NCBI RefSeq assembly: GCF_018408575.1
Contig: NZ_AP023418.1
Location: 372,001 to 436,000 of the forward strand
Length of the DNA stretch: 64,000 bases
From: Vescimonas coprocola
GTDB lineage: Bacteria; Bacillota; Clostridia; Oscillospirales; Oscillospiraceae
Direction: 5' to 3'
In this document: positions 1-64,000 of the stretch, piece after piece
Position numbering within the stretch: the stretch's first letter is position 1
Layout: each line of letters begins with the position of its first letter
Notes under the pieces: model-generated
The model's database searches: none
Seen by the model: only the letters and a program-made list of their open reading frames with translations
Told to the model about the DNA's origin: nothing
Position numbers and translations under genes: made by a program

Positions 1-670
1 CATGGGCCCGGAGATAGCCCCCTAAAAAGTAATAGGTGATGGGATAGAGCCGCTGCCACCAGTCCGGCACCAGCTGGTCATAGGAGGTGCTGAGCCACGG
101 ATGCAGCAGGGTCTCGGCACTATGCAGATTGTAGATATTGACCATACCGGGCAGCACGGTCAGTACCAGCAGCACCGCCAGCAGGGCCCGCCGGGCGGCG
201 GGGGTGGCGAGACTCTGCCACAGGGCGTTGAGAAACGGCGTCAGAAGCAGCAGCCCGAAGTACATATTCATGTACCACGAATACTGCTGGAAGCTCAGCA
301 GATTCTTCACGGCGCTGCGGATGGTCTGCTCCTCTCCCAGCCATAGCACCCGATACAGCAGGATGACCCCGGTGGAGAGGGCGTAGGTGAGGAAAATGGG
401 GAGAAGCTTTTTGTAATACCCCAGCAGACCGGAGCGGGTCAGCGGGATGTGCTTTCCCGCAGAGAGGTAGCCGGAGAGCAGCATATACAGGGGGACGCAG
501 ACCATAAAGGCGGTACGCATGACGGTCATCAGCGCCATGCGGGGGCCGACGATGGCCGTGTCATAGTAGGTGGAATTCAGAAAGAAATGGACAGACGGGA
601 CGGCCAGAAAGGCCAGGATTCTGGTCAGATCCAGGCCAATATCCCGCTGTGTGCCGTTAGCAGCAGACAT
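1..670 (-). CDS. Acyltransferase family 3 membrane protein (partial)
   Basis: The reading frame enters from beyond the window edge, so only the N-terminal 223 residues are present. After a short polar start (MSAANGTQRDIGLDLTRI) come several hydrophobic spans and a conserved-looking VPSVHFFLN segment, where the family usually has a catalytic His. This resembles acyltransferase family 3 (WecH/OatA-like) enzymes, which O-acetylate sugars or surface polymers in the membrane. The start ATG follows AAGGAGAACATC, a good ribosome binding site, 45 bases after the GerMN lipoprotein gene, so it may be the last gene of that operon. The substrate cannot be told. Confidence 0.75.
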   Translation of the reverse strand, partial: MSAANGTQRDIGLDLTRILAFLAVPSVHFFLNSTYYDTAIVGPRMALMTVMRTAFMVCVPLYMLLSGYLSAGKHIPLTRSGLLGYYKKLLPIFLTYALSTGVILLYRVLWLGEEQTIRSAVKNLLSFQQYSWYMNMYFGLLLLTPFLNALWQSLATPAARRALLAVLLVLTVLPGMVNIYNLHSAETLLHPWLSTSYDQLVPDWWQRLYPITYYFLGGYLRAH

Positions 671-715
671 GATGTTCTCCTTACGGTTGAAAATGTGAGA
701 TTCCGGGTGAAGGAT

Positions 716-1624
716 CTATCGGATGGGGGAGAAGGGCTGGCTGATCTCCACGCTGCCCAAGGAGGAGGCTACCTCGCCGTCCAGCAGAAGCTGTATCTGC
801 CGGACACCACGGGCAGAGCACAGGGAATTCACCAAGCCCTGCACCATGCGCTGCTGCTCCGTCTCGTCCTCCGGCATCAGGTACTGATCCCCCTTGGGGA
901 GGTTCAGGTAGCAGATGCCGCCCTCGGTGCGTACCGTCAGCACCGCAAAGCCGGTGGGCAGCAGGGGAGACAGGCTCTCACTCTCCGGCCCGGCCTTCAG
1001 GGCCGACAGGATCACCTCCGCCTGACTTTCGCCCTCGTAGACCGTCAGCAGGCGCTCCTCCGCCATCAGCTCTCCAGTCTCCCGATCCGGGAAGTAGAGC
1101 CGCAGGGAGAGGTTCTGCACCACGTCATCCTGACTGGTCATCAGCACGTCCCCGGCCAGAAAGATGTTGCTGTCCCGGTAGACAAGCTCCGTGCCGTTGA
1201 CGGTGATGCGGACGGAGTAGATGCCCACGATCTGGGACAGAGACAGAGTTACGCAGTAGTCGGCAATGGTGAGTTCCATGCCGGACAGCTGGCCGTAGGC
1301 GCTGGAGAAATCCACCCACGCAGCGCCGGCGGAGACCTGACAAGCCAGTAGCCGGGTGCTGGCAGGGATGGGACTTTCCAGACTGCTGTCGGCGCTGTCC
1401 TCCAGCAGAAGGGATACCACCCGGCGCACCTGCTGCTCGGCGGGGAGAGTGCTGTTGGCGGCCCAATCGACACTGCGGCTGACGATGGCATCGCCGCCGG
1501 GGGAGCCGCCGGAGGGGGCGGGATAATACAGCAGTAGGTGAGGACCGTCAGAGGAGGAGCCGCCGCAGCCGGTAAGGGCCAGCAGCGCAAAAAATGTCAG
1601 CAGGGCTGCAAGAAGCCGCTTCAT
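716..1624 (-). CDS. GerMN-domain lipoprotein
   Basis: The 302-residue product begins MKRLLAALLTF and has a lipobox ending LTGC at about residue 18, so it should be exported and lipid-anchored. Two tandem GerMN-like domains follow (about residues 30-150 and 165-295; motifs such as VDFSSAY and CYLNL). GerMN domains occur in spore germination and sporulation proteins and in lipoproteins next to two-component systems. The start was placed at the ATG overlapping the kinase stop (ATGA) rather than the longer upstream frame, because it gives a signal peptide. It probably works in the envelope as a partner of the kinase; the ligand is unknown. Confidence 0.85.
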   Translation of the reverse strand: MKRLLAALLTFFALLALTGCGGSSSDGPHLLLYYPAPSGGSPGGDAIVSRSVDWAANSTLPAEQQVRRVVSLLLEDSADSSLESPIPASTRLLACQVSAGAAWVDFSSAYGQLSGMELTIADYCVTLSLSQIVGIYSVRITVNGTELVYRDSNIFLAGDVLMTSQDDVVQNLSLRLYFPDRETGELMAEERLLTVYEGESQAEVILSALKAGPESESLSPLLPTGFAVLTVRTEGGICYLNLPKGDQYLMPEDETEQQRMVQGLVNSLCSARGVRQIQLLLDGEVASSLGSVEISQPFSPIR

Positions 1625-3039
1625 GTGCTCCCTCCTTCCTCTGTGACCTGGGGCAGACGGACGGTGAAGAGGGTACCCTGTCCCGCGGGGCGGTGGGCCA
1701 CGGACACCGTGCCGCCCCGGCGGCACACCGTATCGCTGACGATGCTCAGGCCCAGACCGGTGCCGCCCACCTCACGGGAGCGGGCCTTGTCCACCCGGTA
1801 AAAGCGCTCGAAAATGTGGGGCATATCCTCGTCGGAGATCCCGACGCCGTTGTCCTCCACCTGGATCACCACGTCTCCGCCCTCCACCGTCAGAGCGGTG
1901 TGGACGAAGCCCATGTGGCCGGAATATTTGATGCCGTTTTCCATAAGGTTATATAGAATTTGGTGCAGATCGTCCTCGGTGGCCAGCACCACGGCGGACT
2001 CGTCCGCCTCGTAGGAGAGAGTGGTTTCCTGCTCCCGTGCCACCACCGCCAGCATCCGTACCACCCGGCGCAGCACCGGGGCCACCGCCACCGGCGCAGG
2101 CTCGGCGGCGGCTCCGCTGTCCAGCCGGGTCAGGCGCAGCAGATCCTCGGTGATACGGGTCAGACGCTGAGCCTCCTCGCCGATGTCCGCCACAAATTCC
2201 CGTGTGGTCTCAGCGTTCATGTCGTCGGTCTGAAGAATGGAGTCCGTCAGCAGGCGGATACCCGCCAGCGGCGTTTTCAGCTCGTGGCTGGCATCGGAGA
2301 CAAACTGGCGGCGGGCGCTCTCCGTGCGCTGGAGACGGTCGGTGAGGCTGTTGAACTCCGCTGCCAGCTGGGCGATCTCGTCGGAGCCAGTCACCTTGGC
2401 CCGGTGACTGTAAGCACCCTCCCGCACCTGACGGATGGCCTGCAGCAAATCGCTGATACGTCGGGTGAACATCCGGGAGAGCAGAGCGCTGAGGAACAGC
2501 ACAAACAGGGCCACCAGAAGGGAGATGCGCATGATATTGGTCTGGAAGCTCCGCAGCAGCTCCGCCTGTACGGTGTCGTACTCGTAGGCGTAGACCGCTC
2601 CCACGATCTGGTTGTGGTACACCACCGGGGAGGCACCCCGGCTCAGGAATGCCTCGCCGTCGTAGCGGCAGTAAAAGGTGTCGTTGCCCCGCAGGGCCTG
2701 TGCGATCTCCGTATAAAAGGCGTAGAGTCCACGGGCGTTGTCCCCCTCACGGGTGTCATAGAGGATGCGCCCGGCGGTATCCGTGACCAGCACACGGGAG
2801 ACGCCGGTCTCCTCCACGGCGGACATAGCCTGGGCCACATTGTCCTCCGTCAGGTCGGCCAGACCTGACAGGGCCGCCTCGGCGATCTTGACGCTGCCGA
2901 CCATGGCGGTTTGCTTGGTGCGGAATACCAGATTCTGGGACACCAGAAGGGGGTAGGTATTCAGCAGCAGCAGCACCGCCAGAATTACCAGAATATAGCT
3001 CAGGCCGAACTTAAATTGTAGGCTGATCTTCCCCGGCAA
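1621..3039 (-). CDS. HAMP-domain sensor histidine kinase
   Basis: The 472-residue kinase has a first membrane span at about residues 10-30, an extracellular sensor of about 135 residues, a second span at about 170-188, a HAMP linker, a HisKA domain with H252 in SHELKTPL, and an HATPase domain with ENGIKYSG, DNGVGI and GGTGLGLSI. All motifs for autophosphorylation are intact. The likely start is a TTG inside the end of the regulator gene, behind GGGGAG; the longer upstream frame merely reads back through the regulator gene. Its coupled neighbours imply one operon with the regulator and the lipoprotein. The layout resembles the PhoR/WalK group; the signal is unknown. Confidence 0.9.
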   Translation of the reverse strand: MPGKISLQFKFGLSYILVILAVLLLLNTYPLLVSQNLVFRTKQTAMVGSVKIAEAALSGLADLTEDNVAQAMSAVEETGVSRVLVTDTAGRILYDTREGDNARGLYAFYTEIAQALRGNDTFYCRYDGEAFLSRGASPVVYHNQIVGAVYAYEYDTVQAELLRSFQTNIMRISLLVALFVLFLSALLSRMFTRRISDLLQAIRQVREGAYSHRAKVTGSDEIAQLAAEFNSLTDRLQRTESARRQFVSDASHELKTPLAGIRLLTDSILQTDDMNAETTREFVADIGEEAQRLTRITEDLLRLTRLDSGAAAEPAPVAVAPVLRRVVRMLAVVAREQETTLSYEADESAVVLATEDDLHQILYNLMENGIKYSGHMGFVHTALTVEGGDVVIQVEDNGVGISDEDMPHIFERFYRVDKARSREVGGTGLGLSIVSDTVCRRGGTVSVAHRPAGQGTLFTVRLPQVTEEGGST

Positions 3040-3718
3040 AATAGTAACCCACTCCCCACTTGGTGATGATATAGGCGGGCTCCGCCGGAACACGCTCCAG
3101 CTTCTCCCGCAGGCGGCGGATGTGGACATCCACCGTGCGATAGTCCCCGGCGTAGGAGTAGCCCCACACCAGATCCATCAGGCTCTCTCGGCTGTATACC
3201 CGCCGGGGATTTTTCATCAGCAGTTCCACCAGATCGTACTCCTTGGCGGTGAGGTCGATGGCCTTGCCGTCCCGGATGGCTACCCGCTGGCGGGTGTCCA
3301 GCGTCAGGTCACCCACTGTCAGCAGCTCCGGATCCGGCTGGGCTGCCGGACGGCTCTGGCCGGAGGAGCGCCGCAGCAGCGCCCGGATGCGGGCCTTCAG
3401 CTCCAGAATGTTGAAGGGCTTGGTGACATAGTCGTCGGCTCCGCAGGCAAAGCCCATGATCTTGTCGGCGTCCTCGCTGCGGGCGGTGAGCATGATGATG
3501 GGAACGTCGGAAAATTCCCGTATCTTCATGCAGGCCTCGCTGCCGGAGAGGCCGGGCATCATCAGGTCCAGAATGATGAGGTCCAGCGTCTCCTGACGGG
3601 CCAGCTCCACGGCGGTTGCGCCGTCGTAGGCGGTGAGGACCTGATAGCCCTCGTTCTCCAGATTGAATTTGATGCCCTTGACCAAGAGCTTTTCGTCGTC
3701 TACTACCAGTATTTTCAT
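3011..3718 (-). CDS. OmpR/PhoB-family response regulator
   Basis: The 235-residue protein has an N-terminal receiver (DD at 7-8, phospho-acceptor D51 in ILDLMMPG, Lys in VTKPF) and a C-terminal winged helix with the typical ends VWGYSYAGDYRTVDVHI and YIITKWGVGYYF. It would be phosphorylated by the overlapping kinase and bind DNA as a dimer. Its ATG overlaps the stop of the ComEA-like gene (ATGA), and its last codons overlap the kinase start, so the three are translationally coupled. Confidence 0.95.
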   Translation of the reverse strand: MKILVVDDEKLLVKGIKFNLENEGYQVLTAYDGATAVELARQETLDLIILDLMMPGLSGSEACMKIREFSDVPIIMLTARSEDADKIMGFACGADDYVTKPFNILELKARIRALLRRSSGQSRPAAQPDPELLTVGDLTLDTRQRVAIRDGKAIDLTAKEYDLVELLMKNPRRVYSRESLMDLVWGYSYAGDYRTVDVHIRRLREKLERVPAEPAYIITKWGVGYYFAGEDQPTI

Positions 3719-4092
3719 GTATCGTCCTCCACGGTGATCTGCTGCCGGATGGTTTCAAAAATGCCCTCGCCGATGCCGTTGACATCCATGATGGACTCGA
3801 TATCGGCAAAGGGGCCGTGCTCCTCCCGATAGGCCACGATGCGCTGGGCCAGTGTGGGCCCGATGCCGTCCAGTGCTTCCAGTTGGGCGGCGTCGGCGGT
3901 GTTGATGTTCACCTTGCCGGGGACGGCGGGAGGATCGGGAGCCTCCGGCTCCTGCGCTGTATACTGGGGCGTGACGGTGTAGTCCCCGCCGCCGGCGCTG
4001 CGGTGGTCGGTGAAATACAGCAGCGCCAGACACAGAAGGAAGATGGCCGTCAGAAGCAGCAGATATTTTTCTGTTTTTGTGATCTTTCCCAT
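3715..4092 (-). CDS. ComEA-like helix-hairpin-helix protein
   Basis: The 125-residue protein has one N-terminal membrane span (about residues 10-27), a Pro-rich linker, and a C-terminal helix-hairpin-helix pair starting VNINTADAAQLEALDGIGP. This is the DNA-binding layout of ComEA, which holds incoming DNA at the cell surface in competence, but the protein lacks the larger SLBB portion of Bacillus ComEA. It is the first gene of the operon with the two-component system. A role in DNA uptake is possible but not shown; short HHH proteins of this type also occur in non-competent Clostridia. Confidence 0.8.
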   Translation of the reverse strand: MGKITKTEKYLLLLTAIFLLCLALLYFTDHRSAGGGDYTVTPQYTAQEPEAPDPPAVPGKVNINTADAAQLEALDGIGPTLAQRIVAYREEHGPFADIESIMDVNGIGEGIFETIRQQITVEDDT

Positions 4093-4102
4093 TTTTCCGC
4101 AG

Positions 4103-4130
4103 TTGACTCCCGGTCGATTTTTGTTATAAT
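4103..4130 (+). promoter_or_regulatory. Sigma-70-type promoter of the carboxypeptidase gene
   Basis: TTGACT and TATAAT are separated by 16 bases, giving a near-consensus housekeeping promoter. It would leave a leader of about 130 bases before the carboxypeptidase ATG, containing a GC-rich hairpin (GCGGCC pairing with GGCCGC). Confidence 0.7.
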
Positions 4131-4266
4131 AAGAGGAAAGCGACCCTGCGGCCGGGAGGGGGGCTGCCCCGCTGACGGCCGCTGATACCGGCGGAGAGCA
4201 TGAGGGCCGGCTCCTGCTTACGGATGGTAGATAGGTTCATTATAGCATAGATGGAGAAAAATTACT

Positions 4267-5616
4267 ATGAAAATTCGCCGTATTCTATCTGTTTTTTTGC
4301 TGACCGTGCTGATGGTCAGTCTGATGCTGACCCCGCAGGCCTACGCCCTGCCTGCGCTGGAGATCAAGGCCAAGGCGGCCGTACTGGTGGACGCCGATGA
4401 GGGGCGGATCATCTTTGGGCAGAATGAGCAGGAGAGGGAATACCCCGCCAGCATCACCAAGGTGATGACGGCCCTGCTGACGCTGGAGGCCGTGGACGCC
4501 GGGAAACTGTCTCTGGACCAGCCCATCACCGCATCGGCGGTGGTGAACGATCAGGACCCGGAGGGCAGCTCCGCCGGCATCGAGGAGGGCGAGGTGCTGA
4601 CGGTGGAACAGCTGCTGTACTGCCTGCTGCTGGTGTCCGCCAACGAGGCGGCGGACATTCTGGCGGAGACGGTATCCGGCTCCCGTGAGGCCTTTGTGGA
4701 GCTGATGAACCAGCGGGCGCAGGAGCTGGGCTGCACCGGCACCCACTTTGCCAACACCAACGGCCTGCACGATGTGAACCACTATACCACCGCCTACGAT
4801 ATCTATCTGTTCTTCCGGGAGGCCATGAAGCATGAGACCTTCATGACCATCACCGGCTCCGTGGCCTATGAGGTGCCGGCCACCAACAAGTCCGAGGCAC
4901 GGGAGCTGCACACCACCAACTCGCTGCTCTCCAACTGGCGTATTCTGGATTATCTCTATGACGGGGTGGACTGCGGCAAGACCGGCTCCACGCCGGAGGC
5001 GGGGTACTGTCTGGTGTCCAGCTGCCTGCGGGACGGCAAGCGGCTGGTGGCGGTGGTGCTGGGCGCCGAGGGCGAGGGGACTCATATCGAGAGCTTTTCC
5101 GAGAGCGCACGGCTCTATGACTACGGCTATGACAACTTCAGCAAGCAGCTGGTGGTCTCCACGGAGGGCGTGTTCCGCCAGCCGGTGGCCCTGTCCAAGG
5201 AGACGGACTGCGTGATGCTCTATCCGGCGGAGAACGCCGAGGCGTTCCTGCCCTCCGACGTGACGAAGGATCAGCTGGAGCAGACGGTGACGCTGAAAAA
5301 TGAGGTGGCGGATGCTCCCATCACCCGGGGGCAGGAGATGGGGACCCTGACCATCTCCTACAACGGGCAGGTGTGCGTCACGGTGCCGCTGCTGGCGCAG
5401 GCGGACGTCAGCGCCTCCCGGTTTTTGGTGGCCAAGGCGGCGGTGGAGGAGTTCCTCTCCCGCACCATTGTGAAGGTGGCGCTGGTGGTACTGGTGCTGC
5501 TGGTGATCCTGCTGGTGCTTTGGGCGAAGGTGTTCCGCCGCAACCGGCGCTACGGCAGCCGCAGCGGCAGACGGTATCGGAGCAGCTCCTACCGGGGCGG
5601 CAGAAGAGGACGCTGA
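4267..5616 (+). CDS. dacF: D-alanyl-D-alanine carboxypeptidase, DacF/PBP5 type
   Basis: The 449-residue protein has a signal peptide ending near AYALP and a peptidase S11 domain with all three active-site motifs: S62-x-x-K65 (SITK), S124-A-N and K238-T-G. A PBP5 C-terminal beta domain follows, then a membrane span at about residues 400-423 and a strongly basic tail rich in Arg and Ser. It should trim the terminal D-Ala from peptidoglycan pentapeptides on the outer membrane face. In Bacillus the DacF group acts in sporulation, but vegetative DacA-like roles are equally possible. A strong promoter lies upstream and a terminator follows directly. Confidence 0.93.
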   Translation: MKIRRILSVFLLTVLMVSLMLTPQAYALPALEIKAKAAVLVDADEGRIIFGQNEQEREYPASITKVMTALLTLEAVDAGKLSLDQPITASAVVNDQDPEGSSAGIEEGEVLTVEQLLYCLLLVSANEAADILAETVSGSREAFVELMNQRAQELGCTGTHFANTNGLHDVNHYTTAYDIYLFFREAMKHETFMTITGSVAYEVPATNKSEARELHTTNSLLSNWRILDYLYDGVDCGKTGSTPEAGYCLVSSCLRDGKRLVAVVLGAEGEGTHIESFSESARLYDYGYDNFSKQLVVSTEGVFRQPVALSKETDCVMLYPAENAEAFLPSDVTKDQLEQTVTLKNEVADAPITRGQEMGTLTISYNGQVCVTVPLLAQADVSASRFLVAKAAVEEFLSRTIVKVALVVLVLLVILLVLWAKVFRRNRRYGSRSGRRYRSSSYRGGRRGR

Positions 5617-5630
5617 AAAACGATAGACGG

Positions 5631-5662
5631 GCGGGTCTGCCCTAAGGGCAGGCCCGCTTTTT
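5631..5662 (+). terminator. Rho-independent terminator after dacF
   Basis: A 12-bp stem (GCGGGTCTGCCC with its complement, one G-T pair) with a TAA loop is followed by TTTTT. Confidence 0.85.
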
Positions 5663-5681
5663 ATGGGCGGAGGTGTATGGT

Positions 5682-6350
5682 ATGGCGGAGGAGCTGCGGA
5701 TCCTCTATGAGGATCCCTATCTGGTGGTGTGCGTGAAGCCGGTGGGGGTGCTGTCGGAAGACAGCGAGAGCGGGCGATCCCTGCCACGGATGCTGGCGGA
5801 GCACTACCGGCAGGCGGGAAAGCCCGACTATATCGCCACGGTGCATCGGCTGGACAAGATCGTGGGCGGGGTGATGGTATTGTCCCGGCGACGGGAGGTC
5901 ACGGGCAGGCTGACGGCGGCCATAGCCGCTCATGAGATCACCAAGGAGTATCTGGCGGTGCTGCGGGGGCATCCCCGGGAGCCGGCCGCCACGCTGACGG
6001 ATCTGCTGTTCCGGGACGCCTCCCACAATAAGAGCTATGTGGTGAAGCGGATGCGTAAGGGCGTCCGGGAGGCCCGGCTCTCCTATGAGGAGGTGGGGCG
6101 CACGGAGGAACTGTCGCTGGTGCGGGTGCAGCTCTATACGGGGCGCACCCATCAGATCCGGGTGCAGTTTGCCTCTCGTGGGCTGCCGCTGCTGGGGGAT
6201 ATCCGCTACGGCAGCAAGGCTCCCGGCTGCACGGCGGCGCTGTGGTCGTATCATCTGGGCTTCCGGCATCCCGTCACCGGGAAGCCGGTGGATGTGACGT
6301 GTCCGCCGCCGAAGGCGTATCCGTGGGACCTGTTTGACGGGGTAAAATGA
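5682..6350 (+). CDS. RluA-family pseudouridine synthase
   Basis: The 222-residue protein carries the RluA catalytic region VHRLDKIVGGVMVLSRR with the catalytic Asp in HRLD, and the C-terminal GRTHQIRVQFAS motif. The usual HRLDxxTSG is changed to HRLDKIVGG, so the loop after the Asp is unusual. There is no N-terminal S4 domain, as in short RluA/TruC-like members. It should isomerise uridine to pseudouridine in rRNA or tRNA; the target is unknown. The ATG was chosen because GGAGG sits 8 bases upstream; a GTG 9 bases earlier overlaps that site. Confidence 0.88.
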   Translation: MAEELRILYEDPYLVVCVKPVGVLSEDSESGRSLPRMLAEHYRQAGKPDYIATVHRLDKIVGGVMVLSRRREVTGRLTAAIAAHEITKEYLAVLRGHPREPAATLTDLLFRDASHNKSYVVKRMRKGVREARLSYEEVGRTEELSLVRVQLYTGRTHQIRVQFASRGLPLLGDIRYGSKAPGCTAALWSYHLGFRHPVTGKPVDVTCPPPKAYPWDLFDGVK

Positions 6351-6355
6351 CAGAG

Positions 6356-6390
6356 AGCACCGGCGGTCTGTGGGGCCGTCGGTGCTTTTG
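6356..6390 (+). terminator. Terminator after the pseudouridine synthase gene
   Basis: AGCACCGGCGG pairs with CCGTCGGTGCT (one mismatch) and is followed by TTTT. Confidence 0.75.
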
Positions 6391-6395
6391 CGTGG

Positions 6396-6424
6396 TTGCC
6401 AATCGGAGACGGATGTGGTAGAAT
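6396..6424 (+). promoter_or_regulatory. Promoter of the TIR/PP2C operon
   Basis: TTGCCA and TAGAAT with a 17-base spacer lie just behind a terminator and 36 bases before the TIR gene start, so the two-gene unit is probably transcribed on its own. Confidence 0.6.
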
Positions 6425-6459
6425 CCGGGGAGAAGAATCGCTGCGAGAGGGGGAGCGCC

Positions 6460-7647
6460 ATGCAGGAGCTGATAAGCGCACTGACGGCCCATGAGGAGGA
6501 ATGCTCACGGGAGTTTGAGGCAGATCTGTCCGCCTTCTGCACCCGGCATATGGACGCCCAGCTGGTGCAGCAGCTGCGGCAGCTGGTGGCGGAGGGGGAG
6601 GAGGATCTGGCCTACCGGGCCTTCTATGCCCTGACCATCATCTACCGCAATCGGAAGGACTATCAGCAGCTACAGGCGCTGTTCGAGGAGAATCCACGCT
6701 TTGCGGGACACCCCTCCTATCACCATCTGCTGATTTTGTTCCAGCTGGAGGCGGAGACCTTCTTCGATGCGCTGGAGCTGCTGGAGCTGGCCCGTGAGGA
6801 CGCACGGCAGCACCGGGACAATGCAGGGTATCTGCATCTGTTCGCCCATCTGTTCGTCTACACCTGCGAAAAGAGCCGGGGAGAGATGCGGGAACAGGTA
6901 CGCAGAGAGTACTACGACGACGTGGAGCAGGCGGTGGAGGATGCCATCCGGCTGGACCCGGCCTATGCCAAGTTCTACTGCACCAAGGCCCGTGTGGTGG
7001 CCCAGCGGGGGCGTTACGGTGAGGCGTACAGCCTTATCAACAAGGCCGTTGCCACGGAGAGCTCCGCCCGGAAGGACTACGCCCTGCGGCTGCTGGACTA
7101 TCGCCACTGCGAGACGGTGATCCTGCTGCAGGAGCAGCGGGAGTACTTTCAGGGAGAGATGGAGAAGCTGCGCAGATCTGTGCCGTCTTTGCCTAAGCCC
7201 AAGACCTTTGTGCCGGGGCGGGGGCCGAAGGCCTATGAGGGTGCAGAGCCTTACTGCTTCGTCAGCTATGCCCACATCAACAGCGACCGGGTGTACCCCA
7301 TAGTGGAGCAGCTGATGCAGCGGGGCATCCGACTGTGGTACGACGACGGCATCGAGGCCGGCAGCGATTTTCGGGAGTTCATCGCAGAGAAGATACGGGA
7401 TTCGTGGCAGGTGCTGCTGTTTGCCTCCCATGAGTCCATCCAGCCGGGCTTTGTCCGCAATGAGATCAACTACGCTCTGCACTGCGGCAAGCCTATCCTG
7501 CGGGTGAATCTGGACGATGTGGAGCTGACGCCGGGCATGGAGCTGAGCTTGGGCGGGATGCAGTATGTGGACGCCACGGAGCCGGGCGGCGACTATCTGG
7601 AGCGCATTGTCCGGACGCTGCTGGCGGAACGGAAGGAGAAGGCATGA
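6460..7647 (+). CDS. TPR-like protein with C-terminal TIR domain
   Basis: The 395-residue protein is helical over about residues 1-240, with TPR-like repeats (for example the stretch around LDPAYAKFYCTKARVVAQRG). A TIR domain fills residues 265-395: YCFVSYAH opens it, RLWYDDGIEAGSDF is the BB-loop region, and VRNEINYALHCGK holds a Glu in the place of the catalytic Glu of NAD-cleaving TIR domains. No membrane span or signal is seen. TIR domains in bacteria often cleave NAD or make signalling nucleotides; others are scaffolds. The stop overlaps the start of the PP2C gene (ATGA), so the pair is co-translated. The ATG was chosen for the GAGGGGGAG site upstream. Confidence 0.85.
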   Translation: MQELISALTAHEEECSREFEADLSAFCTRHMDAQLVQQLRQLVAEGEEDLAYRAFYALTIIYRNRKDYQQLQALFEENPRFAGHPSYHHLLILFQLEAETFFDALELLELAREDARQHRDNAGYLHLFAHLFVYTCEKSRGEMREQVRREYYDDVEQAVEDAIRLDPAYAKFYCTKARVVAQRGRYGEAYSLINKAVATESSARKDYALRLLDYRHCETVILLQEQREYFQGEMEKLRRSVPSLPKPKTFVPGRGPKAYEGAEPYCFVSYAHINSDRVYPIVEQLMQRGIRLWYDDGIEAGSDFREFIAEKIRDSWQVLLFASHESIQPGFVRNEINYALHCGKPILRVNLDDVELTPGMELSLGGMQYVDATEPGGDYLERIVRTLLAERKEKA

Positions 7648-8429
7648 ACATCACACAGCAGCTCTGCTGTGCCGGTGCAGCGGAGAATCAGGACTATATC
7701 CGGCTGGGAGAGGACATCGCCATGGTGGTGGACGGCTCCACACCGCTGGTGAAGGATCCCCGTGTGCCGGAGGTGCGGGAGTATGTCCGCCTGTTGGCGG
7801 ACGCCGTGGCCGGTGCAGAGGGGGAGGATCTGCCCAACATGGTGGCAGCGGGCATCGAGACCCTGCGGCGGCGCTACGGCGTCCCGCCGGAGACGGAGGG
7901 CGTCTCGGCGGCGCTGGCGATCCTCCGGGAGACGGGGGAGCAGGTGGAGGTATTCGTGCTGGGGGACTGCGCCGCCGGGGTACGCTTCCGGGACGGGCGT
8001 GGGCCGGAGTTGGTGTCCCAGGAGGCGGTGAGCCGTCTGGACGGCGCTGTGGTGGCGGAGATGTGCCGTCTGCACCGGGAGCGAGGTATCGACGTCATCG
8101 AGGCACGGCAGCTGCCGGAGGTGCGAGAGATGCTGCTGCGGCACCGGCGGATGATGAACCGGCCGGGAGGATACTGGATCGCAGGCTTCGCACCGGAGGC
8201 GGCCCGGCACGGCACTCATCGGGTGTACCGGAGGGAAGAACTCTCCCGAGTGGTGCTGTTCTCCGACGGCTTTTCCGGCCAGAGGGAGGCTCTGCTGGGA
8301 GCGGAGGAGCCGTGCTTGCAGGAGCTGTATCGGCAGCTGCGGCAGCGGGAGGCGGCGGACAGCCGCTGCAACCGCTATCCCCGGCTGAAGCCCGGCGACG
8401 ATGTCAGCGGCATCGTGGCGGTGTTTTGA
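7644..8429 (+). CDS. PP2C-like Ser/Thr phosphatase domain protein
   Basis: The 261-residue protein keeps the order of PP2C metal-site motifs in divergent form: AENQD near residue 14, VVDGS at 28-32, VLGDC near 102, FSDGFS near 207 and GDDVSGIVAVF at the C-terminus. The acidic residues that bind the two metal ions are present, so phosphatase activity is plausible. It is small and soluble and overlaps the TIR gene by four bases. A signalling pair is inferred, with the phosphatase perhaps resetting a phosphorylated partner; no kinase lies next to it. Confidence 0.75.
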   Translation: MNITQQLCCAGAAENQDYIRLGEDIAMVVDGSTPLVKDPRVPEVREYVRLLADAVAGAEGEDLPNMVAAGIETLRRRYGVPPETEGVSAALAILRETGEQVEVFVLGDCAAGVRFRDGRGPELVSQEAVSRLDGAVVAEMCRLHRERGIDVIEARQLPEVREMLLRHRRMMNRPGGYWIAGFAPEAARHGTHRVYRREELSRVVLFSDGFSGQREALLGAEEPCLQELYRQLRQREAADSRCNRYPRLKPGDDVSGIVAVF

Positions 8430-8460
8430 TGGGCCGGGAGCTTTGAACTGAAAAAATGAG

Positions 8461-8494
8461 AAAAGGCAGCGGGCTTTTGCCCACTGCCTTTGTG
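8461..8494 (+). terminator. Terminator after the PP2C gene
   Basis: AAAGGCAG and GGGC pair with GCCC and CTGCCTTT around a TTTT loop (one internal mismatch). Followed by TGTGTGTGG rather than a pure T run, so moderately strong. Confidence 0.6.
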
Positions 8495-8499
8495 TGTGG

Positions 8500-8546
8500 A
8501 GTACCATCGATGGATCAGGGCAAACACGCCTGCCGGCGATGGTACT
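8500..8546. repeat. 10-bp inverted repeat between convergent genes
   Basis: AGTACCATCG at one end and CGATGGTACT at the other are exact complements separated by 27 bases. Function unknown; it lies between two terminators. Confidence 0.5.
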
Positions 8547-8559
8547 GCGGATACATGAA

Positions 8560-8590
8560 AGACAGCCCTCCGGCTTTCGCCGGAGGGCTG
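8560..8590 (-). terminator. Terminator of the first S8 protease gene
   Basis: A perfect 10-bp stem (AGCCCTCCGG and CCGGAGGGCT) lies 36 bases past the protease stop; read on the minus strand it is followed by GTCTTTC. Confidence 0.7.
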
Positions 8591-8625
8591 ATCTTATGGC
8601 AGATGATACTGCGGAGACTTAGAGG

Positions 8626-11600
8626 TCAGCCCTCGTACTTCTCCTTGCGGCTGCGCAGGACCAGTACGGCGGCGCCGGCCAGAGCCATCACAGCGGACAT
8701 GGTCCACATGGTCATGGTGCTGTTGTCGCCGGTGTTGACGCCGGGCTGCTTATCGCCGCAGCGAGTGCAGGTGCCGTCCTTGTAGTCGTGGCCCAGAGCC
8801 TTGATGACCTCGCCCTTAGCCAAGACCTTACCGCAGGCGGCGCAGACCGTATCACCGGTGTAGCCGTCCTCGGTGCAGGTGGCGGGCTTGGCGTTCACGA
8901 CCTTGGTGTCCTGATGGAGGTCAGCGGTGAGCGCCTCGGTGACGTCCACAGTCTGATCGTTGATCTCCGTCTGGTGGACGGTGACGGCGGTGGAGGTATC
9001 CACGGCGGTGGGATCACTGACGGTGAAGGTCAGGGTCGCCGCAGCGGTACCGGCCTTCAGACCGTCCACATCCACATAGCCCAGCGTGACCTTGCCGTCG
9101 GCATCCTTGTGAGAGGAGTACTGAGAGGCGAAGGTGACGTCGGCCAGAGTCAGGACGCTGGCGTCATAGTCCACGGTGAAGAGGCCGTTGGTGGTGATAT
9201 CGTCGTTCTTGGGAACCACGGTGACGGTGACGGTCTTTTCATCCTCGGAGACAGTGATGGAGGAAACGGGGGTCGTGGTCTCGGCATCGGCGGGCTTGAC
9301 GGCGCCGGTACCCGCGTCGTTGGCAGTGTTCAGGCTGCCGGTGACGGAGGCGGGAGTCAGAGCCTTGGCCTGCGTCTCCGCCATAGCGGAGGCGGCATCC
9401 AGAGTCACATCGCCCAGAGCACTCTTCACGGTGACAGCGTTGTTGCCGGCCTCGCCGGAGGCGGCGGGAACGGCGGAGTACAGAGTGGCAGGCCACACCT
9501 CGCTGCCCACGTCGCCCAGCAGGCTGGCATCCCAGTAATGGGTGTCGCCGTCGTCGTCGGTGGAATAGGCCAGACGATAGATGTCGTTGGTCTCGCCGTT
9601 GAAGTAGGACAGATACAGCACGTCGCCGCTCTCCTCCTCGGCATAGACCAGAGAGGACATGGAGGAATCGTTCTGGTCGAGGCCGGGATAGCTCAGATCA
9701 GGCAGAGTGGTCTTTTCCACATCGTCCAGAGTGTACAGCTCGACCGTATTGTTGTAGTAGACATATCCCAGCGTCCAGATGTTGCCGGCATCGTCCAGTG
9801 CGACAAACACATCTGCGGGGCAAAGGGTGCTGCCGACTCTCACATCATAATAGCCCATGTTGGCAATGGCGGTGAAGAAGTTGGCGTCCTGCGTGGCCAG
9901 TGTCTGCTGGAAGCTGTAAGCGCCGGCATCCAGTTCATCGGGATGCTGCAGAGTGGATACATAGTAGCCGTAGATCCAAACCATGTTGCTGCCGTTCTGT
10001 TCCCCGGAGTACAGGTAGCTGTGAGCGATATCGAACAGGGGGAGATTGCTGCCGTTGCCGCCGTCGATACCATTCCAAGTGTGCAGGTTCTTGCCGGTGG
10101 CCAGATCTACCTCGTGCATATTGTAGCTATCGCCATCCAACAGCAGCAGGGTGTTGTTGTCAGCATCCAGAGTGGTGGCACCCACGGAACCGGCTTCCAG
10201 CTCGGGGCCGGCGGTCCAAGTGGCATCGTTGCCCAGATCCCAGGTGAAGAGTTCAGCCTTGCCCTTGGCATCCTGCAGAGCGCCGTTCAGGGTGACCTCC
10301 ACCGCCTTGACTGTGACCACGCAGGTGGCGCTGACGGAGGGATCCTTCACGGAGGTGGCAGTGATGTTGGCAGTACCCTTGCCCACAGCGGTGACGAGAC
10401 CATTGTCGCTGACGGTGGCCACGTCGGTGTTGTCGGAGGACCAGGTCACGGTGTCGGGCTGTACGCCGAAGGGCTCCACGCTGGCGGTGAGCTTGGCGAC
10501 GTTGCCCTTGAAGAGGGTCAGGGCCTCGGTGTTGAGCTTCACGGTGACATCACCGGCCAACTCATCGGGGTTCAGGTTCAGCTTGTAGGTGACGTAGTTC
10601 TCGGCGTAGTCGTACACCTGCAGCAGCAGATGGGTAGCCGTAGAATCGCCCAGAGACAGGGTGAAGTTCTGGCTGGCACCCTTGGCAGCGCCCTCGGGAG
10701 AACCGGCCGCTTTGCTGACGACGCTGCCCTTGTCGTAGTCCAGCAGGGCCACGGCGGACATATACTGGTCGTCGCCGGCGGTGAAGGTCAGGACCTTGTT
10801 GCCCTCGGCGTCGGTACCCAGATTCACGTTGGAGACGGTGGGAGCCGTCTTATCCACGACCATGCCATAGTGCATGGTAGCGCCGTCGGACAGAGCATCC
10901 CAATCCACGGTGGCGTTGCCGTCCTTGTCGTAGCTGGCGTAGTACTCAGGGGCCAGAGTCAGGTCCACATTCAGGTAGGTGCCGTCAGCTGCGTTGGGGG
11001 TATCGCCCATGTTCAGGGTGTACCGGGTGCTGATCCAAGTGGCGTCGCTGCTGGAGTAGAAGGCGGAGGAGACCTCTCCCAGATCGCTGCTGGAGAGAAC
11101 CTTGCCGTTGCCGTCGGTGATGGTCAGGCGGGAAGCAGCGGCGTTGCGGATGGCGGTGAAGGTCATCTTGTAGAAGTTGTTGATCTCCGGATTGATGGCA
11201 TCACGGGCGGCATCATAGAACTCGTCCAGACCGAAGGGGTTGCCGCCGAAGTAGTAGCCTTTCGTTTCGCCCACGGCCTTGATGGTCAGGGCCTGATTGT
11301 TTACGGAATCGTCACCGTTATAGACATACATATAGGGGGCGCGGGTCTCCAAACCATTGGCATAGGCGATATAGCTGCCGATATCGAACATGGAGGAGTC
11401 GGTCCAGCTGCCATAGTAGCCCAACACGGGGATGGAGTGGCTGTCGCCCTGCTCACCCTCGGCGGTGGCGGCCTCGTTGGCGAACACATAGCCCTCCACA
11501 TAGGTGCCGGTGTTGCCGCTGGCCTTATCGTAGGCATCCAGACCCAGCAGAGTCACATCGGCGGTGACGTGCAGGCTGCCGCCGGCGGGGATCACCACGG

Positions 11601-14229
11601 GAGCAGTACCCAATTCCTTGAAGAACAGGTAAGCATCGTAGGTGTCGATGCCGTTGTCGTTGTCGAAGTCAGCGGCGTCCTTATGCGCAATGTCGGCACG
11701 CACGCCGGTGACATAGTCCAGCAGAGCCTGACCGTCATCGGCATCGACCTTACCGTCGCCGTTAAAGTCACAATCTTTCAGTGTATCGTTCAGGAAAGCA
11801 GCGTATTCGCCGTCCACGGTCCACTTGACGTTGGAGGCCACGGGAGTGGTCCGGGTGTACTCGAAGTTCACACCATCGGAGGACATCAGACTCTGCGTGA
11901 AGAAGTCGGCGCTCAGGTCGAAGTAAGCAGCCTCGTCCTCCAGATTGTGGATGGTGAAGCCGAAGGAGTACTTGCCGGTGCGGGCGGGATCGTCGCCCAG
12001 CTCTACCTTGACCTTGCCGTCTGCAGCGCCGGCGTTGGCGCCCTCATCCATCAGGATGTAGGTGCCGGAGGTAACGGCATTGGCCACGTTGGCCAGACCG
12101 GCACCCTGACGCAGCACGGGATAGTAGCCGTCGCCGTCCTTACCGTAATCCTCCACCATGGGCTCGGCGGTGGACATCAGCAGGGACTGAGCCAGCTGAC
12201 GGGCGGTGAGGCCGGTCTGCTCGGTGAGATCATTCTCACGGATGTACTGAGCCACCAGAGCGGCCATACCGGTGATCTGAGGAGCGGCCATGGAGGTGCC
12301 GGACATATTTTGATAGGTACCGCCGTCCTTCAGGGAGTAGATGTTGCCGCCAGGGGCGGTGATCTCGGGCTTCATCTCCAGAGAACCGGGAACGCCCCAG
12401 CTGGAGAAGCTGCTCATGGTGTAGTAGTCGGCGGAGGCGTGGTTGACAGCGGCGGAAGCACCCACGGTCATGGTGCCGGTGTAGTACACAAGACCGGAAT
12501 CGGTGGTGTGCTTCTCGGAGCTGGCCTTGATGTACTCGCCGTCGGCCTGCAGTATGGAGACATAGGGGGCCGTGTAGTTATAGCCATCGGTAACCATGCT
12601 GATGGTGCCGGGCTCGTTGTTGGCCACGATCAGGGCAATGGCACCGTTGGAGATGGCGTTGTTGCCCTTATCGGTGAAGGCGATGGAGCCACGGTTGCAG
12701 ATGGCGATCTTACCGGTGAGGATATCCTTTACGGCGGCAAAATCCTCGGCATTACCGGCGGTGTCCACATACACGAACTGCTGCTCACCGGCCAGAGTCG
12801 TCAGAGCCTGGATGGGAGCGCTGGTGCTGTCGGTGTAGAAGAGCTTCTTGCCGGCCACTTCCACGTAATCACCGGTGCCGCCCACGTTATCTACGGAGGC
12901 AACGCCCAGAGAGTTGGTGTAGGAGCCGGGGGAGCCGGTGGTGGTCCAGCTGTTGCTCTCGACATAGGGATACTGGTAGGCAGTGTTCTCGAACCAGTTG
13001 CCGGAGTTACCGGCGGAGATGGACACCACGGTGCCGCTATTGGTGATGTTCTCCATGATGGCCTGATAAGCGGCATAGGAGTTGCGGGAGGTACCGGGGT
13101 TGCTGCTGCCCAGAGACAGGTTCACGGAATCAGCGCCCAGCAGGATGGCGTCCTCGATGGCGACCATATAGTCGGAGTCACGAGCGCCGCCGTTGGTGCC
13201 GAATACCTTCATAACGAACACCTGAGCATCCGGAGCCACGCCCTGCGTCAGAGCGGTATCCAGAGCGGGGGAGAAGGAGCCGTCCTCGTTCTTGATATAG
13301 CGGTTGCCGGCGGCAATGCCGGTGACGTGGGAGCCGTGGTCACCCTGCTTGTCGTTGGCGTGGGTGATATCCAGATCGTCATCCACGTAGTTGAAGCCGT
13401 AGGGGATCTTGGCGTTGACGTACAGCTGATCAGCGGTGACGCCGGGCATCTTCTTGGAGGCGTTCAGCTGCTCCAGAACGGTATCCGTCAGATCAGCAGC
13501 GGTCATCAGCGTGGCGCCGCTGTCCTTCACGGCATAGGTGAAGGCATCGGGATCCAGAGAGGGATGGTCGGTGTCAGCACCGGTATCGATGATGGCCACC
13601 TTGGAGCCGGCGCCGGTATAACCGTCCGCCCAAGCCACATGGGAGCCGATCATGCTGCCGGAGGTAGCCATGTTGGGATCGGTGGTCTCATTGTCCTTCA
13701 CCACGCAGGGCTCGTAGCGGGTCTCAATGAGCACGGCCTCGACGCCGGAGATCTTTTCGATCTTTTCGATCTGGCCGTATTCCACATTGGCGGAGATGAT
13801 GTTGGCCGCCAGAGTCAGGTTCCAGACCACGTCCAGAGCCTCACCGCCCAGAGCCTTTTTGGAGATGGTCTTAGCCATCTTCTCCTGCTTGGTCTCCAGC
13901 TTCTGGCGGTACTTCATGGCCGCAGAATTGGTAGCGATATCCTCGCTGGAGTAACCCTTCGCCAGCGTGGAGGCATCTTTCAGAACGATGGAGACACGGA
14001 CTACGTCGGTGTCTGCATATTCCGGAGTGTCTTGCGCCACCTTCTCAGCGTTGTTCTTGTCCAAACGCAGATCGGTGGAACGGTTGTCGATCTTCTCCCA
14101 GGTGAGGCCGTTGCCGGTACCGCTGGAAGGCGTCTTGGCGGCGGCCCAGGTGGGCGTGACCAGACTCAGGCTCAGAACCAGAGCCAGCAGCACGGACAAT
14201 GCCCGCTTCATGGGCTTGGCGTGTTTCAT
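8626..14229 (-). CDS. Giant S8 (subtilisin/lactocepin-like) surface protease with internal dockerin
   Basis: The 1867-residue protein has a signal peptide (cleavage near TWAAA) and a subtilisin domain with D215 (IIDTGAD), H298 (DHGSHVTG) and S646 (SGTSMAAP), interrupted by a PA-type insert. Farther on come an Fn3-like C5a-peptidase region, a dockerin-type pair of Ca-binding loops at about 814-873 (FNGDGKVDADDG, FDNDNGIDTYDA), a BIG2 domain at about 1227-1317, a beta-rich region, a cohesin-like domain at about 1654-1767, and a Cys motif segment (CAACG, CTRCG). It ends VNTGDNS, a membrane span and a basic tail, like a variant sorting signal. It should digest proteins outside the cell and remain surface-bound. 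Confidence 0.92.
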   Translation of the reverse strand: MKHAKPMKRALSVLLALVLSLSLVTPTWAAAKTPSSGTGNGLTWEKIDNRSTDLRLDKNNAEKVAQDTPEYADTDVVRVSIVLKDASTLAKGYSSEDIATNSAAMKYRQKLETKQEKMAKTISKKALGGEALDVVWNLTLAANIISANVEYGQIEKIEKISGVEAVLIETRYEPCVVKDNETTDPNMATSGSMIGSHVAWADGYTGAGSKVAIIDTGADTDHPSLDPDAFTYAVKDSGATLMTAADLTDTVLEQLNASKKMPGVTADQLYVNAKIPYGFNYVDDDLDITHANDKQGDHGSHVTGIAAGNRYIKNEDGSFSPALDTALTQGVAPDAQVFVMKVFGTNGGARDSDYMVAIEDAILLGADSVNLSLGSSNPGTSRNSYAAYQAIMENITNSGTVVSISAGNSGNWFENTAYQYPYVESNSWTTTGSPGSYTNSLGVASVDNVGGTGDYVEVAGKKLFYTDSTSAPIQALTTLAGEQQFVYVDTAGNAEDFAAVKDILTGKIAICNRGSIAFTDKGNNAISNGAIALIVANNEPGTISMVTDGYNYTAPYVSILQADGEYIKASSEKHTTDSGLVYYTGTMTVGASAAVNHASADYYTMSSFSSWGVPGSLEMKPEITAPGGNIYSLKDGGTYQNMSGTSMAAPQITGMAALVAQYIRENDLTEQTGLTARQLAQSLLMSTAEPMVEDYGKDGDGYYPVLRQGAGLANVANAVTSGTYILMDEGANAGAADGKVKVELGDDPARTGKYSFGFTIHNLEDEAAYFDLSADFFTQSLMSSDGVNFEYTRTTPVASNVKWTVDGEYAAFLNDTLKDCDFNGDGKVDADDGQALLDYVTGVRADIAHKDAADFDNDNGIDTYDAYLFFKELGTAPVVIPAGGSLHVTADVTLLGLDAYDKASGNTGTYVEGYVFANEAATAEGEQGDSHSIPVLGYYGSWTDSSMFDIGSYIAYANGLETRAPYMYVYNGDDSVNNQALTIKAVGETKGYYFGGNPFGLDEFYDAARDAINPEINNFYKMTFTAIRNAAASRLTITDGNGKVLSSSDLGEVSSAFYSSSDATWISTRYTLNMGDTPNAADGTYLNVDLTLAPEYYASYDKDGNATVDWDALSDGATMHYGMVVDKTAPTVSNVNLGTDAEGNKVLTFTAGDDQYMSAVALLDYDKGSVVSKAAGSPEGAAKGASQNFTLSLGDSTATHLLLQVYDYAENYVTYKLNLNPDELAGDVTVKLNTEALTLFKGNVAKLTASVEPFGVQPDTVTWSSDNTDVATVSDNGLVTAVGKGTANITATSVKDPSVSATCVVTVKAVEVTLNGALQDAKGKAELFTWDLGNDATWTAGPELEAGSVGATTLDADNNTLLLLDGDSYNMHEVDLATGKNLHTWNGIDGGNGSNLPLFDIAHSYLYSGEQNGSNMVWIYGYYVSTLQHPDELDAGAYSFQQTLATQDANFFTAIANMGYYDVRVGSTLCPADVFVALDDAGNIWTLGYVYYNNTVELYTLDDVEKTTLPDLSYPGLDQNDSSMSSLVYAEEESGDVLYLSYFNGETNDIYRLAYSTDDDGDTHYWDASLLGDVGSEVWPATLYSAVPAASGEAGNNAVTVKSALGDVTLDAASAMAETQAKALTPASVTGSLNTANDAGTGAVKPADAETTTPVSSITVSEDEKTVTVTVVPKNDDITTNGLFTVDYDASVLTLADVTFASQYSSHKDADGKVTLGYVDVDGLKAGTAAATLTFTVSDPTAVDTSTAVTVHQTEINDQTVDVTEALTADLHQDTKVVNAKPATCTEDGYTGDTVCAACGKVLAKGEVIKALGHDYKDGTCTRCGDKQPGVNTGDNSTMTMWTMSAVMALAGAAVLVLRSRKEKYEG

Positions 14230-14331
14230 AAGCGCACTCTCTCTTTCTCCGGCATCAGCCGGTTAGAATTGACCATACGGTGTGCCGGAAGCGGCTGCCC
14301 TGCTGCATACCGAGCAAGTATGGTTTTACCA

Positions 14332-14360
14332 ATCATAGCACGATTTGGAAGAGATTGCAA
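14332..14360 (-). promoter_or_regulatory. Promoter of the first S8 protease gene
   Basis: On the minus strand TTGCAA and TATGAT are separated by 17 bases, about 100 bases before the protease ATG. Confidence 0.65.
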
Positions 14361-15096
14361 TTCTTGAGAAATATATTCTGGCGAAATTTTCGTTGAAAAT
14401 TTTCTCTTATGCAGGCATATTTTTGCCGAATTTAACAGTTTTTTCAAAAATGGAATACCGAATCGATTCGCCGAATGACTTACTGCGCAAAGAGGAATGT
14501 GCGTGACAGGAGGACAAAGATGAGAAATGTCCGGGAAATGGGCTATATAAAGGGTTAGCGAGGGCTAACCAAGGGCGTATGGAGGCGGGGGCGTCTGCCG
14601 GAGACGGACAGGGGTAGTAAAAGCTCCAGCCGACTTGGCAGAAATACCGTTGATGTCCTTTCCGCTTGCCGGAAATTGAAGGGCTATAACTGCGATGTGA
14701 ATTTTCAAGTCAAAGCCGAAAGAACATTTTGATTTTTCTCATTAGGGGGTGCAAGGGCGGCTTGAGGAAAGAAGTTCTCCGAATAAAGAAAAATCCAGAC
14801 CGGCCGGGCTTTTGCACCCCCTTGTCTGGATTTTTCCCGTATCACGGCGTTTTTTTAATAGGAAAATAAAAAAGGTACGGTAGCCCATTGTATCATGGAC
14901 TACCGCACTTCGTGGCAAATGACTCTAATTTTGATAGAAACCCGTTAAGGGGATGCAATTACGGTTTGGAGGGGGGTGCATTTTTGATTTTAGGGGGGGT
15001 GCAGTTCTTTGCCAAAGGAAGAGGAGCGCCTTCATGAAATAATGTGTTAAGGGAAAATAATTTTTTGTTAAAATGCATATGTTTTCCCCGCACCTC
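14361..15096. other. Gene-free stretch with palindromes and G-rich repeats
   Basis: No supportable coding region was found in over 700 bases. It contains a GGTTAG-N6-CTAACC palindrome at 14553-14570, a nested hairpin at 14744-14835, a short hairpin at 14878-14905 (GGTAGCCCA with its near complement), and the word GGGGGTGCA three times direct (14745, 14972, 14995) and once inverted (14812-14821). Composition shifts from the GC-rich protease gene to mixed AT-rich DNA, which fits the edge of transferred DNA. Confidence 0.6.
14744..14835. terminator. Two interleaved inverted repeats, possibly terminator-like
   Basis: AGGGGGTGCAA (14744-14754) pairs with TTGCACCCCCT (14812-14822), and AAAAATCCAGAC (14789-14800) pairs with GTCTGGATTTTT (14824-14835). 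The two stems overlap and cannot both form, so they would be alternative structures. The second ends in a T run on both strands. Confidence 0.5.
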
Positions 15097-15150
15097 TTGC
15101 AAACCAGAAAAAATGCGGTATAATATGACCAGAAGAACCAAAATGGTCAT
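15097..15150 (+). promoter_or_regulatory. Promoter and operator-like repeat of the TetR gene
   Basis: TTGCAA and TATAAT (15119-15124) have a 16-base spacer. Immediately after the -10 box, ATGACCA (15125-15131) and TGGTCAT (15144-15150) form an inverted repeat over the transcription start. This is a classic place for autorepression by the regulator that follows. Confidence 0.65.
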
Positions 15151-15167
15151 TTGGATGGTGAACGAGC

Positions 15168-15746
15168 TTGGCTTTTACCGACTATGAAACAGAACAACTT
15201 CACAAGGCGCTGCTGAAGGAAACAAGACGCTGCGCCGTCACGCTGGGGATGAAGAAAACCTCAGTGGATCAACTGACAAAGGCGATCGGCATCGCAAAAG
15301 GCTCGTTCTATAAATTCTACGAATCCAAGGAGATGGCCTTCTTCGCGGTTCTGGAAAGTATCCACTCCGAGCTTTACGGGGTGGCTGACCATGCACTGAG
15401 CGAAGCAAACGGCTTGCCGCCGTCGGAGCGTGCGGCAGAGGCGGTTCTTGCCGTCTGCCGGAGGCTGTCCGATACCGGCGACATGGTTTTCATTGAAAAC
15501 GATGCGAAGCTGCTTTTGCAGAGACTGCCGGAGGATGTCAAAAACGTGCATTACCACGATGACGAGACGCACATCCGTCAGCTTCTGGAAAAATATGACC
15601 TTGTGCCGAGTCGCGGCATCTCTTTGGCTGCTGCGACGGTGCGGGGACTGATCCTCACCATTTCTCACAAGGAGCAGATCGGGGAGCTATACCCACAGGT
15701 GCTGGAAACGCTGGTGTACGGCGCTTGCAGGGAGTTATTTAAATAA
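15168..15746 (+). CDS. TetR/AcrR-family regulator
   Basis: The 192-residue protein has an N-terminal helix-turn-helix with the TetR signature (TSVDQLTKAIGIAKGSFYKFYESKE) and a helical ligand domain without recognisable specificity. The start is a TTG; no ATG is available in front of the HTH. It is followed by a hairpin terminator and then by a methyltransferase gene, with palindromes in between that may be its operators. It is probably a local repressor of the methyltransferase genes. Confidence 0.85.
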   Translation: MAFTDYETEQLHKALLKETRRCAVTLGMKKTSVDQLTKAIGIAKGSFYKFYESKEMAFFAVLESIHSELYGVADHALSEANGLPPSERAAEAVLAVCRRLSDTGDMVFIENDAKLLLQRLPEDVKNVHYHDDETHIRQLLEKYDLVPSRGISLAAATVRGLILTISHKEQIGELYPQVLETLVYGACRELFK

Positions 15747-15753
15747 GCGGAAG

Positions 15754-15773
15754 GCCGCAGAAATGCGGCTTTT
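15754..15773 (+). terminator. Hairpin after the TetR gene
   Basis: GCCGCA, loop GAAA, TGCGGC, then TTTT. A short but canonical terminator. Confidence 0.65.
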
Positions 15774-15785
15774 CCAAGGCGCAAC

Positions 15786-15838
15786 GGTTAGCGCCATCTA
15801 ACCGCCCGGATGCACACGTCGGTTAGGTTAATCTAACA
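15786..15838. promoter_or_regulatory. Two GTTAG-N6-CTAAC palindromes before the methyltransferase gene
   Basis: GGTTAG-N6-CTAACC (15786-15803) and GTTAG-N6-CTAAC (15822-15837) lie 35 bases apart, centre to centre, just ahead of the methyltransferase ribosome binding site. A third copy lies at 14553. Likely binding sites of a dimeric repressor, perhaps the TetR protein encoded just upstream. Confidence 0.55.
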
Positions 15839-15856
15839 TTGAAAGGAATGATAGCG

Positions 15857-16471
15857 ATGCAGGAACACAAGGATTTCTGGGACAAAAATGCCGGTCGGTA
15901 CGACCACTTTATGCGAAAGGATGGGGCGGCGTATGACGAGATGTATGAGCTGATCCGGCCAGTCGTGCGGCACAAGACGGTGCTGGAGCTCGCTGCCGGC
16001 ACGGGATTGATCGCAAAACACATCGTAAACGCGGCGGCACATATCGAGGCGACGGACGCCTCCGCAGAGATGATCGCCGAGGCAAAGCGAGATAATCGCT
16101 CGGCAAAGCTGCACTTTTCGGTGCAGGATATGTTCCGCCTGCCGTATGCGGAGGAGTCCTTTGATGTGGTGATCGTGTCCAACGCACTGCATATCGTGCC
16201 GCAGCCGGAGAAAGCCCTGCAAGAAATCAAGCGGGTTCTGAAGGATGACGGCGTGTTGATTGCGCCGACCTTTACCCACGCAGGGAACTCGTTTACCGGC
16301 AAGGTCAGGGCATTTTTTATGAAGCTGGCAGGTTTCCCTCTCCACAGCAGGTGGACGAGCGAGGAATACCTGCGCTTCCTACGGCAAAACGGCTGGGCGG
16401 TGCGGAAAAGCGCTGTTCTGAAGGCATCCTTCCCGCTGACCTATGCAGAATGTGTGAAATCGGAGGTGTGA
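15857..16471 (+). CDS. Class I SAM-dependent methyltransferase
   Basis: The 204-residue protein has a Rossmann-type methyltransferase fold with VLELAAGTGLIAKHI (motif I), an acidic ATDAS after strand 2, and DVVIVSNALHIVPQPEKALQEI (motif post II to III). It belongs to the broad UbiE/Methyltransf_11 group; the substrate is unknown. The ATG was chosen because AAAGGA lies 9 bases upstream; a TTG 18 bases earlier begins inside the operator region. It is followed at once by the start of a second methyltransferase. Confidence 0.85.
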   Translation: MQEHKDFWDKNAGRYDHFMRKDGAAYDEMYELIRPVVRHKTVLELAAGTGLIAKHIVNAAAHIEATDASAEMIAEAKRDNRSAKLHFSVQDMFRLPYAEESFDVVIVSNALHIVPQPEKALQEIKRVLKDDGVLIAPTFTHAGNSFTGKVRAFFMKLAGFPLHSRWTSEEYLRFLRQNGWAVRKSAVLKASFPLTYAECVKSEV

Positions 16472-16475
16472 TAAG

Positions 16476-16703
16476 ATGTCATTTTTTGAGAACACCAGAA
16501 AGCCTGTGGGGCTTGGCGGGAAAATCATGGTCGCCATGATGAACGTCGGGCACAGCGCCGTGGCCCGGTGGGGGCTTCAATTTCTGAATGCTGCGCCGGA
16601 CGCCAAGGTGCTGGACTGCGGCTGCGGCGGAGGGGCGAACATCAAGAGACTTCTGAAAAAATGCCCGGAGGGTAGGGTTCCATCTCATAGGGAAACGAAT
16701 TGA
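16476..16703 (+). pseudogene. Second SAM methyltransferase, truncated after motif I
   Basis: It starts with an ATG behind GGAGGTG and reads like a normal methyltransferase (MNVGHSAVARWGLQFLN, then motif I VLDCGCGGGANIKRLLKK) until about residue 67 (PEGR), where family resemblance stops and the frame ends after a few more codons. About two thirds of the expected protein is missing. Downstream DNA belongs to the helicase operon on the other strand. The break at about 16.67-16.68 kb is therefore probably the left junction of inserted DNA. Confidence 0.75.
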
Positions 16704-16738
16704 ACCCCCGGGGGGCACTACCGGTACGGAACAAACAA

Positions 16739-16777
16739 AATAGCCGCAAGACATCAAAATGATGTCTTGCGGCTATT
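16739..16777 (-). terminator. Strong terminator after the helicase operon
   Basis: A perfect 18-bp stem with an AAA loop, starting AATAGCCGCAAGACATCA, has T-rich flanks on both sides and can end transcription both ways. It lies five bases past the helicase stop. Confidence 0.85.
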
Positions 16778-16781
16778 GTTT

Positions 16782-19700
16782 TTATAGGTTATCCAATATC
16801 GTTTTTAGCGCATATGGTTTCGCATATTTCAAATGCGCGTCGCTTACGAAGATAGTGTTTTCTTCTACAGGCTTAGTCCACATGGCAGGGTAAACCACTA
16901 CTTTCTTTTTGCTGTAGCGGCCTTCTGCCCTAACAGGATCATGCTTGACATCGATATGGACACCGGAAATCTGTAGTATCTGCTCCAACGATTGAAGTAA
17001 ATACTGTTGATTTTTATCGGGGAGTGCAGATGCCCTAATGCCTGTTTCACCCCAGTTCAACAAATCAAGCGCAGCCTTGCGGTCAAGAACACTATGGATA
17101 TACTGATTGCGATAATGCTTCAAGCATTTATGGCATGCACTATCGCAAGAACAACCGGCAAGCAACTCTCTCGTCTTGGTAAGCAGTTTCTGAATGGAGG
17201 ACTCAATGCTGACGGCATAACCAGCACCACTCGAAAGACTGTCATATAAGTAGACATCGACGAAGTCACCGTTTTGATTGTGTCTAACACGATAGCCAGT
17301 GACAAGCTCAGTAAATTCGATATCCAGTTCTTGACATGCAGCTAAACGCAGCGCTTCCGCAAGAGACTGACCTGCCCGATTAAGCCAGGAGTTCCGTTGA
17401 GGATTTATATCAATCAACTGCCTGTCCAAGGCGAATTCTAACACAAGCATATCAGTAACGAAGTCATAGCCAAGATTCACATTATCGGTATCTGTATGCC
17501 TGCAGCGTGTTTTATTGAATTTGGAGCGATAGGGGCGAAGAATATCTTTTAGCACAACTGGGTCACCGCCAGGCATTGCCGCCCCGCAATCACAACAGAT
17601 AGTAAATCCCTTGCCACCAACACCTTTATTGAGCATGATAATTCGCTGATTTGGCCGAACTGCCATGCGAATATTAGCACAGTCATCAACATCTATAACA
17701 TCGTCAGCATCAGGCAAAGTGGAGTATAAGGGCTGCTGAGTTGCCGTATATTCTTCGTTCAACTGCGCCGTTTCAATCGATGTAGCATTTCTCGGCGCAA
17801 ATCCCCACGGGCGTAACATTGGCAGCATATTCGTCAAAACCGAATTACCGCAGAAGGGACAGGCTTCGTGATTATCCTCTTCCAAGCCAAACCATCCACA
17901 CTGCCCACATGTACGGATTGTTTTTCGATAGCTTGCATCGTTAATGAAGGATCTTGCGGGAGATGCAGCTGTTCGCTCGCTCCGCTCTCCACCAGGATAA
18001 TATAGACCACCGATCTGGTAGGTCGTTTTATCAACAACAATGGCTCTTCCGGGGGCATATTCACCGATAGCAACATCCAAACCTCGTTCAACTTGGTATT
18101 TTACTTTCCCCCCCATATCGGAGATATAGGTGCTAACGACATTTTTGGGGAAAGAATAGGTTGGAATGATGCCTTCTTCATAGAGCGCATCCAGTAGCGT
18201 TTTCTTTCCGGAGTCACTGTTATCATCTGTTTCGAACAGTTCGGGATGATTGTCTCGTTTCTGTTTCAAAGCAAACAGAGATTTTTCGAGATCGCCTTTG
18301 TAGCTGTACAATGCGCCTTGGGAATTTGCAGGAACAAGAATGTCATTTTCACTGATTTTGAAGGTCGTCAGAAAACCGCTAAAAGGCTGTAGGTGGTCGT
18401 CCAAAAACTCAATAGCAGAAATTGCATCCAGACTATTGGCTTTTGTTCTCAGATAGGATTGAAGTGCGACCATACCAAGATGACGCTGGACGATCTTCTC
18501 GCTGCCGATATCAATCCAAGGTCTCCTGGGATCACCTCTAAACATTGGCACAGGATTAGAGAAGTATAGAGAATCATGCGGTCCATCTTCACAGAACGTA
18601 ACGATTGTAGACAGACTTGAACCACGACGACCGGCACGACCGGCACGCTGCTGATAATTCTCTCGCATAGGGGGAATATTTCGTAGTCCAACAGCGACCA
18701 GTGAGCCAATATCGATACCCACTTCCATTGTAGTAGTACTGCTCAGAATATCAACTGGTGCCTCACCATCTTGTAGGAAATCTTGGAAACGGAGTTCATA
18801 CTGTTCTGTTTTGGACCAAAGCTCATCCCGCTGATCTTTGTGGGACAGCTGTGCGGTATGTTCTTCCGTATCAATTACACGGATAGTCTCACCCCGGAGC
18901 GCTTCATCAATAGGTGCGCGCCAGAAATCCAGTGCATCAATTTCTTCCGCTGTCATGGGATGGATTTTTTCACACTGGCAACTTGGACATTTTCCTCTCA
19001 GCAAATACGGAGTGAGCTCCGAACAGCGCTCACACCGGAACCAGGTATGCTCTAAATCGAAACGCGGTTTTACACGGGACAGATCGATATAATACTTTCC
19101 ATTAGAAGACTGCCCTTCGTCCATGAATTTTTCCCGCAAAATCCGACTCCATTTTGCTGCGATAGGATCATTATCGCCCCATCCCATTATTCCTCGTATA
19201 TCGGTAGAGAACTTTTTATCCTTATCAATACCATATCCTACATAGTTCGGGCGTACTTTTTCGCGGATTACATCAGGGATCGTATGGCCAAGGACCACAG
19301 AGGAATCACAGGTGGAAAGAATCCATGCATTGAACAGTTCCATAAATTCTTCCTCAGTAACTTCATTGCCTGCCTCCTCCAATGCGTCAATCGCATCCCA
19401 TTTTGCCGCATCTGTAGGCTCTATCCAGCTGAGTGCAGAGTCAATCAGCGTATTATATCCGCCGCAATAGAAACGAAAGAGTTGCTCTTTCATTTGTGCC
19501 GGCGCATTATCAATGGTGAAGCGAGGGGTGTATTGCTGGTTCCGTTTCTTTGCGCGAGTGTAATTCTTCAATGCTTGCGTGCCGTGCTCAATCAGTCTTG
19601 CTCGTTGCTTTTCGGTTTCACTGTCATGGAAAATCTGAACATGATGCTCCACGGCTACCATGGCAAAGTAGTCATAAAAATAATTCATGGACTGTTCCAC

Positions 19701-22049
19701 AACTTCTTGTTCCATTCGATCGATGGCAAGCGCAGCAAGCTGTCTGGCGGCTGTCATATCAGAAGCATCCGACATATCTCTTGCCAGCTTCGCTGCCCGC
19801 TGCCGACTATCCGAGAACAGCAGGACCTTTCGCCCTTCATTAGGCAGCCGATTCGGATCTCCTGTTTTTCCGGGAACCGCAGGCTGCGCCTGGAACTGTG
19901 CCTTGATCAAATTGAAGAAGGACTGATTGCCTCTTGTACTGAAAGAGGTAAGCTGCATTTTGGACAACTCATGACGGCAATGGGGACAAGTGGCAAATGT
20001 CAGAATATCAGGACGAGCCTTTGCGGTAAAACTGCTATAATACAGTTTTCTGATGCCCGGCTTTCCTTCCAAGGAATCATCCAAAAAATCAATAAAACCG
20101 CTATACACATCCAAATAACAAGGCAAAATTTTATTCTGTCCCTGTCTTTCCGGCAGCCGATAGTCGGCAGACGGAATAAAGAGGTGTATTTCCTTGACCT
20201 CATCTTCATTCATCATACCAGGTTGATGCCAAAGATAAGTGCGTTTTCTGGCTTCAAAATCCTGTTTTAGGACAAAGCCTCTGAAGAAAATACTACCGCA
20301 GCGGCGATCATTGTACAGCTCATAAACTGTGCTTCCACATTCCTTACAGGTCAAATTGCCATCCGCAAAATAGACTTCCCCCAATGTTAAACCATTTTCT
20401 GTGCGGGAATGAGAACACTTGGGATTTGTGCAAGCATAAACACCTTTGATTCCTCGGAAGAGCATGTGCATTCTCGCCGGAAATAGCACGCTGCCACTTT
20501 CGCTTCGTGCCAAGGGTGCAATTGCAAGCATGACACTGACAGCTTGAAGGGCGTCTTCCAGATTATTGTCTGGGAAAATGGATTCTGCCAGTTCTTGTAG
20601 AGAGGCCGCTGTACCACGGCAACGTTTGAACATTTCGCAGAAAGGCACATAGTCAATCAGGTGGTCATATAGCCACTGATATGCGTCTTCGGAGGAGCTA
20701 AATGGTGCAGCACTATTTGCGATGCCTGTCCAAAAGCGATTGAGTGCCATGAGCCTCTTCGGGTTATCACCCTCAAATTCATCGGGAAGCGATTCGTTGA
20801 ATTTGCTGAAAGGGATAGTGAACGCACTTCCGCTTCCAATTTCCTCTTGTTCACCAGTGAGATAACAGAACGGATGCATGTCGTCAGATGCAGTCAATTC
20901 ATTTGCAAATGTCCTGACGGCCTTCCGGTCATTCTCGTTATTGTTGGGCATACTTGCGGTAGTCAATATAAATTGAACTCTACTGCGATTAATGCCCAAA
21001 CGGTGGAATAAACGCCGTATGAGCAATGATACCTCGCCGCCTGCAGAACCACGATACATATGCGCTTCATCAATGACAAATAGAAGCTTATTATTCGGAT
21101 CTGCATTTAGCCATGCCTGAGTATCTGACCATATTTTATGCTCTCTTGGCCGAAGAAGCATATATTCAAGCATGGAGTAGTTTGTAATCAAAATATCGGG
21201 GCAGAATTGCTGCATTTCAAAACGAGTTACCAGTTCTGCATCCTCATCGTTCGGAATATGTTTTCCGTTATAGAGTTTTTCAAGGAATTCATCAAAATTT
21301 TCTTTGGCCGGTAGTTTTCCGTCCTTAATGAGTTTCTCTAAAAAAGCTTTTTCTTCATCGTTTTCAGGATTGACCATACGGGAATATGTTGCCGCAAGTG
21401 AACGGTCCTCACTACGTCGGGGCTCCTTACCTGCATAAGGAGTTCTTCCGGTATACATGCCGAATTGAGGGCGGCGGGAATTATTTCCACATGCGGTGCG
21501 GAATATATTTATAAATCGGTGGTCTGGATCACCAATCAAACGGCGCAAACGACTAATCTGGTCAGAAACCAGGGCGTTCATAGGATACATGATAATCGTT
21601 CGGACGCCACGCATAGCCCAGCTATCCGGGCTATTTCTTGCTTCTGAAGCAAGTTTTGCCATCAAGGGCCACATAAAACATTCCGTCTTACCAGAGCCTG
21701 TACCTGTTGACACAAACAGATCCTGACCCTCAAATGCCGCTTCCAAAGCGGAAATTTGGTGACAAAAAGGTGATGGGTATACGCCAAGATTGGCATCTGA
21801 TAGCGCCTTAAAATAGTCTTTCAGCCAATCAGGTAACTTGGGAGATGACTGGATTCCGTTTGTCGTACTTTTGTAAGCAGGTGATGATTCAACATACGGT
21901 TTTTGATAAAGAACACCTTCTTGATTCAGCTTATTTTGTGCAGCGGACAGCAAGATAGGCGACTTCCCAAAATATTGCGACTTTATATAGTTTTCCAGAG
22001 CTTCACGCAGTTGCAAGTGAACTCCGTTTGCACCATTGGACATAATCAT
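16782..22049 (-). CDS. Giant DEAH-box helicase with DUF1998/MZB-like C-terminus (YprA/DruE-like)
   Basis: The 1755-residue protein has an SF2 helicase core: Walker A STGTGSGKT at 114-122, DEAH at 327-330, motif III TTASM, and motif VI QQRAGRAGRRGS near 1190. A long insert with several Cys-pair zinc ribbons (CTNPKC/CKEC, CPHC, CERC/CPSC) splits the two RecA lobes. The C-terminus has CGQC/CPFC, CCDC and the four-Cys C-S-C-x3-C-x2-CLKHYRN-x-LDR segment typical of DUF1998 (MZB) helicases. Relatives include YprA, DrmA of DISARM, DpdJ and DruE of Druantia. It should be an ATP-driven nucleic-acid translocase and the effector or motor of the operon. Its start overlaps the gene before it (ATGA). Confidence 0.92.
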   Translation of the reverse strand: MIMSNGANGVHLQLREALENYIKSQYFGKSPILLSAAQNKLNQEGVLYQKPYVESSPAYKSTTNGIQSSPKLPDWLKDYFKALSDANLGVYPSPFCHQISALEAAFEGQDLFVSTGTGSGKTECFMWPLMAKLASEARNSPDSWAMRGVRTIIMYPMNALVSDQISRLRRLIGDPDHRFINIFRTACGNNSRRPQFGMYTGRTPYAGKEPRRSEDRSLAATYSRMVNPENDEEKAFLEKLIKDGKLPAKENFDEFLEKLYNGKHIPNDEDAELVTRFEMQQFCPDILITNYSMLEYMLLRPREHKIWSDTQAWLNADPNNKLLFVIDEAHMYRGSAGGEVSLLIRRLFHRLGINRSRVQFILTTASMPNNNENDRKAVRTFANELTASDDMHPFCYLTGEQEEIGSGSAFTIPFSKFNESLPDEFEGDNPKRLMALNRFWTGIANSAAPFSSSEDAYQWLYDHLIDYVPFCEMFKRCRGTAASLQELAESIFPDNNLEDALQAVSVMLAIAPLARSESGSVLFPARMHMLFRGIKGVYACTNPKCSHSRTENGLTLGEVYFADGNLTCKECGSTVYELYNDRRCGSIFFRGFVLKQDFEARKRTYLWHQPGMMNEDEVKEIHLFIPSADYRLPERQGQNKILPCYLDVYSGFIDFLDDSLEGKPGIRKLYYSSFTAKARPDILTFATCPHCRHELSKMQLTSFSTRGNQSFFNLIKAQFQAQPAVPGKTGDPNRLPNEGRKVLLFSDSRQRAAKLARDMSDASDMTAARQLAALAIDRMEQEVVEQSMNYFYDYFAMVAVEHHVQIFHDSETEKQRARLIEHGTQALKNYTRAKKRNQQYTPRFTIDNAPAQMKEQLFRFYCGGYNTLIDSALSWIEPTDAAKWDAIDALEEAGNEVTEEEFMELFNAWILSTCDSSVVLGHTIPDVIREKVRPNYVGYGIDKDKKFSTDIRGIMGWGDNDPIAAKWSRILREKFMDEGQSSNGKYYIDLSRVKPRFDLEHTWFRCERCSELTPYLLRGKCPSCQCEKIHPMTAEEIDALDFWRAPIDEALRGETIRVIDTEEHTAQLSHKDQRDELWSKTEQYELRFQDFLQDGEAPVDILSSTTTMEVGIDIGSLVAVGLRNIPPMRENYQQRAGRAGRRGSSLSTIVTFCEDGPHDSLYFSNPVPMFRGDPRRPWIDIGSEKIVQRHLGMVALQSYLRTKANSLDAISAIEFLDDHLQPFSGFLTTFKISENDILVPANSQGALYSYKGDLEKSLFALKQKRDNHPELFETDDNSDSGKKTLLDALYEEGIIPTYSFPKNVVSTYISDMGGKVKYQVERGLDVAIGEYAPGRAIVVDKTTYQIGGLYYPGGERSERTAASPARSFINDASYRKTIRTCGQCGWFGLEEDNHEACPFCGNSVLTNMLPMLRPWGFAPRNATSIETAQLNEEYTATQQPLYSTLPDADDVIDVDDCANIRMAVRPNQRIIMLNKGVGGKGFTICCDCGAAMPGGDPVVLKDILRPYRSKFNKTRCRHTDTDNVNLGYDFVTDMLVLEFALDRQLIDINPQRNSWLNRAGQSLAEALRLAACQELDIEFTELVTGYRVRHNQNGDFVDVYLYDSLSSGAGYAVSIESSIQKLLTKTRELLAGCSCDSACHKCLKHYRNQYIHSVLDRKAALDLLNWGETGIRASALPDKNQQYLLQSLEQILQISGVHIDVKHDPVRAEGRYSKKKVVVYPAMWTKPVEENTIFVSDAHLKYAKPYALKTILDNL

Positions 22050-23074
22050 TCCTCCACAAAGCAGTAACCCATTGATTCCAACTCATGTTTGAACATAGGA
22101 TAGATTTGCCTTGCCATCATTCTTGTAAAGACTTGGGGCGTTTTTGATGTAAAATCATATCGCACAGGCCAGCTATAGAGTTTGAAGAAGTTTTCTTCCG
22201 AAGGTGGCAGACGATAGCCAAGTTTGATTTCTATCAGACTTCCCTTTGCCTTCGTTTTGATTTCTGGAAGTGTTCCATGTTTTTTTAGAAGTGATATTGC
22301 AATCCTTCTATATTCGCCGTGGTTGCTTGGAACATTCGAAAAATAGTCCCGCATTCTCCATTCTGGAATCGGTGTATTCAGAAATACCCCATTACTATAT
22401 CGATAAAATACAAAAATTTTATTTGGCTCACCATATCTTGCAAGGGATATATGGTCATTTTTTTCGGGAATCTGTTGCCAATACCCCCATTTAAATGGAG
22501 GATCAAGCCGCAGAAACTCTGAGTTATCTGGCCATTCTATTTGTTTCCATTCGCAATGCGCCAACAGTTCTTCGAGATAGCTTTCAAACGACTGCTCCTG
22601 TAGACCAAACATTGATGATATTGTCCTGTCGGAAGTTGAAGTTTGAACGGAATAGAAACCCAATCCGCTCATAAATAACTTCAAGTCAGGTGAAATACCT
22701 CTGTGAAGAACAAGATCCCCATTTCCTCCAGTTGCAAGAGCGGCTGGGGATATTTGATAAGCGGAATGATAAAAGAACCCATTTCGCAGATAGATAGAGT
22801 ATATTTCCTCAATCAAATCCGTCTTGTCATGCGGGAGGAGAAATCCAATCTTCGGATAAATGCCCTCATAAGCATCAAAAATCTGGTCAATTCTGCTTTT
22901 GAAATGCTGAATAGAAACTGAACCTCCATCCTCGGTGTGATCCCAAAGCGAAGCGAGAGCCATTTGCCCAGCAACACTATAAACGACCCGACAAACCCAT
23001 TCGTTGTCATCTGACTGCGGAATATTTAATTGTCTTCCAATTGAAACAATTAGGTCGTTTATCATATCGTTCAC
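22046..23074 (-). CDS. Unrecognised 342-residue protein of the helicase operon
   Basis: No family is recognised. The protein is soluble, mixed alpha/beta and rich in aromatic residues in its C-terminal half (FKWGYWQQIPEK, IFVFYRYSNGVF, RLPPSEENFFKLYSWPVRYDF). There is no signal peptide, membrane span, zinc motif or P-loop. It overlaps both neighbours by four bases (ATGA), so it is made in fixed ratio with them and is likely a subunit or adaptor for the helicase. Confidence 0.85.
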   Translation of the reverse strand: MNDMINDLIVSIGRQLNIPQSDDNEWVCRVVYSVAGQMALASLWDHTEDGGSVSIQHFKSRIDQIFDAYEGIYPKIGFLLPHDKTDLIEEIYSIYLRNGFFYHSAYQISPAALATGGNGDLVLHRGISPDLKLFMSGLGFYSVQTSTSDRTISSMFGLQEQSFESYLEELLAHCEWKQIEWPDNSEFLRLDPPFKWGYWQQIPEKNDHISLARYGEPNKIFVFYRYSNGVFLNTPIPEWRMRDYFSNVPSNHGEYRRIAISLLKKHGTLPEIKTKAKGSLIEIKLGYRLPPSEENFFKLYSWPVRYDFTSKTPQVFTRMMARQIYPMFKHELESMGYCFVEE

Positions 23075-25119
23075 TCTTCCTCAATATATCTTGCAACTTC
23101 AGCTTTTACCGAACTGGAGATCCCGCTCTCGCCTTCAATAACATCCTTTAAGACATCCAATCTCCCGGTAAGTACGCAGAGAGGAAGCACACCAAAGAGC
23201 AGTTCCAAGTCCTTATCTTTTGCGGGATTCTCCAAAATGCATTTTGCATCGGACAGGACACGGGTTAACTGGCCCAATAGGAGTTTGCTAAGGCCCAAAC
23301 GCTTAAATGCAGATATCCGGAGAGACTGTTTTTCCTCAGAAACATATGGTTGGAACTTCTCAGTGCGTTTACTTGGCCATGTCTCGAGAGCAGGTAAACT
23401 TCCTATAAAACATTCACTCAGGACGGGGAGCATGTAATTATAAAGGCCTTTCGGCTCAATAAGCATATCCTCGACATATGGATGGGTCCAGATTATCTGC
23501 TTTTTGAGTCTTGTAAACTTCTGCGGTAATGCATCCGTCCACCCTTTTCCGAACATATTTTGAACCGACACAATAGAATCGTCAGCCTCGCTGATTCTTT
23601 CCACTATAGAAAGGTCACATTCATCTCCTAAAGTCAATTGTCCTGCTCCGTTTGCGTACATCGAAATAGACAGCACCTCAGCAATATCCTGTCCCCCAGG
23701 GCCTGCAATCAAAGTTGGCACATTGTTGATATGGGTTGCATACAGAAAAGCAGTGAGCATTGAGCAGAAGTCTGGTTCAATGCCCAACGCACATGACAAA
23801 TTCTGATAGATTGCATCATATTCATTGCGCCAGCTTTCTGCGAGTTCAATATCCTCATCAGAATATTGGCCACTGGTACCGCTGTATTGCCATGAGGCAG
23901 GGGGATTCCCATACGGCAAGGTTGCATTTGACTGAGGCAGAAAAACAGAAATATCAGCAATGAATCCTGCCATATCTTTTTGCGCGTCAGCAATTTTCTG
24001 GCGCACTGCGACCAGCGTTTCTTTTCCAATCGATTCATATTGCGCTATCTCTGCAAGTAACTGATCCAGTTCACCTTGTTTTGTAGCAATTTCTGCAAGT
24101 ATTTTACTGTGCTGCTTTTTTGCAATGGATATTGTTTCTTCCATTTCTGAAACTTCTGCCTCAGCTTTGGCAATTTCAGCAGCATGAGAATTATGCCATT
24201 CCACGGATACGGCTTTTTCGCATAATTCTCTTAATTCATCGTGATTCTTTGCAATTTCAGCCAACACATTAACATCGATATCGCCGACCTTAATCAGTAC
24301 ATCTGCTCGATTAACAAAATCATCAACTGCCTGTTTTGCTTGGTCCAGAGTACAATTTAGTTTTTGAACAATCGCGTCGTACAAAGATTCACCGCAAATC
24401 TTCTCAAGAAGAAGTTTGCAATGTTTCCATTCAGCCTTGGTGGCACCAATACACTCCTTAAACAAAGGCCATGTGGTGCGTTCAAGAATGAGCGTGCGAA
24501 TAACCTCGTTTGTATTTCCTATTGAAACGTATCCAGAAGGCTCTCCCGCCTGAAGTGTTTTTAGAAATCTTAGGTTACGATCATCCCAATTATAGATATC
24601 CCCGGAGGAAATTGTGTAGCTTGGCAGGGAATAGACAGTTTCCGAAAGTTTTGCACATCGATCCGAAATGTTGAACTCATTTGCACGACACAGTACGCCT
24701 GCGAACTGCCCCCATTTAGGTTCATAGCAAAAAAGTGTATCGCAAAAGTAAGCTTGTGTACGAGCAGTTCCATTCTGAAGTTGTTCAACCACTTCGTCTA
24801 AAGACTTTGCCATAAGAACTACTACACGTACCGGCGAGTAGTCTTTGACATAGTGCGACTGGACATAGTCAATTGTTGGGTTATCCCTATTAGGAATTGC
24901 TGTCCACTCCCAAATACCGACCGTTCCAAGCGCAGTAGGCCCATCGTTGCGGTACAGTCTATCTCTGTTTTCAAAATAGTTATCCGTCCGTTCTGACTTG
25001 AATGGTGTATGTAAAATATCATCTTCCACATCTGCTAAACGGTTCAGCCATATACGCCCTTCGTAATCTACAGTAATGTAGCACAGTGATGTGAAGGAAA
25101 CTTCATTGTCAATCATCAT
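23071..25119 (-). CDS. Coiled-coil protein with degenerate P-loop-like motif (helicase operon)
   Basis: The 682-residue protein has a beta-rich N-terminal part (about 1-170), a helical middle with a long coiled coil at about 300-400 (runs such as EIAKAEAEVSEMEETIS), and a C-terminal part at about 470-680. There TLIAGPGGQDIAEVLS stands where an AAA/McrB-type Walker A would be, but lacks the GK(S/T); it may be an inactivated NTPase. Function unknown. The start is one of two adjacent ATGs; the second is better placed behind GGGAGG. The gene overlaps its upstream neighbour by 11 bases. A DNA-sensing or scaffold role beside the helicase is inferred only. Confidence 0.85.
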   Translation of the reverse strand: MMIDNEVSFTSLCYITVDYEGRIWLNRLADVEDDILHTPFKSERTDNYFENRDRLYRNDGPTALGTVGIWEWTAIPNRDNPTIDYVQSHYVKDYSPVRVVVLMAKSLDEVVEQLQNGTARTQAYFCDTLFCYEPKWGQFAGVLCRANEFNISDRCAKLSETVYSLPSYTISSGDIYNWDDRNLRFLKTLQAGEPSGYVSIGNTNEVIRTLILERTTWPLFKECIGATKAEWKHCKLLLEKICGESLYDAIVQKLNCTLDQAKQAVDDFVNRADVLIKVGDIDVNVLAEIAKNHDELRELCEKAVSVEWHNSHAAEIAKAEAEVSEMEETISIAKKQHSKILAEIATKQGELDQLLAEIAQYESIGKETLVAVRQKIADAQKDMAGFIADISVFLPQSNATLPYGNPPASWQYSGTSGQYSDEDIELAESWRNEYDAIYQNLSCALGIEPDFCSMLTAFLYATHINNVPTLIAGPGGQDIAEVLSISMYANGAGQLTLGDECDLSIVERISEADDSIVSVQNMFGKGWTDALPQKFTRLKKQIIWTHPYVEDMLIEPKGLYNYMLPVLSECFIGSLPALETWPSKRTEKFQPYVSEEKQSLRISAFKRLGLSKLLLGQLTRVLSDAKCILENPAKDKDLELLFGVLPLCVLTGRLDVLKDVIEGESGISSSVKAEVARYIEEE

Positions 25120-26668
25120 TATCCCTCCCAGGATTATTTTGAATGGTTTTCCTGAGCAAATTTAAAGCTGTACGTGAAATTTCGCCTCGCCGCAAAGCCA
25201 TGCAGAGCCATTTTTGCGTTTGGGGATATTTCGAGAATTTACTGACAAAACTTCCAACTGCATGCGTTACAGGAATCATCGGGCCAGAGCAAGAACTCAA
25301 TTTTTTGACAAGTACAGCATCCAGCAACATAACATCCATGTTGACGGTTTCCTGCTCAAAACGAATGGAGCGAATGTAGTCGCAGCCTTGATAAAAATGT
25401 ATCTCTGTGCCAAATGATAGTTCGTCGATTGTTAAATGCTCCTCGCCAGAAAGCTTGTAGATATATTCGGTCTTACCGTTTCTTTGAACCACAGCCTTCC
25501 CATCATACGGGCAAGAAACTGATATGCACTTTAATTTAGGAAGTTTTGCATAGCTCTCTTCATTTAGCGTGTTGCCAGAATGGTCAGATATGATTATTGC
25601 TGGTAACGGCGCCTTTTTGCGCAGGGGTTGCTTTACCAAATAGGAGAAGCCCAATGCTCCCGATTTTCCGAGTGAAATTAACTGTTCTCTTTCTCGAGTG
25701 TAGAGCTTATACAGTTTTCCATCCTGAATACCCAGCACATTCGCTGTTGCGGGATATGATTTCAGTTCGGCATCATCACCACATAAATAGAAGTAGAACT
25801 CAGGTGAGTTGTGGTATATAAAATACGGATCATTGATGTATGCCGGCCATATAGGATAGAATTTCGTCGGTTTTTCGGTCAGGAAAATCGCGTATTTTAG
25901 GAAAAACTTCGCAGAGTAAGCTGAAAACTTCTTGATACGAATCTTGTACAGATACCAAGTAGTGAAAGGACTCGCTTGATTTCTTGCTACTTCTGTTGCC
26001 TCAATATCTGTATGGTAGGAATACAGTGGACATCGTTGTAATAAATAATAGGAATTCCCGGAATAAGCTTTTCCTCCGGATTGGAGAATCTGCCCAGTTC
26101 GGCCATCAAAGAAAGATCCTGTCGTATTAATTCCTGTTATTTTGTTAGACCAGAAGCGTTTTAGCTCTGTGTTAGCATTTACATACTCGACCCCGTAAAT
26201 CTGGCTCGGAATAGAGCCGACGCTTAAGTATGTTGTTCCAATCCGCTCAATTCGCTCAAACGAGTACTCATAAACTTGGTGTGAATCTCCGGCTATCTTA
26301 ATTTTGTCGCAGTGTGCCTTGTTGTCTGGAGGGTAGAAGAACCCTAATTGTAGAGAAAATATCGATCCTGTTACAACAAGACGCAAAGGCATTATATGGC
26401 TGTTAAGTGCTCGTAGCGATCGACCGTAGTTTGGATCAAAAGAGGCTTGGCGTTCGTCGCATTCTTTATTGGGAGAGGCCGGATCATGACGGAAGTGTTG
26501 AACATTCATACCAGGGGCGGTAAGTAAAACATTTTGTGCGCATAATTCACATACAAAATGGCCGCTTCGTGCTGACGCACCATAAGGGTACATTTCGCAT
26601 GCTTCTTCGACCGTGACACGACGATATCCAGTTTTAGAATCCCATACACATACATGCGTTAACGGCAT
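25109..26668 (-). CDS. CoiA-like zinc-motif protein (helicase operon)
   Basis: The first 80 or so of 519 residues resemble the N-terminal part of CoiA-family proteins: a short beta segment, then FVCELCAQNVLLTAPG, NVQHFRHDP and KECDERQ, a Cys/His set likely to bind zinc. CoiA proteins are linked to DNA processing in competence and carry a nuclease-like domain in some members; the remaining 430 residues here are beta-rich and unrecognised, with no clear PD-(D/E)xK motif. It is the first large gene after the XRE regulator and overlaps the coiled-coil gene. It may recognise DNA for the helicase; that is inference. Confidence 0.8.
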   Translation of the reverse strand: MPLTHVCVWDSKTGYRRVTVEEACEMYPYGASARSGHFVCELCAQNVLLTAPGMNVQHFRHDPASPNKECDERQASFDPNYGRSLRALNSHIMPLRLVVTGSIFSLQLGFFYPPDNKAHCDKIKIAGDSHQVYEYSFERIERIGTTYLSVGSIPSQIYGVEYVNANTELKRFWSNKITGINTTGSFFDGRTGQILQSGGKAYSGNSYYLLQRCPLYSYHTDIEATEVARNQASPFTTWYLYKIRIKKFSAYSAKFFLKYAIFLTEKPTKFYPIWPAYINDPYFIYHNSPEFYFYLCGDDAELKSYPATANVLGIQDGKLYKLYTREREQLISLGKSGALGFSYLVKQPLRKKAPLPAIIISDHSGNTLNEESYAKLPKLKCISVSCPYDGKAVVQRNGKTEYIYKLSGEEHLTIDELSFGTEIHFYQGCDYIRSIRFEQETVNMDVMLLDAVLVKKLSSCSGPMIPVTHAVGSFVSKFSKYPQTQKWLCMALRRGEISRTALNLLRKTIQNNPGRDNDD

Positions 26669-26689
26669 ATTTAGTCACCCGTACTCCCT

Positions 26690-26920
26690 TTATGGTTCTG
26701 TACTCTCCACAGGAGTGTCATCTTTGATAAAATCCATCATTTCTCCCGCATTGCAATCCATAACAGTGGCAATTTTAAGGAGGATAGATAGATTCACTTC
26801 TTGATTTTTTCGGAGCTTAGTAAATGTAGCAGAAGAAAGTCCTGCACGCTTGCGTAGCTCAGCTTTGCTCATCTCTCGTTCAGCGCAAAGGACCCATAAT
26901 TTTTTGTAAGTTACTTTCAT
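26690..26920 (-). CDS. XRE-family (Cro/CI) regulator of the helicase operon
   Basis: The 76-residue protein is almost entirely a helix-turn-helix of the Cro/CI type found in many mobile elements (KAELRKRAGLSSATFTKLRKNQEVNLSILLKIATVMDC). It is the first gene of the operon, 21 bases before the CoiA-like gene, with TATAAT about 30 bases ahead of its start. It probably controls expression of the whole system. Confidence 0.88.
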   Translation of the reverse strand: MKVTYKKLWVLCAEREMSKAELRKRAGLSSATFTKLRKNQEVNLSILLKIATVMDCNAGEMMDFIKDDTPVESTEP

Positions 26921-26940
26921 GGTTTCACCCCGAATAAGAA

Positions 26941-27010
26941 GGATTTATAAAATTATACTACTACGAACCACATCTGTTTTCAACATATTTCGCTTTTTCG
27001 CGAGTTGTTT
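26941..27010 (-). promoter_or_regulatory. Promoter region of the helicase operon
   Basis: TATAAT on the minus strand (26957-26952) precedes the regulator gene. No good -35 box sits at 17 bases; TTGAAA is 20 bases away. The short symmetric element TCGC-GAAAAA-GCGA farther upstream may be a regulator site. Confidence 0.45.
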
Positions 27011-27136
27011 CGATTGCATGAATTAAAGTTATCGCGAATCTAAACGCTTTTTTCTTTACGAGTGATTTTTTAAATATTTTGTTGGCTATTCTCCTCGTTC
27101 TGTGGTATGGTGTGTTGCTACCAGGAGGTGCAACAC

Positions 27137-27457
27137 ATGAAAACATTACTCAAGGACCTGTACGATTGCTTCTATACTCCGCCAGAGCTCCCAGCACAGA
27201 AGAAGGAAATCGAGGAATGCCATCAGGCACTCATTGAAGTGTTGGAAAAGCCGGAACGGCGGCTGGTGCTGCAGATCATCGACGCCAAAGACCGCATTGT
27301 GGAGGACACATCCATCGACAGCTTTATCTCTGGATTTGAGCTGGCGTGGCGGCTCTCTATGGAACTGAATCAACATGAAAAAGAGCGCTCAGTCTCTCGC
27401 TGTACGGCGAAAAGATTGGGCGCTCTTTCCATGTCCAGAAAGGAAGAAGCAAAATGA
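27137..27457 (+). CDS. Small conserved mobile-element protein
   Basis: The 106-residue acidic helical protein starts MKTLLKDLYDCFYTPP behind AGGAGGTGC. Proteins of this kind are common in integrative elements of Clostridia (possibly the family catalogued as DUF6809); no function is known. The stop overlaps the next start (ATGA). It opens the block of mobilisation genes divergent from the helicase operon. Confidence 0.75.
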   Translation: MKTLLKDLYDCFYTPPELPAQKKEIEECHQALIEVLEKPERRLVLQIIDAKDRIVEDTSIDSFISGFELAWRLSMELNQHEKERSVSRCTAKRLGALSMSRKEEAK

Positions 27458-27918
27458 AGAAGCTAATCACTACTGTAGCCGCATCCGCCGCCTGTCTGGC
27501 CCTGTGTGCCGCCGTGTGGCTGCAGAACGAGCCAGCCGTGGAAACATCTGCGTCGCCTACTTCGCCCGCCGTAATCGCCGCACAGCCCGAAGTTCCGGAG
27601 TTGCCAGAAATTGGAGAAATCATAATGCCAGAGGAAGAAAAGTCGGATGTAACGCAACCGGAGCCAGTCAAAGAAGCTGCCACTGCACTGGGGTCATCGC
27701 CTATTCAAGCGACTCCGTCGGGTGAAGTACAGGCTTCCCCTGAACAGAATGCCACACCACCGCAAGAACCGGGGTCTGCCTCGGCATCATCTGACAGCTC
27801 TCCGTACAACATGGTCTATGTGCCGGGCTTCGGCTGGATAGAAAGTCAAGGCCCCAACCATGTTGAATACGCCGAGGACATGTACGAGAACAGCAATAAA
27901 ATCGGCATCATGGGATAA
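27454..27918 (+). CDS. Exported Pro-rich protein (DUF6550-like)
   Basis: The 154-residue product has an N-terminal signal or anchor (MKKLITTVAASAACLALCAAVW), a low-complexity Pro/Glu/Ser linker and a conserved C-terminus (YVPGFGWIESQGPN followed by VEYAEDMY). Such proteins are repeatedly found in Clostridial integrative elements and resemble DUF6550. Likely anchored outside the membrane; role unknown. Confidence 0.75.
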   Translation: MKKLITTVAASAACLALCAAVWLQNEPAVETSASPTSPAVIAAQPEVPELPEIGEIIMPEEEKSDVTQPEPVKEAATALGSSPIQATPSGEVQASPEQNATPPQEPGSASASSDSSPYNMVYVPGFGWIESQGPNHVEYAEDMYENSNKIGIMG

Positions 27919-27928
27919 ACGAAAAGCA

Positions 27929-27959
27929 GTACGGTATCAGGCCAAGCCTGGTGCCGTAC
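27929..27959. terminator. Bidirectional hairpin between convergent genes
   Basis: A 14-bp stem starting GTACGGTATCAGGC, loop CAA, with two G-T pairs, lies between the stops of the exported protein and the sigma factor genes. Confidence 0.65.
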
Positions 27960-27962
27960 CGC

Positions 27963-28922
27963 TCATTCTGTTTCCTTCTCCAATGTGTCACTGAAAATCT
28001 TATGGACACGGATCAGCGAAACGACCTCGCAGATAAACCGCTCCATCAGTGCCTTTTCGTCCAACCATGTCCTCTGTGGCGTTGTGTACTGCCCAGAATT
28101 CGCTTCGGCTTCCGCCTTGGCCGCACGGATCGCTCTCTGTGCGGAAAGCCACTGTCCGTATGTGCCAGAATACAGATTTTTCCTCAGCTTCTGAAGAGCA
28201 GTCTTATACGCCTTCTCCGCTCCGCTGGGGCCATTGTAGTTGAGATAGATCGCCAGCTCCTGAAAGGTCATGCCGACCTCGTCCGGCTGACCGATGCCGA
28301 GGTAGCTTCGCACCAGATTCAGCTCTCTGGGCGTCAGCACCTCCTCCATCCGCTGCATCAGCAGCGTCCGACGCATGAGGCGGTCATAGGCAACAGCGGG
28401 ATTGCCGCCGCAGCTGACGGAGAACACATCGTCACCTAACTGCTGGACGCAAAACAGCGTCCGGTATTCTTTTATCAACGCCTCGGCTGCCTTGGAGGAT
28501 ACCTTCAACTTTTCGCATACCGCCTTGGTCAATTCTGTCTCTGAGGCATCCTGTGCCTCGACGCAGAGGTATGCCACCCTGCGCAGTTGGCTGCCGCGGC
28601 TGGCTGGGACGGACAGCGGGAAGGCATGCCGCGCGGCGTAGTCAGACAGCGTTGCTTCTATCGCGGGCGTCGCATAGGTCAGCAGCTTCGTTCCGTAGGC
28701 GGGATCAAAGCGCCTCGCCGCGTCCAGCAGTGCCAGCGCCGCCTCCTGCTTCAAATCCTCCATCTCACACAACGGTGTGTACGCCCACGCCAGGTCGGTG
28801 AGGTAGCCCTCGTTCTGTGCGACGAGCCGCTCCGCAGCGTTTTTGTCTCCGGCTTGCATTCGCAACGCCAGCTCTTCATTGCAGGGGCCGTCCCCGGCAA
28901 CGATGTACATATTTTTCGTCAC
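27963..28922 (-). CDS. Sigma-70-family factor of the mobile element
   Basis: The 319-residue protein has sigma region 2 (EDLKQEAALALLDAARRFDPAYG, then LLTYATPAI) and a region 4-like C-terminal helix-turn-helix (LTPRELNLVRSYLG, then MTFQELAIYLNY). The spacing and the LLTYATPAI segment resemble SigB/SigF-type or sporulation sigma factors. Encoded just after the zinc-ribbon gene. It may direct transcription of the element. Confidence 0.8.
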   Translation of the reverse strand: MTKNMYIVAGDGPCNEELALRMQAGDKNAAERLVAQNEGYLTDLAWAYTPLCEMEDLKQEAALALLDAARRFDPAYGTKLLTYATPAIEATLSDYAARHAFPLSVPASRGSQLRRVAYLCVEAQDASETELTKAVCEKLKVSSKAAEALIKEYRTLFCVQQLGDDVFSVSCGGNPAVAYDRLMRRTLLMQRMEEVLTPRELNLVRSYLGIGQPDEVGMTFQELAIYLNYNGPSGAEKAYKTALQKLRKNLYSGTYGQWLSAQRAIRAAKAEAEANSGQYTTPQRTWLDEKALMERFICEVVSLIRVHKIFSDTLEKETE

Positions 28923-28940
28923 AGGAATGGCCCCCCTTCC

Positions 28941-30050
28941 TCATTTCAGCCGATTCTCTGCCTCCGCGTAAATGTGTTCCAATTCCATGTCGTGCGCATA
29001 TCCGTCAGCGGCATAGTCGTTGTCCATCAGCGCCTTGTCCCGGTAGCTCCCCGCCAGATACAGTGCCTCCCGCCGCAGGTCATCGGAGATCTTCCCTCTC
29101 TGGTGATGCTTGCGGATGGTGTCGGTGCGGGTATTGAACAGGCGGTAGACCGGGTGCTGTTTGTTCTGCTCCTTCTGGTGCATCATCGCGCCATACTGCC
29201 GGCAGGTATAGCGGCTGTCCTGCGGGGCGACGCCGTCGCAGTATTTAGGGATGTGGCCGTTAGTGGTCAGAAAGTATCTCCCGCAGCCTTGGCACTGGCT
29301 GGGCGCGTGGCCGTGGTGCAATCCGTTCATCAGGTCATAGGTGTAGAAATCGGTCAGGCGCGGAAAAATCACCCGTTCCACAAACACCATTTCTTTTTCG
29401 TTTTTAGGACTGCGGGCAAACACATAGGAGGAGGACAGCTCCGGGTAGACCGTGAACGGCTCCATATCCAAGCTCTGTAAACTCCGCATCTCATCCCAAA
29501 ACTGCTCGCTGTTGAAGCAGTCATGCGCGGCCACGGCGAAATGTGTTTCGTTCCGTTTTTTCAGACGCCGCAGATAATCCAGCTCAAAGAACCGCCCCGC
29601 TGCATAGAAGTGGTACATGGCGATAGGGATGCGTATAATCCCGACGCAGAATCTCAGAAACTCTGTCTGGAGCTCTGAATTGGGCGTCCGTATTTGCAGG
29701 AGGTTTCTTTCGTCAAACAGGATATTGATCCGGCTCATTTCCTTCTCATAGTCATTGTAGCAAAAGGGCGGATACTTCCAAAGCAGTTCAGTCAGATACA
29801 GTATCCGTTCCCGCAGCTGCGGGAATACCGCCGCAGCGTCCTCATCGCTGCCCTGTACCACCACAGGGAACAGGAAGGTTGGTGCGCCGCCGGCCTGTAT
29901 CAGCTCCGGCAGTTCTTCTTCGGGAATGTTCAGAATGGACATCGCCATGAATCCCGCCGGAAACTCCTGCTCCTGATAAAAGATCTTGTCATTCCAGACA
30001 TCCATTGTGAACTGCGTGAAATCGTTGTTCTGCTGTACTCCCAGCGGCAT
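28941..30050 (-). CDS. DUF6076-like zinc-ribbon protein
   Basis: The 369-residue protein is mostly helical with a single C-terminal zinc-ribbon-like knuckle (CQGCGRYFLTTNGHIPKYCDG) and the tail seen in DUF6076 proteins of Firmicute mobile elements. No catalytic motif was seen. It lies 18 bases before the sigma factor gene and is probably co-transcribed. Function unknown. Confidence 0.75.
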   Translation of the reverse strand: MPLGVQQNNDFTQFTMDVWNDKIFYQEQEFPAGFMAMSILNIPEEELPELIQAGGAPTFLFPVVVQGSDEDAAAVFPQLRERILYLTELLWKYPPFCYNDYEKEMSRINILFDERNLLQIRTPNSELQTEFLRFCVGIIRIPIAMYHFYAAGRFFELDYLRRLKKRNETHFAVAAHDCFNSEQFWDEMRSLQSLDMEPFTVYPELSSSYVFARSPKNEKEMVFVERVIFPRLTDFYTYDLMNGLHHGHAPSQCQGCGRYFLTTNGHIPKYCDGVAPQDSRYTCRQYGAMMHQKEQNKQHPVYRLFNTRTDTIRKHHQRGKISDDLRREALYLAGSYRDKALMDNDYAADGYAHDMELEHIYAEAENRLK

Positions 30051-30197
30051 AGCATCGCCCCCTGTCCCATATCCGTTTTACAGCTGTCCCGCGATATTCT
30101 CATTCTATCAAAAAAGACAGAATAATCAAGTGAAAGGGTTAGAGCCTCGACTGCAGCGAGGTCTCTGCCCTTATTCTTTTATCTGGAGGAACAAAAA

Positions 30198-31265
30198 TTG
30201 AAAAAAGAAAACCGATTACTGACCATCGACGGTGAAACGCTGATGAGTCAGCCGCTCACACCGCTGAACTTCGTGGTGGACACGCTGCTCTCTCAGGGTC
30301 TGCACATCCTCGCGGGCTCACCCAAGGTGGGAAAGTCATGGCTGGCGCTGTGGCTGGCCGTCACGGTGGCGAAGGGCGATCCCGTCTGGGGCATGGGCGT
30401 GAAACAGGGCACCACGCTCTACCTCTGCCTGGAGGACTCCACCCTCCGCATCCAGAACCGTCTGTTCGAGATCACAGAGGACGCCCCCGCCAACGTCCAC
30501 TTCTCCACCAACAGCGATACCCTTGGCAAGGGTCTGGAGGAACAGCTCCGCGCGTTCCTCTCAGAGCACCCCGACACGGTGCTGGTTATCATCGATACGC
30601 TGCAAATGATCCGCGGCGCCGGTTATGACAACACCTACGCAAATGACTACCGTGACCTCTCTGCTCTGAAGCAGATTGCGGATGCCCACGGCATCGCCAT
30701 TTTGCTGATCCATCATCTGCGCAAGGAGAGCGCTGACGATGTGTTCAATCGCATCTCCGGCACCACCGCCATCAGCGGTGCGGTGGATTCCAGCTTCACG
30801 CTGGTGGAGGAACGGCGGGGCAGCGGCAGAGCGAAGCTCTCCTGTATTGGCCGTGACATTGAATACCGGGAGCTGACACTGGAGCGCAACGGTGAAAATG
30901 TATGGGAGCTGGTGTCGGACAGCCGGACACAGCCAGAACTGCTGGGCGACCGCATCATTTATCTTCTCTCTGAACTAATGCGTGAGCGAACCAAATTTAT
31001 CGGCACTCCCACAGAGCTGTCTGAACGAATCGACCCTGTGGGGGTGGAGCGCATGTCACCCAAGAAAGTATCCCGACAGATCCTGCAAAACCTTGACGCA
31101 CTAAGGAAAATCGGCATTTCCGCCGTGGTGCGCCGCAGCAACGGCAAGCGGCTCATCGAGCTGCGCCGTGCCGAAAGTGACGATACACAGGATACCCAAG
31201 TTGTTGACCCTATCGACCCTGCCGATGTCTCAGGCGGTGAGAACGCCCCGTGTTTCGCCCTGTAA
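30198..31265 (+). CDS. RepA-like AAA ATPase
   Basis: The 355-residue RecA-fold ATPase has Walker A AGSPKVGKSW (about residues 39-48), Walker B VLVIIDTLQMI and ILLIHHLRKE, typical of the RepA/AAA_25 group of replicative or plasmid helicases. The N-terminus contains MSQPLTPLNFVVDTLLSQGLHILAG. The start is TTG, 8 bases after CTGGAGGA. It may act in replication of the excised element. Confidence 0.85.
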   Translation: MKKENRLLTIDGETLMSQPLTPLNFVVDTLLSQGLHILAGSPKVGKSWLALWLAVTVAKGDPVWGMGVKQGTTLYLCLEDSTLRIQNRLFEITEDAPANVHFSTNSDTLGKGLEEQLRAFLSEHPDTVLVIIDTLQMIRGAGYDNTYANDYRDLSALKQIADAHGIAILLIHHLRKESADDVFNRISGTTAISGAVDSSFTLVEERRGSGRAKLSCIGRDIEYRELTLERNGENVWELVSDSRTQPELLGDRIIYLLSELMRERTKFIGTPTELSERIDPVGVERMSPKKVSRQILQNLDALRKIGISAVVRRSNGKRLIELRRAESDDTQDTQVVDPIDPADVSGGENAPCFAL

Positions 31266-31780
31266 GCCGCTGTGTGCGCGGTTCGGGGCTGGGGTGGTGT
31301 GTGTATCCGCTGAGGGGATATTCAGCCCGCACAGGGCGAGCACTGCGGCGGCATAAAAACGGCGAATACGCCGCCGTGACCCGTGGGCGTCCAGCGTTTC
31401 AACGGCATGAAGCGCACGCCGAGGGTAGTGATACCACCCCCATGCAGGAACGCCGAAAAAGTGCTGTGTGCAGGAGAAATAATCCCTTAAAAACCGGATG
31501 AAGAAACATTTCATTTCTCTGCCGCAGATGGGAAATTTCTCTGCTTAAGCCGTTATTTCCAATAGGCGCAGGGAGTTTCCTTTTACAGGAGTCTTATCAC
31601 CTCCGTTGGAGGTGGCCAGCATCGCATTTGTCTGGTCTGCGGCGAAGCCGCTGCCCTGCCAAATGCTCTGGGCGGGGCGTGGCCCCACACCCCATTTTCG
31701 GGCAGAAGCCCACACCCACTTGAAGCCCCCCCCAGCTCTCCGAGGGGACGAAAGAAATCATTTCAGAAAGGTCATTGATT
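31266..31780. other. Non-coding stretch before mobC, possible oriT
   Basis: No gene is supported in about 500 bases. The part nearest mobC (about 31620-31740) is rich in short inverted repeats (GGGCGGGGCGTGGCCCC and flanks) as expected for an origin of transfer next to MobC and relaxase genes. This is inference from position. Confidence 0.4.
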
Positions 31781-32086
31781 ATGAAAAAAGATATCAAATT
31801 CAGTACGCGCATGGCGTCCGCCGACCGCGAGAAGATCAAGGCGCTGGCAGCGAAGGCCCATATGTCCATGAGCGACTACGTCACCGCCTGCTGTCTCGGC
31901 AAGCGGATCATTGTCATCGACGGGCAGAAAGAACTGCTCCGCCAGCTCAAGGGCATCGGCAGCAACATCAACCGCCTTACCGTCCTCGCCAACATGGGCA
32001 AGGTGCAGGTCATCGGCCTCGACAAGGCCGCGCAGGAACTGTCCGAGGTCAGCGCCGCTCTGCGGTCAGTCTTGGAAGGTCGGTGA
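31781..32086 (+). CDS. mobC: MobC-family relaxosome protein
   Basis: The 101-residue protein has an N-terminal ribbon-helix-helix pattern (IKFSTRMASADREKIKALAAKAHMSMSDYV) and the C-terminal IGSNINRLTVLAN typical of MobC. It would bind the origin of transfer and help the relaxase nick. It lies six bases ahead of the relaxase gene. Confidence 0.88.
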   Translation: MKKDIKFSTRMASADREKIKALAAKAHMSMSDYVTACCLGKRIIVIDGQKELLRQLKGIGSNINRLTVLANMGKVQVIGLDKAAQELSEVSAALRSVLEGR

Positions 32087-32091
32087 GCCGT

Positions 32092-33075
32092 ATGGCCATC
32101 GTACATTTCGTGAACTACAAGCGGGGCACGCAATCCCACGCCGCCATGCGCAGCGTGATGCTCTACATCATGCAGGAGAAGAAAACCGCATGGGAGGACG
32201 GGCCGCTCATCAGCGGCATCAACTGTCAGCCCCAAAGCGTCTATGACGACTTCCTGAATACCAAGCTGCTCTACCACAAGGACGGCGGCGTGATGTTCTA
32301 CCACATGGTGCAGTGCTTTCCGAAGGGCGCGGCGGTCGATCCCCGGCAGGCCCACGAAGCCGCGCGGCGGCTGGCGGAATACTTCGACGGCTGCGAGGTG
32401 TTGGTCTGCACCCACGTAGACCGGGAGCACATCCATTCTCACTTTCTCATCAACTCGGTCAACTTTGATACCGGACGGAAACTGCATATCGCAAAGGAGC
32501 AGCTCCAGGAACTGCGGCATCGCAACGACATGGTCTGCAGGGAGTTTTCACTTCCTGTGTTTCAACCAAGGGAACAAAAGCAGAAAACAAAGACTATGAC
32601 CATCGGTGAGTATCACACAGCAGCCCGTGGTCAGAGCAAAAAGCTGCAGCTCATGAATATCATCAACGATTGTATGCGCCATGCGTTCACCCGTGAGAAA
32701 TTCATTGCGCTGATGGAGAGCGAGGGCTACAAGGTTCGCTGGGAAAAGTCCCGAAAGAACATCACCTATACCACGCCGAGCGGCTGGCAATGTCGTGACC
32801 GGCTGTTGTTCGGTGACAAATATCTAAAGGAGAACATGGAATATGAATTCAGGATCAGAGAAGAAATTATCTATGGACGAGCTGTTGGAGAAGAACCGTC
32901 CTGCACAGACAGCGCAGACCACATCAGCGCTGACAGTACAGAGCACGCCGCAACCCCTGGCACAGGAGCAGACACCTACTTCCGAAGTGCATCCCACGAA
33001 AGAAGACTGGGGGGGATCTGCAGAGCGACCTCTACACGCTGGGTTACCACGCCGAGAGACAGACCGGCTATCTGA
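32092..33075 (+). CDS. MobP-type relaxase
   Basis: The 327-residue protein has the relaxase fold of PF03432 with the metal-binding HVDREHIHSHFLINSVNF histidine triad and an N-terminal Tyr (LYIMQEKK region). It nicks the origin of transfer and pilots the strand. The true start is the ATG just after mobC; the longer frame runs back through mobC. The last 77 residues overlap another reading frame and pass the G7 tract at 33009-33015, so the true C-terminus is uncertain. Confidence 0.85.
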   Translation: MAIVHFVNYKRGTQSHAAMRSVMLYIMQEKKTAWEDGPLISGINCQPQSVYDDFLNTKLLYHKDGGVMFYHMVQCFPKGAAVDPRQAHEAARRLAEYFDGCEVLVCTHVDREHIHSHFLINSVNFDTGRKLHIAKEQLQELRHRNDMVCREFSLPVFQPREQKQKTKTMTIGEYHTAARGQSKKLQLMNIINDCMRHAFTREKFIALMESEGYKVRWEKSRKNITYTTPSGWQCRDRLLFGDKYLKENMEYEFRIREEIIYGRAVGEEPSCTDSADHISADSTEHAATPGTGADTYFRSASHERRLGGICRATSTRWVTTPRDRPAI

Positions 33076-33347
33076 AGAAGGCCAGCGAACTGCAGGAGCA
33101 GTTCCCGACCCGGACACAGGTGGACGAGCTGCTGAAAGTGCTGAAGCATCTGGAGCAGATGGCCGAACAGGCTGGGAAGCCGAAAGAGAAGCGTTCTTCT
33201 CTGCCCAATATCAAACTACCCAGGCTGCATCTGCCGCACCTGGATGGTCCGACATGGATAGTCCTGCTGATGGCGCTGGCGGCGTTGTTTCTGCTGTGGT
33301 GGGCCTGGGCTGGAGACTGGAACAATCTCAGTCTGCTGAGCCTGTGA
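32843..33347 (+). pseudogene. Membrane-anchored mobilisation-linked protein, frameshifted at G7
   Basis: The first part (MNSGSEKKLSMDELLEKNRP to HPTKEDW) is open in one frame and the rest (DLQSDLYTLGYHAERQTGYLKK to a C-terminal membrane anchor PTWIVLLMALAALFLLWW) in another. Removing one base from the seven G at 33009-33015 joins them into one protein of about 168 residues. Small tail-anchored proteins like this follow relaxase genes in related elements. It may be a true frameshift, a phase-variable tract or a base-calling error. Confidence 0.65.
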
Positions 33348-33361
33348 CGGACAGCACCACC

Positions 33362-33475
33362 ATGCATTATCACGCAGACAGAAAAACGCTGCGCAAAGAA
33401 AAGGAAAAGAAGATTGCCCTCGGTCAGAAAGAGGACGATCACGAAGAAGAACGGAGTTGGCAGCAGACCATGTGA
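33362..33475 (+). CDS. Possible 37-residue basic/acidic peptide
   Basis: A short frame starting MHYHADRKTLRKEKEKKI ends inside the loop of the following terminator. It has a highly charged composition and no recognisable domain. The upstream ribosome binding site is weak, so this is a tentative call. Confidence 0.35.
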   Translation: MHYHADRKTLRKEKEKKIALGQKEDDHEEERSWQQTM

Positions 33476-33490
33476 CGGTCTGCTATTTTT
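33462..33490 (+). terminator. Terminator closing the relaxase operon
   Basis: AGCAGACC and GGTCTGCT form an 8-bp stem followed by ATTTTT. Confidence 0.8.
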
Positions 33491-33524
33491 GTTGCCCGAA
33501 TTGGTTTTGGGGGAAAGGAATGCT

Positions 33525-33803
33525 ATGAAAAGTGAATTCGAAGTGTATATGGAGACAGGTATTCTGGGTGGTTATATTCCGGAGCGAGCAATCGGCTACC
33601 GGGATGACAATACAATCACGCCGATCTACCGGGATACATCCTATCACGAAACGGAACGTGGTATGGAGCTGCGTCGGGAGATGATCGTGGGCGGACGAAA
33701 ATTCTTTGTCCGTTCCATCTTCTCTACCGCAGAGAAAGCGAAAACACCTACGGAGCAGATGCTCCAAATCATCGACAGTGATTTGGGAAAAGGTTCGATT
33801 TGA
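33525..33803 (+). CDS. Small conserved mobile-element protein
   Basis: The 92-residue protein (MKSEFEVYMETGILGGYIPE) starts behind GGGGGAAAGG. Similar short proteins precede serine recombinase genes in Clostridial elements; no domain is recognised. Function unknown. Confidence 0.65.
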   Translation: MKSEFEVYMETGILGGYIPERAIGYRDDNTITPIYRDTSYHETERGMELRREMIVGGRKFFVRSIFSTAEKAKTPTEQMLQIIDSDLGKGSI

Positions 33804-33873
33804 GGATAGACATTGGGCAGGAGATACGGTATGTTAGTTGTTGCCGTATCGGCTTGCCCGGAAAGGAGTAGCA

Positions 33874-34080
33874 ATGGCAAGCAACGAAAAATATACCATC
33901 CTCTATGGCCGGCTGAGTCAGGAGGATACGCAGAAAACAAATAAGACGGATGACTCGAACAGTATCCAGAATCAAGAGTTACTATGTAGAGGGTGGTTTC
34001 TCCCACCTAATACATATGACTGCGGCTCATTTGTGGTGAATGGAACAGCAGTTGTAGGAAAGGAGACAAAAAACTTATAA
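33874..34080 (+). pseudogene. Large serine recombinase, N-terminal stub
   Basis: The ATG follows GAAAGGAG and the first 37 residues are a normal resolvase start, with the catalytic Ser in ILYGRLSQED and SNSIQNQELL. Resemblance then stops and an unrelated tail leads to a stop. The other roughly 500 residues of such a recombinase are absent here. The break at about 33.98 kb is probably where the following tnpV-bearing element was inserted. Confidence 0.75.
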
Positions 34081-34115
34081 CCGCTGCAAATCAACACAAA
34101 AAGGAGCTGAACTTT

Positions 34116-34487
34116 ATGAAATCTCTATTTGAGGAAATGGGCGGCACTTACCGTCAGGAGGGTGATTATCTTATCCCGAACCTTGCGCTGCCGGACGAAC
34201 CAGAATACCAGATCGGCAAGTACGGGCGTATGCGCCGCAACTATCTGAAAGAACATCGTCCGGTTCTCTATGCAAGCCTGCTCACAAGCGGAACGCTGCA
34301 TCGGCACCTTGCCGAGATCGACCAAGCCTGCAACGAGCGTATGGCAATCATCGTTTCCGATATGGCAAGGCAGGAAGATGTGACCGAAGCGCTCAAAGCC
34401 GCCGACCAAATGGAATGGGTGCGCCGCATGAACAGCATCCGCAGCCGTGCTGAGGAAATTGTTCTGACTGAACTTGTATATAACTGA
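34116..34487 (+). CDS. tnpV: TnpV-like transposon protein
   Basis: The 123-residue protein (MKSLFEEMGGTYRQEGDYLIPNL) matches the TnpV family of Tn4451/Tn4453-like elements, small helical proteins whose exact role is unclear. A strong AAGGAG lies 9 bases upstream and a terminator follows. Confidence 0.85.
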   Translation: MKSLFEEMGGTYRQEGDYLIPNLALPDEPEYQIGKYGRMRRNYLKEHRPVLYASLLTSGTLHRHLAEIDQACNERMAIIVSDMARQEDVTEALKAADQMEWVRRMNSIRSRAEEIVLTELVYN

Positions 34488-34489
34488 TG

Positions 34490-34535
34490 AACGCCCGTTA
34501 TTGGCTGCATGGCCGATAACGGGCGTTCTCTTATT
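34490..34535 (+). terminator. Terminator after tnpV
   Basis: A 12-bp perfect stem (AACGCCCGTTAT and its complement) with a 14-base loop is followed by CTCTTATTCTTT. Confidence 0.75.
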
Positions 34536-36007
34536 CTTTGGGCAATACGAACCTATATTTGCCCTTGCCTTGACCGGCAACAGGTTCTATTAGTCCTGCG
34601 CTTTTGAGCTTATCTATCAATGCACCTGCCGGTGAGGAGGGTTACACCCGCGAGATTCATAATATCCGCTCGTGCAAATGCAGCGTCAAAACCAAATTTA
34701 TGATACAGCTTTAGCATTGTTTCCTTGGTGCTTGCTTTCGCTTTCAGCCCTAAAAGGAATGTTTCAAACAGCTGGTTTTTCTCAGAAACAACTGCTTTCT
34801 GCTCATCAAACAACTGGTTTTCATCCGAAATACTCGTTTTATCAATGGATTGCCCATAATTCAGGTTGTACAGCGTCACTTGGAATGAGGTAACATCCGA
34901 GTAGAATTTAGGCTCCAACTCAGCACGGTAGTTGTGGGCGGCATGATAGGATTCCGTGATCTTCTTAAAACCACTGCCCTGCCGCTCCATATAGCCCAAT
35001 CTGCCGAAAATATCTGCAAGGACGGGATTGCGTCGTGTGGAGGAAATGCTGGACAGGTCTCGTTCCTGTATTCGCGTACCGTCGGGCATACCACCGGGAG
35101 AATAAATGGTAAGGCGGTCATCGTAAATATCAATGTGTACCTCGCTGCCCAATATCAGATAGTCGCGGTGGATCAGCGCATTGACAAGCGCCTCAAAAAC
35201 GCTTCGTTCGCAGTAGTCGGGCATCTCAACACGAGAATCGGCAGTTTTCTTCCAGCGCGTTTTCATATTCCGCTTGACAAAGCTGACACCCTCATTGAGC
35301 AGGATGATCAGGCTACCGGAGAATTCTGCGCTGTCAAGTGCATCCACCATGCCGCCGCTTTTATCAAGGCCGTTCCAGCGTGTGCAGAACAGGCGGGAAT
35401 GCCGGATGGGAGAATCATCTGCAAGCAAAGCGCCCGCATTGGTCAGCTTGCCGTGTTCGTCCCGCATATCGAAGGAATCGAACAGCTTTTCTTCCATGCT
35501 GTTGCCCGTCCAAGCCTTATACCGTTCGCGCAGCTTGGAAAAAGCGTAATCCTTGAAATCATACTCGGAAACCAGTTCGTCATAAGTGCGGTGCATTCCC
35601 TTGAGAATCAGTTGGTTCAGCGCATAGGACGGGGCGATCACGCTTTCATTGCCGATGCGGATATACGCCTCCATAATGCCGTCCGCTTTGTAGTAATACG
35701 GTGTGGAGCGCCCTGCTGACACAGACAGCACAAGAATGTCCTTGCCGTCCTCCCGCTCCGGTGCGAGGACAAAACTCGGATAAGGCGTGATACGCTCTTT
35801 GATCAACCGGCTGATTGCCTCTGCATCGGTCTGTGCATCGTCTAAGCCGACAGCATTTCTGTCATTATCAATACCAAAAAACAGCGTACCGCCAATTCCG
35901 TTTGCAAACGCACTGACGCTTTTGAGCCAGCTTTTCGGCTTCTTTACCTCCAGCGCGACCTTGAAATCACATTCGGTCGCTTCTGCGATCCAGCGGTCAA
36001 TCATCAT
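34531..36007 (-). pseudogene. AlbA_2/HATPase_c_4 transcription regulator, frameshifted near the 3' end
   Basis: The protein has an N-terminal AlbA_2 (Schlafen-like) domain (SVSAFANGIGGTLFFGIDND) and an HATPase_c_4 region (FEALVNALIHRDY, YSPGGMPDG, RNPVLADIFGRLGYMERQGSG). The open frame ends at 34610 after LAGVTLLTG, but adding one C in the CCCTCC run near 34640 continues a winged-helix end (SSPAGALIDKLKSAGLIEPV to VLPKE) to a stop at 34531. So the last domain is out of frame. Such proteins are common putative regulators in Firmicutes. The start overlaps the preceding gene (ATGATGATTGA). Confidence 0.75.
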
Positions 36008-36917
36008 TCTCACCGTCCTGCCCCTTATTTTTTTCTCTGCTCTTATAGACATTATACTGATTCTTGCAGCGGGGGCTGCAAAATGCGGAATTGGAGCGAC
36101 TGCTCAGAAACACCTTCTGGCAGTGCTTGCACAGCCGCAGGGGCTTCTCTCCATCCACCAGCAGGAAGCTGAACATCATCTGGATGCCCAGCAGCAGGGA
36201 GTGAAAATCCCAATAGATGGTCGGCTTGTCCAACAGCTCAATATGATAGCTGGGCGCAATGCCGCCGAAGGCAGCCATGGCCTTGCGGTAGAGATTTCTT
36301 GTATCCTCGTCAATGCTGTCGTAGTCATTGTAGTACAAAATAGAGGTAGTCAGAGTGAAAGCCCAGTCCTTGAACTGCTGCGCCACCCAGTCATAGGCTT
36401 CAGCATACTCCCGCTGGAAGCTCATGTTCTTTGCCATCGGCTCATCCATGAAGGTCATGGTCAGGGCAATCATCATATTATCCCCGGAAACATTCCAACT
36501 GGATTCCACGCCTTTTTTCACTACATCCAATTTGTCAAAGGGATAGAACAGGGCAAGGTAGTCCTCTGTTGCCATGCTTTCTTCCTTGATGAAATGGTTT
36601 TTCGGCAGATACACCTTCTCATAGTCCATAAAGGACGGCGTGGTGGGCAGCGCCGTCATCAGACCCAGCAAACCGTAATGGGTCACAAACTCCAGAATAG
36701 CCTTCTGCACCTCGTCCTCCGGACTGCGGTTCATCATCAGCATTCCCACATTCAGCGCATCCAGCACGATTCCCGGCGCTTCCTTCAAGGGATTATAGAT
36801 GTCGGGTTTGGCATTCTTCCCCGGCGTGATATACCGCTTTCCGTCTGCGGCAGTTTTCAGTTCATAGCGGTCATACCGCACCCAATGGGAACGGGACTGC
36901 TCAAAGAGATTCTTCAT
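35997..36917 (-). CDS. Zinc-ribbon protein of unknown function
   Basis: The 306-residue helical protein ends with a treble-clef-like zinc knuckle (CKHCQKVFLSSRSNSAFCSPRC), as in many CGNR-like or DUF6076-like element proteins. The N-terminal 230 residues match nothing that can be named. It lies after a sigma-like gene, the same neighbour pairing as at 27.9-30.0 kb. Confidence 0.7.
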   Translation of the reverse strand: MKNLFEQSRSHWVRYDRYELKTAADGKRYITPGKNAKPDIYNPLKEAPGIVLDALNVGMLMMNRSPEDEVQKAILEFVTHYGLLGLMTALPTTPSFMDYEKVYLPKNHFIKEESMATEDYLALFYPFDKLDVVKKGVESSWNVSGDNMMIALTMTFMDEPMAKNMSFQREYAEAYDWVAQQFKDWAFTLTTSILYYNDYDSIDEDTRNLYRKAMAAFGGIAPSYHIELLDKPTIYWDFHSLLLGIQMMFSFLLVDGEKPLRLCKHCQKVFLSSRSNSAFCSPRCKNQYNVYKSREKNKGQDGENDD

Positions 36918-36973
36918 GGTACTGTTCCTCTCTGCTCGTAATCCAACTATATATTAACCATATTACTATTGTA

Positions 36974-37906
36974 TCAACCGTCCTTGGCTTCGTCAAGGGC
37001 GGCTTTTTTCTTTCTCGGAGGTGTTTTATTCTCCGGGCGGATTACGGCATCTTTGCCCATGGTTTGCAGCAGTGCTTCATATTCCTCCACGAACTCGCGC
37101 TCTCGCAGGGTAATGCTGTAGTCCTTTTCCAGCTTTTCGCTCAGATGCTCATACATCCGCCTTTGCAGCTTTTTCTGAATGGTCATCCGCAGCTTACGGA
37201 TGTTCCGGTCGGATTGCCCACGGATGGCAGCAAGCCTTGTGGTGCTGTATTGCTTGACGAACAGGTAGTACAGTACCTCCTTCTGTTCATCGCTGAGGGT
37301 GAAGAAGAGTTTGGAGAGAAAACGGTTTGCTGTCAGCTGGTGCAGCTCGTAGGGACAGGAGAAGATGATGTCAAGAAAATTTCCCTGACAAAGCTGGCGA
37401 AACCTTGGCAAATTCATCCACATCGGGGCGATCTTCGGATCAGGCACGGCCTGAAACTCCAACGGCACATCCCCGCGCAGATTTTCGTGGTCACGCTCCC
37501 GGCGTTCCCGATTTCTGTCCAGCTTGTTCCACTCGTCCACAACACTCAGAAAATCCGATTCCGTCCGGGCTGCTTCCTCCAGCCGCCGCAGAGCCTCTGC
37601 GCGAATTTCCCGTTTGAGCCGTTTTTCGCTGGTGGGCGCGGCTTCTTCCTCCTCGTCCTCCTGCTCGGCGTTGTAGTCTCTGGGGTGCTCGTCTTGCTCC
37701 AGCTCGCTCTCCATCTCCAGTGTGCGTTCTTCTGCAAGTGCTTCCTCCAGCGTCTCGTCCTCCGGCGCACCGTCAGACGAATCCTCCCAATCGGCGAAGC
37801 TATCCTCATCCATTTCAAGGTCGGCTTCCTCTATTTGCTCCTCGGTATCTTCTTCCTCATCGGAAAAATCATCATCCCACAGCAGTTCATCCTCCCATGA
37901 TTCCAC
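36974..37906 (-). CDS. Acidic protein with sigma region 4-like helix-turn-helix
   Basis: The 310-residue protein has an extremely acidic N-terminal half (Glu/Asp-rich to about residue 95) and a C-terminal DNA-binding part with LSDEQKEVLYYLFVKQYS and TTRLAAIRGQSDRNIRKLR, which reads like sigma-70 region 4. Region 2 is not evident, so it may be a regulator rather than a full sigma factor. The GTG start was chosen for AGGAGG ten bases upstream. Likely co-transcribed with the zinc-ribbon gene. Confidence 0.7.
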   Translation of the reverse strand: MESWEDELLWDDDFSDEEEDTEEQIEEADLEMDEDSFADWEDSSDGAPEDETLEEALAEERTLEMESELEQDEHPRDYNAEQEDEEEEAAPTSEKRLKREIRAEALRRLEEAARTESDFLSVVDEWNKLDRNRERRERDHENLRGDVPLEFQAVPDPKIAPMWMNLPRFRQLCQGNFLDIIFSCPYELHQLTANRFLSKLFFTLSDEQKEVLYYLFVKQYSTTRLAAIRGQSDRNIRKLRMTIQKKLQRRMYEHLSEKLEKDYSITLREREFVEEYEALLQTMGKDAVIRPENKTPPRKKKAALDEAKDG

Positions 37907-38062
37907 GACAGCTTCACCTCCTCGAAAAAATATTTTTCTTTTTCTCAAAAAACAGTTCCGATTTACACCCCGTATTTCTCCTATTAGTAGAGGAAGTAAT
38001 CTTAACGCAAGTTACACAGGTTACTCTCCGAGCCATCAACGAAGAAAAGGAGGATATGGGGC

Positions 38063-40420
<2,358 letters not shown>

Positions 40421-40434
40421 GAAGAGACGCAGAC

Positions 40435-40469
40435 GGCGGCTTGCCCCAGATCGGGCAGGCCGCCTTTTT
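40435..40469 (+). terminator. Terminator after tnpX
   Basis: A 12-bp stem (GGCGGCTTGCCC with its complement, one wobble) and TTTTT. Confidence 0.8.
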
Positions 40470-40488
40470 GTGCAGAAAAGGAGGAACA

Positions 40489-41115
40489 ATGAATCTTTTT
40501 GAAATTGTCAAATATGGCGTAAGCTGCCGGGATGCAGCAGAGCGGTACGGCGTGGAGGTCAACCATTACGGCATGGCGCTCTGCCTGTTCCACAACGACC
40601 GGCACCCCGGCCTGTATGTGGCGGATGATCACTATTATTGCTTTGCCTGCGGGAAGCACGGGGATGTGATCGACTTTGTGGGCAAGCTGTTTCAGCTTTC
40701 GCCCTATGATGCGGCGCGGAAGCTGATGGCAGATTTTCATCTCAGCCCGGACAAGCCGCCCAGCGCAGCAGCACTCCACGCAAAGCATATCCAAACAGAA
40801 GCACAGCAGCTCATGGAAAACGAGCGGCTGTGCTTTTCTGTTCTGTCCGATTACGCCCGTGTCCTGCGGGACTGGAAGGTGCGGTATGCGCCGCAGTTAC
40901 CAGCAGAAGCACCGGATGAACGATTTATAGAAGCCTGCCACAACCTCGACCAGACAGAATACTATCTGGACATTCTGTGCGCCGGGGATTCCCACGAATG
41001 CGCCGAGGTGGTGCGGCAGCAGATGTCGGATGGAAAGCTGGAAGAGCTGCGGCAAAGATTAGAGGAAATTCACAAGGAGGACGAAAATGACAACAACACC
41101 GCAGACGTGGCCTGA
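40489..41115 (+). CDS. CHC2 zinc-finger primase-like protein
   Basis: The 208-residue protein has a CHC2 zinc finger like that at the N-terminus of DnaG (CLFHNDRHPGLYV, then YYCFACGKHGDVIDF) and a helical tail; no TOPRIM domain. It probably binds DNA or helps priming when the element replicates. It starts behind AAAAGGAGG and overlaps the next gene by 29 bases. Confidence 0.85.
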   Translation: MNLFEIVKYGVSCRDAAERYGVEVNHYGMALCLFHNDRHPGLYVADDHYYCFACGKHGDVIDFVGKLFQLSPYDAARKLMADFHLSPDKPPSAAALHAKHIQTEAQQLMENERLCFSVLSDYARVLRDWKVRYAPQLPAEAPDERFIEACHNLDQTEYYLDILCAGDSHECAEVVRQQMSDGKLEELRQRLEEIHKEDENDNNTADVA

Positions 41116-42388
41116 CTGGTACGACAGCAAACACATCAATGAGGTGCTGTTCTGCCAGCAGTTTTTGGAGAAACACCCCATGAAATGTGTGCGTGGGCGG
41201 CTTTTCACCGCGGACGGACTGATCGAGGATGAGGGGCAGATCGGCAATCTCATTCTGAAGGAAATCTCCGGCTGTCTGACCTCCGGCTTGTCCAAAGTCG
41301 TGGCAAATCTGCTTGCCAGCATCAAACTGCAAGCCTATTCGCCGCCGCTGCCCATTGAGACGGACCGCATCCACGTTGCCAACGGGACGTATTTTATGGA
41401 CGGCAGCTTCATCGCCGACAAGAGCTACTGCAACAACCGATTGACCGTCTCTTATAATTCCAATGCATCTGCACCGAAACGCTGGCTGCAATTCCTGTCC
41501 GAGCTGCTGCAACCGGAGGACATTCCCACCTTGCAGGAATTTCTCGGCTACTGCCTGCTGCCCACCACCAAGGGGCAGAAAATGCTCATGTTGATCGGCA
41601 AGGGCGGCGAGGGCAAAAGCCGCATTGGTCTTGTCATGCGCTCGCTGCTGGGGGACAGCATGAATACCACCAGCATCCAAAAGGTGGAGAGCAACCGGTT
41701 CAGCCGTGCAGACTTGGAAAACAAGCTCCTGATGGTGGACGACGATATGGACATGAGCGCCCTGCCAAAGACCAACTACATCAAATCCATCGTGACCTCC
41801 GAGTGCAAAATGGACATGGAGCGTAAGGGTGTTCAGAGCTACCAAAGCCAGCTCTATGTGCGTTTTCTTTGCTTCGGCAACGGTGCGCTCACCGCCCTGC
41901 ACGACAAATCCGACGGTTTCTTTCGCCGCCAGATCGTGCTGACCACCAAAGACCGGCCCGCAGGCAGAGCAGACGATCCGTTTCTGGTGGACAAGCTGCT
42001 GCGGGAAAAGGAGGGCATCTTCCTCTGGTGTCTGGAGGGCCTGCATCGGTTGATTGGGAACAACTATCAGTTCAGCATTTCCGGCAAGGCCAGAGAGAAT
42101 ATGGAGACGGTCAAGCGCAGCAGCAACAATGTGATCGAGTTTCTGCAATCTGAGGGCTATATCCGCTTCAAGGCCGACAGTGAAGCCAGCTCCAAGGCAC
42201 TGTATGAGGCGTATCAGCGCTGGTGCGAGGACAATGCGCAAAAGCCCATGTCTGCAAATCGTCTCAGCTCGGAACTGGCGCAGAACGAGCGCCTTTACAA
42301 TGTAGAGGCCACCAACAATGTCCATGTCGGTGGCAAGCGGGTGCGCGGTTTTATGGGCATTGAAGTGGTCAACCCACTGCCGTATTAA
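41087..42388 (+). CDS. P4-type primase/helicase (D5-like, DUF5906-like ATPase)
   Basis: The 433-residue SF3-like helicase has Walker A LIGKGGEGKSR (about residues 168-178), Walker B LLMVDDDMDM, and the D5-type N-terminal region. Proteins of this kind load at replication origins of phages and integrative elements. Together with the CHC2 protein it forms a replication module, and a cluster of GTAC-containing repeats follows. Confidence 0.85.
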   Translation: MTTTPQTWPDWYDSKHINEVLFCQQFLEKHPMKCVRGRLFTADGLIEDEGQIGNLILKEISGCLTSGLSKVVANLLASIKLQAYSPPLPIETDRIHVANGTYFMDGSFIADKSYCNNRLTVSYNSNASAPKRWLQFLSELLQPEDIPTLQEFLGYCLLPTTKGQKMLMLIGKGGEGKSRIGLVMRSLLGDSMNTTSIQKVESNRFSRADLENKLLMVDDDMDMSALPKTNYIKSIVTSECKMDMERKGVQSYQSQLYVRFLCFGNGALTALHDKSDGFFRRQIVLTTKDRPAGRADDPFLVDKLLREKEGIFLWCLEGLHRLIGNNYQFSISGKARENMETVKRSSNNVIEFLQSEGYIRFKADSEASSKALYEAYQRWCEDNAQKPMSANRLSSELAQNERLYNVEATNNVHVGGKRVRGFMGIEVVNPLPY

Positions 42389-42903
42389 AAATGAGAACCG
42401 GACTTCAAAATTGCCGTACACGCCGTACACTCTGTACGGCATTTTTCAACTTCATCCGCAAAATACGGGTTTGCTTGTGCCTTTGGTGAAGCAATTCACG
42501 GCATCGTGTAAAATCTGCCGCTGAATCGGCGTTCGGTACACAAAACCGGCGTACAGCAGCGTACACAAGCCGTCTATGCCGTACCGAGCCGTACACGGAC
42601 AGCCTATTTTAACGGCTTCAAAATCAATGCTTGTGAAATCCGTAAAGATTTTTGTCGTAGGTCGAACGCACTGCACCATCAGGTGATTTACCGAAGCGTG
42701 AATCCGCTGCCCCGGACTGCGGCATATCCTGCCGTTCTGTATGTTCCCATGCCGAACGATGAAGCCGATAGGGTGCTGCTACGAACAGGGCATCACGGGC
42801 AGAAATCTGAGCGAATTTGCAGCACAGCGGATTTTTCACCGACAAGCACGCTGGCATCACCGATACGAAAACCGATTATACGAAATTATGGAGGTAAAAC
42901 CAA
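42389..42903. repeat. GTAC-rich repeat cluster, possible replication origin
   Basis: Eight GTAC words fall within 42416-42594, most inside GCCGTACA, CGTACAC or CGGTAC contexts on both strands. The first three form a hairpin with ATTTTT that may also end the helicase gene transcript. No convincing gene lies in these 515 bases. Position right after the primase and helicase genes suggests iterons. Confidence 0.5.
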
Positions 42904-43119
42904 ATGAAATCCAATCTGAGAAATGAGATCAAATCGTACATCGTCCGTCAGGGAATGACCATGCAGGAGGTGGTCGATCTGCTGCGGGACGAACACGGTT
43001 GGTCTGACAGCGTTTCCAACCTGTCCAATAAGCTCCAGCGGGAATCCCTGCGCTATGTCGAGGCCGTCCAGCTTGCCGATGCGCTGGGGTACGAGATCGT
43101 CTGGCAGAAACGAAGATAA
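42904..43119 (+). CDS. Small helix-turn-helix protein
   Basis: The 71-residue protein (MTMQEVVDLLRDEHGWSDSVSNLSNKLQRESLRYVEAVQLADALGYEIVW in its centre and end) has a Cro-like fold pattern with a long insertion. It starts behind TGGAGG. Likely a DNA-binding protein of the element. Confidence 0.7.
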   Translation: MKSNLRNEIKSYIVRQGMTMQEVVDLLRDEHGWSDSVSNLSNKLQRESLRYVEAVQLADALGYEIVWQKRR

Positions 43120-43133
43120 GGGGGAGTCTTCAC

Positions 43134-43340
43134 ATGACAGATGCAGAGAAAAAATTGATTCAGGCGCAGCACCGTTTGGAGGAAGCGCAGGCACGGAATC
43201 GGGTCAAGGAGCGCAAAGCCAGAACGCGCAGACTCATTCAGGAGGGTGCAATTCTGGAAAAGGTGCTGCCGGAGGTGCGGACGATGGAGCTGCCTGCGCT
43301 GGAGGGGTATCTTTCACGGAAGCTGGGAAAAGAAATCTAA
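43134..43340 (+). CDS. DUF3847-like small protein
   Basis: The 68-residue helical, basic protein (RKARTRRLIQEGAILEKVLPE) looks like DUF3847, small proteins found ahead of MobA/MobL relaxases. It may bind the origin of transfer that lies just downstream. Confidence 0.7.
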   Translation: MTDAEKKLIQAQHRLEEAQARNRVKERKARTRRLIQEGAILEKVLPEVRTMELPALEGYLSRKLGKEI

Positions 43341-43691
43341 ATTTCAGATGGGAGGTCTCCGGGAAACCGGGGGCCTTCCTCTTTTTTCTCCCGAAGGGCG
43401 CACTTACTCACCACCCCGAAGGGGCGGTGGTATTTCCTGCGGAAATCGTGCGCTCTGCGAGGCGAATGCGGCTGCTGCGGCAGCCTCCAGACAATGCCAC
43501 AGCACCTGCAAGTGCTGCTGTCATCGTCTGCGCAGGTCGCAGTTGTTTCCGTTTTGGAAACAGTCTGCTCCCTGCCCGCACAAACCTGCCACCGGCAGCT
43601 TTGTTTGCGGTTATGACCCGAAGCTCAGCTTCGGGTCATTTTCTCTTTTGCGAAAGAGAAACAGAAAAAGAAAGAATGAGGTGAAGAAGAT
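43341..43691. other. oriT: Origin of transfer with RSF1010-like nic site
   Basis: On the minus strand the word TAAGTGCGCCCT (43406-43395) matches the nic core of RSF1010/MobQ origins, and a hairpin (CCACCCC with GGGGCGGTGG, 43411-43430) sits on its 5' side as in those origins. The relaxase downstream is of the matching MobA/MobL family. A strong hairpin at 43613-43639 lies closer to the relaxase gene. Confidence 0.75.
43613..43647. terminator. Perfect 13-bp hairpin before the relaxase gene
   Basis: ATGACCCGAAGCT and AGCTTCGGGTCAT flank a single C, followed by TTTTCTCTTTT. It could be a terminator or part of the transfer origin. Confidence 0.65.
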
Positions 43692-45458
43692 ATGGCGATT
43701 TATCATTTGGAAGCGAAGGTGGTCGGCCGGGGCGCAGGGCGCTCTGCCGTGGCCGCCTCCGCTTATTTAAGCTGTTCCCGCCTGTATAATGATTACGATG
43801 GGATACAGCATGACTACACAAAAAAGCAGGGACTTGTCTGGCAGGAAGTGTTTCTGCCGGAATATGCCCCGCAGGAATGGCAAGATCGGGAAAAGCTCTG
43901 GAACGCCGTGGAGGAAGTCGAGACGGCCAAGGACAGCAGACTTGCCCGTGAGTTCGTCGTGGCGCTGCCCATTGAACTGAGCCGTGAGCAGCAGATCGAA
44001 CTGCTGCAAGACTTTATCCGGGAGCAGTTTGTGTCCGATGGAATGTGCGCCGATGCTGCTATCCACGACACCGATGGTCACAATCCCCATGCCCACATTC
44101 TGCTGACGGTGCGCCCACTGGACGAACGGGGCAAGTGGCAGTACAAAACCGAGAAGGAATACCTCTGCATGAGAAACGGCGAGGAACGAGGTTTTACCGC
44201 CGCCGAATTCAAGTCGGCGCAGAACGATGGCTGGGAGAAGCAATATCCCTACAAGGTCGGCAAAAAGAAGGTGTACATGACACCATCTGCTGCTGAGGCG
44301 CAGGAGCTTATCCGTGCAGACAAGCATCCCAAAAGCACCCCCTACGGCAGACAGAATCCCATCTCCGAACGCTGGAACAGCGAGGAACAGCTTGTATCAT
44401 GGCGGGTGGCATGGGCTGATGTGACCAACCGTTATCTGGAAAGTGCTGGACGGGAAGAACGCATTGACCATCGCAGCAACGCTGCACGGGGGCTGGATGA
44501 GATCCCCACCATCCATGAGGGCGTGACAGCGCAGGCATTAGAGCGCAAAGGAATCGTCTCTGACCGCTGCGAGCTGAACCGGCAGATCAGGGCAGACAAT
44601 GCGCTGCTGCGGGAGCTGAAAGCCGAAATCAAGAAGCTAGCCGCACTGGTCGCTCGTACTGTCCCCGCCATTGCGGAAGGGCTGGAAAAGCTACGCAGCC
44701 GTGTGCTGATCTTCTGTTATCAGCTCTCGCATATTCGCAGCGGCAAATCGCATATTCAAAAATCTCTCGCCGTATGGAAGCCGGAGCTGGAGCGTTACAC
44801 CGGTCTGGTGCAGCAAATCAAGAAAAAGAGCAAGGAGCGCAAAGCGCTGGTTGCTGAGAAAAAGGAATTGCCAATATACCATGTGAAACGCCACAAAACG
44901 CTGGCTGTCTGCATTACCGAGCTGACAGAAGATTTGGAAGAACTCCGTTCCGAAAAGGCACTCCTTTTGCAAAGATTTGAGTATGCGGAGGATGCAGGCG
45001 CTGAGGCGTTCCGCAAGGATATTGCCACCATGGAGGCCGGTCTAAAAAAGCTGGAGGCGCAGGAGCAGAAATACTCTGCCGAGTTGGATAAGGCTTTGGA
45101 TGAATACGCTGAACTGAAAGCGCAGGCTGCGGATTTTGACCCGGTAGAGCTGTACAAAGCACGGCAGGTCATTCGCCCTGCGCTGGAAAAGGCAGTCAAA
45201 AAAGCAATTAGAGGACACCATGCAGGAGAAGCCATCTCTTATTGTGCTGCTCAGCGCCAAGCAGGAAGCATCGCGTCTGCTTGGAGAGGACACAGAAGAA
45301 CGGCAAGTGCGACAGCTCATTATGCGGCGGCAGAAAGAACAGAGAACAGTTCCGCAAAATCAGTCCAAGAAAAAAGAGCATTGGGAGAGATAACGTCAGG
45401 CGGCGGCATCGTAGCAGTCGCCGCCCATATTATTCGATCTCCTGCTCCAACTCGGTAA
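43692..45458 (+). pseudogene. MobA/MobL (MobQ) relaxase, frameshifted near the C-terminus
   Basis: The N-terminal relaxase domain (MAIYHLEAKVVGRGAGRSAVAASAYLS split as start and Tyr segment; HDTDGHNPHAHILLTVRPL with the His triad) is intact. A long coiled-coil tail follows. At six A (45198-45203) the natural C-terminus (KQLEDTMQEKPSLIVLLSA, ending KKKEHWER at 45393) is lost into a different frame ending at 45458. Because the catalytic part precedes the shift, nicking activity may survive. It should act on the nic site just upstream. Confidence 0.8.
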
Positions 45459-45672
45459 ACAGATTTGACGCAAAAAACTCCTGAATCGTGATACCCAAGC
45501 CATCGCATAGCTTTTTGATGGTTGAAATCGTTGCACTGTTGTTGCGTCCTCTGACAATATTATTGACAGTCGATTGCGTGACACCGCTCATGTTGCACAG
45601 TTTGTTGATGGAAATATCCCGCTCCCGACATAACTCTATAATTCTCTCTTTAACAGCTTCTCCAATATTCAT
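45430..45672 (-). CDS. XRE-family regulator
   Basis: The 80-residue Cro/CI-type helix-turn-helix protein (ISINKLCNMSGVTQSTVNNIVRG, then ATISTIKKLCDGLGITIQEFF) faces the resolvase gene. A 42-bp palindromic site lies between them and is the likely operator, covering both promoters. Confidence 0.9.
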   Translation of the reverse strand: MNIGEAVKERIIELCRERDISINKLCNMSGVTQSTVNNIVRGRNNSATISTIKKLCDGLGITIQEFFASNLFTELEQEIE

Positions 45673-45720
45673 AGTACTTTCTCCTTTTATAGAGAAAGCA
45701 TATCCGAATGCACTTGAAAA

Positions 45721-46407
<687 letters not shown>

Positions 46408-46414
46408 GGATTGG

Positions 46415-46513
46415 ATGGAAAAGTACAAATGGTCTTCCAATGGCAGGTTCATAGGTATAATCCGCCTTTCTGCGAAAGGCACCGACGGGGTTATGAAACC
46501 GAGGGGTGCTTAA
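46415..46513 (+). CDS. Possible 32-residue peptide after the resolvase
   Basis: A short basic frame (MEKYKWSSNGRFIGIIRLSA) starts just after the resolvase stop and overlaps the end of the convergent GNAT gene. No family is known to me and the ribosome binding site is poor (AGGGATTGG), so confidence is low. Confidence 0.3.
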   Translation: MEKYKWSSNGRFIGIIRLSAKGTDGVMKPRGA

Positions 46514-47058
46514 GAATCGAGTTCAAGCCTCATAAGAACAAGCGTTTGCCAGCCGCTTCTTGCACGGAAACCTCTTGGATTGCGACCATATTCCTGAAAT
46601 CCGACCGATTCATACAGCCGGACAGCAGATGCGTTCTCTGCTACGACCTCCAGCTCTATTTGCAGGTATCCCGCTTGCTTCGCGCATTCGATGCACGCAA
46701 GCGTAAGAGCCTTCCCGATGCCGCGCCCCCAGTAGGCTTTTTCAATGGCGATGCCGAAGTCCGCACGATGGCGAATCTTTTCCTTGTCATCAATCGGATC
46801 AATGCCCGCTGTTCCGGCAATCCTGGCGTCAACGAACGCCGCAATTTCGATGGCATTTTTGCTTTCGCTGCGCGCCTTCAAAAATTTTGCTTCCTCTTGG
46901 ACGGTGAACGAATTTTCCTCCGGATAGGTCAGAAAATAGTCCGTTTCTGCATGCGTGAGATCAAAAGTGCGGAGCACTTCGGCGGCATCAGCTTCACCCG
47001 CTCCGCGAAGAAGGCATTTCGCGCCGTCCTTTAAGATAATTTCTTTTTCGTATTGCAA
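46510..47058 (-). CDS. GNAT-family N-acetyltransferase
   Basis: The 182-residue protein has the GNAT acetyl-CoA loop (YWGRGIGKALTLACIE) and the C-terminal ENASAVRLYESVGFQEYG. It is close to RimJ/SpeG-like single-domain acetyltransferases; the substrate is unknown. It opens the cargo block to the right of the mobile elements. Confidence 0.88.
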   Translation of the reverse strand: MQYEKEIILKDGAKCLLRGAGEADAAEVLRTFDLTHAETDYFLTYPEENSFTVQEEAKFLKARSESKNAIEIAAFVDARIAGTAGIDPIDDKEKIRHRADFGIAIEKAYWGRGIGKALTLACIECAKQAGYLQIELEVVAENASAVRLYESVGFQEYGRNPRGFRARSGWQTLVLMRLELDS

Positions 47059-47122
47059 TGGTTATTGCCTCCTGCTATCTTTTTCGACGGCATCGCATGC
47101 TTGCATTTCGCTACAATCAGTT

Positions 47123-47863
47123 TTACAAGCCCGCCAGCGCCAGGAATTTTTTATCCGACTGAATACTCTGTGTCAGAAACTGACCGTCCCGGAACAGGGC
47201 ATAGGTCGTGACCGGTGCGGGTACATTCTGTGCAGATTCTTTGTCAGTGATATGGATGGCCTTGAACGGGATACCATGTTCCTTCGCCACCTCCTGCACC
47301 CTTGGTACCCAATAATAGGTGTAGGGACACTGATCGGTGTAATACAGAACAAAACCGTTATCTTCAATCGCCGGATGCTTCGCGCATTCCCGGAACTTCG
47401 GCATCTGTGCAGTCGGTTCAATGGAAAGGTACATGAGATTGATCCCGCAGTCGGATATGTCTGCCACACGGAACCCTTTGTAGGCAAGGAATTTCGGGTC
47501 AGCAAGAAATTCCCGCTTCCTGCCCTCCGCGCACAGAATGCAAATACCTTTCTTCCCCTGCGCCTTGGCATCACGGATGCACGCCTCCAGCAGATCATTT
47601 GAGTATCCGTGTCCCTTCATGGAACCGGATACCCAGAGACAGTCAATGTAGAGATAGCCGTCTGCCTCAATAGGCACCCATGCGTTTTCAGCCGGAATGT
47701 ATTCGATAAAGCATTTACCGCGTTCTTCGCTGCGATAGAAAACAAGTCCATCATCAAAGCGCTGCCGCAGCCATTCTTTTTTTGCGACGCTCTGCTTACC
47801 GGACATGGCGCAGCAGATATGTTCCTTGTCAATATTTTCTTTTGTGATCCGAATATAGTTCAT
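47123..47863 (-). CDS. yoaP: YoaP-like acetyltransferase
   Basis: The 246-residue protein combines an N-terminal GNAT domain (KGHGYSNDLLEACIRDAKAQGK) with the C-terminal YoaP domain (VLYYTDQCPYTYYWVPRVQEVA, ITDKESAQNVPAPVTTYALF), a thioredoxin-like fold with a CPYT motif. Members are found in Bacillus and many Firmicutes; the substrate is unknown. The gene overlaps the TfoX-like gene by 35 bases. Confidence 0.85.
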   Translation of the reverse strand: MNYIRITKENIDKEHICCAMSGKQSVAKKEWLRQRFDDGLVFYRSEERGKCFIEYIPAENAWVPIEADGYLYIDCLWVSGSMKGHGYSNDLLEACIRDAKAQGKKGICILCAEGRKREFLADPKFLAYKGFRVADISDCGINLMYLSIEPTAQMPKFRECAKHPAIEDNGFVLYYTDQCPYTYYWVPRVQEVAKEHGIPFKAIHITDKESAQNVPAPVTTYALFRDGQFLTQSIQSDKKFLALAGL

Positions 47864-48197
47864 CGGTTATTCCTCCAATGCCGTTGTTCTTTCGTTTTGG
47901 CGATGGCAATTCATCGAACATTGCCTCAAAGAGCTCTGTAAGAAACACTTTGCTATCAACTTCATCCACCAGCAGCATTTCTTTCGCTCCCTCATACGGG
48001 AGCTCACAGATTGCCGCAGGCATAAGTTCCAGAGCGGATCTTGTTTTCTTTACAAGCAGTCGATCATCATAGATTCCACCGACGATTTTACCTCGGTAAT
48101 AGAGGATAAATTCTCCCATCATAGGACGGTAAGAAATATCGTCCAGATCGGATAGCTGTTCCAGAATGAAATGAAGATACTCTTTACCGGATGCCAT
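47829..48197 (-). CDS. TfoX/Sxy N-terminal-domain protein
   Basis: The 122-residue protein matches the TfoX N-terminal domain (YRPMMGEFILYYRGKIVGGI, LLVKKT, PYEGAKEML). Full-length TfoX activates competence in Gammaproteobacteria; short stand-alone versions in Firmicutes have no known role. It is coupled to the yoaP-like gene. Confidence 0.82.
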   Translation of the reverse strand: MASGKEYLHFILEQLSDLDDISYRPMMGEFILYYRGKIVGGIYDDRLLVKKTRSALELMPAAICELPYEGAKEMLLVDEVDSKVFLTELFEAMFDELPSPKRKNNGIGGITDELYSDHKRKY

Positions 48198-48210
48198 TTT
48201 TTCCTCCTGT

Positions 48211-48837
48211 TCAGAACAGTTGCCCCGTCAGCTTCCGCTTTTCCTTCTTCGGAAAAGTCGCTTCAAATCGTTCAAAGCCCTCCGGGTCTTTCTCACAGAC
48301 AAAATATCCCACTGGGTCTTTGTAGGTGCCGGAGATACCGTCCAAAAAACCGGGCGTCAGCTCCTTGATGAGAAAATAATCCGCTTCAGGGTCGTCGGCA
48401 TAGCGGATACCCTTTATTTTGGCAGGCACAAAGCCGGACTTGCCGTAAAAGTCAATATTGCCGGTGATGGCAAGTGCTCCTGCACCCATTTCCTTGGCTT
48501 TTTCCATGGAATAGTCCAGCAGCTTCTTTCCGTAGCCCTGCCGCTTGTATGCGGGCGCAATGCCGATGGGGCCGAAGGTCATGATCGGCACCTTTCTTCC
48601 GTCATCGCAGTCGATTTCCGACCACACGTAGATGACCTGCCCGATCAGCTCGCCGTCCAGCTCCATGACGAAGTCCAGCTCCGGCACAAATGCCGGGTCA
48701 TCCCGATAGCAGTGCAGCACATAGTACTCCATGCAGCCGGGGCGGTAGACATTCCAAAAGGCCTCGCGGGTCAGGTTTTCAACATTGCGATAGTCATCTT
48801 TGGTTTCCAAACGAATGGTGATCTTCTTTTCTGACAT
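48211..48837 (-). CDS. GNAT-family N-acetyltransferase
   Basis: The 208-residue protein has a full GNAT domain (IGIAPAYKRQGYGKKLLDYSM, GALAITGNIDFYGKSGFVPA), resembling the predicted acetyltransferases of the YhbS type. The C-terminal segment (DGISGTYKDP, YFVCEKDPEGFERFEATFP) is typical of these. Substrate unknown. Confidence 0.87.
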   Translation of the reverse strand: MSEKKITIRLETKDDYRNVENLTREAFWNVYRPGCMEYYVLHCYRDDPAFVPELDFVMELDGELIGQVIYVWSEIDCDDGRKVPIMTFGPIGIAPAYKRQGYGKKLLDYSMEKAKEMGAGALAITGNIDFYGKSGFVPAKIKGIRYADDPEADYFLIKELTPGFLDGISGTYKDPVGYFVCEKDPEGFERFEATFPKKEKRKLTGQLF

Positions 48838-48848
48838 GGCGTTTCTCC

Positions 48849-49439
48849 TTATCTCTTGTCAATAATTTTGTCGATCAGCCCGTAAGCAAGGGCTTCCTGC
48901 GCCGACATGTAGTTGTCGCGCTCCGTATCGGCGGCAACCTGTGCAAAGGTTTTTCCCGTATTCTCGGAAAGAATGCGGGTCAGCCGCTGTTTGGTTTTCT
49001 GCATTTGTTCGGTCACGATCTGAATATCCGTGACCGGGCCGTGTACGCCGTTCCCAGCGATCAGCGGCTGGTGGATCATGTTTTCCGCATTCGGCAGTGC
49101 GATCCGCTTGCCCTTTGCGCCGCCTGCTAACAGGAAAGCGCCGAAGCTCGCGGCCAGACCGATGCAGATGGTGGACACGTCGCACTTGAGATACTGCATG
49201 GTGTCGTAAATCGCAAACCCGGCCGTGACCGAGCCTCCGGGGCTGTTGATGTAGAACTGAATATCCTTGTCTGGGTCTTGTGCTTCCAGAAACAGCATCT
49301 GCTCGACGATGGAACTGGCGGATGCGTCCGTTACTTCCTCACCGAGAAAAACAATTCGGTCGGAGAGGAGCCGGGAAAAAATGTCGTAGCTACGTTCGCC
49401 GCGACTGGTTTGTTCGATCACATAGGGAATGATGCTCAT
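48849..49439 (-). CDS. clpP: ClpP protease subunit paralogue
   Basis: The 196-residue protein is a full ClpP: N-terminal [34 protein letters not shown], catalytic Ser in [13 protein letters not shown], His in MIHQPL and Asp in the [16 protein letters not shown] region. The usual GMAAS-MGA is GLAAS-FGA. There is no ClpX gene beside it, and it lies among acetyltransferase cargo, so it is probably an accessory copy that adds to the housekeeping ClpP. It lies 11 bases before the GNAT gene on the same strand. Confidence 0.92.
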
Positions 49440-49445
49440 ATATGT

Positions 49446-50081
49446 TTACTCCTTGATTTCTTTTGGTTTCATACAAAACAGGTGAATGCCAAGCGCCGCA
49501 TTGAAGCCTGTTGCAGCAAACACGCTGAAACGCTCGACCACGCCGAAATACTCGGCAGGGACGATTTTCATACCCATTGCGCCCACAAGCATCATGGCCA
49601 ATGCGACAGCGGCGCAGACACCATAAGAACGACAGTTTTTGCTCTTGGCTCCTGCGACGATGATCATGGTCAGTGATACGATGGACAGCAGCACCACCAA
49701 AGCGGTTGTGACCATGTGCATCACATCCTGAAAGGCCCCGGCATAGCCGCTGCTACTGAGCGGGAACATCCGATACCCGACCGCCGAGATCCACTCCATG
49801 ATGGCGAACAGATAAATGCCCGAACGGAGCAGCTTGGTTTTCTGTCCTTGGATGCCGATACAGACGACGGTCGCGCAAACGACCTCGCACGCATTGTAAA
49901 GGGCGCTCAGCTGATTCCAGAGTGCCAGCGATGGCGCATTGGCGGCACTCAGGTCGCTGACAGCCTGTGCCATCCAGTTATAGCCGGGATAGGTCAGCGG
50001 CGCAAACACGACCGCCGCCGTGTACGAAAGAAAGCTGACAACGCCCAGCAGCCCTAATTTTTGAGTCAAAGATCGCTTCAT
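49446..50081 (-). CDS. DUF998 integral membrane protein
   Basis: The 211-residue protein has six or so membrane spans and the DUF998 features (LGLLGVVSFLSYTAAVVFAP, YNWMAQAVSDLSAANAPS, ISAVGYRMFPLSSSGY). Function unknown. The start is the ATG behind GGGAGCGATAAA; a longer upstream frame has no ribosome binding site. Confidence 0.85.
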   Translation of the reverse strand: MKRSLTQKLGLLGVVSFLSYTAAVVFAPLTYPGYNWMAQAVSDLSAANAPSLALWNQLSALYNACEVVCATVVCIGIQGQKTKLLRSGIYLFAIMEWISAVGYRMFPLSSSGYAGAFQDVMHMVTTALVVLLSIVSLTMIIVAGAKSKNCRSYGVCAAVALAMMLVGAMGMKIVPAEYFGVVERFSVFAATGFNAALGIHLFCMKPKEIKE

Positions 50082-50101
50082 TTTATCGCTCCCTGTGCTT
50101 A

Positions 50102-50335
50102 TCAAGTTTGGCTTTCCCAAAAGCACCGATAGGGCTGAAAGCCTGCTGCCGCATAGAATTTCTGCGCCGACTCATTGAATGTCCAGACATCCAGTGTCAC
50201 CTGATCAAAATCTCGATGTTTTGCTTGCGCTTTGCAAATGTCAGCAAAAGGATTGAATCGACACGGTGAGATGTGCCGCATGGGCAGCGCAAAGATCACA
50301 AGCCCGATCCACGAAAAGGATACCTTCAGATTCAT
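50102..50335 (-). pseudogene. GNAT acetyltransferase remnant
   Basis: Only the C-terminal quarter of a GNAT protein remains (FDQVTLDVWTFNESAQKFYAAAGFQ), preceded by unrelated residues. The acetyl-CoA binding loop is missing. It lies against the TetR stop (4-base overlap), as if an older gene had been cut away. Confidence 0.65.
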
Positions 50336-50937
50336 AAAGCAACACCGGCTTTCACAGCAAATTCAGGCAGCTTTGCGGGCTTTCCATAAATGGCAATCAG
50401 CGCGCGGAACTCCCGGCGGAACGCCTCACGCAGCTCTGTCTCCGTCAGGTGCAGATGATCCGTATTGGCGAGAATCGCCAGTCCGTAGGTAAAGTAGATC
50501 ATATCCTGATGAAAGCGGCGTGCGACGTCCTCCGCATATCCGAATTCATCGACGATCACGCCGATGACCTCCTGCATCAGAACATCGCTTTGATATGCCC
50601 CTGGCTGTTCGCCCTCCAGATAGAGCCAGCGGAACAGCTGCTTTTCCTCGGCAGCGAATTTGACGAAGCCCATGCCGTAGCTGCTGTAGCGGCTGTCGCT
50701 CCCCTCGTGGGCGCACAGAGAATCCCGCACGCGCTGTGTGTGCAGTTCGATCGCACGCTGCGTCAGCGCGGCCTTCAGTTCGTCCATGTTCTTGAATGAA
50801 AAGTAGATCGGCTGCGTGGAGCAGCCCAGTTTTTTGGCGACGCTGCGGGCGTTGATGGCAGAAAAACCGTCGTCACGCAATACCTCCACCGCAGCGTCGA
50901 TGATCTGTTCCTTTGAAACTTTTCTGACTGCCGGCAT
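50332..50937 (-). CDS. TetR/AcrR-family regulator
   Basis: The 201-residue protein has the TetR helix-turn-helix (DDGFSAINARSVAKKLGCS, then TQPIYFSFKNMDEL) and a TetR_C ligand domain. The start is the ATG after AAGGATGG. A perfect 40-bp palindrome 15 bases upstream covers its promoter, so autorepression is nearly certain. Its other targets may be the DUF998 gene and neighbours, or the divergently placed protease. Confidence 0.9.
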   Translation of the reverse strand: MPAVRKVSKEQIIDAAVEVLRDDGFSAINARSVAKKLGCSTQPIYFSFKNMDELKAALTQRAIELHTQRVRDSLCAHEGSDSRYSSYGMGFVKFAAEEKQLFRWLYLEGEQPGAYQSDVLMQEVIGVIVDEFGYAEDVARRFHQDMIYFTYGLAILANTDHLHLTETELREAFRREFRALIAIYGKPAKLPEFAVKAGVAL

Positions 50938-50951
50938 AAGCACCATCCTTG

Positions 50952-50991
50952 TATAATAACACTGCGTTATATATAACGCAGTGTTATTATA
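50952..50991. promoter_or_regulatory. Perfect 40-bp palindromic operator
   Basis: Arms 50952-50971 and 50972-50991 are exact reverse complements with no spacer; TATAAT lies in each arm. It sits directly before the TetR start. Confidence 0.8.
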
Positions 50992-51072
50992 TCTTGTGGG
51001 ACGTGATTTGTCAAGCAGCATGTTATTCTCCTGTTTCAATGGAGAAAACCCGGAAGTTCCACCCGGCATAGC

Positions 51073-51101
51073 TTGACACCGCCGCGGTAAAATGCTATAG
51101 T
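51073..51101 (+). promoter_or_regulatory. Promoter of the second S8 protease gene
   Basis: TTGACA and TATAGT with a 17-base spacer, a near-consensus housekeeping promoter, 90 bases before the protease start. Confidence 0.75.
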
Positions 51102-51190
51102 AACGACGGTCATCCCATGATCATAGAACATTCATTGTCCTATAAAGAATGCAGCACATGGGAGTTCAACACAAGGGAGGAATGTATAAC

Positions 51191-54100
51191 ATGAAACGAG
51201 TGATCGCACTGCTACTGACGCTGGTCATGCTGCTGGGCCTGGTGCCCACGGCTCTGGCCGCCGAAGCCGCCGCCCCCGACGGGACCGTGGTGAAGGCGGA
51301 GGAGGTCAGCGGCACCCCCCGGCTGGACGCCATGGCGGAGAACGGCTCTGCGGCGGAAACCACCCAGCCCACCGGGCATCAGCCCGATGATATGGTGACC
51401 ATCCTCGTGGAGCTGGAGCGCGCTCCCGTGCTGGAGGGCTTTGCCGCGAAGAAAACGGCTTCCACCAGCTCTGCCGGTGCGGAGATCGCCGCCTATCTTG
51501 CCGGCGGCCGCGCGGAGAAACAGGATGCCGCCATTCGCCGGGATCAGAAAAAGGTCTTTGCCGAGATCCAGGCGGCCCAGCCCGCCGCTCTCCAGGCGGA
51601 GGGCACCTGCACTGCCTGTGCCCCTGAGCTGATGGAGCAGTGGACGGTGCTCTTTAACGGCATGGCCGTCCGCGCCCCCTATGGCATGCTGGATACCATC
51701 CGCAATCTGAAGGGTGTGAAGTCCGCCCATGTGCAGCATGTTTACAGTCAGCCCACCTCTCCGGCCACCAATGCCGGTGTGGCAGGCTACAGCTATGACA
51801 TGGTCCACCTGCAGGAGGTCTGGAACAAGGGCTACACCGGCAAGGGAATGCTGGTGGCCGTGGTGGATTCCGGCCTGGACATGGAGTATTCCAGCTGGTG
51901 GAGCGATGAGGAGGGCGCCAACGTCACCGGTCTGCGCCGGGTCCACGAGGCCTTCCGGGACGACTCCTTCTACTCCCAGCTCAGCAACAGCGACCTGCGC
52001 TATACCAAGGAGTCCCTGCTGGCCTTCCTGAACGGCCGCCAGCTCAATGCCAATAGGCTGAGCCCCGCCTCCAACGAGGCCATGTACAAGACCCGCAAGG
52101 TCCCCTTCGCCTTTGACTACGCCGGAGACGCCGACCCCTATACCGGCGAGATCATCAGCGGCGACGTCAACGTCCGCAACAGCGGCAGCAACCACGGCAC
52201 CCACGTCTCCGGCACCGTGGCGGGCTTTGTCCAGAGCCAGGAGGGCGAGGTCCTCTTTTCCGGCGTAGCCCCCGATGCCCAGCTGATGATGATGAAGGTC
52301 TTTGCCGACGGCGGCAACTCCGGCGCCACGGAAAGCGCCATTCTCAACGCCCTGGAGGACGCCATGACCCTGGGCGCCGACGCCGTGAACCTGTCTCTGG
52401 GCTCCGACAACGGCTTTGCCTATGACGACACCGCCATCCACGGCGTTTATGCCCGGCTGGAGCAGGCCGGCGTCATCCTGATGACCGCCGCCGGCAACAG
52501 CGAAAACTCCCCCGCCCAGGGCAATGAGCGGGGCGGCCTGAACCTGGCGGAGGACCCGGATATCTCCATGATGTCCTCTCCCGCCGTCTACCCCTCCAAC
52601 CTGGCGGTGGCCTCCATCAACAGCACCATCAACATGCAGAGTGTGCTGAGCTGGACCGACGCCCAGGGCCAGAGCCATACCGTGCCCTTCTCCGACCCCA
52701 ACGAAGTGGCCATGAAGGGGAAGTTCCCCGAGAGCCAGAGCTTCGTTGTGTATGACGCGGGCTACGGCACCTACATGGACTACTACAACGCCGGATTCAG
52801 CAACGGCTACAACGGCGGCAAGACGGGTATTGCCCTGGTCAAGCGCGGCAGCGCAGACGGCAGCACCCTCTCCTTCGCCGACAAGATCAACAATGCCAGC
52901 AGCTTCTCCGGCACCAACTACATGGGCGAGAGCTACGGCGTGCTGGCTGTGCTGGTTTATGACAGCGACCCCGCCGCCACCACGCTTATCAACATGAACA
53001 CGGACAACACCTCGCTGACCTCCGCCTTTATTTCCGGCGTGGACGGCGCGGCCATGATCGATGCGCTGAACGCCGGGCAGGAGGTCCGCATCACCGTTCA
53101 CCAGCAGGACCAGCTGTCCGACTGGGAGGAGGGCGGCCAGATGTCCTCCTTCACCTCCTGGGGCAGCGGCTCCGGACTGGAGCTGAAGCCCGAGATCACC
53201 GCCCCCGGCGGCAACATCTGGTCCACCGTGATGGACAGCAGCTATGTGGAGGGCGCCGGGAAGTACGATGACTATACCGGGTCCTACAGTCTGATGAGCG
53301 GCACCTCCATGGCGACGCCCCATATGGCGGGCCTGGCCGCGCTGGTGGAGCAGTATGTCAAGTCCCAGCATCCCCAGCAGGACGCCGCCGCCAGCGCCGA
53401 CCTGACCAACCATCTGCTGGTGAGCACCGCCGTGCCCCAGCAGGAGAACGGCGTATACGTCTCTCCCCGCCGCCAGGGCGCCGGCCTTGTGAACGCAGCC
53501 GCGGCCATTTCCACCCCTGCCTACATCGATGTGGACGGCAAGCTGGTGGGCAAGCTGGAGCTGGGCGACGATCCCGGCTGGAGCGGCAGCTATGATCTGG
53601 ACTTCCGGGTGGAGAACCTGGGCAGCGACGCCCTGAGCTACAGCATGAAGGCCGTGCTTCTGCGGCCGGATACCGCAGAGCAGGACGGCAAGACCATGGT
53701 CCTTGCCAGCGATGTGCTGATCCGTGAGGTGGATCTGGGCAGCGTCAGCGTGCCCGCCGGCGGCACACAGGTCAGCCGGACCGTTTCCCTCACCGCTTCC
53801 GACATCGCCGCCATCCGCGACCTGTTCCCCAACGGCAGCTATGTGGAGGGCTTTGTGATCCTCACCGCCGCCGACGGCTCCGCGCCTCAGATCGGCATGC
53901 CCCTGCTGGCCTTCCTGGGCGACTGGACCTCTGCCCCCATCCTGGACCGCGCCAACTGGTTCGACGAGCCCCAGGACGGCGAAAACGTGATGAACAACGA
54001 CTGTACCCTGGGCGTCAACGTGGTGGGCAGTACCATCCGCAGCGCCGGGGAAGTGGTGAACTTCCTGAACCTGGGCCAGAACATCTTTGATACCGACATT

Positions 54101-57100
54101 GCCGCCGAGAGCAAGCAGACAGTTTTCCACCAGGAGAACTTTGCCATCTCCCCGGACGGCAGCGGCTATTTCGACGCCATTGACGACCTTGAGCTCTATC
54201 AGCTGCGGGATGCCAAGCTCTTTGTCACCGAGGTCCGGAACAAGAACACCAACGAGCTCTATTTCCGCACCTTCAACACCTATGTGCCCCGCAGCGTCTA
54301 TCAGGCCGGCTACGGCGTGGTCCTGCCCATGTCCCTTTACTACTTCACGGATGCCTGGGATGGAACGGACCTGAACGGCGACGTCCTGCCCAACGGCACC
54401 CAGTGCGTTTACACCATTACCGCCTATGGCGAGGGTGACTACGGCGACACCGTGGACAATGAGGAGCTGGGCCGCCCGGTGACGGACTTCGAGTCCTTCG
54501 TGGACGGCAAGGAGCCCACCTTCAACGGCCACAAAATGGACAAGACCGGCGACGTGCTCTCCTTCGACGTGCTGGTGGACACCCAGGCCCCCAAGCTGGA
54601 GAACAACGCCGTGACCTTCTATCAGAAGGATGGCCGCACCTATATGCAGGGCACCGTCTATGACGAGGACGGCTCCCTGGCCTCCGTGGCGGTCCACGCC
54701 CAGGTGAGCCGGACCTATACCGACTCCACCGGCCGGGAAATCACCGAGTACAACATCGATCTGCTGAATCCCCTGTATTCCCAGAGCATTTATGACGCCG
54801 ATACCCACACCTTCACCTTCACCGCAGATGTGACGGAGTATCGCGGCAGCTACAACTGGACCGGCAACGTGTATCTCTCCTGCGGCGACTATGCGGCCAA
54901 TGACCGCACCTATGCCATCAAGGTGGACGCCTCCCAGGGCCTGACCCTGTCCCAGACATCCGCCCGCCTGCACCCCGGCCAGAGCTTTGACCTCAGCGTG
55001 AACAACAACACCGGCTCCACGGCGCCCATCACCCGCACCTCCAGCAACCCCGAGGTGGCCACGGTGGATGAGTTCGGTCATGTGGTGGCTGTGGCTCCCG
55101 GCCAGGCCATCATCACCGTGTCCAACGGCACCTACTCCGCCCTGTGCGTCATAGCGGTGGAGGCATCCTCCACGGAGGTGAAGGACTTCAAGCTGTCCAT
55201 GGACCACTTCTCCGGCCTGAAGCCCAACGGCGCCATCACCGTCCGGGTGGTGGACCTGCAGCCCGCCGATGTGGAGATCTATCAGAATCAGTGGCTGGTA
55301 TATGAGGACGACGAGGACTGGGCGGGCCTGGTCAGCGTCTCCCAGAACAGCAGCGACGCGCTGGAGGGCCTTATCGACCTGAACTATCAGGCCTCCGCGG
55401 ACAAGATCCCCTCCGGAACCGGCCATCTGGACGTCACCATCAACGGTGTTACCCGGACCATGACCTTTGACTGGGAGGACGTCTATCAGACCTCCGACCA
55501 GGAGGACCTGCAGTCCGACGCCTACTACAACGAGCAGACCTATTACGTCACCGCCGGTGAGACCGCCAGCCTCATCGCCCGGTACCGCCAGACCCACTCC
55601 TTCTCCGATGTGAAGCTGTACACGGCCCAGGGGTATGTTTCCGGCGGCAGCGACAATCCCACCACCGCCGCCACCGGCCTGGTGCTGGACGGCCCGGACT
55701 TTGTCCTCTCCGGCAGCGAGCCCTGGCGCGGCAGATTGGTGAACACCGAGGGCTATGCCCTGCCGGAGTCCATCCATGTGGTTTACCGCTATGATTACGG
55801 CTATGAGTATGAGCTGACGGAAAACGCCATGTACAATGGCTATACCTATGACCGTACCACCGGCGATATCGTCGTGTCCGCCCCCTACGGCTCCTCCACC
55901 ACGGTGGTGATCCGGGCAGACGGCACGGAGAAGGCCGGTAATCCGGCGGGTGCCCTCTCCGGCGTCACCTATGACCGTCCCGACAGCACCTACGGTCCCT
56001 TCAACTGGACGGTGACGGAGGGCGGCGGCAAGCTGGAGACCGCCGAGGACGTCAACGTTAACGGCACCCGCAAGAACGTTGCCTATTACACCCCCTCGGA
56101 GCCCGGCGTCAGCTATCTGACCGCCACCACCAAGGACGGGCAGTATCATGTGAACTTCGCCGTGGTCTGCCTGCCGGTGCAGGCCAATACCCTGCGCCTG
56201 GATGATACCCGGGCCACCCTGCATCCCCTGGAGACTCTGGCGCTGAACGCGACGCTGACTCCTACCCCCACCCGGGCGGAGGACGCCGCGCTGACCTGGA
56301 CCTCCTTCAACCCCGAGGTAGCCACCGTGGATGAAAACGGCGTTGTCACCGCCCACAAGCCCGGCTACGCTTACATCAAGGTGTCCACCGATATCAACAC
56401 CAGCGTCACCGCCTACTGCGTGGTGGAGGTATTGCCTGGTCAGGGCTATACCGTGACTCTGGACGCCAACGGCGGCATGGTGAAGCCCGACTCCGTCAGC
56501 GTCCAGTACGGCATAGCTGTGGGCCAGCTGCCTGTGCCCGTCCGTGAGGGCTATACCTTCGACGGCTGGTATGACGAAAACGGTGCGCAGTACACCGAGG
56601 ACACCATATATGCCATCGCCGGAGACGCCACCCTCACTGCCCGCTGGACCGCCAATATCTACGAGATCACCCTGGACGCCAACGGCGGCGTCACCGACGT
56701 GGCCCTGGTCCAGGTGACCTTCGGCCAGGCCGTGGGCGCCCTGCCCACACCTACCCGGGAGGGCTATGTGTTCCTGGGCTGGTTCGACGAGGTGGGCAGC
56801 CGCTATGATGCTTCCACCGTCTACAGCACAGCCGATGGTGTGACCCTCACCGCCCGCTGGGGTCAGGAGGACAGCACCTTCACCATTACCCTGAACGCCA
56901 ATGGCGGCAAGGTGGAGCCCTCTGCTCTGGCGGTGGTATACGGTCAGGCTGTGGGCACCCTGCCCGTACCCACCCGGGAGGGCTATACCTTCGGCGGCTG
57001 GTACGACAAGGACGGCAACCGCTACGACGCCTCCAGCGTGTACAGCGTCAAGGGTGACACGACCCTGACGGCCCGCTGGATCGAAAACAGTGTCCAGACC

Positions 57101-57202
57101 GGCGACGGGTTCCCCATCTTCCTGCTGAGCGGCGCGATGATGGCGGCTGCCGCAGGCGCTGTGATGCTCCTGCTGAAGCGGCGGAAGCTCATGGGCGAAT
57201 AA
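51191..57202 (+). CDS. Giant S8 (C5a-peptidase/lactocepin-like) surface protease with InlB repeats
   Basis: The 2003-residue protein has a signal peptide (ending LVPTALAAE), an inhibitor-like propeptide, and an S8 domain with D226 (VVDSGLD), H335 (NHGTHVSG) and S706 (SGTSMATP) split by a PA insert. Then come Fn3-like C5a-peptidase domains, two BIG2 domains (near 1260-1340 and 1660-1750) and three Listeria-Bacteroides (InlB B-type) repeats at about 1755-1963, each with LDANGG or LNANGG and GYTFxGWYD. The end is VQTGDGFP, a membrane span and KRRK. Codon use is strikingly C-rich at third positions. The start was placed at the ATG behind GGGAGG. Confidence 0.93.
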   Translation: MKRVIALLLTLVMLLGLVPTALAAEAAAPDGTVVKAEEVSGTPRLDAMAENGSAAETTQPTGHQPDDMVTILVELERAPVLEGFAAKKTASTSSAGAEIAAYLAGGRAEKQDAAIRRDQKKVFAEIQAAQPAALQAEGTCTACAPELMEQWTVLFNGMAVRAPYGMLDTIRNLKGVKSAHVQHVYSQPTSPATNAGVAGYSYDMVHLQEVWNKGYTGKGMLVAVVDSGLDMEYSSWWSDEEGANVTGLRRVHEAFRDDSFYSQLSNSDLRYTKESLLAFLNGRQLNANRLSPASNEAMYKTRKVPFAFDYAGDADPYTGEIISGDVNVRNSGSNHGTHVSGTVAGFVQSQEGEVLFSGVAPDAQLMMMKVFADGGNSGATESAILNALEDAMTLGADAVNLSLGSDNGFAYDDTAIHGVYARLEQAGVILMTAAGNSENSPAQGNERGGLNLAEDPDISMMSSPAVYPSNLAVASINSTINMQSVLSWTDAQGQSHTVPFSDPNEVAMKGKFPESQSFVVYDAGYGTYMDYYNAGFSNGYNGGKTGIALVKRGSADGSTLSFADKINNASSFSGTNYMGESYGVLAVLVYDSDPAATTLINMNTDNTSLTSAFISGVDGAAMIDALNAGQEVRITVHQQDQLSDWEEGGQMSSFTSWGSGSGLELKPEITAPGGNIWSTVMDSSYVEGAGKYDDYTGSYSLMSGTSMATPHMAGLAALVEQYVKSQHPQQDAAASADLTNHLLVSTAVPQQENGVYVSPRRQGAGLVNAAAAISTPAYIDVDGKLVGKLELGDDPGWSGSYDLDFRVENLGSDALSYSMKAVLLRPDTAEQDGKTMVLASDVLIREVDLGSVSVPAGGTQVSRTVSLTASDIAAIRDLFPNGSYVEGFVILTAADGSAPQIGMPLLAFLGDWTSAPILDRANWFDEPQDGENVMNNDCTLGVNVVGSTIRSAGEVVNFLNLGQNIFDTDIAAESKQTVFHQENFAISPDGSGYFDAIDDLELYQLRDAKLFVTEVRNKNTNELYFRTFNTYVPRSVYQAGYGVVLPMSLYYFTDAWDGTDLNGDVLPNGTQCVYTITAYGEGDYGDTVDNEELGRPVTDFESFVDGKEPTFNGHKMDKTGDVLSFDVLVDTQAPKLENNAVTFYQKDGRTYMQGTVYDEDGSLASVAVHAQVSRTYTDSTGREITEYNIDLLNPLYSQSIYDADTHTFTFTADVTEYRGSYNWTGNVYLSCGDYAANDRTYAIKVDASQGLTLSQTSARLHPGQSFDLSVNNNTGSTAPITRTSSNPEVATVDEFGHVVAVAPGQAIITVSNGTYSALCVIAVEASSTEVKDFKLSMDHFSGLKPNGAITVRVVDLQPADVEIYQNQWLVYEDDEDWAGLVSVSQNSSDALEGLIDLNYQASADKIPSGTGHLDVTINGVTRTMTFDWEDVYQTSDQEDLQSDAYYNEQTYYVTAGETASLIARYRQTHSFSDVKLYTAQGYVSGGSDNPTTAATGLVLDGPDFVLSGSEPWRGRLVNTEGYALPESIHVVYRYDYGYEYELTENAMYNGYTYDRTTGDIVVSAPYGSSTTVVIRADGTEKAGNPAGALSGVTYDRPDSTYGPFNWTVTEGGGKLETAEDVNVNGTRKNVAYYTPSEPGVSYLTATTKDGQYHVNFAVVCLPVQANTLRLDDTRATLHPLETLALNATLTPTPTRAEDAALTWTSFNPEVATVDENGVVTAHKPGYAYIKVSTDINTSVTAYCVVEVLPGQGYTVTLDANGGMVKPDSVSVQYGIAVGQLPVPVREGYTFDGWYDENGAQYTEDTIYAIAGDATLTARWTANIYEITLDANGGVTDVALVQVTFGQAVGALPTPTREGYVFLGWFDEVGSRYDASTVYSTADGVTLTARWGQEDSTFTITLNANGGKVEPSALAVVYGQAVGTLPVPTREGYTFGGWYDKDGNRYDASSVYSVKGDTTLTARWIENSVQTGDGFPIFLLSGAMMAAAAGAVMLLLKRRKLMGE

Positions 57203-57239
57203 ACAGACCGGAAGTGCTTCTGCACAGGCTGTTATAAAA

Positions 57240-57324
57240 GGCTCTCCGGCACATGTGCGCCGGAGAGCCGGGAAACGAAACAAGCCAAGGCCGGCAGGTC
57301 AATGACCTGCCGGCCTTGGCTTGT
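57240..57324. terminator. Two strong hairpins after the protease gene
   Basis: An 11-bp perfect stem (GGCTCTCCGGC, 57240-57269) is followed by a 20-bp perfect stem (57280-57324) with AAAAA on one side and T-rich DNA on the other. Together they end the protease transcript and the converging permease transcript. The rest of the stretch to the permease gene holds nothing recognisable. Confidence 0.75.
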
Positions 57325-57493
57325 CAAAAATCCTTAATGGGACATTCTCCGCTGGGGAGCGGCTCCATCAAAGCGCTGCGGACACGGGCGGAGTGAATCC
57401 GCCCTGCGGCAAGGTTTTGCTGGGCAAAACGCTTGGGACGCGGCTGCGCCGCGGGGGAAAAGCAGCAGGGGAGCCGACTCAGGAACCGGCAGC

Positions 57494-58489
57494 TTACCGT
57501 TCCTCTCGGAAGTAGCTGAGGCCCAGACTTGCAGGCGGCTGCTTTTCCATGTTGTTGCGCAGGCTGGAGATCACCAGCACCACCACGGTGACCACATACG
57601 GCAGCATCTTGTACAGCTCCTTCACGGCCATCTGGCTGCCGGTGGGGATGTACAGATACAGGATGTACAGGCCGCCGAACAGGATGGAGGCCAGGACACT
57701 GACATTGGGACGCCAGATGGTGAAGATCACCAGGGCGATGGCCAGCCAGCCGCGGTCGCCGAAGGCGTTGTTGGACCACACGCCGCTGGCGTAGTCCATC
57801 ACGTAGTACAGGCCGCCGAGACCGGCGATCATGCTGCCCACGCAGGTGGCCAGGTACTTATACCGGGTGACGTTGATGCCGGCGGCGTCGGCGGTGGAGG
57901 CGCTTTCACCCACGGAGCGCAGGTGCAGGCCGGGGCGGGTGTGCTTCAGGAAATAGGAGGACAGCAGGGCCAGGATAATGGCCAGATACGCCAGGAAGCC
58001 ATAGGACAGGAAGATCTGGCCGAACCAGCCCAGACTCTTGGCAAAGGGCAGGGACTTGGCAAAATAGCCGCTGGTGGCGGACAGGGCAATGGAGGGGACC
58101 TCACTGCCGGTGAGCTTGATCAGGGAGCCGCCGAAGAAGTTGCCGATGCCCACGCCGAAGGTGGTCATGGTCAGACCGGTAACGTTCTGGTTGGCCCGCA
58201 GGGTCACCGTCAGGAAGCAGTACAGCAGGCCCATCAGCAGAGAGCCCAGCAGGGAGCACAGCATGGGGATCAGAATGGCCAGAAAGCCGCTCATCTGGTC
58301 GGCGGGCACGGCCTGCTCATAGAAGAACGCGCCGATGACGCCGCAGATACCGCCCACATACATGATGCCGGGGATACCCAGGTTCAGATTGCCGGACTTC
58401 TCGGTGAGGATCTCGCCGGTGCTGCCGTACAGCAGGGGGATACCCTGCATGACCGCGCGGGGGATGAAGGATACAATATCAAAATTCAT
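57494..58489 (-). CDS. nupQ: Nucleoside-type ABC transporter permease (NupQ/YufQ-like)
   Basis: The 331-residue protein is a BPD_transp_2 permease with about 9 membrane spans and the EILTEKSGNLNLGIPGIMY start region and FGDRGWLAIALVIF segment of the BmpA-family nucleoside/guanosine transporters (YufQ/NupQ). It would pair with the neighbouring permease and an ATPase and lipoprotein not in the window. It follows the truncated permease by four bases. Confidence 0.85.
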   Translation of the reverse strand: MNFDIVSFIPRAVMQGIPLLYGSTGEILTEKSGNLNLGIPGIMYVGGICGVIGAFFYEQAVPADQMSGFLAILIPMLCSLLGSLLMGLLYCFLTVTLRANQNVTGLTMTTFGVGIGNFFGGSLIKLTGSEVPSIALSATSGYFAKSLPFAKSLGWFGQIFLSYGFLAYLAIILALLSSYFLKHTRPGLHLRSVGESASTADAAGINVTRYKYLATCVGSMIAGLGGLYYVMDYASGVWSNNAFGDRGWLAIALVIFTIWRPNVSVLASILFGGLYILYLYIPTGSQMAVKELYKMLPYVVTVVVLVISSLRNNMEKQPPASLGLSYFREER

Positions 58490-58493
58490 TTTC

Positions 58494-59042
58494 TCACGCC
58501 TCCTTCTTTCCGGAAGAACGGAACTGGACCTTGTAGTTGATGAAGAACTCGCAGCCGATGATGAAGAACAGGATGATGCCCGTCAGGATATCGGAGAAGG
58601 AGCGGTTCAGGCCGAAGGCCGTGGAGATCTCGCTGGCGCCGCGGCTGAGGACCACCAGCAGCAGGGACACGAAGATCATGATAATGGGGTTGAATTTCGC
58701 CATCCAGGACACCATAACGGCGGTGAAGCCGCGGCCGTCCACGATGGTGGTGGTCATGGTGTGGTCGGTGCTGGAGGTCAGCAGCAGACCGATGAGGCCG
58801 CACAGTGCGCCGGACAGGGCCATGGTCCGGATAATGACCCGGTCCACCTTGATACCGGCATAGCTGGCGGTGCGGCGGCTCTCGCCCACCACGGCGATCT
58901 CATAGCCCTGCTTGCTGTAGTTCAGATAAATGTACATCAGACCCGTCATCACGGCTACCACCAGAATGGCCAGCAGATACTTCTGGTTGCCGATGGTGGG
59001 CAGCCAGCCGGCCTGGGAGTCCTGGTTGATGATGCCGATCAT
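58494..59042 (-). pseudogene. nupP: Nucleoside ABC permease (NupP/YufP-like), N-terminally truncated
   Basis: Only about the last 180 of an expected 350 or so residues remain, with the YEIAVVGESRRTASYAGIKV and VDGRGFTAVMVSWMAKFNP segments of BPD_transp_2 permeases. The frame starts abruptly at an ATG that is also inside the sequence MIGIINQDSQAGW, a mid-protein segment in relatives. Immediately upstream is the end of kdpF and the start of a probable kdpA, so the N-terminal half has been removed by a rearrangement. Confidence 0.8.
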
Positions 59043-59061
59043 ACTGAATCATGGTGCTCAT
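59043..59061 (-). pseudogene. kdpA: First codons of a probable kdpA
   Basis: An ATG overlapping the kdpF stop begins MSTMIQY, like the start of KdpA. The frame then runs into permease DNA. Only six or seven codons are left. Confidence 0.45.
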
Positions 59062-59150
59062 GCCTGATCATCTCCCTTCATTAAAATATAGACATACCAC
59101 AGCAGCATTGCTGCCGCACATACACCTATGAGTGCAATTAGCATTTGCAT
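59058..59150 (-). CDS. kdpF: KdpF-like small subunit of the potassium ATPase
   Basis: The 30-residue peptide is one membrane span with a KdpF-like end (MLLWYVYILMKGDD). KdpF stabilises the Kdp K+-transporting P-type ATPase. The ATG chosen lies 9 bases after AAAGGAGG, and the stop overlaps the next ATG (ATGA), exactly the spacing seen between kdpF and kdpA. Too short for usual gene finders. The rest of the kdp operon is absent. Confidence 0.65.
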   Translation of the reverse strand: MQMLIALIGVCAAAMLLWYVYILMKGDDQA

Positions 59151-59184
59151 AAGATTCATCCTCCTTTTTTTGCTGTCCCCAATA

Positions 59185-59442
59185 TCATAAAACCTTTCCT
59201 CTAAAAATGGCATTAGTCATCTTTTGTGCGTTTAAAGATGAAATAAAGATTACAACCAACCCAAAAGCCATGCCATAGGAAAGGCGATAACGATCGTACT
59301 GATACAGACACACGCCAAAACCAGTAAGGGCATTCCAACAAAGATGGAGATGAAGCCAAGTAGCGGATGATGCCAAATAAAGCGCTCCGCTTTTTGCGTC
59401 AAATCTCTGTTCAAATCTTCTCGCCGCATTTGTAATGCTCAT
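59185..59442 (-). CDS. Small membrane protein ahead of kdpF
   Basis: The 85-residue protein has one or two hydrophobic spans (CWNALTGFGVCLYQY and YGMAFGLVVIFISSL) and no known domain. It starts behind GAGGTG and lies 34 bases before kdpF, so it is probably the first gene of the kdp operon. Function unknown. Confidence 0.55.
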   Translation of the reverse strand: MSITNAARRFEQRFDAKSGALYLASSATWLHLHLCWNALTGFGVCLYQYDRYRLSYGMAFGLVVIFISSLNAQKMTNAIFRGKVL

Positions 59443-59546
59443 AATTGTTCACCTCATTTCTTTCTTGCAAGGCCATAATACCGCTTAAAGTATTAAGTGG
59501 GGAAAAGGGTCCTGCAATCGAAACTAAGACTGTATAAGTCTTTAAG
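59443..59546 (-). promoter_or_regulatory. Leader of the kdp-type transcript
   Basis: On the minus strand a hairpin (CCACTTA and TAAGCGG) and two similar 10-base words (TTGCAGGACC and GGCCTTGCAA) can pair around it. A terminator hairpin lies just upstream. It could be a structured control element; no known riboswitch class was recognised. Confidence 0.4.
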
Positions 59547-59579
59547 AAAAAAGAGTCAGACCCGGAAGAGGACTGACTC
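59547..59579 (-). terminator. Terminator upstream of the kdp leader
   Basis: GAGTCAG and CTGACTC with a 13-base loop, followed by TTTTTT on the minus strand. Confidence 0.75.
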
Positions 59580-59638
59580 ATTCATATAATGATTTTGAAA
59601 TTGTATTTTCGAGAAGAGAATACCCTTGACAAATCTCG

Positions 59639-59803
59639 TCTCAAAAACTTCTGCTCGAGAAGTATGCAGCTGAGAAAGGATTCACCAACACCCTCTTCCT
59701 GTATGACGACGGTTACTCTGGAACGAACTTCAATCGCCCAGGCTGGCAGCAGGTCATGGAACTGATGGAAAACGGTCAGGTGGAAACACTCATCGTCAAG
59801 GAT
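59639..59803 (+). pseudogene. Serine recombinase fragment
   Basis: An internal piece of a large serine recombinase N-terminal domain (QKLLLEKYAAEKGF, DDGYSGTNFNRPGW, VETLIVKD) has no start and ends exactly where the next palindromic insert begins, just before the expected MSRLGR. It is a relic of a mobile element that is no longer whole. Confidence 0.75.
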
Positions 59804-59907
59804 TATTGTGCGATAATAGGACTAAATCAGAAAGACCTTGAAAATCAAGGCATTCTGGCTTAGTCCCTTCTTTTTTTGACCGAAAACAAAGGACTTTCAC
59901 AATAATC
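59801..59907. mobile_element. Small palindromic insert, 107 bp
   Basis: Terminal inverted repeats GATTATTGTG and CACAATAATC enclose a long imperfect hairpin (GGACTAA with TTAGTCC, and CCTTGA with TCAAGG) followed by CTTTTTTTG. It interrupts the recombinase fragment. It may be a tiny non-autonomous element or an element end with a terminator. Confidence 0.5.
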
Positions 59908-59956
59908 AAGCAAGCCGGAGGGTGCTGCTGCACACTTCCGGCAGAAGGAGGATATA

Positions 59957-60265
59957 GTGGGTGCTATCAAAGTCTTCTTGAAGGAGGTTCTGCTTCCAAT
60001 CGCGCTTGCGTTCTGCCTCGCGTCATTTCTCAAGCCGATCTATATGCCTGACGGCGTATGTGACTACTTCCTTATGTGGATCTGCGTCGGCTTGCCATTC
60101 GGCATCCGGAGGATGTGCCTCTGGCTCGTTCCCAGCGGCTACGGTATCTCCGGCTCAGTCGGCATCTTCGCATTGAACTTAATCATAGGCGGTCTTATCG
60201 GAGGACTTGCCTTCTTCATCGGGCTGCTGCTCGGTGTCATTCATACCATCCGAGAAATCATCTGA
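59957..60265 (+). CDS. DUF6050-like membrane protein
   Basis: The 102-residue protein is mostly hydrophobic (three or so spans) and matches the DUF6050 type seen at the start of Tn1549-like conjugative elements. The start is GTG behind AAGGAGG. Function unknown. Confidence 0.75.
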   Translation: MGAIKVFLKEVLLPIALAFCLASFLKPIYMPDGVCDYFLMWICVGLPFGIRRMCLWLVPSGYGISGSVGIFALNLIIGGLIGGLAFFIGLLLGVIHTIREII

Positions 60266-60281
60266 ACTACATCGTAAACGA

Positions 60282-60333
60282 AGAGGGTTTGTTTCTTCTC
60301 CAATTTGGAGTAAGAAGCAAACCCTCTTTTTTT
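60282..60333 (+). terminator. Strong terminator
   Basis: AGAGGGTTTG and CAAACCCTCT close a longer stem that also pairs TTCTT with AAGAA and CTCCAA with TTGGAG, followed by seven T. Confidence 0.85.
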
Positions 60334-60391
60334 GTTGCCCAAAAGCCGCAATATTTGCTGGCGATGCGGCGAAAGAAAGGAGTTTTTAAGC

Positions 60392-60640
60392 ATGAAACGC
60401 ATGACAGCCGGTGATCTGCAAGCACTGGAATTGCTGATGCAGACCACACCCGGCTTTGAGCATTATGACAGCGGTGTGGATGGCATTCTCCCTGAGTGCC
60501 GAAGCTGCCGCTTTCATCGTCCCTTCTGGAAATATCAGTCCTGCGTGTTTGCGGAGTGTCCCTACTGCTGCAATCCCGTTTCAACCCTCAAAAATCAAAG
60601 TGGCACATCTGATGCCGGAAAGGAAGCCAGTCATGGATAA
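60392..60640 (+). CDS. Small Cys-rich element protein
   Basis: The 82-residue protein has a Cys-rich core (CRSCRFHRPFWKYQSCVFAE followed by CPYC), likely a zinc site. Such proteins are conserved in Tn1549-like elements. The ATG follows AAAGGAG, and its end overlaps the antirepressor start by eight bases. Function unknown. Confidence 0.7.
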   Translation: MKRMTAGDLQALELLMQTTPGFEHYDSGVDGILPECRSCRFHRPFWKYQSCVFAECPYCCNPVSTLKNQSGTSDAGKEASHG

Positions 60641-61394
60641 CAAAATCGAAATCTTCAAGAATGAACAGTTTGGTGAGGTAAGAACGATCCTCGAAGGAGA
60701 AAAAGTTCTGTTCTGTGCAGCAGATGTTGCAAAGGCACTCGGTTACACCAACCCGAACAAGGCGGTCAACGACCATTGCAGGGCTATAACGAAACGTTCT
60801 ACCCCTATCAGCGGGAAAGTTCAGAGTATCAACTTCATCCCGGAAGGAGACGTTTATCGGCTAATTATTCGCAGCAAACTTCCTGCGGCTGAAAAGTTTG
60901 AACTGTGGGTATTTGATGAGGTCATTCCTACCATTCGCAAGACCGGCGGCTACATGACGGACTCCCTTCTGGAACGCATTCAGAAGGAACCTGCGGTCAT
61001 TGTGGAGTTTGCTCAGGCGTTGATTCTGGAAAAGAATCGTGTGAAGGCTCTTGAGTGTGAGCTGAACACGGCGAAGCCCAAAGCCGATTACTACGACGCC
61101 TTCATCAATCCGGATGACTGCACCAATATCCGAACGACGGCGAAGGAACTGAAAATCCCGGAGCGCAAGTTCGTCCAGTTCCTTCTCAGAGAGAAGTACC
61201 TGTTCCGATCTCCCTCCGGTCAGCTTCTTCCCTACAACAAGGACAGCAACGCCGGACTGTTCATCGTCCGCGATTTTGTGACGTACTGCTACACCGGTTC
61301 TCAGACCTACTTCACGCCGAAGGGCAAGGAGGTCATCCGAATGAAGTTCCAGAAAAAGTGTGCCGAAGAGCTGCTTCCCAAGATGGCAAGGTGA
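60633..61394 (+). CDS. Phage-type antirepressor (BRO-N and KilA-C-like)
   Basis: The 253-residue protein has an N-terminal BRO domain (EVRTILEGEKVLFCAADVAKALGY split as two motifs, ELWVFDEVIPTIRKTGGY) and a C-terminal DNA-binding part (TTAKELKIPERKFVQFLLRE) like phage antirepressors. It probably regulates the conjugative element. It starts behind AAAGGAAG and couples to the replication initiator (GTGA). Confidence 0.85.
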   Translation: MDNKIEIFKNEQFGEVRTILEGEKVLFCAADVAKALGYTNPNKAVNDHCRAITKRSTPISGKVQSINFIPEGDVYRLIIRSKLPAAEKFELWVFDEVIPTIRKTGGYMTDSLLERIQKEPAVIVEFAQALILEKNRVKALECELNTAKPKADYYDAFINPDDCTNIRTTAKELKIPERKFVQFLLREKYLFRSPSGQLLPYNKDSNAGLFIVRDFVTYCYTGSQTYFTPKGKEVIRMKFQKKCAEELLPKMAR

Positions 61395-62296
61395 TTTTCG
61401 TGGCAGTCTATCGCGTAAACAAGAATCGTGGCTATACGGTCATGGCGAACTTCCACCTTCGAGACAAGAGCCTGTCACTCAAGGCAGTCGGTCTTCTCTC
61501 AAAGATGCTCTCGTTCAATGATGGCTGGAAGTTCTCAACCAAGGGACTTTCTGCAATCTGCAAGGAAGGTCCGGATGCCATTCTCTCCGCGCTCCGTGAG
61601 CTTGAAAAGCACGGCTACCTTGTCCGGCACCGGCAGAGAGACGGTAAAGGCAGGATGAGCAGCACAATCTTTGAGATATACGAAGAGCCGCAGGAGTCAA
61701 CGCCAGAACGGGAAATGCCACACACGGGAAATCCATGTGTGGAGAAGCCAGATGTGGATAATCCACACGGGGATAAGTCCGCACAAATAAATACTGATCA
61801 AGTAATTACCCAAGAAAGAAATACTCTCTCAAAGAACTATCAATCCATCAATCTTGATGGGATGGACAGGATGGATGAGCGAAGCGAGTATGAAGAGATT
61901 ATCAAAGAGAATCTTGATTACGACATTCTCTGTCAGGATCCGAAGTTCGATAAAGACCGCTTCCGGGAGATCATGGACATCATGCTGGATGCCGTCTGTT
62001 CCACTGCGCCGACCATCCGCATCAATGGCGAGGATATGCCGCAGCAAGTGGTTAAGTCCCGCTTTCTCAAGCTGAATAGCAGCCACATAGAGTACGTTCT
62101 GGAAGCAATGAACAAGAACCCGTCAGACATCCGTAATATCCGGGCGTACCTGTTGACCGCTCTGTATAACGCCTCTCTGACGATAGACAATTACTACTCC
62201 GCCCTCGTCAACCATGATTTCTACGGGCAGGACAGATCGGCAGGGTCAAAGAAGCCGAAGACCTACGATTATAGCCTTTGTGAAGACACTCTTTAA
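61391..62296 (+). CDS. Replication initiator/DUF6017-type protein
   Basis: The 301-residue protein has an N-terminal winged helix-turn-helix (LKAVGLLSKMLSFNDGWKFS, LSAICKEGPDAILSALRELE) and a C-terminal DUF6017-like region (LNSSHIEYVLEAMNKNPSDI, IRAYLLTALYNA). This is the replication initiator of Tn1549-like elements. The GTG overlaps the antirepressor stop; the longer frame to an upstream ATG reads back into it. Confidence 0.82.
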   Translation: MIFVAVYRVNKNRGYTVMANFHLRDKSLSLKAVGLLSKMLSFNDGWKFSTKGLSAICKEGPDAILSALRELEKHGYLVRHRQRDGKGRMSSTIFEIYEEPQESTPEREMPHTGNPCVEKPDVDNPHGDKSAQINTDQVITQERNTLSKNYQSINLDGMDRMDERSEYEEIIKENLDYDILCQDPKFDKDRFREIMDIMLDAVCSTAPTIRINGEDMPQQVVKSRFLKLNSSHIEYVLEAMNKNPSDIRNIRAYLLTALYNASLTIDNYYSALVNHDFYGQDRSAGSKKPKTYDYSLCEDTL

Positions 62297-62339
62297 TGAA
62301 TACCATCGTGAGCAATGCTCGGAAAGGAGGACAGTGTAA

Positions 62340-62375
62340 ATGAAAATCATCTATCGCCGGATTGTGCCGCCTTAG
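62340..62375 (+). CDS. Possible 11-residue peptide with strong ribosome binding site
   Basis: MKIIYRRIVPP and a TAG stop follow a consensus GGAAAGGAGG nine bases ahead. It precedes the pcfB-like gene and may be a leader peptide or simply chance. Confidence 0.35.
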   Translation: MKIIYRRIVPP

Positions 62376-62426
62376 CTTCGGCATCAGTCCCCATAATCAT
62401 TCCAACGAAAGGAGGTAAACGCCGCA

Positions 62427-62918
62427 ATGCAGGATGAAGTCAACACCAAAGTTGTTGCAATCATGATCAAGGGCGGCAAAATCTCAGCCGAGGTGCTGAA
62501 AAAGGCACTGGACAAGTTCGTGCAGGAGATTGAGAAGGCGCAGAAGCAGATGCAGCAGCCCAAAACCTATCGCGGCAAACAGTCCATCAAGCATCTGATG
62601 AGCCAGAACGCCGCCATCTCCAACATCGAAGTAACGGACGGCAACATCAAGTCCTTTGAGCGGACTGCCAGCAAATACGGTTTGGACTTTGCGCTCAAGA
62701 AGGATGTTTCCGTAGAGCCGCCCAGCTATCTTGTCTTCTTCAAGGGACGGGACGTTGATGTCATGACCGCCGCCTTCAAAGAGTTCTCCGCCAAGACGGT
62801 CAAGCAGAAGGAACAGCCGTCCATCCGGCACAAGCTGGATCAGGAGAAAGCCCAAAGCAAGGCGCAGCATAAGGAGAAAGTCAAGGTCAAGACCAAGGAT
62901 CGGGGTGTGGAGCTGTGA
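62427..62918 (+). CDS. pcfB: PcfB/DUF3801-family conjugation protein
   Basis: The 163-residue protein (MQDEVNTKVVAIMIKGGKIS, then GKQSIKHLMSQNAAISNIEVTD) belongs to the DUF3801/PcfB family, which works with the VirD4 coupling protein in Gram-positive conjugation. The charged tail is basic. It overlaps the coupling protein start (GTGA). Confidence 0.88.
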   Translation: MQDEVNTKVVAIMIKGGKISAEVLKKALDKFVQEIEKAQKQMQQPKTYRGKQSIKHLMSQNAAISNIEVTDGNIKSFERTASKYGLDFALKKDVSVEPPSYLVFFKGRDVDVMTAAFKEFSAKTVKQKEQPSIRHKLDQEKAQSKAQHKEKVKVKTKDRGVEL

Positions 62919-64000
62919 ACAAACCCGATGTGAAGAAGCTCATTCTTCTGAACCTTCCGTATGCCTTTGCCTTCTACTTTGCGGATAAGATCGCCGCTGT
63001 GTTCCGTCTCGCCCCCGGCACGGAGTTCATCGACAAGCTGACAAACGGCTTTGCCGTGTTCGGCACTGCCTTTGCAAATCCGCTGCCCAGCTTTCATCCC
63101 GTCGATCTGCTCGTTGGTCTGTCGGCTGGCGTGTTGCTCAAGCTGGCGGTCTACGTCAAGGGCAAAAACCGCAAGAAGTTCCGGCAGGGCGAAGAATACG
63201 GATCTGCACGATGGGGCAAGCCAGAGGACATCAAGCCGTACATGGACCCGGAGTTCTCGAACAACGTCATCTTGACGCAGACGGAGTTCCTGACCATGAA
63301 CAGCCGCCCGAAGCAGCCGAAATACGCCCGCAACAAAAACATCCTCGTCATCGGCGGTTCCGGCTCAGGCAAGACGCGCTTTTTCGTCAAACCTAACCTG
63401 ATGCAGATGCACAGCAGCTACGTTGTGACTGACCCGAAGGGTACGGTGCTGGTGGAGTGCGGCAAAATGCTTGAAAAGGGCGGCTACGTCATCAAGTCGC
63501 TGAACACCATCAATTTCCGGAAATCCATGCACTACAACCCTTTTAGCTACATCCGCAGCGAGAAGGACATCCTCAAGTTGGTCAATACGATCATCGTCAA
63601 CACGAAGGGAGATGGCGATAAGTCCGGCGAAGATTTCTGGGTCAAGGCGGAAAAGCTCTACTACACAGCCCTCATCGGCTACATCTGGTACGAGGCACCC
63701 GACCACGAGAAAAACTTTACTACCCTACTCGAAATGATCAATGCCTCAGAAGCCAGAGAGGACGATGAGACCTTCAAGAACCCAGTGGATGTCATGTTCG
63801 ATGAGCTGGAAGCCCGCGACCCTGACCACTTTGCGGTCAAGCAATACCGCAAATACAAGCTGGCGGCTGGCAAAACCGCGAAGTCGATCTTGATTTCCTG
63901 CGGTGCAAGGCTTGCGCCCTTCGACATTGCAGAGCTGCGGGAGCTGATGAGCTACGACGAGATGGAGCTGGACACCATCGGAGACCGGAAGACGGCGCTG
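62915..64000 (+). CDS. VirD4/TcpA-type coupling protein (partial)
   Basis: The first 362 residues are present and the gene continues past the window. There are two N-terminal membrane spans (LLNLPYAFAFYFA and VDLLVGLSAGVLLKLAVYV), EYGSARWGKPEDI, Walker A IGGSGSGKTRFF at about 146-157 and VVTDPKGTV, as in VirD4/TraG coupling ATPases. It delivers the relaxase-DNA complex to the conjugation channel. The start is GTG. Confidence 0.92.
   Translation, partial: MNKPDVKKLILLNLPYAFAFYFADKIAAVFRLAPGTEFIDKLTNGFAVFGTAFANPLPSFHPVDLLVGLSAGVLLKLAVYVKGKNRKKFRQGEEYGSARWGKPEDIKPYMDPEFSNNVILTQTEFLTMNSRPKQPKYARNKNILVIGGSGSGKTRFFVKPNLMQMHSSYVVTDPKGTVLVECGKMLEKGGYVIKSLNTINFRKSMHYNPFSYIRSEKDILKLVNTIIVNTKGDGDKSGEDFWVKAEKLYYTALIGYIWYEAPDHEKNFTTLLEMINASEAREDDETFKNPVDVMFDELEARDPDHFAVKQYRKYKLAAGKTAKSILISCGARLAPFDIAELRELMSYDEMELDTIGDRKTAL

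Follow-up and report, generated by a model that had tools for sequence, protein, structure and literature searches.

A probable DruA-less Druantia operon beside mobile-element genes in Vescimonas coprocola

Five minus-strand genes of Vescimonas coprocola, beginning with a small regulator gene and ending with the gene of a large helicase, raise the question of whether they encode a new kind of anti-phage system, as the initial annotation proposed, or a variant of one already described. The genes were analysed within a 64,000-nucleotide stretch of contig NZ_AP023418.1 (the window) and in 21 related loci (L002–L017 and L054–L058; G194 is the L011 record and G352 the L008 record). We conclude that they probably form a Druantia operon, druB-druC-druD-druE, without DruA and with its own small XRE regulator, and that the operon is a putative defence system. 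It looks like a Druantia variant and not a new kind of system. It was not filed as type I because the DruA feature of the described type I is missing.

Gene order and genomic setting

The list of open reading frames confirmed the five minus-strand genes in overlapping order, and all five frames were open (Table 1). The overlaps were 11 bases between genes 2 and 3, and 4 bases each between genes 3 and 4 and genes 4 and 5. The stop codon of the XRE gene lay 21 bases from gene 2. The promoter scan that gave the candidate site upstream of the XRE gene returned 24 such sites, compared with 20.2 in shuffles.

Table 1. Features of the operon and its surroundings, with positions in the window
Feature	Position	Strand	Product (aa)	Remarks
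XRE-type helix-turn-helix regulator gene (gene 1)	26690–26920	−	76	
Probable druB (gene 2)	25109–26668	−	519	
Gene 3, DruC place	23071–25119	−	682	
druD (gene 4)	22046–23074	−	342	GTG start
druE (gene 5)	16782–22049	−	1755	
Candidate promoter-like site upstream of the XRE gene	26955–26983	−		weak, 9/12; inferred
Hairpin past the druE stop	16739–16777	−		18 pairs; likely terminator
SAM-methyltransferase-like frame	16471–16670	+		by eye
Secreted subtilisin-like protein	8626–14229	−	1867	by eye
Mobile-element genes	27107–46404			

The GC content was 0.42–0.50 across 16–28 kb of the window versus 0.60–0.64 left of 14 kb. A sigma-like factor, an AAA_25 protein, a serine recombinase, a MobA/MobL relaxase and a resolvase were encoded in the right flank, where the mobile-element genes also included one with DUF6076. 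The mobile setting described in the initial annotation was thus found again, as a low-GC block adjoining mobilisation and recombinase genes. The methyltransferase-like frame ended abruptly just left of the cassette, and its remaining half was not found within the window; it looks as if an island had inserted into this frame. Farther left, the subtilisin-like protein carried a dockerin-like stretch and, at its C-terminus, a membrane segment.

The helicase and its partner proteins

The druE product matched the PADLOC model DruE1 (PDLC00013) with 1723.7 bits, its residues 3–1751 aligning to positions 3–1770 of the 1776 in the model. The other best DruE models were DruE2 (644 bits), DruE4 (596 bits) and DruE3 (539 bits). 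Its Pfam domains were DEAD, Helicase_C and MZB, the last of these (MZB/DUF1998, PF09369) with 42.8 bits at a cut-off of 24.2. By eye, the protein contained a Walker A motif (GTGSGKT) and a DEAH box, and it retained a QRAGRAGRRG motif. The initial description of a 1755-residue DEAH helicase with a DUF1998/MZB end, of the kind found in DISARM, Dpd and Druantia, was therefore correct. The C-terminal tail was short (approximately 110 residues beyond the MZB match), with no nuclease motif visible by eye. Bell et al. reportedly describe type I and type II DruE as having an inactivated C-terminal Vsr domain. Solved structures related to DruE by sequence were 9tu7, 9wae and YprA (6znp). In a DruE tree with long branches, which the program flagged as unsafe, the window grouped with loci of the BCDE arrangement including L054 (100/100), separate from type III. 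We assign gene 5 to the SF2 helicases of the YprA/MrfA family, in the type I DruE branch.

Gene 4 matched the PADLOC model DruD1 (PDLC00008) with an E-value of 4.9e-11 over residues 5–319. The same model was matched by 14 of the 15 aligned gene-4 rows (E ≤ 0.1), the DruD of L054 being among the rows. Gene 4 is accordingly identified, by its sequence, as Druantia DruD.

The match of gene 2 alone to PADLOC DruB1 was weak (E 0.012). Nine of the 15 aligned gene-2 rows matched this model (PDLC00005) at E ≤ 0.1, one of them being the P. putida DruB itself. The protein has an N-terminal zinc-type module (CxxC...H...C) followed by beta-rich domains, and its structure model was of middling confidence (pLDDT 70.4). 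It had been called a CoiA-like zinc protein. The zinc-type residues C40, C43, H61 and C70 were invariant in all 15 aligned rows, including that of the window, whereas the match to CoiA_N was weak and below the cut-off (E 0.018). The zinc motif, place and length, with the weak model match, indicate that gene 2 is probably a diverged DruB.

Gene 3 is built of an N-terminal beta domain (residues ~1–200), a coiled coil (~313–390) and a degenerate AAA+ domain (~428–666); its structure model was likewise of middling confidence (pLDDT 77.7). The broken P-loop reported for this coiled-coil protein is real, none of the 14 aligned rows, that of the window among them, having the lysine. The gene 3 protein of the window had no DruC1 match of its own in PADLOC. 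DruC1 was matched by three of the 14 gene-3 rows (best E 4.8e-6), compared with eight for one JetC model and seven for one LmuB model, the latter two being coiled-coil models. When nine rows were rescanned, DruC1 matched two of them, the short form of L005 at E 4.8e-6 and the long form of L057 at E 3e-4, in both cases at model positions 221–414, which comprise the coiled coil and the start of the next part. Matches of gene-3 relatives to DruG (L010, E 0.016; L012, E 0.46) were at chance level and lay on the coiled coil.

The short form of gene 3 was present in the window, L002, L005 and L008–L011, and also in L015, where its start is cut. Six long forms (L006, L007, L012, L014, L056 and L057) shared one N-terminal domain, which was also found in the L054 and L055 proteins encoded between druB and druD (pairwise E 9.5e-31 to 6.6e-6 in a 14-sequence comparison). 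The latter two proteins are called DruC by place because they had no DruC1 match at E ≤ 0.01; that of L054 had none at this threshold, and that of L055 reached E 0.024, ranked under many coiled-coil models. As whole proteins they scored 116 and 118 bits against the gene-3 family profile in a four-sequence search, with a weak C-terminal link (11.1 and 6.7 bits). The P. putida DruC scored −1.6 bits against the gene-3 profile. In L003 (6220–6915) and L004 (6217–6900), the N-terminus of gene 3 was unlike that of the other long forms, and the part in L003 had no Pfam match. We regard gene 3 as DruC by place and general build, without a firm sequence match, and as a probable strongly diverged or rebuilt DruC.

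The partner proteins had initially been described as unlike those of known systems. This description was not upheld: gene 4 is DruD, gene 2 is probably DruB, and gene 3 is weakly DruC-like and occupies the DruC place. To a large extent this is the outcome that the initial annotation had itself named as evidence against its proposal. With the DruE1 match of 1,724 bits over the full length and the match to DruD, the idea of a new system with unfamiliar partners was abandoned.

Conservation, mosaic structure and lack of DruA

The neighbourhood survey supported co-occurrence across genomes for genes 2–5, but not for the XRE gene. The order of the four genes was kept in 16 of the 21 related loci (L002–L012, L014, L015, L054, L056 and L057), with gene 3 counted by place. 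Among these, L004 had druB in two frames, L015 had a shortened druB, and in L012 druE was split and ran off the contig. In L013 the contig start cut gene 3 and the remainder agreed with the operon order. L016 began inside gene 3, with druD split and druE truncated beyond residue 258, and L017 was a fragment. L055 contained druB, the gene in the DruC place and a short druD, with no DruE in the remaining 0.8 kb. L058 (8008–15162) had a same-clade DruE of 64% identity next to a SIR2-like protein; B, C and D were missing, and DruE started in another frame. In the order search, near full-length DruE1 was found in 6 of 394 genomes among the matches listed, the window's own included; the match in the L058 genome had one stop, and G033 and G361 had partial DruE matches. 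Conservation of the DruA-less four-gene set extended to genomes with DruE identity as low as 57%.

The XRE protein matched the NCBIfam VanU model with 62.9 bits, below that model's cut-off of 150. Its gene adjoined the operon in the window, L002, L003, L005 and L008. A tblastn search (E ≤ 1e-3) found no further XRE gene in L002–L017, a set in which the relevant stretch is absent from L013, L016 and L017 and only 639 bases long in L010. No XRE relative adjoined the operon in L054–L058 among ORFs of at least 60 aa. Since it is present in few related loci only, the XRE gene is an optional part and not core.

The window and L009 had only positions 16782–26670 in common (89% DNA identity), and the window and L011 only 16742–26670 (88%); the common part is genes 2–5 without the XRE gene. 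Similarity to the window continued as far as window position 28.8 kb in L002 and 32.3 kb in L008. In 180-base blocks, these four copies showed 94–100% identity over druD, druE codons 1–360 and gene 3 (in L008, gene 3 from the fourth block on). Beyond codon 360 of druE, one block was at 88–92% and the rest at 65–84%. The first 180 codons of gene 3 were at 62–78% in L008, in contrast to 98–99% in the other three copies, and the first 120 codons of gene 2 were at 71% in L011, in contrast to 91–99% in the other copies. A patch of 73–75% at gene 2 codons 181–240 was common to all four. This block pattern points to recombination. The sharp differences at the 5′ end of gene 2 or of gene 3 suggest that the differing N-termini might be exchangeable recognition modules. 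Ten large flanking proteins were also scanned: three were restriction-type helicases or HsdR (L009, L011 and L013), that of L006 was SMC-like, one was without a match, and five were unrelated to defence by name.

As stated in the initial annotation, genes 2–5 had no methyltransferase, PLD, DpdA or DruA/DUF4338 match (Pfam, PADLOC and NCBIfam). A Pfam PF14236 search detected no DruA anywhere in the window's genome. DruA was also absent from 18 of 19 other genomes carrying related loci, a set without the L016 and L017 genomes in which several are drafts, so that a miss is possible. In the controls, the P. putida plasmid pKF715A and a haloarchaeal plasmid were positive, and 14 standard control genomes were without a match. 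The one exception was the genome of L015 (G797), in which DruA was on a different contig (82,883 vs 46,952 bases) and fused to an SspF-like ATPase, with an SspH-like protein and a marginal match to SspG next to it. Across the phylum, 47 of 398 genomes had DruA-family matches. Six plasmid relatives from other phyla (L048, L049, L065, L066, L067 and L069), all non-type-III and with DruE typed by PADLOC for L048 alone, each had an annotated DruA or DUF4338 gene in the stretch.

DruA cassettes that are not Druantia were seen at L064 (310–10844; a DruA–SspF-like ATPase fusion, a marginal SspG-like protein and an SspH-like ATPase), at L049 (1–5482; DruA, an SspF-like ATPase, an SspG-like protein and a gene annotated as FtsK, cut by the stretch end) and at L069 (1–4472; by annotation, a layout similar to the Ssp-like DruA cassette). 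DruA may partner Ssp-type genes. A literature search of limited scope found no text naming a DruA-less Druantia type. At the level of sequence, the family membership of DruE and DruD, the kept gene order and the lack of DruA are established for the operon.

Interpretation and comparison with known systems

The operon might instead belong to a new class of anti-phage system that shares its helicase and DruD with Druantia and has its own recognition proteins. The missing DruA, the gene 3 protein with no DruC1 match and a beta domain not seen in the DruC-place proteins of L054 and L055, the gene 2 match of only E 0.012, and the weak, partly coiled-coil DruC1 matches of gene-3 relatives are consistent with this. 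We nevertheless consider it unlikely, given that DruD and DruE match across nearly their whole length in a druB-C-D-E order, that gene 2 has the zinc motif and place of DruB, and that the long gene-3 relatives share an N-terminal domain with L054 and L055. That the operon serves housekeeping DNA repair, in the manner of MrfAB/YprA, is scarcely credible: the family does include the solved helicase YprA (6znp), but DruE1 was the best match by far, full-length relatives were limited to 6 of 394 order genomes among the matches listed, and the cassette shows a mobile setting and mosaic recombination.

The absence of one partner of the described five-gene type, together with broken genes in relatives (L004, L012, L015, L016, L055 and L058), could also reflect a degraded type I operon that is decaying after the loss of druA. 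All five frames of the window are open, however, and genomes whose DruE is as little as 57% identical still carry this DruA-less set, which decay would hardly be expected to give; we hold decay to be very improbable. It seems just as improbable that DruA is required and supplied from elsewhere in the cell. DruA-family genes do occur in the phylum (47 of 398 genomes), and the six plasmid relatives of other phyla have a DruA/DUF4338 gene nearby, but no match was found in the window's own genome or in 18 of the 19 others (several of them drafts), and in both G797 and L049 the DruA gene is part of an Ssp-like cassette.

As a probable DruA-less Druantia, the operon is predicted on present evidence to work like type I. 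By analogy with YprA/MrfA and the Druantia helicases, DruE would act as an ATP-driven DNA translocase or helicase on phage DNA after its entry. The anatomy of genes 2–4 suggests that their products could form a complex that recognises infection and loads or releases DruE. Such a division into sensor and loader on one side and motor on the other would resemble type III, in which, according to an excerpt of PMC13192584, the helicase-nuclease DruE is the effector and DruH probably the sensor. Because its AAA+ domain lacks the P-loop lysine, gene 3 might serve as scaffold and switch, and the recognition target would be set by the exchangeable N-terminal parts of the gene 2 and gene 3 products. Sequence searches of genes 2–5 turned up no recognisable nuclease domain, so the likeliest outcome would be that phage DNA is blocked or unwound and that the system does not itself cleave it. 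The XRE protein probably holds expression of the operon low until required.

More tentatively, the clostridial DruBCDE may be a distinct, DruA-independent type of Druantia with its specificity in swapped N-terminal modules of DruB and a rebuilt pseudo-ATPase DruC. If so, DruB and DruC modules would swap between strains on a near-constant chassis, similar to the target-recognition domains of restriction systems. The Druantia mechanism papers found concern, in the excerpts available, type III, and a natural DruA-less set indicates which Druantia genes may form the core. The near copies whose main differences lie at the beginning of gene 2 or of gene 3 are ready pairs with which to locate the phage-recognising part. 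Searches that require DruA would overlook such loci.

Among known systems, DISARM, Dpd and ARMADA share with the operon a YprA-family helicase with a DUF1998/MZB end (the comparison contained no ARMADA-specific model). DISARM differs in having a split DrmA/DrmB helicase, in contrast to the single chain found here, and DrmA reached 37 bits; the methyltransferase and PLD protein of DISARM had no match among genes 2–5. The matches to Dpd were to its helicases only, DpdJ (73 bits) and DpdF (24 bits), each covering a part of gene 5, with none to DpdA for any of the five proteins among the matches listed. According to excerpts of PMC13316683 and PMC8565338, Druantia types II, III and IV consist of DruMFGE, DruH-DruE and DruE-DruF-DruL, respectively. 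They have the DruE helicase as their core, like the operon, but other partners: no DruH, DruM, DruF, DruG or DruL was among the PADLOC matches listed for the five proteins (for the helicase, the best 25 of 29 matches), and the window DruE scored 539–644 bits against their models compared with 1,724 for type I.

Type I Druantia is DruABCDE, as given in an excerpt of PMC13316683. Its representative here, pKF715A (NZ_AP015030.1, L048), carries a plasmid operon druA-B-C-D-E with PADLOC scores of 715 (DruA), 762 (DruB), 902 (DruC), 387 (DruD) and 2,332 bits (DruE). The window's operon resembles it in the B-C-D-E order, the full-length DruE1 family, the DruD family, the DruB-type zinc module and a coiled-coil protein in the DruC place. 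It differs in lacking DruA, in the strong divergence of gene 2 and above all of gene 3, and in a DruE that is approximately 31% identical to that of pKF715A. In L054, directly after druE, there is an ORF that by eye resembles DNA-adenine methyltransferases (14090–14929). This locus (G744, same phylum) has the B-C-D-E order of the window, and no DruA was found in its genome; its DruE is 37% identical, and its 527-aa DruC-place protein is without the beta domain of gene 3. The DruB and DruD of L054 gave full-length matches to the type I models of PADLOC (815 and 566 bits). As the DruA-less L054 fits these models, the neighbourhood of the operon already lies within the known library.
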